From: Rheinheimera sp.
Lineage (GTDB): Bacteria; Pseudomonadota; Gammaproteobacteria; Enterobacterales; Alteromonadaceae
NCBI GenBank assembly: GCA_008015325.1
Contig: SSFI01000021.1
Location: 1-45,966, forward strand
Direction: 5' to 3'
DNA length: 45,966 bases
The position numbers and the translations under genes are program-made. Under the pieces are notes generated by a model. That model made no database searches and was not told the origin of the DNA. It saw only the letters and a program-made list of their open reading frames with translations. Numbering within the stretch: position 1 is the first letter of the stretch; every line of letters begins with the position of its first letter. Shown piece by piece: positions 1 through 45,966 of this stretch.

Positions 1-110
1 CCACTATTCCTTCGCCCTGTCGCCTTGCCTGAGGCAATTCCCGGCTCCTCTGCTGTCCGCTTACCAAACTACAAGGTGCCGTAGCTAAAATGTTCTGGTG
101 GGAGGTTCTG

Positions 111-1073
111 ATGTCATTACTACAGCGGTTAAGTGATATGGCGATTTTTGCCCGGGTGGCTGAAACTGGCAGTTTTACCCAGGCGGCGCTGGCACTGCAA
201 ATGTCCAAAGGCGCGGTCAGTAAAGCCATCAGCCGGCTGGAGCAGCATCTGTCGGTGCGGCTGTTGCAGCGTACCACCCGACAAATCCGTTTGACGGCGG
301 AAGGTCAGGCGTTTTTTGCTTACTGCCAGCAGGTGGTGCGCCAGGCCGATCAGGCGGAACATCATCTGGACGAAATGCGTGACGAACCGGCCGGGACTAT
401 CCGTATTAGTGTGGCAGTAACCTACGGCAGTAAAATTATCGCGCCTTTGTTACCGGAACTGCTGCAGCGTTATCCGAAATTACGGGTCGAGCTGGACTTA
501 ACCGACCGGCTGGTTGATTTGGTCGGTGAAGAAGTTGATGTGGCGATCCGCTTTGGCAAATTGGCAAACTCCAGCCTGATCGCCCGGCCACTGACCAAAT
601 TGCCGATAGTGCTGGTTGGTGCGCCATCTTATCTGGCACAGGCGGGCATCCCGCAACACCCACGGGATTTAACCCAACATAGCTGTCTCAGTACAGATAA
701 CAGTCCACAGGAAAGATACTGGCGTTTTTCAGACCAGGGCCAGCCGCTGGAAGTACTGACCCAAGGGCCATTGCATGCCAACAGTAACAGAGCATTAAAA
801 CCGGCGGTGCTGGCCGGGGTTGGTTTGATGTATGTCACCCGTTATCAGGTGGCCGATGAAATTGATGCTGGCCGGTTAGTGCCCATTCTGACTGAATATA
901 TGCCGGAGCCGCTGCCGGTGCATCTGGTGTATCCGCACCGGGTGCATATGAAAGCCGGGGTAAAAGTGATTCTGCAGTATCTGCAATGCCGGCTCAATCC
1001 ACAGGCTTATTGTCAGACCAGCACTGCGGCGGTAGCGATACAGCCTGCTGAGTTGACTGCGCTGGCGGGCTGA
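111..1073 (+). CDS. LysR-family transcriptional regulator
   Basis: A 320-residue DNA-binding regulator of the usual LysR length. The N-terminal winged helix-turn-helix spans about residues 5-65, with the recognition helix in the stretch AALALQMSKGAVSKAI. A LysR-type substrate-binding domain follows from about residue 90 (the segment starting GTIRISV). The helix-turn-helix resembles the DsdC/AaeR-like subgroup that often controls a divergent or nearby oxidoreductase or exporter. The start is the ATG at 111 rather than an in-frame ATG at 90, because GGAGG at 101-105 sits five bases upstream of it. The effector and targets cannot be read from sequence. No divergent partner is visible, since the window begins about 110 bp upstream. 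Confidence 0.92.
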   Translation: MSLLQRLSDMAIFARVAETGSFTQAALALQMSKGAVSKAISRLEQHLSVRLLQRTTRQIRLTAEGQAFFAYCQQVVRQADQAEHHLDEMRDEPAGTIRISVAVTYGSKIIAPLLPELLQRYPKLRVELDLTDRLVDLVGEEVDVAIRFGKLANSSLIARPLTKLPIVLVGAPSYLAQAGIPQHPRDLTQHSCLSTDNSPQERYWRFSDQGQPLEVLTQGPLHANSNRALKPAVLAGVGLMYVTRYQVADEIDAGRLVPILTEYMPEPLPVHLVYPHRVHMKAGVKVILQYLQCRLNPQAYCQTSTAAVAIQPAELTALAG

Positions 1074-1107
1074 AACTGGTAATCCTTTAGCGGAAATATC
1101 CGTTGTC

Positions 1108-1131
1108 AGCGCTTGCATCGTGGCAGGCGCT
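1108..1131. terminator. possible hairpin terminator after the LysR gene
   Basis: AGCGCTTGC (1108-1116) can pair with GCAGGCGCT (1123-1131) around a six-base loop, giving nine base pairs including one G-T wobble. Only a weak T-rich tail follows, so intrinsic termination is uncertain. Confidence 0.3.
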
Positions 1132-1179
1132 CTGTCATATTGAAGCTTCATGTAACCGCTTACATTTGTTGTTTTCCAG

Positions 1180-1332
1180 TCATTGTTGTGCAACAAGTGT
1201 GGGTTCCACGTGAAACGGTGTGATGTGTTGTCTGTATCGCTGATATAGATCTTGGCCCCTGACCAGTGCGGCTTGTTGCGCCTGGGTCAGCTTCCGGCTC
1301 TCCCGCAGTTTCTTCTGTTTGCTGTTTGTCAT
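1180..1332 (-). CDS. small basic hypothetical protein (doubtful)
   Basis: A 50-codon frame starting MTNSKQKKLRESRKLTQAQQ. The N-terminal half is lysine/arginine-rich and predicted helical, and the composition looks protein-like. No strong ribosome-binding site precedes the ATG at 1332, and I recognise no family. The last codons (FHVEP) overlap the parS-like sequence at 1203-1216. If that site is real, this frame may be coincidental. It sits between convergent neighbours in otherwise non-coding DNA (1074-1358). Confidence 0.3.
   Translation of the reverse strand: MTNSKQKKLRESRKLTQAQQAALVRGQDLYQRYRQHITPFHVEPTLVAQQ
1203..1216. promoter_or_regulatory. parS: candidate parS (ParB-binding) site
   Basis: GTTCCACGTGAAAC matches the chromosomal parS core pattern GTTYCACGTGRAAC at all 14 positions. 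It combines the half-site seen in pseudomonads (GTTCCAC) with the one typical of Bacillus and Vibrio (GTGAAAC). Chromosomal parS sites are bound by ParB and usually cluster around the replication origin. No parA or parB is in the window, so the call rests on the motif alone. Confidence 0.5.
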
Positions 1333-1358
1333 CCCGGCAAACAGAGGAAACTGTTTTT

Positions 1359-1958
1359 TCAGCCCGCCGTTGTATGCGCCAGCCGCAGAATCATTTCGGC
1401 GGCATCGCAATGACAATCAAAGCCACAGCGTACACATTCATAGCCGTTCAGGCTGTCTTGCCGCCATTTATCCGGATGGATTTTTACCAGCTCGCCACCA
1501 TGTTTGCTGAAATAGCGCACCGCTGCATTGCCCGGGCTTTGCACCCACAGATGCGCCACACCGGCGACAGCACCTTGTGCGACAAAAGCCTGCATCGATA
1601 ATTTCAGCAGCGCGCCGCCAATCCCGCAGCCCTGTAAATCTGGCCGCACTGTATTGCATTTAAAATAACCGACCTGCGCTGATGGTACGCGCCATAACTC
1701 TGGACTGCACCATTGGTCCGGTTGCCACTGACCCGGTGCAAACGCCAGCCGGAAACCGGCCAAACCCTGGTTGTCCAGCGCGACGACGCCGGCGTTGTGG
1801 CCGGCTTTTTGGCCTTGCTGATAATAAACACGGATTAACTCGTCACTCAGATAGCCATCGCCATGTACCTGATTTCCCAGCGCAATCACGGCGGTAAAGT
1901 GTTCCGGGCTTAATGGTTGATAACGGACCGGATTAAGCGGTGGTTTGACGTCTGGCAT
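1359..1958 (-). CDS. GNAT-family N-acetyltransferase
   Basis: A 199-residue protein with the GNAT acetyl-CoA-binding signature. The motif A region reads VRPDLQGCGIGGALLK (about residues 104-119), with the pyrophosphate-binding Q/RxxGxG/A pattern. A C-terminal motif B-like segment contains VRYFSKHGGELVKIHP. These enzymes transfer acetyl groups from acetyl-CoA to an amine, and the substrate here is unknown. GGAG lies five bases before the ATG at 1958. The C-terminus carries cysteines and a histidine (CVRCGFDCHC) that resemble a small metal-binding tail, which is unusual for GNAT proteins. It is divergent from the FAD oxidase gene, with a 77-bp shared upstream region. Confidence 0.85.
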   Translation of the reverse strand: MPDVKPPLNPVRYQPLSPEHFTAVIALGNQVHGDGYLSDELIRVYYQQGQKAGHNAGVVALDNQGLAGFRLAFAPGQWQPDQWCSPELWRVPSAQVGYFKCNTVRPDLQGCGIGGALLKLSMQAFVAQGAVAGVAHLWVQSPGNAAVRYFSKHGGELVKIHPDKWRQDSLNGYECVRCGFDCHCDAAEMILRLAHTTAG

Positions 1959-2035
1959 GACAACTCCGCAAGACTTGGAAATTCAGCGTTATCTTGCCAT
2001 GATGCGCTCTGAATTGCAGTAATCAGGATGTCCTT

Positions 2036-3376
2036 ATGTACGATCCGCTTCATGACCTCTCACCAGGCCAGGGCCAACCTTATCCGGACAGTTATTGGGC
2101 CGCACATTCCGGCACTGCGCCGGCAGATGATGGTACCCTGACCCAGGATCTGGATGTCGATGTCGCAATTGTTGGTGCCGGATATACCGGTTTATCCGCT
2201 GCTTATCATCTGGCGACGGAGCACGGCGTCAAAGCGCTGGTGCTGGAGGCGAATCAAACTGCCTGGGGTTGCAGTGGCCGCAATGCTGGTTTTGTGCTGA
2301 AATCCAGCGGCCGCAAACCTTATGCGCAGATGGAAAAGCAATGGGGCGAAGCCGTGATGCGCGGGGTCTACCAGGAGTTTCAGGCTGGGTTAGATCGGGT
2401 GCGGCAGTTGATTAGCCTCGGCATCGATTGTGACCAGCAGGAGTCGGGTTACCTGCGAATGGCCCACAAAACTTCAATGGTGCCAACCCTGGAAGCGCAG
2501 GCACGGTTACTGGAAAAAACCTTTGGCGCTGAAGTTGAGTTGTTAAGCCGGAGCCAGGTACATCAGCGTTATGTCGCCGATGAGCAGAGTTTTGGCGCTC
2601 TGCGCTTTGCCGATGCTTTTGGCGTTAATCCGCTGAAACTGGCCTGGGGTTATCAGCGTCTGGCGCGCAGTGCCGGTGCGTCTGTACATACCGCCAGCCC
2701 GGTGCTGCAGTGGCAGACCAACGGCCGTACGCAGTTGTTACAAACACCACAGGCGCAGGTGCGGGCGCGCAAAGTTATCTTGGCCACCAATGGCTACACG
2801 CCCAAACAGCTGCATCCAGGCGTTCAGGCACGTACCTTACCTGTGTTATCGCAAATTATCGTGACCGAACCGCTCAGCGCTGAACAGCTCGCCGCCTGTA
2901 ACCTGTTGACGTCTCAAGTAGTGATGGATACCAGGGCGCTGAAATACTATTACCGAAAATTGCCGGATAACCGGATTTTGTTTGGTGGCCGTGGGGCCAT
3001 CACCGGCAGTGATGCCGAAAATCCATATTATGCCCAGCGATTGCTTGAGGTGCTGAAACTGAGTTTCCCGGCACTGCGTGCGCTGAAATACGACTATCAG
3101 TGGTCGGGCTGGATCTGCATGGCGCTGGATGACATTCCGCATTTATATCAGGCTGATATGCACGGTGATGTGGTGTATAGCATGGGCTATTGTGGCAGCG
3201 GCTTGTCCTTTTCAGTGCAAGCCGGTAGACGGCTGGCGGATAAAGTTATGGGGTTGCCGCAGCCGGACTTACCGCTGTATCAGTCGGCTCTGCCAAAGTT
3301 TCCGCTGGCACCGCTGCGTCGCGTTGGCCAATGGGGTTATTTCCATTACGGTAAATGGAAAGACCAATGGTGGTAA
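2036..3376 (+). CDS. FAD-dependent amine oxidase, PuuB/DAO family
   Basis: A 446-residue flavoprotein of the D-amino-acid-oxidase superfamily. The FAD-binding Rossmann motif VAIVGAGYTGLSAAYHLA lies at about residues 44-61, followed by the second-strand acidic residue in LVLEAN. The segment WGCSGRNAGFV is typical of gamma-glutamylputrescine oxidoreductase and related glycine/sarcosine-oxidase-like enzymes. The C-terminal GYCGSGLSFSVQAGRRLADKV closes the FAD site. Such enzymes oxidise a primary or secondary amine with release of H2O2. The actual substrate cannot be assigned, and no other putrescine-pathway genes are nearby. The start ATG has AGGA (2025-2028) seven bases upstream. The divergent GNAT gene may share regulation. 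Confidence 0.88.
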   Translation: MYDPLHDLSPGQGQPYPDSYWAAHSGTAPADDGTLTQDLDVDVAIVGAGYTGLSAAYHLATEHGVKALVLEANQTAWGCSGRNAGFVLKSSGRKPYAQMEKQWGEAVMRGVYQEFQAGLDRVRQLISLGIDCDQQESGYLRMAHKTSMVPTLEAQARLLEKTFGAEVELLSRSQVHQRYVADEQSFGALRFADAFGVNPLKLAWGYQRLARSAGASVHTASPVLQWQTNGRTQLLQTPQAQVRARKVILATNGYTPKQLHPGVQARTLPVLSQIIVTEPLSAEQLAACNLLTSQVVMDTRALKYYYRKLPDNRILFGGRGAITGSDAENPYYAQRLLEVLKLSFPALRALKYDYQWSGWICMALDDIPHLYQADMHGDVVYSMGYCGSGLSFSVQAGRRLADKVMGLPQPDLPLYQSALPKFPLAPLRRVGQWGYFHYGKWKDQWW

Positions 3377-3469
3377 GTCTGGGTCATGCTGACAATTTGG
3401 TAAATTAATTGTTGCATTTCTCTGGTTGCGACATTAATTTATGGTCACTTCGCGGATTGGAGTGTCACT

Positions 3470-3673
3470 GTGGAATTGTTGGCCATGGATTGGTCGGGTC
3501 TGGTCCTGACTTTTTGCTTTATTTACGGTATTTATGCGCCTTGTTTGCTGACGTTGCTTGACCAAGAGCACCGTTGGCCGCAACGATTATTGGCTTTGCT
3601 CCCTTGTTTGTTTTTGTCCTGGCTGGGTTATTGGCTGAGTCAACGACATCTGAAATACAGTGATTCGGCCTGA
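3470..3673 (+). CDS. small membrane protein, unknown function
   Basis: A 67-residue protein with two likely membrane helices (about residues 8-28 and 38-58), separated by a charged loop with DQEHRWPQR. It starts at GTG 3470, supported by GGAG (3459-3462) seven bases upstream. I recognise no family. It stands alone between the FAD oxidase and the ABC exporter genes, with about 155 bp before the latter, so an operon link is not certain. Confidence 0.6.
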   Translation: MELLAMDWSGLVLTFCFIYGIYAPCLLTLLDQEHRWPQRLLALLPCLFLSWLGYWLSQRHLKYSDSA

Positions 3674-3831
3674 GGTTTTTCAACCGACCTTTGTCAAAAT
3701 GACTAATCTTTAGTGTTTTCGACGCACCTGGCTGCCGCCATTTTTTATAAAATTGTTTAATTTCATTTAGTTGGATATTGGTACTATCTTTGCCAGCACA
3801 GTTAATCTGAACTGCAAAAAAGGAAGTGCCA

Positions 3832-4662
3832 ATGTCAGCCGCTTTATCTTTATTTGGTCGCCAGACCTGGCTTTATAGCCGCTTTGAATTACAACGTTTG
3901 TTTTTAACCCCGCGCGGCTGGTTTGCACTGGCGGCTTTTACCACTATTTGGTACTTCCTGTTACGTTATCCGATTTATCAGGCCAGCGTGCAGCTGCAGG
4001 AACCGGAAATTCAGCAGATGCTGAGCGGTATGCTCGGCATGGTTGGGATGTATAACCTGCTGAACTGGTCATTGCCGGAATTGTCGGTGTACTGGGCTCT
4101 GACGGTATTTTTCATGCCACTGGCGGTGCTCTTTGCCACCGCAGATCAAACCTGTTCTGACCGCTCGCGCGGTACCTTGCGTTTCCTCACTTTACGTTCC
4201 AGCCGCGACAGTATTTTCTTCGGCCGTTTTATCGGGCAGATTCTGGTGCAGGCGCTGCTGATCGGTTTGTCGTTATTGGCCACTTTGGTGCTGGCGGTCT
4301 GGCGGGTTGGCGAATTGCCACTGTCTGCGCTCAATGCGGCGCTGGTGATCTGGCTGAATCTGTTGATTGTGTTGCTGCCCTTTACTGCGCTGATGGCGCT
4401 GTGTTCGGCGTTGGTTCGTTCCAGCCGGCTGGCGATTAGCCTGGCAATTGTCAGTATCGGCGCCGTGGCCGGCCTGCTGGGTTATCTGGTCTGGCACTTC
4501 CCGGATCTGCGGGTGGTACTGGAATATCTGCCGGGCGCGCAATTACCGATGTTATTAGGTGCGCAAGGCTGGGATACGCTGAAACACTGTGGCTTGCCAT
4601 TATTACAAACTGCGGTGCTGCTGCTGATTGGCCGTATCGTGATGCAGGAGAAAGCATTATGA
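3832..4662 (+). CDS. ABC-2 type transporter permease
   Basis: A 276-residue inner-membrane protein with about six hydrophobic helices. Its N-terminal cytoplasmic segment ends in FELQRLFLTPRGWFALAAFT, the typical amphipathic entry of ABC-2 permeases such as NosY. The ATG at 3832 is chosen over an in-frame GTG at 3826 because AGGA (3821-3824) is correctly spaced for it. The stop overlaps the start of the ATPase gene (ATGA), so the two are translationally coupled and form one exporter. The substrate is unknown. Nothing in the neighbourhood (no nos genes) supports a nitrous-oxide role. Confidence 0.88.
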   Translation: MSAALSLFGRQTWLYSRFELQRLFLTPRGWFALAAFTTIWYFLLRYPIYQASVQLQEPEIQQMLSGMLGMVGMYNLLNWSLPELSVYWALTVFFMPLAVLFATADQTCSDRSRGTLRFLTLRSSRDSIFFGRFIGQILVQALLIGLSLLATLVLAVWRVGELPLSALNAALVIWLNLLIVLLPFTALMALCSALVRSSRLAISLAIVSIGAVAGLLGYLVWHFPDLRVVLEYLPGAQLPMLLGAQGWDTLKHCGLPLLQTAVLLLIGRIVMQEKAL

Positions 4663-5579
4663 GTTATCTGATTGAAGCGCGGCATTTAAGTAAATCTTTT
4701 GGCCAAAAAGCCGTATTGCAGGACCTGACTTTCAGCCTTCCGGCTGGTGAACCTATCGCACTGATTGGGCCCAATGGCGCCGGTAAAACCACGCTGTTCA
4801 GTTTGTTGTGTGGTTATCTGCCGGCCAGCAGTGGTGAGTTAAAAGTGTTAGGCCATAAACCCGGCAGCAGTGCTTTGTTTGGTCGGGTCAGTGCCTTGCC
4901 GCAGGATGCGATGCTGGACCCAAATTTTTCGCTACTGACCCAGCTGAGTTTTTTCGGCCAATTACAGGGTATGAGCAAAGCCAAAGCGCTGGCCGAAAGC
5001 CGCCGGGTGCTGAGCCTGGTTGATTTAGCCGGCAGCGCGGACTTAAAAGCTACGGCGCTGAGTCATGGCATGCGTAAAAGAGTGGCCATCGCGCAGGCGC
5101 TGATGGGCAGTCCGGAACTGGTAATGCTGGATGAGCCGACCGCAGGTCTTGATCCGGTCAATGCTTTACAAGTCCGACAGCTGATCGCGACTTTGTCCGG
5201 TGAAGCCAGTTTTATCATCAGTTCACATAACATTTTTGAGCTGGAACGGCTGTGCGGCACAGTGCTGTATCTGGAGCACGGCAAACTGGTGCAACAAAGC
5301 GCGGTGCAAAGTGCCGCAACGCAGGGTTATGTCACCCTGACTTTGGAACCTGGCGCTTATACAGACGTGCTGCCCCAACTGCGGGCGCTGCCGGGTGTGA
5401 TCGCGGTCAGTGACAGTCAGAAATATGAATATGTGCTGCAGTTTGATGCGGAGCTGGCACCGGATTTTGACTTAACTTTGTTGATGGCACTGCGCCAGCT
5501 TGGCTGGCGTTATCGCCAGTTGACCAAAGGCCAGACGCTGGAGCAGCAATTGTTTGCGGTGACGGCGAAACAGGCCTGA
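4659..5579 (+). CDS. ABC transporter ATP-binding protein
   Basis: A 306-residue nucleotide-binding subunit partnered with the preceding permease. Walker A is GPNGAGKTT (about residues 37-45). The signature region reads LSHGMRKRVAIAQAL in place of the usual LSGGQ, with H instead of the first glycine. Walker B with catalytic glutamate is LVMLDEPTAGLDP, and the H-loop histidine is in IISSHN. About 80 extra C-terminal residues follow the ATPase core, as in NosF/CcmA-type exporters. The start overlaps the permease stop by four bases. Confidence 0.92.
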   Translation: MSYLIEARHLSKSFGQKAVLQDLTFSLPAGEPIALIGPNGAGKTTLFSLLCGYLPASSGELKVLGHKPGSSALFGRVSALPQDAMLDPNFSLLTQLSFFGQLQGMSKAKALAESRRVLSLVDLAGSADLKATALSHGMRKRVAIAQALMGSPELVMLDEPTAGLDPVNALQVRQLIATLSGEASFIISSHNIFELERLCGTVLYLEHGKLVQQSAVQSAATQGYVTLTLEPGAYTDVLPQLRALPGVIAVSDSQKYEYVLQFDAELAPDFDLTLLMALRQLGWRYRQLTKGQTLEQQLFAVTAKQA

Positions 5580-5592
5580 CAGCGCTGGATAC

Positions 5593-5916
5593 TCAGGTTT
5601 GCAGATACTTCAGTTTGTCCGGGACCCCATTCCAGGCGTCGGCATCGTCCGGCGCCGGTTGCACTTCGGTGATATTGGGCCAGATCTCACTGAGTTCGGC
5701 ATTGAGTTCGAGAAAAGCTTCTTGCCCCGGCGGTAAAGCATCCTGCTGATAAATCGCCTGGGCTGGGCATTCCGGCTCACACAGACCGCAATCAATACAA
5801 GCGGTTGGGCTGATCACCAGGAAGTTGGGGCCTTCGAAAAAGGCGTCGGCCGGGCAGACAGCGACACAATCGGTGTATTTGCATTTGATGCAGTTGTCGG
5901 TCACTACAAAAGCCAT
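5593..5916 (-). CDS. fdxA: 7Fe ferredoxin (3Fe-4S / 4Fe-4S)
   Basis: A 107-residue electron carrier closely resembling Azotobacter vinelandii ferredoxin I. The first cysteine set is C9, C12, C17 and C21-P, and the second is C40, C43, C46 and C50-P. In the Azotobacter protein the equivalents of C9, C17 and C50 hold the 3Fe-4S cluster, and those of C21, C40, C43 and C46 hold the 4Fe-4S cluster. The free cysteine near position 25 of that protein is alanine here. The start is the ATG at 5916, with AGGA about eight bases upstream. A longer open frame to 6093 has no homology-like sequence. The partner reductase is not identifiable locally. Confidence 0.95.
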
Positions 5917-6007
5917 GACAGCAATTCCTGAAATGAAGGCCGGGAAATTCCGGCGAATTGTAATGCAGCAGGCCGAAATTACAAGACGGGCCGCGGCTGG
6001 ATAAAAC

Positions 6008-6036
6008 CGGACAAAACGAGGCATTTCACGTAAAAT
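6008..6036 (+). promoter_or_regulatory. putative sigma-70 promoter for the COG2509 flavoprotein
   Basis: CGGACA (6008-6013) and TAAAAT (6031-6036) are separated by 17 bp, 70 bp before the start codon at 6106. The -35 matches four of six consensus positions and the -10 five of six. Confidence 0.4.
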
Positions 6037-6105
6037 AGCGGTTTTATTTCTGCTTTGTGAGCCAGCGCCGCAGCGCTTTCGCCATGACACCAACAGGAAA
6101 CCCTG

Positions 6106-7731
6106 ATGATCCGCATCAACGAATTAAAATTACCGCTCAATCACAGCGATGCCGACTTACCCGCCGCTATCTGCGCCCGGCTGAAATTGAAACCTGAACA
6201 ACTTATTGAATTTACCGTATTTAAGCGCGGCGTTGATGCGCGGAAAAAATCTGATATTCAGCTGATTTACACGCTGGATGTGCAAACCGATCACAATGCC
6301 CGGGTATTGGCGGCCTTTAGTAAAGATGACCAAATCCGGCCGGCACCGGACACCAGTTATAAGTTTGTCGCCAAAGCGCCAGAGCACCTGACCGAGCGCC
6401 CGCTGGTGATTGGTCTTGGTCCTTGTGGCCTGTTCGCCGGTTTATTGCTGGCGGAAATGGGCTTTAAACCGGTCATTCTGGAACGCGGCAAAGAAGTGCG
6501 CGAACGCACCAAAGATACCTTTGGTTTTTGGCGGAAAAAACCATTGAATACCGAATCCAATGTGCAGTTTGGCGAAGGCGGCGCCGGCACATTTTCCGAC
6601 GGCAAACTCTACAGCCAGGTCAAAGATCCGAAACATTATGGCCGTAAAGTACTGACTGAATTTGTCAAAGCCGGCGCGCCGGAAGAAATCATGTATGTCA
6701 GCAAACCGCATATCGGCACCTTTAAGCTGGTGACGATGGTGGAAAAGATGCGCGCGCGGATTATCGAACTGGGCGGTGAGATCCGTTTCAGTACGCGTGT
6801 CGACGATATTCTGCGCGACGGTGAGCAGCTGACAGGCGTGCGTCTGAGCGATGGCAGCGAACTTCATAGCCGTTATGTGGTGCTGGCGGTGGGCCACAGT
6901 GCGCGTGACACTTTTGAAATGCTGTACAAGCGGGGCGTTTATATCGAAGCCAAGCCGTTTTCGGTCGGCTTTCGCATCGAACACCGCCAGTCGATGATCG
7001 ACGAATGCCGCTATGGCGCCAGCGCCGGCCATCCGTTATTAGGCGCGGCCGACTACAAACTGGTGCATCACGGCAGCAATAACCGCACTGTCTACAGTTT
7101 CTGTATGTGCCCGGGCGGCACTGTGGTAGCGGCAGCCTCAGAAGAAGGTCGGGTCGTCACCAATGGCATGAGTCAGTATTCGCGTAATGAACGCAATGCT
7201 AACAGCGCTATTGTGGTCGGCATAGACCCGGATCGCGACTATCCGGGCCACCCGCTCGCCGGCATTGAGCTGCAGCGCAAACTGGAGGCACAGGCTTTTG
7301 TGCTTGGTGGTAGTAATTACGATGCGCCGGCGCAGCGGGTCGGAGATTTCCTTGCCGGCGTACCATCGACTGAACTTGGCGATGTGCAGCCAAGTTACAC
7401 ACCAGGGGTGAAACTGACCGATTTGTCGCAGGTATTACCCGATTACGTCATTGCCGCCATTCGTGAAGCTATTCCGGCCTTTGATAAGCAAATCAAAGGC
7501 TTCGCCCGCGCTGATGGCCTGCTGACCGGTGTAGAAACCCGCACATCTTCACCAATTTGTATCAAACGCGGCGCCGATTATCAGAGCCTGAATACCAAGG
7601 GCTTATTCCCAGCCGGTGAAGGTGCAGGGTATGCTGGCGGTATTCTGTCAGCCGGGATTGACGGTATTAAAGTGGCTGAAGCTGTGGCTTTGGCGATGAC
7701 CGGTCAGGCCATCACGGTCAGCCGGCGTTAA
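6106..7731 (+). CDS. COG2509-type FAD-dependent dehydrogenase
   Basis: A 541-residue flavoprotein of the uncharacterised COG2509 family. About 95 N-terminal residues (starting [11 protein letters not shown]) precede the dinucleotide-binding motif G103-x-G105-x-x-G108 in [20 protein letters not shown]. The family-typical block [13 protein letters not shown] follows at about 156-168. The C-terminal FAD-contact segment reads [22 protein letters not shown]. The reaction is not known for this family. Length and motifs are complete. AGGAAA precedes the ATG. It is divergent from fdxA across about 190 bp, which makes a redox partnership possible but unproven. Confidence 0.9.
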
Positions 7732-7785
7732 CTGTAGCTGATGCGTGGCCGGCGCTATTTCCGGTCAGTTACCAAGGAGTAAGGA

Positions 7786-9501
7786 ATGCGGAAAAGTCTG
7801 ATCGCTGCAACGCTGATTGCAGCTGGGGTATTTGCCTGGTACAAGTTCGGCGCCAATCAAAGTGCCGGCCAGCTGGGCGCGCTGGAATATGTACCGGCAG
7901 ATACAGCGGTGTTTTCCGCACAATTAGAACCGGTTGATCTGCCAAGTTATTTAAGCAGCATCGGCATGGGGCCGCAGTATTACAACGCGGCCGCACTGGC
8001 TCAGCTGGATCAAGAGCTGCAGGCCGCACAAAGCAGCAGTGAAAAATTCGTGCTGGCGCTTGGCAAACAATATTTGTCTGCGCTGGCCACTCCGGCTGAG
8101 ATCAGCAGCAAAACCGGCATCAAAGCGCAGATGCGTAGCCTACTGTACATGGTGGGTTTAGCGCCTGTCTTAAAAGTAGAGCTGGGTGATGAAAAAGCCT
8201 TTTGGGCGATGTTTGATGGCATTGAGCAACAAAGTGGCTTAAGTCACAGCCCGCAACAGCTCGGTGAGCAACAATACCGGCAATATCAGTTAAGCCATGA
8301 AGAGCTGGCGCTTGATTTATTAGTCAGTGTCAAAGATGGCTGGGCCACACTGACCTTAACCTCAGATAAATTGGACCCGTCGCACTTAGCCATCGCGCTT
8401 GGTACGCAAAAGCCGGAGCAGAACCTGCAAAACAGTGGTTATCTGCAAAAAGTCAGTAAAAAATACGAATTAGATCAAGGCTCTGTCGGCTATCTGAGCA
8501 GTGTGGAACTCAGTAAAGTACTGACCAGCAAAGACGGCAACCGGCTGGCGAAAGATGTCGAGCTGTTGTTTGGCACTGAGTTAGGCGTGGCGTTGGCGCC
8601 TTGGCGTGAAACCAGCTGTCAGGCGGATGTGGCAGCGATTGCCACCAGCTGGCCGGGGTTATTTGCCTCAAACCGCTTTGAGATTGGCAACGGCGCCACC
8701 AAAGTTCACAGCAAAATGCTGATCCCCACCGAAAACAGTAAAACTGTCGAAGCCTTACAGCAGCTGCAGGGTTTTATTCCGGCCGGCTTTGCGGAGTTGA
8801 AAGGCCCGTCTGCAATGTTGTCTTTAGGGTTAGGCCTGGATGTCGGCCAGCTATCCGCTGCGGTCGGTAAAATCTGGGACAATCTGACGACGACACAATA
8901 TCAGTGCGCACCATTAGTTGAATGGCAAACTGCGCTGAAACAAAATAACCCAATGCCGATGCTGATGATGGCCGGCATGGCGGCCGGCGTGCAGGGCGTT
9001 TCGCTGCAGGTGAATGCGCTGGAATTTGACGCGGTGCAACAAGTGCCAAAAACTGCTGATGCACTCTTTGTGTTAAGTGCCAGCAATGTGAAGCAGCTGT
9101 TTGACAGTGTCAAAGCGCTGCAACCGGCGCTGGCGACTGTGGAGCTGCCGGCGCCTGGCGAAACTTTACCGCTGGCAGACAAAATTCCCGAGCTGGCAAT
9201 GCTCGGTGTCAAACCAAGCCTGATGGCGTCTGAACATCACTTAATGATTTTCAGTGGTGACAAAGCCCAGCAGCAAGCCAAAACCCTCAGCACTGAAGCG
9301 CTGAATAAATCGGGTTTATTGGCTTTTAGCCTGGATTACCAGCAATTCTTCAGTGTGCTCAAAGGCACCCTGGAAAGCACTGGCGAGCCGGTCCCGGCTG
9401 AACTGGCGCAACTGATGCAAACCAATATGCAGGTTGGCATGCAGATGAAAGCAGTGCCGCAGGGCATCTTGCTGCAGTCGACGATGCAAATGAATAAGTA
9501 A
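7786..9501 (+). CDS. hypothetical membrane-anchored or secreted protein, DUF3352-like
   Basis: A 571-residue protein with one N-terminal hydrophobic helix (about residues 5-20, MRKSLIAATLIAAGVFAWYKFG) that is either a signal anchor or a signal peptide. The rest is soluble and alanine/leucine/glutamine-rich. The early segment LEYVPADTAVFSAQLEPVD resembles the opening of periplasmic DUF3352-type proteins of unknown role, but I cannot confirm membership. A strong ribosome-binding site, AAGGAG (7774-7779), sets the start. It is followed by an excellent terminator, so it is monocistronic or the last gene of a short unit. Confidence 0.75.
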   Translation: MRKSLIAATLIAAGVFAWYKFGANQSAGQLGALEYVPADTAVFSAQLEPVDLPSYLSSIGMGPQYYNAAALAQLDQELQAAQSSSEKFVLALGKQYLSALATPAEISSKTGIKAQMRSLLYMVGLAPVLKVELGDEKAFWAMFDGIEQQSGLSHSPQQLGEQQYRQYQLSHEELALDLLVSVKDGWATLTLTSDKLDPSHLAIALGTQKPEQNLQNSGYLQKVSKKYELDQGSVGYLSSVELSKVLTSKDGNRLAKDVELLFGTELGVALAPWRETSCQADVAAIATSWPGLFASNRFEIGNGATKVHSKMLIPTENSKTVEALQQLQGFIPAGFAELKGPSAMLSLGLGLDVGQLSAAVGKIWDNLTTTQYQCAPLVEWQTALKQNNPMPMLMMAGMAAGVQGVSLQVNALEFDAVQQVPKTADALFVLSASNVKQLFDSVKALQPALATVELPAPGETLPLADKIPELAMLGVKPSLMASEHHLMIFSGDKAQQQAKTLSTEALNKSGLLAFSLDYQQFFSVLKGTLESTGEPVPAELAQLMQTNMQVGMQMKAVPQGILLQSTMQMNK

Positions 9502-9514
9502 TTGATTTTTAAAT

Positions 9515-9540
9515 AAAAAAGCCCGCAATGCGGGCTTTTT
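9515..9540. terminator. bidirectional intrinsic terminator
   Basis: GCCCGC / GCGGGC with a three-base loop is flanked by A6 on the left and T6 on the right. It can terminate the upstream plus-strand gene and the convergent Lrp-type gene. Confidence 0.92.
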
Positions 9541-9558
9541 GTCGATGAAGACGCAGGC

Positions 9559-10023
9559 TCAGGTGCTGGCTTCTGCCGGAGCCATCGACAATTCAGTGCC
9601 TGATGCACTAAACCACTGGTTCATCACCATATGAGTTTTGATCCGCACGATATCCGGATGGGCATCTATCTGTTCACGAATTTGATGGATCCGCGCCATG
9701 CTGTCGGCTTCAACAAACAACATCAAATCCACTTCACCGCTAATGCCGTTACAAGATTTCAGTTCAGCAAAACTGCGCAGAAAGGGAATAAGTTCCTGAC
9801 AGCGTGCCGCTTTGTGCTGCAATTCGAAATATGCCCGGACTTTCGCCTCCGTGGCGGATTGCAGCACCACCTGATAACCCAGAATCACTTTTTGTTGTTC
9901 GAGTTTACGCATTCGTTCAGTCACGGCACTACGTGACAGATGCACAGCAGCAGCGATATCTGAGACACTTTGCCGGGCGTTTTGCCTTAATTGTTGCAGG
10001 ATTTGCTGGTCAAATTTATCCAC
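9559..10023 (-). CDS. Lrp/AsnC-family transcriptional regulator
   Basis: A 154-residue regulator. The N-terminal helix-turn-helix (about residues 1-60) contains DIAAAVHLSRSAVTERMRKLE. A RAM ligand-binding and oligomerisation domain follows, from VILGYQVVL to the C-terminus. The start is taken as GTG 10023, giving the family-typical opening MDKFDQQILQQL, with GGAG nine bases upstream. An ATG at 10083 would add 20 atypical proline-rich residues. It is divergent from a YjeH-type amino-acid exporter. Lrp-type regulators often control an adjacent exporter in response to branched-chain amino acids or methionine, so that is the likely target (inference from context). Confidence 0.92.
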   Translation of the reverse strand: MDKFDQQILQQLRQNARQSVSDIAAAVHLSRSAVTERMRKLEQQKVILGYQVVLQSATEAKVRAYFELQHKAARCQELIPFLRSFAELKSCNGISGEVDLMLFVEADSMARIHQIREQIDAHPDIVRIKTHMVMNQWFSASGTELSMAPAEAST

Positions 10024-10141
10024 GTCTGGTGGCTCCGGTGAAAATGCCGGCGGCACCGCCATTTTGCCGGTGAAAGCGGGCAAACTGGCGGCACTGACTG
10101 CGGTAGAATGTGTTTTTCAGCTATTTGAACGGAAGCGTCAA

Positions 10142-11386
10142 ATGAAAGCAACAGGCCAGATTGGCCGTTATCAGGGCGCAGCATTGCTGGCCACCACGTT
10201 ATTAGGTACCGGTGTGTTTATTCTGCCGCAGGTGTCGCTGCAGCAGGCCGGTGGCGCCGCGATCGGCGTCTGGTTGCTGCTGACGCTGCTGGCGGTGCCT
10301 ATCACAGTGATTTTCGGTGCTTTGGCCGGCGCCATTCCCAACGCGGCCGGGCCGGCGCATTTTGTTGGCGAAGCTTTTGGTGCTGTGGCCGGCCGGGTGA
10401 TGGGGCTGCTGTTTTTACTGGTGGTGCCGGTCGGCGGTTCTGCGGCTTTGCTGATGACCTGGTCCTTTATCGAACCCTGGTTTGGCGCGCAGTATCAGCT
10501 GACGGGGCAATTAGGTTTTTTGCTGGTGCTATTTGTGCTGAACCGGGTCGGTTTTCAGCTGTCGGCTCGGCTGCAGCTGGGTCTGACGCTGGCCATAGTG
10601 GCTGTGGTGTTGCTGCTGATTGGCCTGTTTTTCTGGCGTGGTGCGCCGTTACCGACAACTGAGCTGACCTTGCCGGCCTGGAGCGGTATCAGTGCGGCAC
10701 AGGCTCTGGGTTTCTGGAGTTTTCTTGGCGTGGAGGCGATGACTCATCTGGCGCAGGACTTTCGCGATCCGGCCCGCGATATGGTGCCGGCACTACTGAT
10801 TGGCTTGCTGCTGGTTGGCCTGATCTATCTTGGCTGTAGCGCGCTGCTCTGGGCACTGGCCGTGCCCGGCGAATCGCTGACGATGGCGCAGGCCTTTGAT
10901 CGGCTGTGTGGTGGATATGGTCAGTGGGTGATTGGCATCCTCGGTCTTTGTAGTGGCCTGGCGACAGTCAATGTCTATTCCGCCAGCGTGGCGCGGCTGA
11001 CCTGGAGTTTCAGTCAGCAAGGTGTGTTACCGGCCTGGTTTCAGCCACTGAACAAGCATCAGGTGCCAGAGCGGGCGCTGTATCTGATCATCGGGCTGAT
11101 GGCACTGGTGATCCTGGGGTCGTCGCCGTTTAGTCAGCAGCTTGAAGCGCTGATTGGTTGGGTCAATGGCGTCTTTGCGGTGATTTATCTGATGTCGATG
11201 CTGGCGGCCCTCAAGTTACTGCCGGCACGCTATCGGCTGACTGCCGTCCTCAGTGCCTTGTTGTGTCTGGGGTTGATGGCAACCTTGGGTGCTTTGTTGT
11301 GGTATGCGCTGCTGATTATCCTGCTGAGTACGCCGTTTTTGTGGTGGCAACTGCAGCGAAAATCAGCGGTAATTGTTGCAAAATGA
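10142..11386 (+). CDS. yjeH: APC-superfamily amino-acid exporter, YjeH-like
   Basis: A 414-residue inner-membrane transporter with about twelve hydrophobic segments. The opening IGRYQGAALLATTLLGTGVF and the later segment FWSFLGVEAMTHLAQDFRDP align well by memory with E. coli YjeH, an exporter of methionine and branched-chain amino acids. The ATG at 10142 is preferred over an in-frame ATG at 10064: GGAAG sits at the right distance and the extra residues do not resemble the family. It is divergent from the Lrp-type gene, which supports amino-acid export controlled by intracellular amino-acid level. Confidence 0.87.
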   Translation: MKATGQIGRYQGAALLATTLLGTGVFILPQVSLQQAGGAAIGVWLLLTLLAVPITVIFGALAGAIPNAAGPAHFVGEAFGAVAGRVMGLLFLLVVPVGGSAALLMTWSFIEPWFGAQYQLTGQLGFLLVLFVLNRVGFQLSARLQLGLTLAIVAVVLLLIGLFFWRGAPLPTTELTLPAWSGISAAQALGFWSFLGVEAMTHLAQDFRDPARDMVPALLIGLLLVGLIYLGCSALLWALAVPGESLTMAQAFDRLCGGYGQWVIGILGLCSGLATVNVYSASVARLTWSFSQQGVLPAWFQPLNKHQVPERALYLIIGLMALVILGSSPFSQQLEALIGWVNGVFAVIYLMSMLAALKLLPARYRLTAVLSALLCLGLMATLGALLWYALLIILLSTPFLWWQLQRKSAVIVAK

Positions 11387-11514
11387 AACAGATAAAACAT
11401 AAATATACATAAAAATTTATTTTATTTATTTCCTGTTTATATTTCTTTTGTTAATTTCCGCAGCGGGTCGCACAGCGTGGCCACAGAATGAAATGCATCA
11501 TCAAGGGAATTACC
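11387..11514 (+). other. AT-rich leader upstream of the outer-membrane barrel gene
   Basis: Positions about 11390-11460 are almost entirely A and T, standing out from the GC-rich surroundings. This is typical of a promoter with UP-element character, but no clearly spaced -35/-10 pair could be fixed. Confidence 0.35.
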
Positions 11515-12072
11515 ATGTTCAAACCAATCGTTATTGCTTCGTTATTAGTGACAGCTGCTGCACAGGCAGCTGATCAAGGTTTTTATGCCGGTGCCGCCAT
11601 GCACCGCCCCAGTGTGGAGTTGGATGTTGGCCCTGTTGATGTAAATTGGGATTTAACTACCATCAGTGCCATCGGTGGTTATCAGTTCCAGCCGAACTTT
11701 GCCGTCGAAGGCCGGATCACCACCGGGATTAAAAACGACAGTATTGGGGTGACAACTGATTTTGCTGAGTTAGGTATTGGCAATAGTTACAGTGTCTTTG
11801 CGAAGGCCAATTATGATTTGGCTGCCACAGTCGAAATCTATGGTCTGATTGGCTATGACAACACCAAATATGAAAGTGAAATTGCTTTTGATGGCCTCAT
11901 CGAGAAACAAAATGAAAGCGAAAGTGGTCTGGCTTATGGCGGCGGTTTGTCTTATGCGGTGACACCACAGTTTAAACTGGCACTGGAATATCTGGTACGT
12001 CCGGACATCGAAGATGAAGAGATGAAAGCCAGCAACCGTGGTTTTGGTCTGACCGCAACCTTTAAATTCTAA
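11515..12072 (+). CDS. outer-membrane beta-barrel protein, porin-like
   Basis: A 185-residue protein with a clear signal peptide (MFKPIVIASLLVTAAAQA, cleavage before ADQG). It is followed by alternating short strands ending in phenylalanine (FGLTATFKF), the usual outer-membrane C-terminal signature. Size and pattern fit the small eight-stranded OmpA/OmpW-like barrels. The ATG at 11515 follows AAGGGA with six-base spacing; an in-frame ATG at 11488 lacks one. The role is unknown. It is a single gene with its own terminator. Confidence 0.85.
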   Translation: MFKPIVIASLLVTAAAQAADQGFYAGAAMHRPSVELDVGPVDVNWDLTTISAIGGYQFQPNFAVEGRITTGIKNDSIGVTTDFAELGIGNSYSVFAKANYDLAATVEIYGLIGYDNTKYESEIAFDGLIEKQNESESGLAYGGGLSYAVTPQFKLALEYLVRPDIEDEEMKASNRGFGLTATFKF

Positions 12073-12091
12073 GCACTAATGCTTTACTGAT

Positions 12092-12114
12092 AAAACCGCC
12101 TCCGGGCGGTTTTT
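12092..12114 (+). terminator. intrinsic terminator
   Basis: AAAACCGCC, a TCCG loop and GGCGGTTTTT form a short GC-rich hairpin with a T run immediately after the barrel gene. Confidence 0.88.
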
Positions 12115-12222
12115 GTTTATGTTAAATATTTGTATTAATGATTGTGCCTGCTGTTTTTTTGCTCTAGTTTGGCAGTGCTTGTCGCAGTCTTTTTGTGCTG
12201 AATACTTCAATAAGGGAATTTA

Positions 12223-14151
12223 ATGAAAACGATCACTTATCCGCTGCTGGCGCTGAGCGCGGCTTTATTGCTGGCGTGCGGTAAAGCGCCGGAAGCGCCG
12301 GAAGCGCCGGCCAGCACTGCAGCGCCGGCAGCAGCTGCGCCAGCCGCTCAGCTCAGTCAGTACACGCCAGAACAGTTTTATGCCACCAAGTCTTATATCG
12401 GTAATGATATCAATGCTGCTGGGGACGCCATGCTGGTGGCGTCAGACGAGACCGGAGTCTTTAACCTGTACAAAGTCAGCATGGATGGCAAAAGCTGGCA
12501 GGCGCTGACCCAATCCACTACGGATGCAATGATGCCGGTCAGCTGGTTTCCGCAGGACGACCGGGTGCTGTACAGCGCCGATCAGGGCGGTAACGAGCTG
12601 CATCACTTGTATGTGCGCGAAATTGACGGCACAGTGAAAGACCTGACGCCGGGCGACAAACTCAAAGCCATGTTTGTTGATTGGGCGGCCGATGGCAGTT
12701 TTTATGTGCTGACCAATGAGCGCGACGCCAAGTTTTTTGACCTGTATAAATACGACGGCAAAACGTATCAGCGCACGCTGGCCTACCAAAACGATAGCGG
12801 ATACGACGTCGCCGGCATCAGCCCGGATGGCCGTTACCTCGCAGCGATCAAGTCGCGCACCAATGCTGACAATAACGTGCATTTAATTGATATCTCTGCA
12901 GAAAAGCCAACGGAGACTCTGGTGACGCCGCATCAGGGCAATATCACGCATCAGGTGTACAGCTTCAGCCGCGACAGCAAAACGCTGATTTTCGGCACCG
13001 ACGAGCAATCCGAATTCAGTCAGGCGATGGCTTTTGATATCGCGTCCGGCAAAGCCACGTTATTCAGCAAAGCCGACTGGGACATCATGTATATCGGCTT
13101 TAGCAACGACAATAAATTCCGCGTCGAAGGCGTCAACGCCGATGCCGCTACCAAAGTCACTATTGTCGACCAGCAAAGTGGCCAGCCACTGACGTTGCCG
13201 GCTTTACCGGCCGGTGACCTGCGCAGTGTTGAATTCTCCGATGACGGTAAAACGCTGAGTTTTTATTTAAATGCCGACAACAGCCCGTCGAATTTATATG
13301 TCTGGGCTGTTGACAGTCCTAAAGCTGAACGCTTAACCCAGGCGCTGGATAAAGCCATTGATGAAACGGTGCTTGTCGTCAGCGAAGTGGTGCGTTTCCC
13401 AAGCTTTGACGGCCTGCAAATTCCGGCACTGCTGTACAAACCGAAACAAGCCAGCACTACTGCCCAGGTGCCGGCGCTGATTTGGATCCACGGCGGACCC
13501 GGTGGTCAGTCACGTACCGGTTACAGTGCTTCGATTCAGCACCTGGTTAATCAGGGTTATGCGGTGCTGGCGGTGAATAACCGCGGCAGCAGCGGTTATG
13601 GCAAAACCTTTTTCCATCTTGATGATTTAAAACACGGCGAACACGACTTGCAGGACATCGTCTACGGCAAAAAATACCTGCAGTCGCTGGACTGGATTGC
13701 CGACGATCGTATTGGTGTGATGGGCGGCAGTTATGGCGGTTATCTGACGATGGCAGCGATGGCGTTTACTGACGAGTTTAAAGTTGGCATCAATATTTTT
13801 GGTGTGACCAACTGGGTACGCACACTGGAGAGCATTCCGCCGTGGTGGGAGTCGTTCCGTGAATCTTTGTATGCCGAGCTTGGCGATCCGGCCAAAGATG
13901 GCGAACGCTTACGCCGCATTTCGCCGGTGTTTCACGGTGACAAAGTGAAAAAACCGGTACTGGTGGTGCAGGGCGCCAACGACCCAAGGGTACTGCAGGT
14001 AGAAAGTGATGAAATGGTGGCGGCCATCAAGAAAAACGGCGTGCCGGTCGAGTACGTGCTGTTCCCGGATGAAGGCCATGGTTTCGTGAAAAAAGCCAAC
14101 CGCATCAGTGCTCAGCAAGCCTATCTGAAGTTTTTACAGACGCATTTGTAA
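12223..14151 (+). CDS. S9 family peptidase (prolyl oligopeptidase/DPP-like), lipoprotein
   Basis: A 642-residue serine peptidase. The lipoprotein signal has lipobox LLAC with C19, then an Ala/Pro linker (KAPEAPEAPAS...). A beta-propeller occupies about residues 60-370, and an alpha/beta-hydrolase catalytic domain covers the C-terminal 250 residues. The catalytic triad is S503 in GGSYGGY, D587 in GANDPRV and H619 in DEGHGF. Such enzymes cleave short peptides, often after proline or releasing dipeptides, here probably anchored at the periplasmic face of a membrane. The start ATG follows AAGGGAA. It is single-gene, closed by a strong hairpin. Confidence 0.93.
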   Translation: MKTITYPLLALSAALLLACGKAPEAPEAPASTAAPAAAAPAAQLSQYTPEQFYATKSYIGNDINAAGDAMLVASDETGVFNLYKVSMDGKSWQALTQSTTDAMMPVSWFPQDDRVLYSADQGGNELHHLYVREIDGTVKDLTPGDKLKAMFVDWAADGSFYVLTNERDAKFFDLYKYDGKTYQRTLAYQNDSGYDVAGISPDGRYLAAIKSRTNADNNVHLIDISAEKPTETLVTPHQGNITHQVYSFSRDSKTLIFGTDEQSEFSQAMAFDIASGKATLFSKADWDIMYIGFSNDNKFRVEGVNADAATKVTIVDQQSGQPLTLPALPAGDLRSVEFSDDGKTLSFYLNADNSPSNLYVWAVDSPKAERLTQALDKAIDETVLVVSEVVRFPSFDGLQIPALLYKPKQASTTAQVPALIWIHGGPGGQSRTGYSASIQHLVNQGYAVLAVNNRGSSGYGKTFFHLDDLKHGEHDLQDIVYGKKYLQSLDWIADDRIGVMGGSYGGYLTMAAMAFTDEFKVGINIFGVTNWVRTLESIPPWWESFRESLYAELGDPAKDGERLRRISPVFHGDKVKKPVLVVQGANDPRVLQVESDEMVAAIKKNGVPVEYVLFPDEGHGFVKKANRISAQQAYLKFLQTHL

Positions 14152-14170
14152 AAGTTTTTCCTCTGAAAAC

Positions 14171-14197
14171 AATAACAGCGCCGCCGGCGCTGTTATT
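14171..14197. terminator. hairpin between S9 peptidase and LysE genes
   Basis: AATAACAGCGCC and GGCGCTGTTATT form a perfect 12-bp stem with a three-base loop between two convergent genes. The U-tract is weak on the plus side (TTATT), but the A/T ends of the stem make it usable in both directions. Confidence 0.75.
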
Positions 14198-14223
14198 GCT
14201 GAAATCGACAAAAAACTTATCGG

Positions 14224-14850
14224 CTACGGCAGGCTGGTTACCAGTTTTAAGCCCAGCAGCCCCATCACAGCGCCAGCCGTGCGGTCGATGCCGGTTTTAA
14301 ACTTCAGATAAGCCTGACGAGGCGCTTCAGCCGACAGCACATACGCCACCAGAATGTACCAGCCGCCATCGATGATCATGGCCAGCAGCGGTAAGACTGC
14401 ATAAAACCACAGTGGAATAGTGGCTGGTAATAAAGCGGAAAACACACTGGCAAACACGATCGCCGTTTTCGGATTACTGAGCTGAGTGAATAAACCGCCG
14501 AAAAAAGCGCGTTGCAAGCTCATCATTGCCACCGGCGTGTCGGTCTGGACCTGCAACGGCGCTTTGGCTCCGCGGAAAATCAGATAGCCCAGATACAGCA
14601 GATACAAACCACCTGCGACCTTGAGCGCCCAGAATGCCATCGGTACTGCGGTCAGCACCGCATGTACGCCCAGCAGTGCCAGCACGGCAAAAGTACCGGC
14701 GCCAAGCCCCATGCCACATGCTGTCGCGAGGCCATGCCGGCGTGACAGCGCGATGGCGTTCCGTGCCACCACGATAAAACTCGGGCCCGGGCTCACGGCC
14801 CCGACCGCTAAAGCACTGGCTATCGCCACTGCAGACCAGATCGCATCCAT
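14224..14850 (-). CDS. LysE-family amino-acid/threonine exporter
   Basis: A 208-residue inner-membrane protein with the LysE/RhtB signature GAVSPGPSFIVVARNAI (about residues 16-32) and six hydrophobic segments. The family exports amino acids such as threonine, homoserine or lysine. The start is the ATG at 14850 (MDAIWSAVAI), with GAGGA five to six bases upstream. The open frame continues to 15021 but the extra residues are not family-like. It is divergent from the DUF1993 gene. Confidence 0.9.
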   Translation of the reverse strand: MDAIWSAVAIASALAVGAVSPGPSFIVVARNAIALSRRHGLATACGMGLGAGTFAVLALLGVHAVLTAVPMAFWALKVAGGLYLLYLGYLIFRGAKAPLQVQTDTPVAMMSLQRAFFGGLFTQLSNPKTAIVFASVFSALLPATIPLWFYAVLPLLAMIIDGGWYILVAYVLSAEAPRQAYLKFKTGIDRTAGAVMGLLGLKLVTSLP

Positions 14851-14996
14851 GGGTGTCCTCAAAAACTTAGGTTGGGCAAAGCAGAAAGCACAAATTAACC
14901 TGCGTTGTGGTGCTCTGCAAGTAACGCATCCTTGAAATTGTCGCAGTGCGCGCCCATGTCTGTGCGACAGGCATCGGGCCTCAAACGGAGCAACGT

Positions 14997-15512
14997 ATGA
15001 TTTACCAACTGACAGTGCCACAATTTCACAAAATGCTGGATAACCTCAGCGCTATTTTGCAAAAAGCGGCCGCTTATGCCGACAGTAAAAAATTTGACGT
15101 GTCAGTGCTGTTAAACAGCCGGCTGGCACCGGACCAGTTTGCGCTGATCCGTCAGGTGCAGATCGCCTGTGACACCGCCAAGCTGGGTGTGGCCCGTTTA
15201 ACCGGCACTGTGGATCAGGCACCAAAACATGCCGACGACGAGACCACGCTGGAGCAGTTACAGCAGCGCATTCGCGACACCCAGGCTTATCTGGCGACTT
15301 TTAGCGCCGCTGATTTTGCCAAAGCCGCCACGCAGGTGATCACGCAGCCACGCTGGGAAGGGAAAACCCTGACTGGGGAGGAGTTTTTAATCCAGCACAT
15401 GCTGCCGAATTTCTATTTTCACATCACCACTGCTTACGCCATTTTGCGTCACAACGGCGTCGATGTTGGTAAAAAGGACTATCTGGGCCCAATGCCTTAC
15501 CGCGCCGCCTGA
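14997..15512 (+). CDS. DUF1993 family protein
   Basis: A 171-residue soluble protein with the DUF1993 pattern: opening TVPQFHKMLDNLSAILQKAA, the central FDVSVLLNSRLAPDQFALIR, and the C-terminal LPNFYFHITTAYAILRHNGV. The fold is expected to be a four-helix DinB-like bundle, and the function is unknown. The ATG at 14997 has ACGGAG (14985-14990) at the right distance. It is divergent from the LysE-type gene. Confidence 0.88.
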   Translation: MIYQLTVPQFHKMLDNLSAILQKAAAYADSKKFDVSVLLNSRLAPDQFALIRQVQIACDTAKLGVARLTGTVDQAPKHADDETTLEQLQQRIRDTQAYLATFSAADFAKAATQVITQPRWEGKTLTGEEFLIQHMLPNFYFHITTAYAILRHNGVDVGKKDYLGPMPYRAA

Positions 15513-15627
15513 TTGATAAAAGTGTGAAGTTGAACCCGGTGTGGCCTGTTTTGGTCGCAGCGGGTCGGTCCGCGCTTGCGCCGGTCACGGGCGCGCTTTA
15601 GCATAACAACCCTATTCCGGAGCTGTT

Positions 15628-16857
15628 ATGTCTGCATCCCCTATCGCCGTTCGTTATGCCCATCCACAGGCCGTGCTGTGGGTGGTGTGCCTGATTGGGT
15701 TGATTGCTGTTGCCGGCATCGCTTTACCCTACCCGATTTTAGCGCCACTGTTTGCTGCGACTTCGCAGAATGACTTCAACCACTGGCTCGGCATCGCGCC
15801 GCAGATTTTGCTGGGCATTGCGCTGGCGGCTAATCCACTGGGTATGTTGTTTGGCAGTGCGACGCTGGGGGCTTTGTCTGACCATTATGGCCGGCGCTGG
15901 GTGCTGGCGTGGTCGTTAACGCTGGCGGTCGCCGGTTATCTGGGGTCCGCCTGGGCGCTGGCGGCAGACTGGTATCCGGGGTTTGTGTTGTTTCGGTTTC
16001 TGACCGGTTTATGCGAAGGGTCGGTCAGTATCTGCCGGGCCATTGCGGCTGATTTACATCCGCAGATTGAGCGCACCAAGGCCATCAGCTGGATGAACAG
16101 CGCGTTGTACGCCGCCTGGCTGGTCGGGCCGCTGCTTGGCGGTCTGACTATGCATTTGGGCAATCATGTGCCGTTTTTGATAGCGGCGCTGGCAATGTTG
16201 CCTTGTTTGTTATTGTTGTATTTCCTGCTGCCGCCAGATTTACCGCTGTCACAACCGCAGCCATTCTGGCAGCAATTGCGCCAGCATAACTCACTGAATT
16301 TAGTCCGGCTGCCGCTGCTACGGTTGGTGGTCGCGGCGCAATTGCTGTATACCATCGGCCTCAATGCATTTTATGAATATTACCCGTTGTGGCTGGTTGA
16401 GCAGCAGCAATTCAGCGGGCTGCAGATTGGTCTGATCACGGCGGTGTTATGTGCGGTGATGACGACCGTCAGCGCCGTCGGCATGGCAAGGCTCGGCACC
16501 CGCTGGCCGGCTTTGCGCAGTGCCAGATTCGCGGCTGTTGCTGTCGCGCTGATGTTATTGCTGTTGCCATTTACCAGCGGTCAGCTGGCTTGGGTCTGGC
16601 TGGTGTTGTGTGGTGTGCCGAACGCAATGTTCAGCGCCTGGTTTCAGGTCTATTGCACCGAACAATATGGTGAGCTTGGCCTTGGCCGGGTGATGGGCTT
16701 GCTGACACTATTGATGTGCTGCGGCAATGTCATTATTGCGCTGGCCGGTGGTGTGATTGCATTACTGGGCGCCAGCTGGATTTTATGGACCGGCGCGTTG
16801 TTTATCGCCGCCGCCGCCTGGGCGCTGCGGCAACAGGAGTTCAAGCCGGCTGGCTGA
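15628..16857 (+). CDS. MFS transporter, Tet/multidrug-type
   Basis: A 409-residue inner-membrane transporter with twelve predicted helices. Between helices 2 and 3 lies the MFS motif A, LGALSDHYGRRWVL. Motif C-like glycine/proline residues fall in the region AAWLVGPLLGGL. The overall pattern resembles TetA-like and Bcr-like drug/H+ antiporters, but the substrate cannot be stated. The ATG follows GGAG with a short spacer. It converges on the next small gene, leaving only six bases between stops. Confidence 0.88.
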   Translation: MSASPIAVRYAHPQAVLWVVCLIGLIAVAGIALPYPILAPLFAATSQNDFNHWLGIAPQILLGIALAANPLGMLFGSATLGALSDHYGRRWVLAWSLTLAVAGYLGSAWALAADWYPGFVLFRFLTGLCEGSVSICRAIAADLHPQIERTKAISWMNSALYAAWLVGPLLGGLTMHLGNHVPFLIAALAMLPCLLLLYFLLPPDLPLSQPQPFWQQLRQHNSLNLVRLPLLRLVVAAQLLYTIGLNAFYEYYPLWLVEQQQFSGLQIGLITAVLCAVMTTVSAVGMARLGTRWPALRSARFAAVAVALMLLLLPFTSGQLAWVWLVLCGVPNAMFSAWFQVYCTEQYGELGLGRVMGLLTLLMCCGNVIIALAGGVIALLGASWILWTGALFIAAAAWALRQQEFKPAG

Positions 16858-16863
16858 GTGCGG

Positions 16864-17121
16864 TCAGTCGTGCGGCTTTTGTTGCTCCGCGTTGGCTTTG
16901 CGCTCGGCTTCGCGTTTCATCAGCAGCAACGTCAGATAAATTTTGGTCGGCAGCGATAAAATCAGCCCCAAAGCACAGCACAAACCAATCAGGATAATGC
17001 CGTTCACACCCATAGTTTCATGCAGTTTTAAGCCTGACCACAGATAGTGGCCGAAAATCAGCAGGCTGATGCCGCACAGCATGATAATTTTCAACAGGCG
17101 CAGGGTTTGTGCTTCGGTCAT
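16864..17121 (-). CDS. small two-helix membrane protein, unknown function
   Basis: An 85-residue protein with two hydrophobic helices (about residues 10-30 and 42-66) and a charged C-terminal tail (KREAERKANAEQQKPHD). GGGAGA lies six bases before the ATG at 17121. I do not recognise a named family; it looks like a lineage-conserved hypothetical protein. It is divergent from the diguanylate cyclase gene and convergent with the MFS gene. Confidence 0.7.
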   Translation of the reverse strand: MTEAQTLRLLKIIMLCGISLLIFGHYLWSGLKLHETMGVNGIILIGLCCALGLILSLPTKIYLTLLLMKREAERKANAEQQKPHD

Positions 17122-17205
17122 GACAAATCTCCCATCAGTTATTTCTAATGTAGTTCCTTTCGGCTAAGGTTGAATTGATATGTATCAGTAAATCAGGCCA
17201 TAGCA

Positions 17206-18642
17206 TTGTTGCCACCGGCGTGGTGGCGCGGCTGTTTCCTGTGGCGCTGTGCGCAGGCAGAGCCGATGGCCCTGACTGATGCGCAGCGTCACTACCTGCA
17301 GACGAAACAGAAGCTGAGGTATTGCATAGACCCGGCGTGGCCACCGTTTGAAAGCATTGATGCACAAGGCCGCCACAGTGGCATGTCGGCCGACTATGTC
17401 CGCTTTTTCCAGAGCCAGTTGCCGGTGCCGCTGGAGCTGCTGCCAACTGCCAGCTGGCCGGATTCATTGCTTGCTGCGCAACAACGGCGTTGTGATTTGT
17501 TGCTGCTGGCGATGGCAACACCCAGTCGCAGCCAATTTTTAAATTTCACCCGGCCTTATCTAGTGATCCCCAGTGTCATTGTCACCAAGACAGAACATCG
17601 GCGGGTCAAAAGTGTTGCTGAGCTGGGCGATGCTCTTTATGGCATCCGCCGTGGTTTTGGTTTTGCCGAGCTGTACCGCCAGCTGCACCCGACATTGAAA
17701 TTTGTTGAAGTACAAAGTTATGAAGAAGGTTTGCTGATGGTGCAAAGCGGTCAGTTGGCCGGCATGTTTGGCAACATGGGCAGTCTGGGTTATCTGCTGC
17801 AGCAATACAAAATCACCAATCTGAAAATTGCCGGCCGGTTGCCGGGCGATAGTGAGCTCAGTATTGCCAGCCGGGACGATGAACCTTTTATAAATAAAAT
17901 CAGTCAGTTATTGATTGAGCGGATAGGGCCGGCATTGCAGCAACAAATCAATAATCAGTGGTTATCGGTACGGATGGAGACTGAACCGGATTATCAGTTG
18001 CTGGCGTGGGTCAGTCTTGGTGCGGTGTCGATTCTGGCGGTACTGAGCTGGGCTTATCTGAAAGTGCGGCGGCTGAACCGGCAGTTATTACAGGCCAATG
18101 TGCGGCTGGCGCAGCAAAGTCAGCGCGACAGTCTGACCGGATTGTATAACCGCAAATGTCTGGATGACAAACTGCCGGCCTGTCTGTTGTTATGTCAACG
18201 CGAGCAACTTCCGCTGACGTTAGCCCTGATGGACCTGGATCATTTTAAACAACTGAACGACGTGCATGGCCACTTGTTTGGCGATGAGTGCCTGCGGCAG
18301 TTTGCCGGCACGTTGCAGCAACATTTCCAGCGGCCAACAGATGTGTTGGTCCGCTTTGGCGGCGAAGAGTTTGTCATGATCAGTGTTGGCGTGGCAGATC
18401 AAGAGATGGCGCAGCTGCTACAGCGTTTTATCAAAGATTTAGCTGCACAAAAGGTGATGCTGGAACAGCAGCAAAGTCATTATACCGTCAGTATCGGCTG
18501 GCTTTGTCAGGTGCCAAGCTCTGGTCAGACGGCGGCACAGTGGCTGGCTGCAGCGGATACGGCGCTGTATCAGGCGAAAGCTCAGGGGCGAAATGGTGCA
18601 GTGCAAAACCGCACTTTTTCGCTGCTTGCAACAAACCTGTGA
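17206..18642 (+). CDS. diguanylate cyclase with periplasmic solute-binding sensor; start uncertain
   Basis: A membrane sensor that makes cyclic di-GMP. An extracytoplasmic SBP_bac_3 amino-acid-binding-like domain begins around LRYCIDPAWPPFESIDAQ. One transmembrane helix follows (about residues 263-285, LLAWVSLGAVSILAVLSWAY), then a short coil and a GGDEF domain. The active site is GGEEF (385-389, numbering from TTG 17206), and the inhibitory I-site R376-P-T-D379 is intact, so the product should show feedback inhibition. The 5' end is problematic: no ATG with a ribosome-binding site opens this frame. TTG 17206 gives a poor signal sequence ending CAQA, while a neighbouring frame gives an alternative (see findings). 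It lies upstream of a chemoreceptor gene. Confidence 0.85.
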   Translation: MLPPAWWRGCFLWRCAQAEPMALTDAQRHYLQTKQKLRYCIDPAWPPFESIDAQGRHSGMSADYVRFFQSQLPVPLELLPTASWPDSLLAAQQRRCDLLLLAMATPSRSQFLNFTRPYLVIPSVIVTKTEHRRVKSVAELGDALYGIRRGFGFAELYRQLHPTLKFVEVQSYEEGLLMVQSGQLAGMFGNMGSLGYLLQQYKITNLKIAGRLPGDSELSIASRDDEPFINKISQLLIERIGPALQQQINNQWLSVRMETEPDYQLLAWVSLGAVSILAVLSWAYLKVRRLNRQLLQANVRLAQQSQRDSLTGLYNRKCLDDKLPACLLLCQREQLPLTLALMDLDHFKQLNDVHGHLFGDECLRQFAGTLQQHFQRPTDVLVRFGGEEFVMISVGVADQEMAQLLQRFIKDLAAQKVMLEQQQSHYTVSIGWLCQVPSSGQTAAQWLAAADTALYQAKAQGRNGAVQNRTFSLLATNL

Positions 18643-18717
18643 TTCGGTTCTGATTTTTCTATTTACGCGGACTGCTCTACACTAAAAAAAATCATTTGGA
18701 TCTACATAAGGATAATT

Positions 18718-20343
18718 ATGGCAATTCGGGCTATGGGGATCAGGAATCGGTTGTTGGCCGGTTTCTTAATTTTGGGCGCTCTGGTTTTGACGCAGGGCTT
18801 GATGTCGTTAAGCACAATGGCAGGTTTACGTGATGTGACCGTCGAAATGGAAACCAATGCAGTGCCAAGTCTGGAAACACTGGCTGATATCAACTTGACC
18901 GCCAGCCGGTTGCGGATTTTCACCTTAAGAATGTTCATTGCCGACAGCGCCGAGGATCAGGCGCAGATTAAAAGCAGAATCATGACATTGCGTGATGAGC
19001 TGGTGGCGAAAAAAGATCAGTATGTAAAACTGATTTCAATTCCCGGCGAAAAGGAAGAATTCGATAAATTCTCTGCCGCAGTGCTGGGCTATATGGCCCG
19101 GCAGCAAGAAGTGCTGGATCTGATGGAGGCAGGCAAAAAACCGGAAGCCATCGAGCTGCAAAATACAGTGATGAACAGTTTTGCCGATCAAATGACGGCA
19201 TCTTTGTTAAAACTCAGCGCTCTGAACAATGCCTATCTGAAAAAACGTTCGGCAGATTCAGCCGATGCATACAGCGCCAGTCAAATTAGTAGTTGGGTGC
19301 TGATCACCGTGTCTATTGTGTCTGCGCTGGCGATAGCGGTGATTTTAACCAACAGCATCACCGCACCATTGCAAAGTGCGGTGCAGCTGGCGGGCCGCAT
19401 CGCCGACAACGACCTGACGGCGCAAATTGACAGTTCCGGCACCGACGAACCAGCGCAACTGATGCAGGCGTTAGCCCGAATGCAGAAAAATCTGCGTGAC
19501 ACTTTGGCCCACATTGCCAATTCTTCGAATCAACTGGCGTCGGCGGCGGAAGAACTCAACTCAGTGACTGAAGACAATTCCCGTGGTCTGCAACAGCAAA
19601 ATGATGAAATTCAGCAGGCGGCCACCGCCATTACCGAGATGAGCTCGGCGGTCGATGAAGTGGCGGAAACTGCGTTACGGGCCTCGGAAAGCTCCACCGA
19701 ATCAGCCCGCAATACTGAGCTGGGCAAATCTCAGGTGCAGCAGACGGTGAACGCTATTATTCATATGAATGAAGATGTGGCGCAAAGTGCCAAAGTGGTG
19801 CAGGAACTGGCGCTGCAGGCGCAGGATATCGGTAAGGTGCTGGACGTGATCCGGGCTATTGCCGAACAAACCAACCTGCTGGCACTGAATGCGGCGATTG
19901 AGGCGGCGCGGGCTGGTGATGCCGGCCGTGGTTTTGCCGTCGTTGCCGACGAAGTGCGGGCGCTGGCGGCCCGTACCCAGTTGTCGACCCGTGAAATCGA
20001 AGAGATGATCAAAAAAATCCGCGAAGGCACCGGTACCGCCGTGCAGGCGATGCAACAAAGCGGCGAAAAAGCCAGTCAGGCATTAACTGTGGCAGAAGCC
20101 GCCGGCAAAGCGCTGGAAACCATCAATAGCCAGATTAGCAGCATCAGCGACAACAACCTGGTGATCGCCAGTGCCGCCGAAGAACAGGCCAAAGTGGCAA
20201 GAGAAATCGACCGCAATATCGTCAATATCAGTGATTTAGCCGCGCAGACGGCGGCCGGCGCCAATCAGACCAGCGCCTCGGCACACGAATTGTCGCGACT
20301 GGCAGTGGAGCTGAATGCACTGGTCAATAACTTCAAAACCTGA
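18718..20343 (+). CDS. methyl-accepting chemotaxis protein
   Basis: A 541-residue chemoreceptor. TM1 spans about residues 10-32, a four-helix-bundle periplasmic sensor about 33-190, and TM2 about 191-213 ([20 protein letters not shown]). HAMP lies at about 214-268, then a long cytoplasmic signalling coiled coil. The hairpin tip, with [20 protein letters not shown] and [15 protein letters not shown], is the universal CheA/CheW contact. TAAGGA precedes the ATG by five bases. The C-terminus lacks a CheR-tethering pentapeptide (it ends [10 protein letters not shown]). The ligand is unknown. It sits 75 bp after the diguanylate cyclase, so motility and c-di-GMP sensing genes are adjacent. Confidence 0.95.
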
Positions 20344-20350
20344 TGGTACT

Positions 20351-20373
20351 AACCGGCGTGATTCACGCCGGTT
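20351..20373. terminator. hairpin between chemoreceptor and YdjM-like genes
   Basis: AACCGGCGTG / CACGCCGGTT forms a perfect 10-bp stem with a three-base loop between convergent stops. There is no T run on either side, so it may block read-through or protect 3' ends rather than terminate alone. Confidence 0.6.
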
Positions 20374-20375
20374 GA

Positions 20376-21434
20376 TCAGCGAACGTCCTCTTTACATGGC
20401 TGTTGCGCCAATTCCTTCAGCGCAGCCGCCGTGTTGATTTGCGGATTAAAAAAATCCGTCGTTTGTTGTCCGCTGGCGCGTTGATATAACCAGCGCAGTG
20501 CCTGGCCTATCTGCACGGCGCTGCTGAGCTGACAAGGTGGTTGTAAGCTGGCATCGGCGCTGCGGCGAAAGGCAAAATGAAAACTGTAGTTCGGAGCCAG
20601 CCCCATCCGTAAATCAGCCAGAAGCAAAGCGTCAGGCGTTGCAGTTAACACCACAAATCCATGACTAAAGCGGGTCAGCTGGGCGATGTATTGATTGTGT
20701 TGCGATTGGCGCAGCAACGTCTGATCACGCGGCCAGTGCCGCCAGACGACAGGCTTGCCGCTATCGGCCAGCGCGTAAAACCCCTCCCGGTAGTGATCCG
20801 GGTCCAGCACTATCACCTGCCAGACTAAGGTGTTAAATGGCGTGGCGGTTACCAGCACAGCCTCTGGACTGGTCCCGGCCGGCAATTGCGCCAGCACGAG
20901 GTTTTTAACGTGCAGCTGCGCCAGCAAGCCAAAACCTAAATACAAAGTACTGAGTCCCAGCATCCAGTCATTGCTGCGCAATCGTTGTCGCTGCAGCGTC
21001 ACGATCAGGCCAAGCAACAGCGGTACCGTATACAGCGGATCTATCACAAACACACTGCCAGTACCAAAGGGCCGGTCACTGAATGGCTGGGCGAGTTGAG
21101 TGCCGTAAATCGTCAGCGTATCGAGTAGCGGATGCGTGATCAGCACGGCAAAAAGCGCCCACCAGCAGCGGCGGAAACTGGCTTGCGTGCCGCTGATCTT
21201 GCGCCATAACCAGGCCAGCGGCCAACAAGCCAGTGTCAGATAAAACAGACCATGGCTTTCGGCGCGGTGACGGGTCATCTCGCTGATGGGGTCGTCAAAC
21301 TGCAGCAGGACGTCGAGGTCGGGCAGAGTCCCAGCGATTGCGCCTAGCACGGCGGATTGCCACAGCGGCTGACGCCGGCGGAACACCGCAATACTGACGG
21401 CGGCACCTAAGGCCATTTGACTGAGCGAATCCAT
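20376..21434 (-). CDS. YdjM-like membrane-bound metal-dependent hydrolase (DUF457)
   Basis: A 352-residue inner-membrane protein. The N-terminus MDSLSQMALGAAVSIAV and the motifs GAIAGTLPDLDVLL, HRAESHGLFY and LITHPLLDTLTIYG carry the Asp and His residues that define the DUF457/YdjM family. Several hydrophobic helices are interspersed. Members are LexA-regulated in E. coli, but no SOS box is visible upstream here. It is longer than E. coli YdjM because of a soluble C-terminal half of about 150 residues. The biochemical function is not established. Confidence 0.82.
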   Translation of the reverse strand: MDSLSQMALGAAVSIAVFRRRQPLWQSAVLGAIAGTLPDLDVLLQFDDPISEMTRHRAESHGLFYLTLACWPLAWLWRKISGTQASFRRCWWALFAVLITHPLLDTLTIYGTQLAQPFSDRPFGTGSVFVIDPLYTVPLLLGLIVTLQRQRLRSNDWMLGLSTLYLGFGLLAQLHVKNLVLAQLPAGTSPEAVLVTATPFNTLVWQVIVLDPDHYREGFYALADSGKPVVWRHWPRDQTLLRQSQHNQYIAQLTRFSHGFVVLTATPDALLLADLRMGLAPNYSFHFAFRRSADASLQPPCQLSSAVQIGQALRWLYQRASGQQTTDFFNPQINTAAALKELAQQPCKEDVR

Positions 21435-21613
21435 ACATCTCCGGGGCTGATCAGCGATAGCGGCAATACGCTAACATCTGGTGGCTGGTTCAGCGATCAG
21501 AAAGGCGGTGAACTGACTTGCTGACAAGGCGGCGGGTGCCGGTTTCTCTGCTGACGGCCTGTTGTAATTCCATTATGATGGTTGCGTTTTTGTTAATTTC
21601 AGGTGTTTGTGGC

Positions 21614-23200
21614 ATGTGGAAATGGCTGTTGATATTGGTCTTGCTGGGGATGGCGATACTGTTGTGGCCTGACGAGCCAAAGCAACCTTTGGTGCAACCG
21701 ACAGCTGCAGGCCAGCGATTAACCATAACTGAGCCGGAGATAACCATGGGCACAACGTCGACGGCAAAAAGCGCTGCGGTCTCTGCATCAGCGGCTGTCG
21801 CGACAAGCTGCCCGGCGCCAACACAGCTGACAGAGCAATTTGCGACACTGCGTGCCTCACGCCAACACCAGAGTGAAACCTTAAAACGCCTGATGCAGGA
21901 AGCCCAGCTACGGCCCGAATTGCAGCTGCAATATTTACGTGAACTCGGCGGCGATATTGCCGTGCTGCGGCCGCAAAACCGGCAAATTCAGGACGGTCAT
22001 ACGCTGTTGATGTCGCAGCGTCAGCAGCTGATCCGAATTGCCACCAGTGATTTGGCCCAGGTCAAACTGGCCACCGAGCAACATGATTACCGCGCACTGC
22101 AAGACTGGTTGCAGCAGTATCCACAACCGGCGGATATCGCCAGACTGGGTTATCTGGAGTTCACACTGCTGCAATTGATTTTGCAGCTAGACCCGCAGCT
22201 GCAGCCGGTCCAGTTACAGCAACTGCTCGACAGTGGTTTCAGCGCCGGTTTTATCGATTTGTTGCTGGCCAGCCGGACTGGCCGCGACCTGCAAATCGTC
22301 GATATGTTGCAGCAGTCTTATGCTGGCGAGTTAACCATCAACTGGCTGGACAACCAACGCCGGATGAATCTGACGCTGCTGGCGGCACAGCGCGGCGATA
22401 CAACTTTGTTTGATTATTGGCTGGCACAGGGCGTGCCGGCAGGATTCGGGCCATTGGAAGATAATGCCTTTGATGTGCTGCCGCTGCCGGCCAGTCAGGC
22501 CGAACTGCAACAGCAATTGCCATTAGTGCGCAGCTTATTACGCCTGCAATTGGCACCGGTATCAGCCGAACGGCAATGGTTTTGGCTGCAGCAACTGCCA
22601 GAGGCCGAGGCGGTGCAATTGCAGGCCCTGTTACAACACGAACCGGTTGGAGCAGACCCGCTGGGTGCCACAGCCAGTGCTGCTGTCGGTCGACAATTAA
22701 TGGAAACCAGCCAGCAGCTCCGTCAGACGCTGACGCAACTGTGGCAATGTCAGGGCCAAAGCCAGTTAACGGCTATCCTCACTGCACCTGAGCCGGACAG
22801 TGAGTTGCAACAGATTTTGCAGATCACCGGCAACATGCTGAGAAGCGTCAGCACAGATGCCAACCAGATAGCTCAGGTCAAAAAATTCGAGCAGATCACA
22901 GCACAGATGCAGCACTTGATCCGACAGGCTGATTGGCAGGGCCTGGACGCGTTTATGCAGACACAGGTCAAAGACCGCGACAGTCTGTACTTTGATAACC
23001 GCAGTTTTGCGCAGGAGTTGCTATTGCACCAGATGCTGCAGTTACAAGCGCCAGCCGATGAGATTATAAAAAGGCTGCGATATTTTGACAGACGCCTGCC
23101 ACCCACAGTGATCACGTTTATTCAGGCCAGTCAGGACCCAGAGCTTGCGTCCGCGCTGCAAAAAGCCGGTTATCGCATCCCGGCTTTAGCGGTGAAGTGA
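21614..23200 (+). CDS. hypothetical membrane-anchored protein with ankyrin-like repeats
   Basis: A 528-residue protein. An N-terminal hydrophobic helix (MWKWLLILVLLGMAILLWP) is followed by a Thr/Ala-rich linker and a long, highly helical Leu/Gln-rich region. Segments such as LTLLAAQRGDTTLFDYWLAQGVPAGF match the helix-turn-helix rhythm of degenerate ankyrin repeats. I recognise no precise family. The start is ATG 21614, with AGGTG (21601-21605) eight bases upstream. The frame is open back to 21518, but the first candidate there is TTG without a ribosome-binding site. A role in protein-protein contacts in the periplasm or at the membrane is plausible but not shown. Confidence 0.72.
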   Translation: MWKWLLILVLLGMAILLWPDEPKQPLVQPTAAGQRLTITEPEITMGTTSTAKSAAVSASAAVATSCPAPTQLTEQFATLRASRQHQSETLKRLMQEAQLRPELQLQYLRELGGDIAVLRPQNRQIQDGHTLLMSQRQQLIRIATSDLAQVKLATEQHDYRALQDWLQQYPQPADIARLGYLEFTLLQLILQLDPQLQPVQLQQLLDSGFSAGFIDLLLASRTGRDLQIVDMLQQSYAGELTINWLDNQRRMNLTLLAAQRGDTTLFDYWLAQGVPAGFGPLEDNAFDVLPLPASQAELQQQLPLVRSLLRLQLAPVSAERQWFWLQQLPEAEAVQLQALLQHEPVGADPLGATASAAVGRQLMETSQQLRQTLTQLWQCQGQSQLTAILTAPEPDSELQQILQITGNMLRSVSTDANQIAQVKKFEQITAQMQHLIRQADWQGLDAFMQTQVKDRDSLYFDNRSFAQELLLHQMLQLQAPADEIIKRLRYFDRRLPPTVITFIQASQDPELASALQKAGYRIPALAVK

Positions 23201-23214
23201 CTTGTTACTGCGGC

Positions 23215-23565
23215 TCAGCGCCGGGTTTGATGCTGCTTTTTCAGTTTGACCAGTTGCTGAATACACAGCAGGTACGCAATGAGATATCCCAGGTTCATAC
23301 CGCCGACTGCACGTTCATCAATGGGCCAGCCATACAGTTGCGTAAAAAGCTTGACCAACGTGGCAAGCATCACGGCAAACACCACACTGAGCATAGTTTG
23401 GCTTTGGACAAACTGCACCAGATAGGCAAGGCCGAGGCTCATCAGCATATATTGCAGGTGCAGCGGGTCCTGATACACAGTGCCTTTGGTCACGCCGACA
23501 TACAGCAGACAAAACAGAAAACTCAATACAAAACAATAAGCAAGGTAGCGGGTGGCGTTCAGCAT
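23215..23565 (-). CDS. small multi-helix membrane protein, unknown function
   Basis: A 116-residue protein with four likely transmembrane helices and a basic tail (LVKLKKQHQTRR). The ATG at 23565 is chosen; the frame is open to a TTG at 23601. The ribosome-binding site is weak. The stop lies 14 bases from the convergent upstream gene. Possibly a lineage-specific conserved membrane protein. Confidence 0.62.
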   Translation of the reverse strand: MLNATRYLAYCFVLSFLFCLLYVGVTKGTVYQDPLHLQYMLMSLGLAYLVQFVQSQTMLSVVFAVMLATLVKLFTQLYGWPIDERAVGGMNLGYLIAYLLCIQQLVKLKKQHQTRR

Positions 23566-23688
23566 GATGCAATCCGGCAGCGAAAAACCGCAGTATGCCA
23601 AAATTCAGTGCTTTTTGCCGCACTTCCCTGCGGCCCGTGCGCTGATTTACTATCAGTCGGTTGACTGCGTGGCGCAGTGGAGGGAACA

Positions 23689-24006
23689 GTGCAAATCGTC
23701 GTGACCGCAATTTTTTTTCTCGCTGCGCTGGTGCTGTTGTTGGCCACAGTGCTGGCCCCGGTTTACCTGCTTGGCAAAAGTCTGCAGCAGCTCTATCCGC
23801 AGTATTTTCCCTGGCCGGCCTGGCGCTGGACTCTCATTTGTTTGATCCCTGCTCTTGGTTACAGTGCGTGGCGACAAAGTTTTGCCGATATCTGGCTGTT
23901 AACCCAAAGCCTGTTGATTGGCTCGCTGGGGGCCGCATTGCTGCTGTTACCAATGGCCGGATTGTGGCGCTGGTGGCAAACGCGCCCGCGGACGCCTGTC
24001 CGCTAA
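23689..24006 (+). CDS. small membrane protein, unknown function
   Basis: A 105-residue protein with three hydrophobic helices: VTAIFFLAALVLLLATVLAP, a tryptophan-rich second helix, and LLIGSLGAALLLLPMAG. It has a basic C-terminus (WWQTRPRTPVR). The start is GTG 23689, because GGAGG lies five bases upstream; an in-frame GTG at 23677 is less well placed. An overlapping frame (23661-24044) has no hydrophobic periodicity and is taken as its shadow. No family recognised. Confidence 0.6.
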   Translation: MQIVVTAIFFLAALVLLLATVLAPVYLLGKSLQQLYPQYFPWPAWRWTLICLIPALGYSAWRQSFADIWLLTQSLLIGSLGAALLLLPMAGLWRWWQTRPRTPVR

Positions 24007-24048
24007 GATTCCTGTGCTTCAGATGTACTCTGCCCGGACTCTGACCTG

Positions 24049-24076
24049 TTTTCCGTTCGGGCGGCAATGTTATAGT
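24049..24076 (+). promoter_or_regulatory. putative extended -10 promoter for the M14/FrnE pair
   Basis: TGTTATAGT (24068-24076) is an extended -10 element, 36 bp before the M14 start. Only a weak -35 (TTTTCC around 24049) is present. Confidence 0.4.
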
Positions 24077-24111
24077 ACGCCTTTGCTTTTTCCCGCTCCG
24101 GAGCCTCCAAA

Positions 24112-25074
24112 ATGACTGAATCTGTGCAACGTATTTATCCTATTGGTACTGTAGGCACCCCCTGGGGCGCTGCGGAAAAAGCCTTGTGGCTCAGCCAGCA
24201 GCCGGTCAAACGCAGCTATCAGGCTGAAGTGGTGGCGCCACTGCAACAAATTCTGACAGCGCCGGCACTGGCGGACTGCGCTGAATTACTTAGCTACGGC
24301 ACGCTGGATTACAGTCAGTATCAGCTTGGCACTTATCCGCTGTATGCGGTGAAAAGCCGTCAGTTTGATGCAAACAAGCCGCTGTTATTAGTCACCGGCG
24401 GTGTGCATGGTTATGAAACCAGTGGGGTACAGGGCGCTTTGTGGTTTATCCGCGACCATTTTGCCCGTTATGCTGCAATTGCCAATGTATTGGTGTTGCC
24501 GTGCATCAGCCCCTGGGGTTATGAAACCATCAATCGCTGGAACCCGGATGCAGTCGACCCGAACCGCTCTTTTGTCGCCGGCGGGCCGTCGCAGGAAGCA
24601 AATGCTGTGCTGGCGTTGCTCAGTCAGTTCCCAACGCCGTTGGTCCATATCGACTTACACGAAACCACAGATTCAGATAACAGCGAATTTCGCCCGGCCA
24701 AAGCGGCGCGCGACGGCACTGTGAACAATAACTGGAATATTCCGGATGGTTTTTATCTGGTCGGCGACACCGAAAAGCCAGCGCCTGAATTTCAGCGCGT
24801 GATGATCGAAGCCGTGAGTCAAGTCACCCATGTGGCGGAAGCGGACGACAATGGCTGCCTGATTGGCGAACCGCTGCAGCAGTTTGGTGTAATTAACTAT
24901 GCGAAAAAATCACTGGCGCTCTGTGGCGGCATGACCGACGCGTTGTATGTCACCACCACCGAAGTCTATCCGGACAGCCCGCGCGCGACGCCAGAACAGT
25001 GCAATCAGGCGCAGGTCGCGGTGATTTGTGCCGGTTTTGATTACGCTTTAGCCGCCGCAGGAGTTACAGCATGA
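24112..25074 (+). CDS. M14-family zinc carboxypeptidase
   Basis: A 320-residue metallopeptidase of the M14/succinylglutamate-desuccinylase-like superfamily. Zinc ligands are H99 and E102 in GGVHGYE and H183 in HIDLHETTD, with catalytic E284 in TTTEVYP. No signal peptide is seen, so it is cytoplasmic. It probably removes a C-terminal residue or acyl group from a small substrate. The stop overlaps the next start (ATGA), so it is translationally coupled to the FrnE-like protein. Confidence 0.88.
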   Translation: MTESVQRIYPIGTVGTPWGAAEKALWLSQQPVKRSYQAEVVAPLQQILTAPALADCAELLSYGTLDYSQYQLGTYPLYAVKSRQFDANKPLLLVTGGVHGYETSGVQGALWFIRDHFARYAAIANVLVLPCISPWGYETINRWNPDAVDPNRSFVAGGPSQEANAVLALLSQFPTPLVHIDLHETTDSDNSEFRPAKAARDGTVNNNWNIPDGFYLVGDTEKPAPEFQRVMIEAVSQVTHVAEADDNGCLIGEPLQQFGVINYAKKSLALCGGMTDALYVTTTEVYPDSPRATPEQCNQAQVAVICAGFDYALAAAGVTA

Positions 25075-25778
25075 CCTTACTGCGTATTGATTTAGTGTCG
25101 GATATCGCCTGCCCCTGGTGCGCCATTGGGTATGCCCGCCTGCAGCAAGCGCTGCAAAGCCTTGGTGGTGCGGTTGAGGTCGATTTACATTGGCGTGCTT
25201 TTGAACTCAACCCCGACCCGGCATTAAAGCCAGAACCAATTTTGCCGGCGCTGTGCCGCAAATACGGCGTGCCGGCGGCGCAAATGCAGCAGTCACAACA
25301 GATGCTGATGCAGCTGGCGGCTGGCCTTGGGCTGAATTTCAGCGGCATGGAACAGCGACTGACCTGTAACACTTTTGACGCGCACCGGCTGCTGAAATGG
25401 GCCGCCGCAGCTTATCCGGCTTCGCCTGAACGCGACTCTGCACAAAAAGCATGGGCACAACAAGCATCGGCCCAAACCAGGCTGAAGCTGGCGTTGTTTG
25501 AGGCTTATTTTGGCCGTGCCGAACAGGTTAGTGAGGTTGACGTCTTGTTGCGCTGCGTGGCTGCAGCCGGGCTGGAAGTGGATGCAGCGCGCGAAGTGCT
25601 GGCTTCGACCCAGTTTAGCGATGAAGTGCGCGCCGAAGAAGCGTCCTATCAACAGGCAGGTATCAGCTCAGTGCCGGCTTTTGTCATCAATCAGCGTTAC
25701 CTGATCTCAGGTGCGCAGGAGCCGGCGCAGCTGGCAGAGACGCTGCAACAAATCGCCGCAGAAATGCGCAATAGCTAA
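25071..25778 (+). CDS. DsbA-family oxidoreductase, FrnE-like
   Basis: A 235-residue thioredoxin-fold protein with active site C14-P-W-C17 in VSDIACPWCAIGYARLQQ. The helical insertion and the cis-proline segment SSVPAFVINQRYLISGAQ are typical of the FrnE/2-hydroxychromene isomerase-like DsbA subfamily. It has no signal peptide, so it acts in the cytoplasm, where FrnE-like proteins are linked to disulfide reduction or oxidative-stress tolerance. It overlaps the M14 gene by four bases. Confidence 0.92.
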   Translation: MTLLRIDLVSDIACPWCAIGYARLQQALQSLGGAVEVDLHWRAFELNPDPALKPEPILPALCRKYGVPAAQMQQSQQMLMQLAAGLGLNFSGMEQRLTCNTFDAHRLLKWAAAAYPASPERDSAQKAWAQQASAQTRLKLALFEAYFGRAEQVSEVDVLLRCVAAAGLEVDAAREVLASTQFSDEVRAEEASYQQAGISSVPAFVINQRYLISGAQEPAQLAETLQQIAAEMRNS

Positions 25779-25963
25779 GTTTCTGCTTTCTGCCCCACCT
25801 TAATTTCACCGCAACCGGCGTGCCATTGAGCGCAGCCGGCTGCTTTGCTGAAAAAAACAAGTGACCTCACAATTATTTTTCATTATGTTAACGCCACTTA
25901 ATAGCCCTATTTATTCAAAGGTTGTTACGACAACCCTCTGACTCAGCGAGGAATTCTGCTTTT

Positions 25964-28582
25964 ATGTCCGCATTATTTTTAAAAACGCCACTGGCGCTGG
26001 CCGTCAGCGCAAGTTTATTTTGGTCTGTTGCCGCTTTGGCTGCCGTGCCAGCTGACCGCGATGTATTACCCGCCGGCGCCAGCCCGCAGCAGTATCAGCT
26101 GACCATAGATCCGGATTTACAGAAACTGAGCTTTCAGGGCGAACTGACTTTGGATTTTACCGCCAGCCAAACGCTGAACGAGCTGGTGCTGAACGCGCTG
26201 GATTTAACCATTATTGATGCCAGCATTGACGGTAAAAAAGTCGACACCGACGTGGTCGCCGCCACACAACGCGTGCACTTCAAAGCGCCGGTCAGCCCGG
26301 GCAAACACCAGCTGCGCGTGCGTTATCAGGGTAAGATTTACGAGCAGTCGGCCGGATTATTTGTCACCGACTACAGCAAGCCAGATGGCAGCACCGGCCG
26401 CATGTTGTCCAGCCAGTTTGAGCCGGGCGATGCGCGCAAATTAGCGCCGATGTGGGATGAACCTTCCCACAAAGCCATTTTTAAAATCAGCATCATTGAG
26501 CCCAAAGGCCAGCTGGCTTTATCCAATATGCCAGAGCAACGCCGTCAACCACTGCCGGATGGTCGCAACCGTGTTGATTTTGCGCCCAGCGTGAAAATGA
26601 GCAGCTACCTGCTGTATGTCGGCGCCGGCGACTATGAGCGTATTTCTGGCCGCTCCGGTGGTATTGAACATGGTGTGGTGGCGAAAAAAGGCGACGCGGT
26701 TAAAGGCGCTTTTGCCTTAAATGCCTCTTATCAGCTGCTGGATTATTACAACGACTATTTCGGTATCACCTACCCGCTGCCAAAACTCGACCATATCGCC
26801 GTGCCGGGCGCCGGTGGTTTTGGCGCGATGGAAAACTGGGGCGCCGTGATGTATTTCGAAGGCACCTTATTGCTTGACCCGCAATTCTCCAACACCAGTG
26901 ACAAACAAGAAGTGTTTGCCGTGGTCGGCCACGAAATGGCGCACCAATGGTTTGGCAATATTGTCACCATGCAGTGGTGGGATGATTTATGGCTGAACGA
27001 AGGCTTTGCGTCCTGGATGGAATCCAAAGCCAGCCAGCATTTTTATCCGCAGTGGCATGCCGAATTAGGTGCTGTCGGTTCGCGCAATTACGCTATGTTC
27101 CAGGATGCGCAGGAAACGTCGCACCCGATAGTGCAGCCGGTGCGTAATCTGGAAGAAGCCAATGCTGCTTTTGACGGTATTACCTATTCCAAAGGCTTGT
27201 CGGTCATCACTATGCTGGAAGCTTATCTCGGTGAAGAGGCGTTCCGCGCCGGTGTGCGTGCTTATATGCAAAAACACCAGTATGGCAATACAGTGACCAG
27301 CAACCTGTGGCAAGCGTTGGCACAAGCCTCAGGCCGGCCGGTTGAGACCATTGCCAACGATTTTACCAACCAGATTGGCGTGCCTTTAATCACGGCTTTA
27401 AAAGCTGAATGTCAGCAGGGCAACACAACACTGACCTTAACCCAGGGCCGCTTTGGTCTGGATGCGGCGTCAAAACAAGCTCAGCAGTGGACAGTTCCGG
27501 TTACCGCGCGAGTCGCCGGTCAGGCGGCAGCCCGCGCTGAGATACGTGGTGATGCCGGACAGACTATGACTTTGCCGGGTTGTGGCGCTGTGACGGTCAA
27601 CGCTGGTCAGACCGGTTATTACCGGGTGGATTACAGTGACGCGCTGTTTGCCGACGTGGTGAAAGGCTTTGCGCAATTGCCGGCAGTGGACCAGCTGGGT
27701 TTACTGAAAGACAGCGTGGCTTTGGGCTACGCCGGTTACAGCGACATCAGCCGTTATCTGGCACTGACGCAGCAACTGCCGGTTGATGCCAACCCTATTA
27801 TTTCCACTGACGTGGTGCAGCAGTTAGAAGGCTTTACCGATTTATACCGCGGTTTACCGGGCGAAGCTGCTTACAAAGCTTTTGCGCTGAAACGGGCACA
27901 GGCGTTGTTTGCCAAAGTCGGCTGGGAAAAACAGGCCGGTGAGTCTGATAACACCAGCATTCTGCGCAGCAGCCTGATTGGCGTGCTGGCGGAGCTTGGC
28001 GATCAAACAGTCATTAGCGAAGCGCGGAAACGATTTGCCTCCAGTCAGACCGATAAAAATGTGTTGCCGGGTGATTTATATGGCGTTGTGCTGAAAATTG
28101 TCGGCACTCAGGCCACGGCTGCTGACTTTGCGGAGCTGAAAACGCTGGCCGCCAACACCAGCAACAGCACCGAAAAACGCCGTTTGTTAGGCGCGCTGGC
28201 TTCGGCCAAAGATGCTGCGCTGGCGAAACAGGCGCTGGCCTTGTTACTGACCGATTTAACGCCAAAACAATTTGCGCCGGGTTTGTTAAACCGGGTCGCG
28301 CTGGAACATACGCAGCTGGCCTATGATTTTTATCTGGCCAATCAGGCGGCGTTTGACGAGCGGTTAGATCCGCTGCGCCGCGATGGTTTTGATGCTTCAT
28401 TGTTAGGTTCAGCCCGCGATGTGGCCACCGCAAATTTGCTACGGCAAAAAGCGGCAGCAGTCAGCAGTAAACCGGTAAAAACCGCCTATCTGGAAGCGGC
28501 TGCCGGAATCGAACGCCGGTTAGTTCGCGTCAAACGCATTCCGGCACAGGTTGACGCCTGGCTGAAAACGCAGCAGCTGTGA
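25964..28582 (+). CDS. M1-family aminopeptidase, secreted (ERAP/PepN-like)
   Basis: An 872-residue zinc aminopeptidase. It has a signal peptide (MSALFLKTPLALAVSASL..., cleavage near AALA), so it is periplasmic or exported, unlike cytosolic PepN. The exopeptidase motif GAMEN is at 287-291. The zinc site HEMAHQWFGN carries H323, E324 and H327, with E346 eighteen residues later (HExxHx18E). The transition-state tyrosine is Y408 in ITYSKG. A C-terminal ERAP1-like helical domain follows. The ATG at 25964 is preferred to a TTG at 25922; GAGGA is about 11 bases upstream. The stop overlaps the next gene (GTGA). Confidence 0.95.
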   Translation: MSALFLKTPLALAVSASLFWSVAALAAVPADRDVLPAGASPQQYQLTIDPDLQKLSFQGELTLDFTASQTLNELVLNALDLTIIDASIDGKKVDTDVVAATQRVHFKAPVSPGKHQLRVRYQGKIYEQSAGLFVTDYSKPDGSTGRMLSSQFEPGDARKLAPMWDEPSHKAIFKISIIEPKGQLALSNMPEQRRQPLPDGRNRVDFAPSVKMSSYLLYVGAGDYERISGRSGGIEHGVVAKKGDAVKGAFALNASYQLLDYYNDYFGITYPLPKLDHIAVPGAGGFGAMENWGAVMYFEGTLLLDPQFSNTSDKQEVFAVVGHEMAHQWFGNIVTMQWWDDLWLNEGFASWMESKASQHFYPQWHAELGAVGSRNYAMFQDAQETSHPIVQPVRNLEEANAAFDGITYSKGLSVITMLEAYLGEEAFRAGVRAYMQKHQYGNTVTSNLWQALAQASGRPVETIANDFTNQIGVPLITALKAECQQGNTTLTLTQGRFGLDAASKQAQQWTVPVTARVAGQAAARAEIRGDAGQTMTLPGCGAVTVNAGQTGYYRVDYSDALFADVVKGFAQLPAVDQLGLLKDSVALGYAGYSDISRYLALTQQLPVDANPIISTDVVQQLEGFTDLYRGLPGEAAYKAFALKRAQALFAKVGWEKQAGESDNTSILRSSLIGVLAELGDQTVISEARKRFASSQTDKNVLPGDLYGVVLKIVGTQATAADFAELKTLAANTSNSTEKRRLLGALASAKDAALAKQALALLLTDLTPKQFAPGLLNRVALEHTQLAYDFYLANQAAFDERLDPLRRDGFDASLLGSARDVATANLLRQKAAAVSSKPVKTAYLEAAAGIERRLVRVKRIPAQVDAWLKTQQL

Positions 28583-29151
28583 CCCTGTTGCAGCAACCTG
28601 GCTTAGGCGACGCACAGGCGCGCTTGCGCGTCTATGTCGCCAAAGCGCCGCCGATGGCCGAGTTCGCCGGGCTTGATGCCTGCGCGGCGCTGTTGCCGGG
28701 TCAAATCGAGCAGATTTACCGGCACTGCGGCAACGGCTGGCGCAAGGTGTTTAACGTCTATGCCAAGCTGGTTTGGGCTTTGCCGGCGCCGTGGCAGCCG
28801 CCTTTACAAGACGTCCAAAGCTGGCAGCAATGGCGCGACCGGGTTTTGCTGCAGGCGGGGTCCGGTACCGCGTTGCTGTTTGGCCAGCAAAAATTCGCTG
28901 CGACAGACTGCGGCGCAGAGGTTCTGCATATCATTGCCGGTCGCCAGCATGCGCGCGATTTATTAGCGCAAGGGCTATTGTCGGAGTCGTTAACTGGCGG
29001 TTTAGTCTGGCTGGATGATGAATTTGCCGTGGCTCGGCGGGTTCGGCTGCTGGTCTGTCCTTATCTGGATTACCGTCAGCTCAGTGACATAAAAATAGCG
29101 CGGTTAGTGCAGCTCGTGCGGCAGTTGCCGGATGGTTTGGACGGAAGTTAA
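28579..29151 (+). CDS. conserved hypothetical protein, DUF6942-like
   Basis: A 190-residue soluble protein. The segments RVYVAKAPPMAEFAGL, NGWRKVFNVYAKLVWALP, LVWLDDEFAVARRVRLLVCP and YLDYRQLSDIKIARLV look like a conserved alteromonad family that I believe is DUF6942; this is from memory and unverified. The function is unknown. It begins at GTG 28579, overlapping the stop of the aminopeptidase gene, so it is translationally coupled. Its TAA shares bases with the convergent arfA stop. Confidence 0.75.
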   Translation: MTLLQQPGLGDAQARLRVYVAKAPPMAEFAGLDACAALLPGQIEQIYRHCGNGWRKVFNVYAKLVWALPAPWQPPLQDVQSWQQWRDRVLLQAGSGTALLFGQQKFAATDCGAEVLHIIAGRQHARDLLAQGLLSESLTGGLVWLDDEFAVARRVRLLVCPYLDYRQLSDIKIARLVQLVRQLPDGLDGS

Positions 29152-29348
29152 ACTCTGGCAAAAAACAGCCAACAAAAAGGGGCGGAATCTTGCGATTGTC
29201 GCCCCTTTTTATCGTGCCGGTTATACGAACCTTTGCCTTTTTTCGCTTTGACCACCCGGGTTCTGAACAGCGGGCTGGTGATGACGGCTTTGAGCATATT
29301 GTCCTGAATGGCGCCGCGCTGATGCTCATGCGGCAGTGGTTTTTTCAT
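29148..29348 (-). CDS. arfA: alternative ribosome-rescue factor ArfA
   Basis: A 66-codon gene matching E. coli ArfA in its core: RGAIQDNMLKAVITSPLF, then RTRVVKAKKGKGSYNR. ArfA binds ribosomes stalled on non-stop mRNA and recruits RF2 when tmRNA rescue fails. GAGGAG lies seven bases before the ATG at 29348. A strong hairpin within the last third of the coding sequence (29174-29210) should truncate the mRNA. That would remove the hydrophobic tail APFCWLFFARV, which in E. coli marks full-length ArfA for degradation. The gene is thus made from a non-stop message that itself needs tmRNA, giving feedback control. The stop overlaps the convergent gene by four bases. Confidence 0.9.
   Translation of the reverse strand: MKKPLPHEHQRGAIQDNMLKAVITSPLFRTRVVKAKKGKGSYNRHDKKGRQSQDSAPFCWLFFARV
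29174..29210. terminator. in-gene hairpin/terminator of arfA, also closing the aminopeptidase operon
   Basis: AAAAAGGGGCG (29174-29184) pairs perfectly with CGCCCCTTTTT (29200-29210). Inside the 15-base loop AATC and GATT can extend the stem. Read on the minus strand it lies inside arfA before its stop and ends in a T run. Read on the plus strand it follows the aminopeptidase/DUF6942 pair. Confidence 0.88.
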
Positions 29349-29422
29349 CGTCAGACTCCTCTTTGCTGTTGACGCACTGGTTAAAAAACCAGCGCATTAT
29401 ATCAGCTTGTTTGGTCTTTTGT

Positions 29423-32400
29423 TTATTCTTCGTCAAGTAGAGGCCTGATGTCTGTGCCGAGCAGCAGCTGATTGATCAGCGGCAACTGGCTGGCCGGGCT
29501 ATGCGCCTGCAACGCCCGGACAAAATCCATCGCGCTTGCCGGTGGCAACGGATAGCGATGTTGTTGCCAAAGCTGACGCAGTGCCGCCACGATCACCTCA
29601 TCACCGAGTTCTGCCCGGAGCCTGGCAAACACCAGCGTGGCGCGGGAATATTGATCATAAGACTCTTCGGCATCAATCAGACTGCTGGCGGCGGCCAGAC
29701 TGCCGGCCTGCGCCCGGGCAAACCGTTGCTGCTCAAAATCCACCAGCCCCTGCATCGCTGCGCGACCAAACTGCTGTTCTAACAAAACCAGCTCGGTATA
29801 TTTGGTCACAGACTCGACCAGAAAAGCACTGTCACCGGCCACACCATTGCCGATGCCGTGGCCAAACCACTGATGCGCCACTTCATGCGCGGCGCGCCGA
29901 TACACCTGACTAAAAGGTGCGTCAGCGGTGGGCTTCGCACGCAGGCCAACGCGGTGATTGATCAGCACCAGCTGCGGCAGCGCATAGCCGGTTGGGCCTA
30001 TGTCCGGCATCATCACCAGCCGTAGCGCGTCGCCTGGGTAAGCGCCGATGTTGGCGCTGAACCATTGCACAGTGTGCTGCATCGCCTGCATGGTTAAATC
30101 GGTGGCGGTGTTAAATTGCGGGCTATGAATTTCCAGCGGCACGCCCGCCGCTGCGCTGCTTTGTTTTTGCCACGGCACTGCGATTAAGGCCGGTAAATTG
30201 CGCACTGGCGCCTCAGTGCGGTAGTGGAAAAACTGCTGGCCATCCGCCTGCCAGCTTTTGAGCAAAGCGCCGGCGGCAATGCCCTGATAACCAAGCGGTA
30301 CGGCAATGGTGATATCCAGAAAGGCCCAGTCATAACGCGCCGACGCTGGTGTGTGGCTGGCAGCCAGCACCGATGGCTGCGCCTCAGACGCCGGCAGCGG
30401 TGCCAGGCCAAAGCGCACTCGTTCGGCATCATCACGCAGACGCAATTCCGGCACAAAACCAATCTGTGGCAGCAACTGCAGTAAGCGCAGATAACTGAAT
30501 TCAGGCCGGATAATTTGGTGGCTGGGTGCCGGTGTGATGCCTTGTTGTTGCAGCAAATACTGCAGTTGCAAAGTTGTGCTGGCGCCCGGATCCAGCTGGA
30601 CGCTGAATACCTGTTGGCCGAGATTGTTATCAATGTTCGCCGCTACCGCCTGCCCGCTTTGCAGTTGCTGTAGCGCTGTAGGTGTTTGCAGGCCGGGGAA
30701 GCTCAGCAACAGCTGCGAAATCGGCTGCGCATGCGGATTGTGCAGCGTCAGCGTCGCACGGATTTTGGCTTGCTGCTGATGCGGGTCCAAATGGGCCTGC
30801 AGCGTCACTTGCTGTACTACCGGCTGCGGTACTGCCCGCCAGTGTTGATATTGCTGTTCATAGGCAGCCCGTTTTGCCAGCCGCTCGTCACGGCTTTGCA
30901 GCGCGCCGGCCGCATCGAGCTGTTGGTGAATATGCAGGCCCTGCAGCAGCGCCAATACAGCGCAGATCGCGGTCACGGCAGTCAGTGGTGTGAGTGCCGC
31001 AACCAGTTTTGGCCGGCTAAAACCAGTGCCGCGATGATAAAACTGCAACGCCAGCGTGCCCAAACTGATTGCGAGCAAAGCCCAGAACCACAAATAAGGC
31101 CAAAAGCCGCCGTGATAAACATCGCCGGCAAAGCTTTGCGCCGTGCAGCCCAAGGCGCCCTGATAACCCCACAGACTATCCGGCAGCTGCAACTGACTCT
31201 GGCCGATACGCCACAGCGGATGTTGTAGCTGCAGTAAATCTGGCAACGGTGATAAACCAAACGCCAGCAAGACTGCCGCCGCCAGATTGGCCCACAGCGG
31301 TTGGCCTAACAATGCATGGCAGGCCAGTAATAACACTGTCCAGACCCACAGCGGTAACCATATTAACAAGCCCTGCCGGCCATATTCAGCAAGGTCCAAC
31401 GGCACCTGCAACAACATTTGCGCGAGCGCAACTGCGGCCAGGCTCAGCAGTACCAGCAGCAACACCAGGCCGGATAGGACGACAAACTGGCTCAGCAACA
31501 GCAGCGCAGCAGGTTGCGGCGTGGCGGCAACCAGGCTGTCGATGCGCTGCTGGCGGTTCAGCCAGCTGAGCTGGTGCGCCCAGAAGGCGGCGAGTAACAG
31601 GCCAAACCTTGGGATCACATCATGACTGACCCGGTTCAGCGCATCGCGGCTTTGCGGCACCAGCTGACTAAAAGCTTCGGCATAACCGAGGCCGGTGTAA
31701 ACCTCGCTGAACACCAGCAAACAGAGCGCCAGCATCGCCAGTAAAGTGCCATATTGAAGACAAAGTTGCTGCAACTGCAGACGCAGCAAAGCGGCAAACA
31801 CTGGCGCTAGGCGCAGTTGCTGCGGCGGGCAAGGCTGATACTGCAGCGCTGCTGTGGTCTGCGTGATGTCGGTGGTCGCATGGGGTTGACGCTGGCTTGA
31901 TGCGACCGGGTTGCATTGCAAAGCGCGCCAGCACAATAAAGCGGTCAGCGTGACGATTAGCAGCCGGTTCAGCCAGAAGTTGATATCAAGCTGGCTCAAG
32001 CCGGCCGGCATCTCGCCGTTTTGGCGTAACTGCGCGAGCACTGGCGTCAATGCATAAGGGTCCAGATACACCATCAACTGGCTCAGTAGCGGCGACAACG
32101 ACTGACTGTTGGCCATCAGCGGCGAACCGGTGGCCGCAGCGAGCAGCATATAGCCCAGCCAGACTGCCGCGCCTTGCAGATACAGCACTATTGGTGATTG
32201 GCTGCGACAACTGCTCCACAAGGTGAGCGCAGTCAGCAGCGCCAGCGCCGGCAATTGCTGCACCAGCCATAACTGCCAGGACCAGCGCCAGATGCCCGTG
32301 GCGTCGGCATAGGTCGTCGAAAACAACAGCGCGACGAACAACACAAAAAACAGCTGCAGCAGCGCGGCACAAAGCCACAGGCCGAGTGCACGCACCACCA

Positions 32401-32686
32401 GCCGCTGGCGGCGGCTTTGGGCCGTCACTTCAATCAAAGCGCCGACGCCATGCTGGCTGTCACGCAACAGCAGCAACGGTGCCAGCACGCCAATCAGTAG
32501 CGGCTGAATCGTCATCAGCAGCATGCTATGACGCAGCAGCAGTGCTTTGACTGGCTGCGCATCGATGGTGCCCGGGTTCAGATTCACCAGCGCGGCAAAG
32601 GCCAGCGCCAGCACCACACTCAGCCAAAACAACGGCTGCACCCGGCAAAACCGCCATTCATTCAAAAGCAGGGGCCAGAGCGTCAT
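29423..32686 (-). CDS. ABC-2 permease fused to M1-type metallopeptidase
   Basis: A 1087-residue fusion. The first 590 or so residues form two sets of about six transmembrane helices, typical of an ABC-2 exporter permease. A linker (LQGLHIHQQLDAAGA) leads to a C-terminal M1-like peptidase. The zinc site is H934-E935-x-x-H938 in RRAAHEVAHQWFGHG, and the third ligand is probably E958 in FLVES, nineteen rather than eighteen residues on. The GxMEN exopeptidase motif is replaced by a segment near TGYALPQLVLINHR. A candidate catalytic tyrosine lies in YDQYSRATLVF. The start is ATG 32686, overlapping the ATPase stop. Topology suggests the peptidase faces outward, but this is inference. It may process the exported peptide. 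Confidence 0.9.
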   Translation of the reverse strand: MTLWPLLLNEWRFCRVQPLFWLSVVLALAFAALVNLNPGTIDAQPVKALLLRHSMLLMTIQPLLIGVLAPLLLLRDSQHGVGALIEVTAQSRRQRLVVRALGLWLCAALLQLFFVLFVALLFSTTYADATGIWRWSWQLWLVQQLPALALLTALTLWSSCRSQSPIVLYLQGAAVWLGYMLLAAATGSPLMANSQSLSPLLSQLMVYLDPYALTPVLAQLRQNGEMPAGLSQLDINFWLNRLLIVTLTALLCWRALQCNPVASSQRQPHATTDITQTTAALQYQPCPPQQLRLAPVFAALLRLQLQQLCLQYGTLLAMLALCLLVFSEVYTGLGYAEAFSQLVPQSRDALNRVSHDVIPRFGLLLAAFWAHQLSWLNRQQRIDSLVAATPQPAALLLLSQFVVLSGLVLLLVLLSLAAVALAQMLLQVPLDLAEYGRQGLLIWLPLWVWTVLLLACHALLGQPLWANLAAAVLLAFGLSPLPDLLQLQHPLWRIGQSQLQLPDSLWGYQGALGCTAQSFAGDVYHGGFWPYLWFWALLAISLGTLALQFYHRGTGFSRPKLVAALTPLTAVTAICAVLALLQGLHIHQQLDAAGALQSRDERLAKRAAYEQQYQHWRAVPQPVVQQVTLQAHLDPHQQQAKIRATLTLHNPHAQPISQLLLSFPGLQTPTALQQLQSGQAVAANIDNNLGQQVFSVQLDPGASTTLQLQYLLQQQGITPAPSHQIIRPEFSYLRLLQLLPQIGFVPELRLRDDAERVRFGLAPLPASEAQPSVLAASHTPASARYDWAFLDITIAVPLGYQGIAAGALLKSWQADGQQFFHYRTEAPVRNLPALIAVPWQKQSSAAAGVPLEIHSPQFNTATDLTMQAMQHTVQWFSANIGAYPGDALRLVMMPDIGPTGYALPQLVLINHRVGLRAKPTADAPFSQVYRRAAHEVAHQWFGHGIGNGVAGDSAFLVESVTKYTELVLLEQQFGRAAMQGLVDFEQQRFARAQAGSLAAASSLIDAEESYDQYSRATLVFARLRAELGDEVIVAALRQLWQQHRYPLPPASAMDFVRALQAHSPASQLPLINQLLLGTDIRPLLDEE

Positions 32687-33552
32687 TGCGTTGCCTCCTG
32701 CTTGGCCAGCGCCAGAAAATAACGGTCCTGCAAAGTGGCGGCGACCGGCGAAAAATCGGCGCCGGGGCACTCTTGCGCAAACACCCGCTGCAGTGGGATA
32801 CCGCGCTGATAACTGCGCTGCAGCAGTTGCGCCTGTGGCGGCAGGTCGATATCAGCACCATAAGCTTGCCAAATCTGGCCACTCAGCGGGCTGATTAAAT
32901 CCTGCGTGTCGCCCTGCAGCACAATCTCACCCTGCAGCAGGATGGCAACGTTCGGGCAAAGCTGCTCGATGTCATCAACAATATGGCTCGACAGCAGCAC
33001 CAGCCGGTCGCGGCTGATCTCACAGAGCACGTTATGCAGCTGCGCGCGCTCCTGCGGGTCCAGCCCGGCGCTCGGTTCGTCGAGGATTAACAATTTGGGG
33101 TTACCGAGCAGCGCCTGCGCGATGCCAAAACGCTGGCGCATACCGCCGGAAAATTGCGCCACGGTTTTGCTGGCCACATTGCTCAGGTTGGTCAGCGCCA
33201 ATAGCTGGTTGATCTGTTCGCGCCGCGGCCCGGCCTGATGCAGGCCTTTGAGCACAGCGATATGTTCAAGCAAAGCCCAACAGGACAGGTGCGGATAGAC
33301 ACCAAATTCCTGTGGCAAATAACCGAGTTGCGCACGCAGGCGCTGTGGTTCTTGTTGTACGTCGATGTCGTCAAAAAGCAACGTGCCGCTGTCGGCACTT
33401 TGCAGTGTGGCTATCGTGCGTAACAAACTGGATTTGCCTGCACCATTAGGCCCCAGCAGGCCAAACAGGCCGCGGCCGGCCTCAAGGCTTAGCTTACGCA
33501 GCGCCTGAGTGCCATCGGCATAGGTTTTGGATAGGTCCTGAATCTGTAACAT
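32683..33552 (-). CDS. ABC transporter ATP-binding protein, partner of the permease-peptidase
   Basis: A 289-residue ATPase. Walker A is GPNGAGKSS (about residues 35-43), the Q-loop is in GYLPQEFGVYP, the signature is FSGGMRQRFGIAQAL, Walker B is LLILDEPSAGLDP, and the switch histidine is in LLSSHI. About 70 C-terminal residues follow the core. The gene overlaps the permease-peptidase gene by four bases, so the pair forms one exporter. It is divergent from a LytS/LytTR two-component operon across 216 bp carrying direct repeats. Confidence 0.93.
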   Translation of the reverse strand: MLQIQDLSKTYADGTQALRKLSLEAGRGLFGLLGPNGAGKSSLLRTIATLQSADSGTLLFDDIDVQQEPQRLRAQLGYLPQEFGVYPHLSCWALLEHIAVLKGLHQAGPRREQINQLLALTNLSNVASKTVAQFSGGMRQRFGIAQALLGNPKLLILDEPSAGLDPQERAQLHNVLCEISRDRLVLLSSHIVDDIEQLCPNVAILLQGEIVLQGDTQDLISPLSGQIWQAYGADIDLPPQAQLLQRSYQRGIPLQRVFAQECPGADFSPVAATLQDRYFLALAKQEATQ

Positions 33553-33616
33553 GGCGAGTCTTCTTGCTTTGGTCGATGCACTTGAGGCTAAAACCGCAGC
33601 GCCTGTGTCTCAAGCC

Positions 33617-33649
33617 GGCAATGACCAAGCAGCCTCTGGCGATGACCAA
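33617..33649. promoter_or_regulatory. direct-repeat operator, candidate LytTR binding site
   Basis: GGCAATGACCAA (33617-33628) and GGCGATGACCAA (33638-33649) are 12-bp direct repeats with one mismatch and an exact 21-bp pitch, two helical turns. LytTR regulators (AgrA, ComE) bind paired direct repeats with this geometry. The site lies 65-97 bp before the ATPase start and about 120 bp before the kinase start, next to a LytTR regulator gene. Confidence 0.6.
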
Positions 33650-33768
33650 ACCGGGAAAACTGCCTTCGACCAGTTCGTCAGGCCAAAAGCGGTTTTTGTC
33701 AGTGCACAGATGACAATCACGCTGGCGGCAGGCAGCATAAGGCCATCACTCTTGGACTGTTTGTGCTG

Positions 33769-35289
33769 ATGAAATTTGCTGATCTGATAAAAACGCAACA
33801 TCTGTTAGCGCTGTTGCCAGTGCTGCTGGCCTGGCTGTGGGCGCTGATTTCACCGCAGATGTTGCCGTCCGATGTCGCGGCATACACGCCGCTCCCGTCG
33901 TTGTGGACAACCGCCTGGCAATCAGCGCTGCTATACCTGCCGATGTTATTCACGCAGGGCTGGCTCAGCAGATGTGAGCAACGCGGACACGGCATGGCAC
34001 TTTCCGGCTTGCTTTGGCTCGCCGCCTTTTTGATGTATCCGGCGTTTTGGTGGCACTGGAGTCAAAGCAGTGCGACAGCGTATCAGTTCGCCACGAAAGA
34101 CTGGCTGTTGGTGGCGATATTGTCGTTAATGTACTGGTGCCAGTTGGTTTATCAGCGCCGGCAACGCCGCGGGCCTTTGACCGGCTGGTCGCGGCTCTGG
34201 TCGCTGGATGCAGTACTGCTGCTGTTGCTGGCGCTTTGGACGCTGGCCTGGGCCAGCTTACTGACTTCGCACCCGCCCGGTTTTGCCGAGCAGCCAATTC
34301 CGGTGCGATTTGACTGGGCGCGCATAGTGGCAGAACCGGCGTTGTGGCTGTGGTATCTGTGGCAATTTGCTGTGCTGGCTGGCGTGATGTTCGGGTGTTA
34401 TTGGCTGACGCGATATTATTTAATCCGTCAGGTGTTGGCGCAGCAGGGTTTGCTGACTTTTGTGCTGCTCAGTCTATTGCTGATATTGGCGAGCTACGCG
34501 CCACTGGCCTGGTTGTTACTGCAACTACCGATGAACAATGGCGTTGCAGTGCCGGCCGTTCCGGGTGGTAGTCAGGATCCGTTTGACTGGTATAACTTCA
34601 ATTTTATGCTGCTGCAGTGGCTGCTAACGACGCCTTTGATCTTGGCTTTTGAACGCCAGCAACAGGATAGCGCACTGGCTCAGCTGCATCATCAGCAGGT
34701 CCGCACTGAACTGCAATTGCTGCAACAGCAAATCAATCCGCATTTTTTGTTTAATACCTTAAATAACCTGTATGCGCTGTGTTTGCTGAAGTCAGACGCG
34801 GCGCCGCAACTGGTGCTGAAGCTGGCGGATTTGCTGCGATATGTGGTGTATCAGGGCCAGCAAGAACGCGTCCCGCTGCGTGGCGAACTGGACTATCTGC
34901 AACATTATGTCGACCTGCAACAACTGCGGGTCAGTAATAAAACCACTGTGACACTGGATTTCCCGGCCGATTGCGGTGGCTGGCAACTGCCACCGCTGTT
35001 ATTGATCATGCTGCTGGAAAACGCTTATAAACATGGCGTGGAGACGAGTGCTGCAGTCAGTGAAATCTGGCTGTCGGCCAGTATCAGGCAACAGCGGCTG
35101 CTGTTTATTTGCCGCAATACACTGCCAGCACAGACTGCAAACACGACTGATACAGGCATGGGGCTGGACAATCTGCGCCGCCGCCTGCAGTTGCTGTATG
35201 GCACTGATTTTGTGCTGAAAAGTGGCCCGGATACGGCCAGCTGCTGGCACGCCGAATTACAACTGCCGCTGTGGCCGGAGTCGCCATGA
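33769..35289 (+). CDS. LytS/YehU-type sensor histidine kinase
   Basis: A 506-residue membrane kinase. The first 300 or so residues hold about eight hydrophobic helices forming the sensor. A coiled segment then leads into the His_kinase (PF06580) box QQINPHFLFNTLNNLYALC with phospho-acceptor H325. The N-box is LLLIMLLENAYKHGVE, and the G-box GMGLDNLRRRLQLLYG forms the ATP site. No periplasmic domain is seen, so it probably senses within or at the membrane. The start is uncertain: ATG 33769 or GTG 33763, both with weak ribosome-binding sites. The stop overlaps the regulator start (ATGA). Confidence 0.9.
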   Translation: MKFADLIKTQHLLALLPVLLAWLWALISPQMLPSDVAAYTPLPSLWTTAWQSALLYLPMLFTQGWLSRCEQRGHGMALSGLLWLAAFLMYPAFWWHWSQSSATAYQFATKDWLLVAILSLMYWCQLVYQRRQRRGPLTGWSRLWSLDAVLLLLLALWTLAWASLLTSHPPGFAEQPIPVRFDWARIVAEPALWLWYLWQFAVLAGVMFGCYWLTRYYLIRQVLAQQGLLTFVLLSLLLILASYAPLAWLLLQLPMNNGVAVPAVPGGSQDPFDWYNFNFMLLQWLLTTPLILAFERQQQDSALAQLHHQQVRTELQLLQQQINPHFLFNTLNNLYALCLLKSDAAPQLVLKLADLLRYVVYQGQQERVPLRGELDYLQHYVDLQQLRVSNKTTVTLDFPADCGGWQLPPLLLIMLLENAYKHGVETSAAVSEIWLSASIRQQRLLFICRNTLPAQTANTTDTGMGLDNLRRRLQLLYGTDFVLKSGPDTASCWHAELQLPLWPESP

Positions 35290-36002
35290 GCACTGCTTTC
35301 AAACTGTTGATCATCGATGACGAGCCGCTGGCGCATCAGGTATTGCTGCATCACCTGGCGGCGCATGCGGATATGGTGGTGGCCGGTCACTGCTACAGCG
35401 CCGCTGAGGCGATGGCAATGCTGGCGCAACACCCGATAGATTTGATTTTGCTGGATATTCAACTGCCGGTGCTGACCGGTCTGCAGATGCTCAAGCTGTT
35501 GGCAAAGCCGCCGCAGGTGGTGCTGGTGACAGCTTATGCCGAATTTGCCCTCGACGGTTTTGCGCTGGACGTGACCGATTACCTGTTAAAGCCGGTCAGC
35601 AGTGAACGGCTGGCGTTGGCGCTGGACAAAGTGCGTCGCCGCGCCGGGCTGCCAGCGCCTGTGGCCACACCGGCAACTGCTGTGGGGAATGAGCATATTG
35701 TGCTGAAAGTCGACCGCGAATTACGCCGCTTTGATCTGGCGTCAATTTGCTGTTTTGAAGGCTACGGCAATTACGTCAAAGTCTGGCAAGGCCAGCAAAT
35801 GACGCTGGCCAGCAGCACGTTAAAAGCTTTGATGGAACAAACGGCGGCGGCTGGTTTTATCCAGGTGCATAAATCTTTTCTGGTCAATCCCAGCCATGTG
35901 CTTAGCCTCGACAGCCAGCTGTTAAAACTGAGCAACCAGCAGCAGATCCGTATCGGTGAAGCTTTTAAAGCACAGGCGCGGCGTATCTTCACGCCGCGCT
36001 GA
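35286..36002 (+). CDS. LytTR-family response regulator
   Basis: A 238-residue regulator. The receiver domain (residues 1-120) has the acidic pair in LLIIDDEP, phospho-acceptor D57 in LILLDIQLP, and the conserved T/K positions in LVTAYAEFALDGF and YLLKPV. The LytTR DNA-binding domain spans about 135-238, with the segments ASICCFEGYGNYVKVW and FIQVHKSFLVNPSHVL. It overlaps the kinase gene by four bases. The likely target is the divergent exporter and its own operon through the 21-bp repeats (inference). Confidence 0.94.
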   Translation: MSTAFKLLIIDDEPLAHQVLLHHLAAHADMVVAGHCYSAAEAMAMLAQHPIDLILLDIQLPVLTGLQMLKLLAKPPQVVLVTAYAEFALDGFALDVTDYLLKPVSSERLALALDKVRRRAGLPAPVATPATAVGNEHIVLKVDRELRRFDLASICCFEGYGNYVKVWQGQQMTLASSTLKALMEQTAAAGFIQVHKSFLVNPSHVLSLDSQLLKLSNQQQIRIGEAFKAQARRIFTPR

Positions 36003-36010
36003 GTGCTGAT

Positions 36011-38125
36011 TTATAACCAGGCCGCCAATAAACCCTGCCGCCAGAACACCCAAACTGCCACCACAATCACCACTAAAATCAGCCACAAACCGGCGCTGCT
36101 TTTGTGTTCAAAGGGGTCGGTCAGCGACCGGCTTGAGCCTGATGGCAGGCTGGCCAGCGCGGTTAAACGGGTGCCAAAGGCAATACTGAGTTTGGCGTTG
36201 GTATTGACCGCCCAGCCGTTGGCGTCCAGCAGCGGCGCCAGATTGCGCGCCCGCAGTTTAAACCAGGCCATCAGCATCGACGGACCGGAAATAAACAGCA
36301 CCACGCCCAAAAGCGCCAGCGGCATTTGCCACCAGACGAGGCCAAGGAAGCTGGTGACCACTGCGGCCAGCGCAGTACCGATAGCGCCGATGGCTAAACC
36401 AATGGCAGCAAAAATACCGGCAAATTTGGCCACATCAAAAGGTGCGGCCGGTTTGGCCGGGGTGGGCGCGGCAGCGGTTTTAGCGGCATCACCAACGCCG
36501 GCAGCGCTTTGCGCTTCAATTTCTTTATCTTTGGCGGCGGCAAACTTCTGAATTTGTTCGGAAATCATCCGGCCAATCCGTTGATACGGCGTAAAAAAGG
36601 CTTCGCGGATACTGATCGGGTTGCTGACGATTTGCGTCACAGTCGCATCCCAGTCGACACCGGCACGGTCATAAAACACGCCGTTGCGGCCGACCATCAG
36701 ATTACCGGCATCACCGGCCGTCATGGCAGCGACCACAGATTTTTTCTCGCCGTTGCTGCGCACACAATCCAGATATAACAGATACATGCCGCTTAATGCC
36801 GCCAGTTTGGCGTGTTTGCCGGCGTCATTGACATTCAGGCATAAATCGCAGCTACGCCCGTCGATATACAAGCGACCATTCTGGAAAATCGCCGGTTTTT
36901 CTAAGCTGTAGAAGCTTTCAAAACTGACAAAGTTACGCAGTAAATCGCGCAGGCTGAGCTGATAACGCACCAGCTTGTCGACATCCAGCACAGATTCGGC
37001 TTCGGCTTGCTGCGCCAAATCAGCATCGATTAATGCGATGGCGGCTGCCACAGTGTCACTGTGCAGGCAAGCGCTCAGCACTTCCGGCGCGAGCGTCGCC
37101 ACCACAGTCGCCGGCTGCGCCGATTTCCAGTCGGCATAAGGTTGTAAGGTGTCGGTCAGCAATTTCCAGTCAGCGTTGCTGATCGCGTCAACGTTGCCCC
37201 ACAAAGTACCTGTCAGCGACGCCAGACAGGCCAGTGCATCGGCCCATTGCGGATGCACGCCTTGCGTCAGTGGTAACATGCCGCTGCTGTTGACACTGGC
37301 GAGCGGCAAGTGGCTGTCGGCGCTGTTGCTGGCATTCAGCAGCTGGCGCGACAGCGCGGCATAATCTTCAGCGCTGCCGTTCAGTGCCGCCGTGGCATTG
37401 GCGTCATAAGCGGCCAGCTGGCAGCGAATAAAATAGTCGGTCACTTTGGCGTGCAGTGTGCTGTGCAGCTGCCAGGCTTCATCGGTGGCGTCGCCGAGCA
37501 CTTTGCTGACGGCATCGCCTTGTTGTTGCCATTGGCAGAATTCCTGACCGGCAGCAACAAACTGGTCCAGCTGTTCGCGGTTGATACCCGGCGCGCCGCT
37601 GCGGTCCGGCGTTTGAATGCCCAATTCCAGCAGCGTGCTAATCAGTTGTTTCAGTGCGTCGGTGTTTGCCAGTTCGACCGTGATCACACCGTCGCCATTC
37701 AGTTGGTCAGCCGGGAAAATCAGCGCCAAATCGGCGGTATCGTTTATGCTTAATGCGGTCGCATCGGGTTTACCGAGGTTTTGTAAAATCCGTTTCGCCG
37801 AGGCCAGCAGTTTTTGCCCGGCTTCACTTTGGGTGCAAATGGCGCTGAGTGGCAGCTCAGTACCGGTTAACAGCACTTCCGGCCGCTGCAGCACCGACAA
37901 AGCCCAGGCCACTGCCGCTTTGACTTCATCAATCCGTACCCGGCCGTCATGGTCGTCGTCTAAATAGGCCATCATCCGCGGGTCCAGTTCCAGCCCTTTG
38001 ACCGGGCAACTCAGCGCAGCCCACAGTTTTGGGTCGAGCGTCGCAAGTTGCTGCCAGTCTTCGATTTTATCCAACCGGACCTGATCAAAACCGCCGGAGC
38101 GGAAAAAACGCCATTGATGTGCCAT
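36011..38125 (-). CDS. EF-hand-containing membrane protein, unknown function
   Basis: A 704-residue protein. A textbook calcium-binding EF-hand loop lies at residues 56-67 (D56, D58, D60, G61, V63, E67). A second, degenerate loop sits around QLNGDGVITVE. The middle is helical and Ala/Leu-rich. The C-terminal 170 residues hold several hydrophobic helices: FAAIGLAIGAIGTALAAVVT, MPLALLGVVLFISGPSM and a final LWLILVVIVVAVWVFW. No signal peptide is seen, so the EF-hand part is probably cytoplasmic. AAGGAAA precedes the ATG. The family is not recognised. It converges on the response regulator with an eight-base gap. Confidence 0.75.
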   Translation of the reverse strand: MAHQWRFFRSGGFDQVRLDKIEDWQQLATLDPKLWAALSCPVKGLELDPRMMAYLDDDHDGRVRIDEVKAAVAWALSVLQRPEVLLTGTELPLSAICTQSEAGQKLLASAKRILQNLGKPDATALSINDTADLALIFPADQLNGDGVITVELANTDALKQLISTLLELGIQTPDRSGAPGINREQLDQFVAAGQEFCQWQQQGDAVSKVLGDATDEAWQLHSTLHAKVTDYFIRCQLAAYDANATAALNGSAEDYAALSRQLLNASNSADSHLPLASVNSSGMLPLTQGVHPQWADALACLASLTGTLWGNVDAISNADWKLLTDTLQPYADWKSAQPATVVATLAPEVLSACLHSDTVAAAIALIDADLAQQAEAESVLDVDKLVRYQLSLRDLLRNFVSFESFYSLEKPAIFQNGRLYIDGRSCDLCLNVNDAGKHAKLAALSGMYLLYLDCVRSNGEKKSVVAAMTAGDAGNLMVGRNGVFYDRAGVDWDATVTQIVSNPISIREAFFTPYQRIGRMISEQIQKFAAAKDKEIEAQSAAGVGDAAKTAAAPTPAKPAAPFDVAKFAGIFAAIGLAIGAIGTALAAVVTSFLGLVWWQMPLALLGVVLFISGPSMLMAWFKLRARNLAPLLDANGWAVNTNAKLSIAFGTRLTALASLPSGSSRSLTDPFEHKSSAGLWLILVVIVVAVWVFWRQGLLAAWL

Positions 38126-38507
38126 GTAACTTTCCTTATGAAATGACGCGCCGAAGCCAAACCCAGGCTACGCCGGAAGCAGAAACTTTAATATTTCATT
38201 GTTTAGGCAGGGCTGCAACCGGAAGTGGCTGTTAAGGCATTACAAACCAGCGAAAAATGCGGACGCCGTGGTGACATTGTGTTGCCTTGCACGACAGCAA
38301 ACGAGCGGTGAACGAATCCGGATCGGTTTGAGATTGCTGGAAGGTGGTGATTGGATTGTTTATATAAAAAAATATTAAGTAAATTAATGAGCTCTGCAGA
38401 TTATTGATTTGGTACTCTGACCCAAAGCGTTGGACGTAACTGCTTAACTGCGGTATGCCGATGCTATAGGGCATGAAAATCGAGGACTGAATACTGAGGT
38501 AATTCTG
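38126..38507. other. 382-bp intergenic region, GC-rich then strongly AT-rich
   Basis: The first 200 bp have ordinary composition with no supported gene. Positions about 38355-38392 are nearly pure A/T and may carry the promoter for the Sel1-repeat gene, though no clean -35/-10 pair is fixed. A minus-strand frame of 108 codons (38232-38558) crosses it but has no ribosome-binding site. Its C-terminal half looks like the by-product of a dispersed intergenic repeat. Confidence 0.5.
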
Positions 38508-39086
38508 ATGGACTTTGACAAACTTAAAGTTTTCATGGCTACGCTCAAATCTGATCATATGACTGATGATGAGCTCATTAGCAAAACAAATAGTTTTTTT
38601 GCTGAGAATTGCCTTCAGTTAAATGCAGAGTTTGTGAAGAGGTTGTTGGAAGAGAAAGCTGTCGGTAACAATATTTCATTACAGTTAATTGAGGAATATG
38701 CCTATTTGGGGGCTCCTGCTGCTCAAGTGATGTATGGTGTGATGAAACTGGAAGGACAAGGTATTGCAAAGAACGAGCAGGAGGCAATTTTTTGGTTGAA
38801 GCGGGCATTCAATGGCAAAAACCCAAATGCCGGCGTCGTGCTTTCAGCGATTTATGCCAATGGCATTGGAGTCGCTGCAGATATGCAAAAAGCCTTGGCC
38901 TATGCCAAAGTGCCAGCTGAGCTTGGTGTGCCCAAAGCACAATATTGCTATGCGTTGCTCCTGCTGGAAAATGCTTCAACGCCTGTTGATGAGGACATTG
39001 TTATTTCGTATATGGTGGCGGCTGCCAATAACGGACATGCTAAAGCTATTAAGTTCTTGCAAGATAACAATTTGGGTGACGCGTAA
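38508..39086 (+). CDS. Sel1-like repeat protein
   Basis: A 192-residue protein with TPR-like Sel1 repeats: GAPAAQVMYGVMKLEGQGIA with NEQEAIFWLKRAF, then NAGVVLSAIYANGIGVAADM with QKALAYAKVPAELG, then PKAQYCYALLLLE and a last partial repeat. Sel1 proteins mediate protein-protein contacts. No signal peptide is present. GAGGT (38496-38500) lies seven bases upstream of the ATG. Base composition is clearly more AT-rich and codon use less GC-biased than in flanking genes, suggesting recent acquisition. It stands alone between two gene-poor stretches. Confidence 0.85.
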   Translation: MDFDKLKVFMATLKSDHMTDDELISKTNSFFAENCLQLNAEFVKRLLEEKAVGNNISLQLIEEYAYLGAPAAQVMYGVMKLEGQGIAKNEQEAIFWLKRAFNGKNPNAGVVLSAIYANGIGVAADMQKALAYAKVPAELGVPKAQYCYALLLLENASTPVDEDIVISYMVAAANNGHAKAIKFLQDNNLGDA

Positions 39087-39409
39087 ACAGGGTCAACATC
39101 GGCAAACGATTTTATGCAATTACCGAATACTTTGACTGTCAGCTTTTTGCGGATTCCGGCGTTTTAACATCCGGCGAAGATTCAGTCGTGGTACTAATGC
39201 GAGCTGAAAGCCACAGGCTTTTGCATAGCTGGTTAACTCAAGCATTCATGCCATATCCAGATCTTTGTTATCTTATATGGTAACCCTTACGAAGAAAATC
39301 GCTCCAAAAGTGCACTTGTGATGCCACTGTAGCTTTTCTCGTTGTGCGTTACTCTGCGAACAACACTGACGGGCAGCAACTCGCGCGGCCCGTCTTGAGT
39401 CCGTCCGAC
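39087..39409. other. 323-bp gene-poor region with a possible gene remnant
   Basis: No complete gene is seen. A plus-strand frame from 39080 to the TAA at 39281-39283 is open for 67 codons with protein-like composition (RFYAITEYFDCQLFADSGVL, then GEDSVVVLMRAE). It has no credible start codon and begins inside the previous gene. It may be the tail of a truncated gene. No convincing uvrA terminator is present. Confidence 0.35.
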
Positions 39410-42241
39410 TCAACCCCGCGCCAACAACGGCTTCAGATACTGCCCGGTATAAGATTTCTCACAATCCGCCACTTGCTCCGGCGTGCCGGCGATCAAAATT
39501 TCGCCGCCGCCGCTGCCGCCTTCCGGGCCTAAGTCGACTATCCAGTCGGCGGTTTTAATCACGTCTAAGTTGTGTTCAATCACCACCACTGTATTGCCGT
39601 GGTCGCGCAGCGTGTGCAGCACGTTCAGCAGCTGCTGAATATCGTAGAAGTGCAGGCCTGTGGTTGGCTCGTCCAGGATATACAGGGTTTTGCCGGTGTC
39701 GCGTTTACTCAGCTCACGCGCCAGTTTCACCCGCTGCGCTTCGCCGCCGGATAATGTCGTCGCTGACTGGCCAAGGGTGATGTAAGTCAGGCCGACGTCC
39801 ATCAGGGTTTGTAATTTGCGTGAGATCGCCGGAATGCTGTCGAAGAATTCGCGGGCATCTTCTACCGTCATTTCCAGCACTTCGTGGATGTTTTTGCCTT
39901 TATATTTCACTTCCAGCGTTTCGCGGTTGTAGCGTTTGCCTTTACAGACATCACAAGGTACATACACGTCCGGCAGGAAATGCATTTCGACTTTGAGCAC
40001 ACCGTCGCCCTGACAGGCTTCGCAGCGCCCGCCTTTGACGTTAAAGCTGAAGCGGCCGACCTGATAACCGCGTGAGCGCGCTTCCTGGGTGCCGGCGAAT
40101 AAATCCCGTACTGCGGTGAAAATGCCGGTGTAAGTGGCCGGGTTGGAACGTGGCGTGCGGCCAATCGGGCTCTGGTCGATGTCGACGCATTTATCAAAAT
40201 GCTCCAGGCCTTCAATAGCACGGTGCGGTGCCGGGTCGTCGCCTTCGCCTTTGTTCAGAACTTTGTGCGCAACCCGGAACAGCGTGTCGTTGATCAGCGT
40301 CGATTTGCCGGAGCCGGATACGCCGGTGATACAGGTCAACACACCGAATGGAATGCTTAAATCGACGTTTTTCAGGTTATTGCCTGTCGCGCCCAATACT
40401 TTGAGTTCTTTGCCTTTTTTACCTTTGTGTCTTGTGTCTGGCACGGCGATTTTGCGCGTGCCGGACAAATACTGGCCGGTCAGTGAATCAGGCGCCGCTT
40501 CGATATCGGCGAGCGTGCCCTGCGCGACTATATTGCCGCCATGCACGCCGGCGCCCGGGCCTATGTCGATGATATGGTCGGCAAGGCGAACCGCGTCCTC
40601 GTCGTGCTCGACCACAATCACGGTATTACCCAAATCCCGCAGGTGCGTCAGGGTGCCGAGCAGCCGGTCGTTATCGCGTTGGTGCAAACCGATCGACGGT
40701 TCATCCAATACATACATCACGCCGACCAGACCAGCGCCGATTTGACTGGCGAGGCGAATTCGCTGCGCTTCACCGCCGGATAAAGTCTCGGCGCTACGCG
40801 ACAGATTAAGATAGTTCAGCCCGACATTGACCAGAAACATCAGCCGGTCCTGAATTTCTTTGAGTACTTTTTCGGCGATCTTGGCTTTTTGCCCGCTCAG
40901 TGTCAGTTCCGAGAAAAAGCGGTGACAGTCGCCAATCGACAGTTCGACGATTTTCGGCAGATTGGTTTTACCGATAAACACATGGCGCGCTTCTTCGCGC
41001 AGGCGTGAACCGTCACAGACCGGGCAAGTGGTGGTGGCGAGATACTTCGCCAGCTCTTCGCGCACCGCATTGGATTCGGTTTCGTGATAACGCCGCTCCA
41101 TATTCGGCAAAATGCCTTCAAACGGATGTTTGCGCAGTACGATGTCGCCACGGTCGTTTAAGTATTTGAATTCAATCTCTTTGCGCCCGCTGCCGCTTAA
41201 GATGGCTTGTTGCTGCTCGGGCTTCAGGCTTTGAAACGGCGCGTCGACATCAAAACCATAATGTTCAGCCAGCGATTTCAGCATCTGAAAATAATAGAAA
41301 TTACGTTTATCCCAGCCGCGAATCGCGCCGCCGGCCAGGCTTAACGATGCATCGACAATGACTTTATTGGCGTCGAAATATTGTTTGACACCCAGGCCGT
41401 CACAGGCGGTACAGGCGCCGGCTGGATTGTTAAAGGAAAATAACCGCGGCTCCAGTTCCGCCATCGAATAACCGCAGGTTGGGCAGGCGAAATTGGCGGA
41501 GAAAATCAGCTCTTCAGCTGACGGGTCATCCATCGACGCGACTTTGGCGATGCCGCCGGATAATTCCAACGCGGTTTCAAAACTCTCGGCCAGCCGCTGT
41601 TTGATGTCGTCACGCACTTTGATCCGGTCAATCACCACTTCGATGGTGTGTTTTTTGTGTAAATCGAGCTTTGGCGGATCAGACAAGTCACAGACTTCGC
41701 CGTTGATGCGCGCGCGGATATAGCCTTGGGCCGCTAAGTTTTCCAGCGTCTTGACGTGTTCACCTTTGCGGTCCTGTACCACAGGCGCCAGTACCATCAG
41801 TTTGCTGCCTTCCGGGAATGACACCACTTTGTCGACCATTTCACTGATGGTTTGCGCGGCCAGCGGCAGGTTGTGGGTTGGGCAGCGTGGCTCACCGACG
41901 CGGGCGAATAACAGCCGCAGATAGTCGTAAATTTCGGTGATAGTGCCGACAGTCGAGCGCGGGTTGTGCGAGGTGGATTTTTGTTCAATCGAAATCGCTG
42001 GTGACAGCCCTTCGATATGGTCGACGTCCGGTTTTTCCATCAGGCTGAGGAACTGGCGGGCGTAGGCCGACAAAGATTCGACATAACGGCGCTGGCCTTC
42101 GGCGTACAGCGTATCAAAGGCCAGCGAAGATTTGCCGGAGCCAGATAAGCCGGTGATCACAATCAGTTTGTCGCGGGGAATTTCCAGCGAAATATTTTTC
42201 AGGTTGTGAGTACGGGCGCCGCGGATATCGATTTTATTCAT
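39410..42241 (-). CDS. uvrA: excinuclease ABC subunit A
   Basis: A 943-residue damage-recognition ATPase of nucleotide excision repair, full length. The first Walker A is GLSGSGKSS (about residues 31-39). Zinc modules are CPTCGYSM...CTACDGLG and CEACQGDG...CDVCKGKR. Signatures [16 protein letters not shown] and [15 protein letters not shown] occur with Walker [10 protein letters not shown] and LDEPTTGLH. The second Walker A is GVSGSGKST. It works with UvrB and UvrC. The ATG at 42241 is chosen over a GTG at 42244. A near-consensus LexA box 98 bp upstream indicates SOS induction. Confidence 0.98.
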
Positions 42242-42338
42242 CACAGTCTCTGTTATGGCTTAGGGCAAAGGCAATATGGCACTCTCTGTATGGCTGAGGG
42301 TGCTGCCCGGATCAATGCTGCAGAAGGATAAGCGGGAA

Positions 42339-42354
42339 CTGTATATAAATACAG
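42339..42354. promoter_or_regulatory. LexA/SOS box
   Basis: CTGTATATAAATACAG matches the enterobacterial LexA consensus CTGTATATATATACAG at 15 of 16 positions. It lies between divergent uvrA (start 42241) and the diguanylate cyclase gene (start 42471). On the minus strand, TTGCGC just upstream of the box and TATACA or TACAGT within it could be the uvrA promoter, so LexA binding would occlude RNA polymerase. Confidence 0.95.
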
Positions 42355-42470
42355 ATGTTTGCGCAAGTCTCAGGCCGGTGAAAAACCGGCCTGAGTCAGC
42401 GGTCGAATCGGTTTGCAATTGTTGCAGGCAAAGCCTAAGGTGAATTGTTAACGCTTTTTCTGCAGGCCGT

Positions 42471-43607
42471 ATGACCACCGAACAAATTTACACTTTAGCC
42501 ATGATGCAGCTGGCGCTGGTGCTTTTGATTGCCAGTACCCGGGTGCATCCGCCAAAATCAGATGTGCCAAGCCTGCGTCTGTTTCAATTATCCATCGCTT
42601 GTGACGCCCTCAGCTGGCTGTTTTATCTATGGCCGGTGCAGCCGGTGCTGCTGTTGATTTCGAGCTTTGCTGCGGCGTTCAATATGTGGCTGTTATTGGC
42701 TTTTTCCTTGCGGCGCTGTCAGCGCAGTGTGCCCTGGTGGTTGCTGGCGGTGATGGTTCTGATACAGGCCAGTGTTTACAGCTGGCTGACCCTGCATGAC
42801 ATGCAAAATATATTGATGCATTTTATGATGCTGGTGACTGGCGCAGTGGCCTTGCCCATCGCTTGGTTATTCTGGTTTCGTAAAGTCGGCCGCACGGTAT
42901 CGGATCAGGGTTTTGCTATCGTGATGTTGTGCTGGTTTGGTGTCTGCGTGCTGCGCACTGTGACGGTGGAGGTGCAGCAGGACTGGATTTTGTCTGGTTA
43001 TCTGGTGTCGCAGGTGCTGTGGCCCGGCATTATGGCTGCTTACGGGCTTTTTGTGATCACTGGTTACCTAGAAGAAACACAGCAGCGCCTGCGGGCTGAA
43101 GCGGTGCTGGACCCGTTGACCGGGCAGCTGAACCGGCGCGGTCTGCATGAAGTGGTGACCGGCAGCCTTAGTTACCTGCAGCGCAATCAGCAACCCGCGG
43201 CACTACTGATGATAGATTTGGACCATTTCAAGCGGGTGAACGACCAGTTTGGCCATGATGGCGGCGATTTGGTGCTGGAACAAACCGCCAAAGCCATCAA
43301 AACCATGCTGCGGCAAAGCGATGTGCTGGCGCGCTTTGGTGGCGAAGAATTTCTGGTATTTTTGCCGGCGGCTAATCGGGATATGGCTCAGCGTACTGCG
43401 GAACGTTTACTGGAAGGTGTCCGTCAGCTGGAATGGCCGGCGTCGATGCCGGAAGATTATCAGCTGACTATCAGTATCGGCGTTAGTGTGTTTGGCCCGG
43501 ATTATGACTTTGGCCGCACGCTGCGGCTTGCTGATCAGGCGCTGTACCGCGCCAAACAAAATGGCCGCGATCGCATCGAATTCGCCGGGACAGCTGCCGA
43601 CTATTAA
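42471..43607 (+). CDS. membrane diguanylate cyclase
   Basis: A 378-residue enzyme. About six or seven transmembrane helices fill the first 200 residues, followed by a GGDEF domain from LDPLTGQLNRRGLHEV to the C-terminus. The metal/GTP site is GGEEF at 290-294, with DLDHFKRVNDQFGHDGGD upstream. The I-site R281-Q-S-D284 is intact, predicting product inhibition. No recognised 7TM sensor family name can be given with confidence. The ribosome-binding site is weak (AGG five bases before the ATG). It is divergent from uvrA across 229 bp containing the LexA box, so SOS influence on c-di-GMP is possible. Confidence 0.92.
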   Translation: MTTEQIYTLAMMQLALVLLIASTRVHPPKSDVPSLRLFQLSIACDALSWLFYLWPVQPVLLLISSFAAAFNMWLLLAFSLRRCQRSVPWWLLAVMVLIQASVYSWLTLHDMQNILMHFMMLVTGAVALPIAWLFWFRKVGRTVSDQGFAIVMLCWFGVCVLRTVTVEVQQDWILSGYLVSQVLWPGIMAAYGLFVITGYLEETQQRLRAEAVLDPLTGQLNRRGLHEVVTGSLSYLQRNQQPAALLMIDLDHFKRVNDQFGHDGGDLVLEQTAKAIKTMLRQSDVLARFGGEEFLVFLPAANRDMAQRTAERLLEGVRQLEWPASMPEDYQLTISIGVSVFGPDYDFGRTLRLADQALYRAKQNGRDRIEFAGTAADY

Positions 43608-43614
43608 AGGCCTG

Positions 43615-43623
43615 TGGTACAAT
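43615..43623 (+). promoter_or_regulatory. extended -10 promoter for the MFS-ssb unit
   Basis: TGGTACAAT is a TGnTANAAT extended -10 element just after the diguanylate cyclase stop, 70 bp before the MFS start. The -35 region (CTGCCG, 18-bp spacer) is weak, as is common with extended -10 promoters. Confidence 0.45.
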
Positions 43624-43693
43624 CCGGCGCTCTTTTGCTGCCCGCCTTGTTCTGCCGCGGGTACTGCCTGAATCGACTTGAGATCCATCAGAT

Positions 43694-45052
43694 ATGCAAC
43701 ATTTAACCGCTCTGGAACGGCGGGCCGCGATTTCGCTGGCGCTGGTTTTTGCGTTCCGTATGCTGGGCCTGTTTATGCTGATCCCGGTTTTTGCCATTTA
43801 CGGTAAAGACTTAGTTGGTTTTTCCCCGGTCTGGATTGGTCTGGCCATTGGTGCTTATGGCCTGACGCAGGCTGTGTTACAAATCCCGATGGGCTGGTTG
43901 TCGGACCGGATTGGGCGTTTGCCGGTGATGCTGTTGGGCCTGACTTTATTTGCTGTGGGTTCAGTCGTTGCAGCACTGGCGGAATCTGTGTATGGCGTGA
44001 CTTTAGGCCGTATTTTACAAGGCATGGGCGCTATTTCCGGCGCAGTGCTGGCCTTAGCTGCTGATGTAACCCGCGAAGAACAGCGCCCGAAAGTGATGGC
44101 GGTGATTGGCGCCACTATAGGTTTATCTTTTGCAGTGTCGATGATTGCCGGCCCGGCGCTCGCAGCCATCGGCGGCTTAAGTGCCATTTTCTGGTTTACC
44201 GCCGCGCTGGCGCTGGTCGGCATTGTTATAGTACTGACGCTGGTGCCAAAAACCCAACAGCAGGCCATCGACAGTGAAGCCTTAGCCCGGCCCGGTTTTA
44301 TCTGGCAATTATTCTGCCACCCGCAGCTGCGTTTATTAAATCTGGGTGTGCTGATGCTGCACCTGCTGCTGACGGCGATTTTTGTCGTGGTTCCGGCGCA
44401 ATTGCTGGCTGATGGCTTAGCAGCGCCACAGCATTGGCAGGTCTATCTGCCGGTGTTTGTTGCGGCTTTTGTGCTGATGGTGCCGCTGATGGTGTTGTCG
44501 ATGCGCCGCCAACAGGAAAAAGGCTATTTTTTATTCGCTATCGGCTTGCTGATTGTAAGTTTATTGTTAATGATGAATGGCGGGCTCTGGCCATTAGCCA
44601 TAGCGCTGCTAGTATTTTTTACCGGATTTAACTACTTAGAAGCCAGTATGCCGGCGCTGGTGTCGCGCATTGCGCCGGCCGGCCAGAAAGGCACCGCAAT
44701 GGGCATTTATGCCAGTCTGCAGTTTTTTGGCGCCTTTTTAGGTGGGGTTTTGGGTGGCAGTATTTCCGGGCAGTTTGGGGCCGTCAGCCTGTTTGCCCTT
44801 GCCGGCGGAATTGGTTTAATATGGCTTTTTCTGGCCACGCGCATGCAAGTCCCGCAGCGGGCCCAACGCTTGTCTTATAAGGTTTCCGGCGTCGATGACG
44901 CTGTAGCCAAAACGCTGGTCCGCCAGCTCAGCAGCCTCGATGGCGTGCTGGAAGCGACAGTTGTCGTCAACGAACAACGCTGTTATTTAAAAGTCAGCTC
45001 CGCCGGTTTTGACCCACAACAGGTTGAAGCTTTGCTGAGTCGTCACAGTTAA
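43694..45052 (+). CDS. MFS transporter with C-terminal ferredoxin-like domain, YajR-like
   Basis: A 452-residue inner-membrane transporter. Twelve helices contain motif [17 protein letters not shown] (about residues 68-83) and motif C-like glycines in [16 protein letters not shown] soluble C-terminal domain of about 65 residues follows ([16 protein letters not shown] through [11 protein letters not shown]). This layout matches E. coli YajR, whose extra YAM domain has a ferredoxin-like fold; the substrate is unknown there too. It ends 14 bp before ssb, so co-transcription is likely. The position next to ssb and uvrA recurs in related genera. Confidence 0.9.
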
Positions 45053-45066
45053 TCAGGAGAATGCGC

Positions 45067-45750
45067 ATGGCGCGTGGAATTAATAAAGTAATTTTGATCG
45101 GTAACTTAGGTGCAGATCCTGAAGTTCGTTACATGCCAACCGGCGGTGCTGTGGCCAATATCACCATTGCGACTTCAGAATCCTGGACTGACAAACAGAC
45201 CAATGAGAAAAAAGAACAGACCGAATGGCACCGTGTGGTGATCTATCAGCGTCTGGCCGAAATCGCCGGTGAATACCTGCGTAAAGGCAGCAAAGTGTAT
45301 ATCGAAGGTCGTCTGCGCACGCGCAAATGGCAGGATCAGCAAGGTGTCGAGCGTTACACCACTGAAATCATCGCCAACGAACTGCAAATGTTAGACGGCC
45401 GTGGCGAAGGCCAGGGCGCGCAAATGGGTGGCGCACCAGGCGCCGGTGCTGCAATGGGTGGTGCCGCTATGGGTGGCATGGCCGCGCCGGCACAAGGCTA
45501 CCAGGCACCACAAAACCGCGCACCGCAAGCCGCGCCTGCTGCACAGCAAAATTACAACCGGGCCCCGGCAGCACAGCAAGGCTTTAACCAGCCAGCTCCG
45601 GCGGCAGCGCCAGCCTATAATCAGGCCCCGGCACAACCGGCCTATAACCAGCCACAACAAGGTTTTAATCAGCCGCAACAAGGTGGTTTTGGTCAGCAAC
45701 GCGGCCCGATGGAACCGCCAATCGATTTCGATGACGATATTCCGTTCTGA
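45067..45750 (+). CDS. ssb: single-stranded DNA-binding protein
   Basis: A 227-residue SSB. The N-terminal OB fold spans residues 1-112 (start [20 protein letters not shown], with [20 protein letters not shown]). A long Gly/Ala/Gln/Pro/Asn-rich disordered linker follows, and the C-terminal acidic tip [11 protein letters not shown] docks RecQ, PriA, exonuclease I and other repair proteins. The linker makes it longer than the 178-residue E. coli protein. AGGAG (45055-45059) supports ATG 45067 rather than the ATG at 45061. It is likely co-transcribed with the MFS gene and also needed for repair alongside uvrA. Confidence 0.97.
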
Positions 45751-45786
45751 GGACTACATAATCAGCAAATGTTGATTTAATAGTTT

Positions 45787-45812
45787 AAGGGCTTGTTTTA
45801 CAAGCCCTTTTT
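45787..45812 (+). terminator. intrinsic terminator after ssb
   Basis: AAGGGCTTG, a five-base loop and CAAGCCCTT followed by TTT form a nine-bp hairpin with a T run 37 bp after the ssb stop. Confidence 0.93.
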
Positions 45813-45833
45813 GTTTTCAACGAAAAAACAATG

Positions 45834-45862
45834 TTGACAAAAGAGCGCCTAGGAAATATACA
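45834..45862 (+). promoter_or_regulatory. consensus sigma-70 promoter for the gene at the right edge
   Basis: TTGACA (45834-45839), a 17-bp spacer and TATACA (45857-45862), 30 bp before an ATG. This is the best promoter match noticed in the window. Confidence 0.75.
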
Positions 45863-45891
45863 TAATGAAAATGTAGATAAAAAGGTGTGCA

Positions 45892-45966
45892 ATGTCATAC
45901 ATAAGAAATCTGATTTTTGGTAACGGTGAACGCTACCCTGTTGATTTGCAGGCAAAACTGATCCAC
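45892..45966 (+). CDS. 5' end of a gene cut by the window edge; possibly an integrase
   Basis: Twenty-five codons are visible (MSYIRNLIFGNGERYPVDLQ, then AKLIH) and the frame stays open to the end. A ribosome-binding site (AAAGGTG) and a consensus promoter precede it, so it is very probably a real gene. The opening resembles the N-terminal region of some phage-type tyrosine recombinases by memory, but 25 residues are too few to assign a family. The change to AT-rich sequence after the ssb terminator fits the start of an acquired element. Confidence 0.5.
   Translation, partial: MSYIRNLIFGNGERYPVDLQAKLIH

Follow-up and report, generated by a model that had tools for sequence, protein, structure and literature searches.

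A conserved four-gene unit linking a histidine kinase and a LytTR regulator to an ABC permease/M1 peptidase fusion in Rheinheimera

In a 45,966-nucleotide stretch of Rheinheimera sp. DNA (hereafter designated the window), we found at positions 29423-36002 four genes that, as shown by comparison of related sequences, are inherited as a unit together with a conserved tandem site in their common control region. One pair encodes an ABC ATPase and a fusion of a permease with an M1 peptidase, and the other an 8-TM histidine kinase and a LytTR response regulator. The best explanation of this set appears to be a self-contained module for clearance of the cell envelope, a reading that we regard as quite possible, if short of probable.

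The two pairs are divergent, with a 4-bp overlap inside each, and a single control region lies between them and is common to all four genes. This layout is as the first-pass annotation had drawn it, and the ORFs proved real at the positions listed in Table 1. The start codons of the fusion, kinase, and regulator are inferred choices; the fusion likely begins at the ATG within the ATGA overlap with the ATPase stop, in preference to the GTG, the kinase likely at its ATG, and the regulator likely at the ATG within the ATGA overlap with the kinase stop.

Table 1 Features of the four-gene unit, with nucleotide positions in the window unless residues are given.
Feature	Position	Strand	Remark
Fusion ORF	29423-32770	-	1115 aa if started at GTG 32770
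Fusion, likely start ATG 32686	29423..32686	-	1087 aa
Fusion part 1: 12-helix ABC-2-like permease made up of two 6-TM halves	about residues 1-550		AlphaFold
Fusion part 2: 13th helix	residues 567-593		AlphaFold
Fusion part 3: C-terminal M1 zinc peptidase domain	about residues 620-1087		Pfam, AlphaFold, Foldseek
ABC transporter ATPase	32683..33552	-	Pfam ABC_tran; stop overlaps fusion ATG (ATGA)
Predicted regulator site 1, ATGACCAAG-N12-ATGACCAAA	33621..33650	+	18/18 to ATGAYSAAR-N12-ATGAYSAAR
Predicted site 2, weaker, facing site 1, CTGACAAAA-N12-CTGACGAAC	33673..33702	-	14/18 to consensus; 52 bp from site 1
Sensor histidine kinase ORF	33763-35289	+	Open from GTG 33763
Kinase, likely start ATG 33769	33769..35289	+	8 predicted TM helices followed by DHp/ATPase domains
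LytTR response regulator ORF	35271-36002	+	Open from GTG 35271
Regulator, likely start ATG 35286	35286..36002	+	Receiver + LytTR

Of 151 related places, the 80 best were surveyed for linkage, and 75 of these were informative in having enough upstream DNA. All four genes were present in the same divergent order in 71 of these 75 loci, which argues that the arrangement is not due to chance. The linked loci range from Alteromonadales to Sphingomonadales and Bacteroidota, and the four genes occur as a group in numerous marine as well as freshwater bacteria. Thus, the linkage whose absence the first-pass annotation had named as grounds against its sensing-export-proteolysis unit was found in related genomes, and the unit is conserved. 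The flanking genes vary, the most widespread flanking family being present in 9 of 71 loci. Moreover, kinase matches spanning the sensor part numbered 19 in 98 genomes (own genome included), of which 17 adjoin a fusion and one further is explained by a contig break, and kinase and fusion tree distances were correlated (r = 0.935; 72 sequences, with the window fusion entered as a gapped copy).

Fusions of an ABC permease with an M1 peptidase are annotated in genomes, also under the database label 'ABC transporter permease/M1 family aminopeptidase', and a literature search aimed at them found no paper on their role. The database-labelled proteins have the same architecture and include relatives of about 1200 aa accompanied by an ATPase (for example, G000:C120); they differ from the window form in that no kinase-regulator pair of this family is present nearby at the 21 loci of the ~1200-aa fusions that were read, two of which (L045 and L046) contain two-component pairs of other types. 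Together with the paralogues L108 and L115, which have no adjacent kinase-regulator pair of this family, these fusions indicate that a fusion can do without such control. Conversely, locus L159 has the kinase-regulator pair with no fusion within the 8 kb read. The sensor-linked form is patchy among the genus members (14 of 22), and the related ~1200-aa fusion occurs in 19 of the 22.

Words repeated 21 bp apart were detected in 44 of 72 control regions, no other distance in the range 11–39 exceeding 9 of 72. Of 71 loci, 60 have the consensus tandem site at threshold and 11 do not, whereas 64 of 1817 control stretches contain it. The predicted operator has the geometry stated for LytTR sites, namely two repeats of 9–11 nt with a spacer of 11–13 nt (PMC4847170), given elsewhere as 9-bp repeats with a 12-bp spacer (PMC6193735). 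The exact site occurs once in the 3.86-Mb genome of the window, in this control region, and 15 times in 22 genus genomes: in the control region of a module in 8 cases, at other positions of genomes with a module in 4, and in genomes without a module in 3. From this distribution, the exact form of the predicted site looks dedicated to the module, and a wider regulon of exact sites was rejected, as the copies outside module control regions (7 of 15) look like background; a regulon built on more degenerate sites is still conceivable. The control region yielded no sigma-70-like promoter.

The regulator contains a receiver domain (Response_reg, E = 1.1e-18) and a LytTR domain (8.2e-11), and scored 122 bits against the BtsR model, below the cut-off of 246. 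The window kinase matched His_kinase (E = 2.5e-25) and is predicted to have eight TM helices and no large periplasmic domain; the same family, PF06580, was matched by all 54 kinase members, with HATPase_c_5 appearing weakly in 5 of 54 (best E, 0.029). Judged by family membership, the kinase is of the PF06580 type and not of the AgrC/ComD type. The 5TM-5TMR_LYT input domain, which is given as general for the LytS family (PMC10653868), was found in 0 of 54 kinases among families matched at E ≤ 1, and the kinase gave no GAF match. The proposed LytS/LytTR system is therefore supported on its LytTR side, by the regulator and by a site of published geometry, but not on its LytS side, 'LytS' being a loose name for the window kinase.

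In the BtsS-BtsR/BtsT and YpdA-YpdB/YhjX systems of Escherichia coli, as outlined in PMC10653868 and PMC4847170, a membrane kinase and a LytTR regulator switch on a transporter gene, and the YpdB site is described there as a direct repeat; the present kinase differs in having no 5TMR_LYT or GAF match, and the presumed target is the ABC/M1 unit. The LytTR Regulatory Systems of Streptococcus mutans also have 9-12-9 sites and a conserved linkage to ABC transporters, but with a membrane inhibitor in place of the kinase, and a peptidase fusion is not mentioned in the relevant part of the source (PMC6193735).

The ATPase matched ABC_tran (E = 5.5e-30), and its motifs are retained in relatives (Walker A in 71/71, signature in 70/71, and Walker B pattern in 67/71). 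The permease part of the window protein matched no Pfam model on its own, whereas ABC2_membrane_4 was matched at E ≤ 1 in 13 of 24 relatives (best, 4.3e-7). These matches and the 6+6 helix arrangement in the AlphaFold model are the basis on which the ABC-2 label that had been assigned to the window permease is tentatively kept, although the window protein itself gives no such Pfam match. A sequence-profile search for a solved structural relative of the permease yielded none beyond chance (one row, E = 0.7).

The fusion matched Peptidase_M1 (E = 4.9e-10), its AlphaFold model had a pLDDT of 88.4 and a pTM of 0.86, and a Foldseek search with the whole model returned M1 structures only among the matches listed (50 of 192, E ≤ 0.001). 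Indeed, the fusion has the M1 fold and the HExxH motif with a downstream Glu that define the family. The zinc-ligand columns are kept in 75–76 of 77 sensor-linked fusions, and the columns of H934, E935, H938, E958, and Tyr1013 in 74–76 of these 77 and in 16/16 other fusions, suggesting selection on catalysis in most members. On the other hand, L158 is a linked, intact fusion without any zinc ligand and L132 has lost the first His, so that catalysis is not always needed. The spacing from HExxH to Glu is X19 in 89 of 93 fusions, and X18 (counted by eye) in the neighbouring PepN-like protein. The GxMEN aminopeptidase motif, which is present in the neighbouring 886-aa M1 protein, was found in 0 of the 93 fusions examined, and aminopeptidase activity of the M1 domain is therefore unlikely on sequence grounds. 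The AlphaFold model and the charge bias of the loops (family-mean Lys+Arg sum, 18.6 in predicted cytoplasmic versus 3.7 in predicted periplasmic loops of similar total length) predict a periplasmic M1 domain beyond the 13th helix. The missing motif and this predicted placement suggest that the common database name 'aminopeptidase' is misleading, and the modelled topology would fit the first-pass suggestion of a protease acting as, or after, its substrate meets the membrane. A secreted-looking PepN-like M1 enzyme (25922-28582) was rejected as a module part; among the loci compared it adjoins the module only in a R. texasensis relative (L055), and its adjacency was taken as incidental.

Presumably, the 8-TM kinase would detect a membrane-embedded ligand or the transporter state, and the LytTR regulator would bind the tandem site and activate the ABC operon transcribed in the opposite direction. 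Power for the 12-TM ABC-2-like (type V) permease would come from the ATPase, and the 13th helix would hold the M1-fold zinc peptidase at the periplasmic side of the membrane, there to cut whatever the permease extracts or presents. At the weakest step of the scheme, the substrate would be a membrane-active or stray hydrophobic peptide, such as an antimicrobial peptide, a signal-peptide remnant, or a lipopeptide. As the M1 domain lacks the motif by which aminopeptidases hold a free amino terminus, cleavage would be internal or would start from a blocked end. Such an envelope-clearance module is favoured by the linkage, the kinase-fusion pairing, the tree correlation, the changing flanks, the tandem site, the topology, and the zinc site; L158 and L132, the fusions without a sensor pair, L159, the siteless loci, the want of a sigma-70-like promoter, the window permease without a Pfam match, and the fact that envelope-stress neighbours are a by-eye minority count against it. 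We tentatively propose, as a possibility on the doubtful side, an 'extract-and-cut' machine, in which an ABC exporter with a built-in metallopeptidase on its far, periplasmic side, as a mirror image of the C39-type transporters, would degrade peptides leaving the inner membrane under its own non-LytS 8-TM sensor and a dedicated, facing pair of LytTR sites. If true, this would be a new, horizontally spread form of Gram-negative self-protection against membrane-active peptides.

Alternatively, the unit may be a sensor-controlled exporter of small molecules or ions, in which proteolysis is secondary and the M1 part serves for binding or docking. Precedents are the Bacillus subtilis NatK-NatR pair, which by the title of a work cited in PMC3498285 controls an ABC exporter operon, natAB, and the conserved LytTR-regulator/ABC linkage of S. 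mutans-like systems (PMC6193735); NatAB, however, is by that title a sodium exporter, and is not known to have a fused peptidase. The pseudoprotease L158, which still has the module, would suit this alternative, but retention of the M1 active-site columns in most fusions speaks against it, and we regard it as unlikely. Housekeeping of the envelope, for example of lipoproteins or lipids, by a transporter of the GldA or another ABC-2 type with the M1 domain trimming periplasmic proteins, would agree with the wide occurrence of the ~1200-aa fusion in the genus and with GldA as the best NCBIfam match of the ATPase (170.5 bits, below the cut-off of 402.6); the patchy sensor-linked form suits an accessory function better, and we consider housekeeping distinctly unlikely.

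Hardly probable is peptide maturation, in which the permease would export a precursor and the M1 domain trim a pheromone, bacteriocin, or other RiPP. The joining of protease and exporter in one polypeptide recalls the C39 peptidase-containing ABC transporters, in which the C39 domain is cytosolic and N-terminal; here, an M1 fold is C-terminal and predicted to be periplasmic, and C39 gave no Pfam match at E ≤ 0.1 in the fusion or the ATPase. Also in favour is a match of the ATPase to the lantibiotic-protection subfamily TIGR03740, at 138.6 bits, far below the cut-off of 309.75. A conserved peptide gene, which the first-pass annotation had advised seeking near the module, was rejected, since no common flanking gene (families in at least 8 loci) or small ORF (18–100 aa within about 1.5 kb; 20 largest clusters inspected) was found. 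The larger small-ORF clusters of the control region are mostly operator repeats, readable as codons since their 21-bp period is divisible by three, and those beyond the regulator track Pseudoalteromonas or Alteromonas synteny; a peptide gene located far from the module is still compatible with this nearby search. The link to pheromones or bacteriocins is thus weakened, both by the missing peptide gene and by a PF06580 kinase without the LytS sensor domain. Anti-phage defence was also rejected, as PADLOC matched neither the fusion nor the kinase, and what it listed for the ATPase and regulator were only generic-looking matches to ATPases or receivers.

The dedicated sensor and switch provide a handle on the proposed envelope-clearance module, as the signal that induces the operon should point to its substrate. 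Among distant fusion loci, L050 adjoins SdpR and SdpI and L072 adjoins PadR and a PspC-domain protein; these neighbours, a minority of the loci read and picked by eye, and the other two-component neighbours are mildly consistent with an envelope or peptide step.

The four genes proposed in the first-pass annotation were all confirmed at their positions by ORF reading of the window, with domain matches to an M1 peptidase (fusion), an ABC ATPase, PF06580 (kinase), and receiver plus LytTR domains (regulator). The proposed linkage of the LytTR pair with the fusion was also found to be conserved in relatives. A scan for relatives of the fusion, with each species represented by a single genome, gave 151 encoding places, and linkage was counted over the best 80. 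After setting aside L075, L099, L133, L136, and L146, whose contigs end close upstream, 71 of the remaining 75 informative loci had the ATPase and fusion genes on the same strand, with the kinase and regulator diverging from them on the other. These best 80 of 151 loci, many of them metagenome bins, are assigned by record title to Alteromonadales, other Gammaproteobacteria (one Microbulbifer), Sphingomonadales, and Bacteroidota. The 4-bp overlaps in both gene pairs are common, not universal, among related loci (ATPase/fusion, 19/71; kinase/regulator, 25/71). Shared flanking genes were not found, the most widespread family occurring at 9/71 loci, eight of these in Pseudoalteromonas. Tree distances of kinase and fusion correlated with r = 0.935 for 72 sequences, which include close relatives and whose loci are not independent events. 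Among the fusion relatives scanned, the closest named one is that of Rheinheimera texasensis, 90% identical to the window fusion.

Positions of features in the window, elsewhere in its genome (G000), and at related loci
Feature	Position	Remark
ATPase gene, window	33552-32683	ATGA overlap (4 bp) with fusion; likely start
Fusion start, window	32686	likely ATG
Site 1, window	33621-33650	18/18 to consensus
Site 2, window	33673-33702	weak, 14/18; 52 bp from site 1
Kinase start, window	33769	likely ATG
Regulator start, window	35286	likely ATG; ATGA overlap (4 bp) with kinase
PepN-like gene, window	25922-28582	
LytTR match, G000:C91	34607-34885	in-frame TAG stop
Kinase match, G000:C67	22920-23459	in-frame TAG stop
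Second fusion, G000:C120 (L039)	5503-8685	about 1220 aa, with its ATPase
Linkage exceptions L108, L115		nested paralogue without sensor of the module's kind
Linkage exception L110 (Alteromonadaceae MAG)	1405-5931	TonB receptor, M48 peptidase, DUF898 gene between kinase and ATPase
Linkage exception L131		fusion frame split; ATPase not found
Second kinase/regulator pair, L132 (Colwellia MAG)	13988-16272	module's family; few kilobases beyond module
Module slot occupied by L-lactate permease gene, L157 (G017:C18)	66-4574	
Pseudoprotease locus, L158 (G039:C12)	6728-9784	
Kinase/regulator pair, L159 (G050:C219)	3-2136	divergent from WD40-repeat gene
Distant fusion, L045	2585-9065	OmpR-type regulator + HisKA kinase, divergent
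Distant fusion, L046	4773-12153	sigma-54-type regulator + kinase, divergent
Distant fusion, L050 (G042:C1)	2819-8446	SdpR (over NCBIfam cut-off) + SdpI gene, divergent

The region between the divergent ATPase and kinase genes holds a predicted tandem LytTR site. With no consensus assumed, 9-base words 21 bp apart and at least 8/9 identical occurred in 44 of 72 control regions, compared with a maximum of 9/72 across the remaining distances between 11 and 39. ATGAYSAAR-N12-ATGAYSAAR scored at least 15/18 in 60 of 71 control regions; among stretches of equal length from other parts of these loci it did so in 64 of 1817, and among shuffles in 33 of 1420. This consensus was derived from the scored regions, so that only the word-distance test is independent. 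The same geometry is seen in the published LytTR sites of PMC6193735 (Table 2) and PMC4847170. Moreover, a second site (at least 14/18) lay on the opposite strand at 54/71 loci, as against 30/1817 control stretches; 39 of these 54 sites are offset by 43, 52–54, 63–65, or 73–75 bp, values separated by roughly one helical turn. Within the 3.86-Mb genome, the window site has a single exact match to its core, with three one-mismatch copies elsewhere (one for a reversed-pattern control). The 22 genus genomes contain 15 exact copies, 8 of them within control regions of the module; the remaining 7 resemble background. These counts support a predicted circuit with one main target. A sigma-70-like promoter was not found in the window control region.

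The AlphaFold model of the kinase (pLDDT 87.6, pTM 0.71) has eight helices, interpreted as transmembrane, and lacks a large periplasmic domain; the solved structures nearest to it are kinase domains, headed by GanS. The earlier label LytS applies only loosely, since all 54 family kinases match His_kinase, whereas strictly it fails, with 5TM-5TMR_LYT matched by 0/54. The window's genome and relatives, 98 in all, yielded 19 kinase matches that span much of the sensor part, 17 of them adjoining a fusion; in G004 the kinase, regulator, and ATPase end one contig and the fusion starts another, and at L159 no fusion lies within the 8 kb read.

The sensor-linked fusion type is present in 14/22 genus genomes and the more distant type of about 1200 aa in 19/22, where not every neighbourhood was read. 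Over the class, 10 of 369 sampled Gammaproteobacteria, the window's own included, have any such fusion; of the nine others, the eight readable as one frame (L160–L167) have no kinase or regulator of the module's family nearby, and the ninth (L168) is broken. At L157, in a Rheinheimera relative that lacks the module, the two genes that flank it in the window (DUF6942 and a 704-aa gene) enclose an L-lactate permease gene instead.

In the fusion model (60 aligned sequences; mean pLDDT 88.4, pTM 0.86), the permease forms two six-helix halves, each with a further helix in front and with short helices following TM2 and preceding TM6, as in type V transporters. A 13th helix (567–593) precedes the M1 fold, and Foldseek retrieved M1 structures such as 6iff (target TM-score 0.73). 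The permease matched ABC2_membrane_4 in 13/24 members and ABC2_membrane_3 in 5/24 (E ≤ 1). With helix limits from AlphaFold, Lys and Arg concentrate in the predicted cytoplasmic loops (family mean, 18.6 versus 3.7 in periplasmic loops of similar total length; window fusion alone, 11 and 4), and the M1 domain should therefore be periplasmic.

An alignment of 93 fusions (77 sensor-linked and 16 not; L046, L047, L050–L053, and L165 among those left out) retained the H934, E935, H938, E958, and Y1013 columns in 75, 76, 76, 76, and 74 of the 77 and in all 16 others, with HExxH-X19-E fitting 89/93. GxMEN, which holds the substrate's free amino end, is found in 0/93; most sensor-linked fusions have GYALP at its position, and the neighbouring PepN-like protein has GAMEN. 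Judging from these motifs, the M1 domain is probably not an aminopeptidase. L158 is an exception: it keeps all four genes and its fusion frame is unbroken, but the M1 domain has lost every zinc ligand, which makes it a naturally occurring pseudoprotease that remains linked to a sensor. Together with L132, whose fusion lacks the first His, it shows that the M1 domain can outlive its chemistry.

A profile search found no kinase-regulator pair of the module's family at 21 loci of the ~1200-aa type, nor is one near L039, the window genome's own second fusion. Other regulators stand beside some distant fusions (L045, L046, and L050 in the table); at L072, a PadR regulator lies upstream and a PspC-domain protein is also present. 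These four were chosen by eye, and most of the 21 loci list nothing similar. SdpI is the family that confers immunity to the SDP peptide toxin. These neighbours offer a lead: on more than one occasion, such fusions may have come under control by regulators of envelope stress or peptide immunity.

Comparison and prediction support the four-gene unit, the tandem site, and the fusion topology. Beyond these, we infer that the regulator would switch on the ABC operon, and transport direction, proteolysis, and substrate are proposed in the same way. The main rival is a NatAB-like exporter whose M1 domain would mainly bind. We favour a fusion that would extract and cut membrane-active peptides, because this fits a sensor that has no soluble input domain, a permease of ABC-2 type (from the group with lantibiotic-protection relatives) with a far-side peptidase, the patchy presence of the module, and the SdpI and PspC neighbours at some distant fusions. 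A literature search found no paper on ABC permease/M1 fusions, which is weak evidence of absence, as most subscription journals lay outside its coverage.

Two genes from the module, the PepN-like protein (886 aa) is a secreted-looking canonical M1 aminopeptidase; among the loci compared, the R. texasensis relative is the only other one in which such an enzyme adjoins the module.
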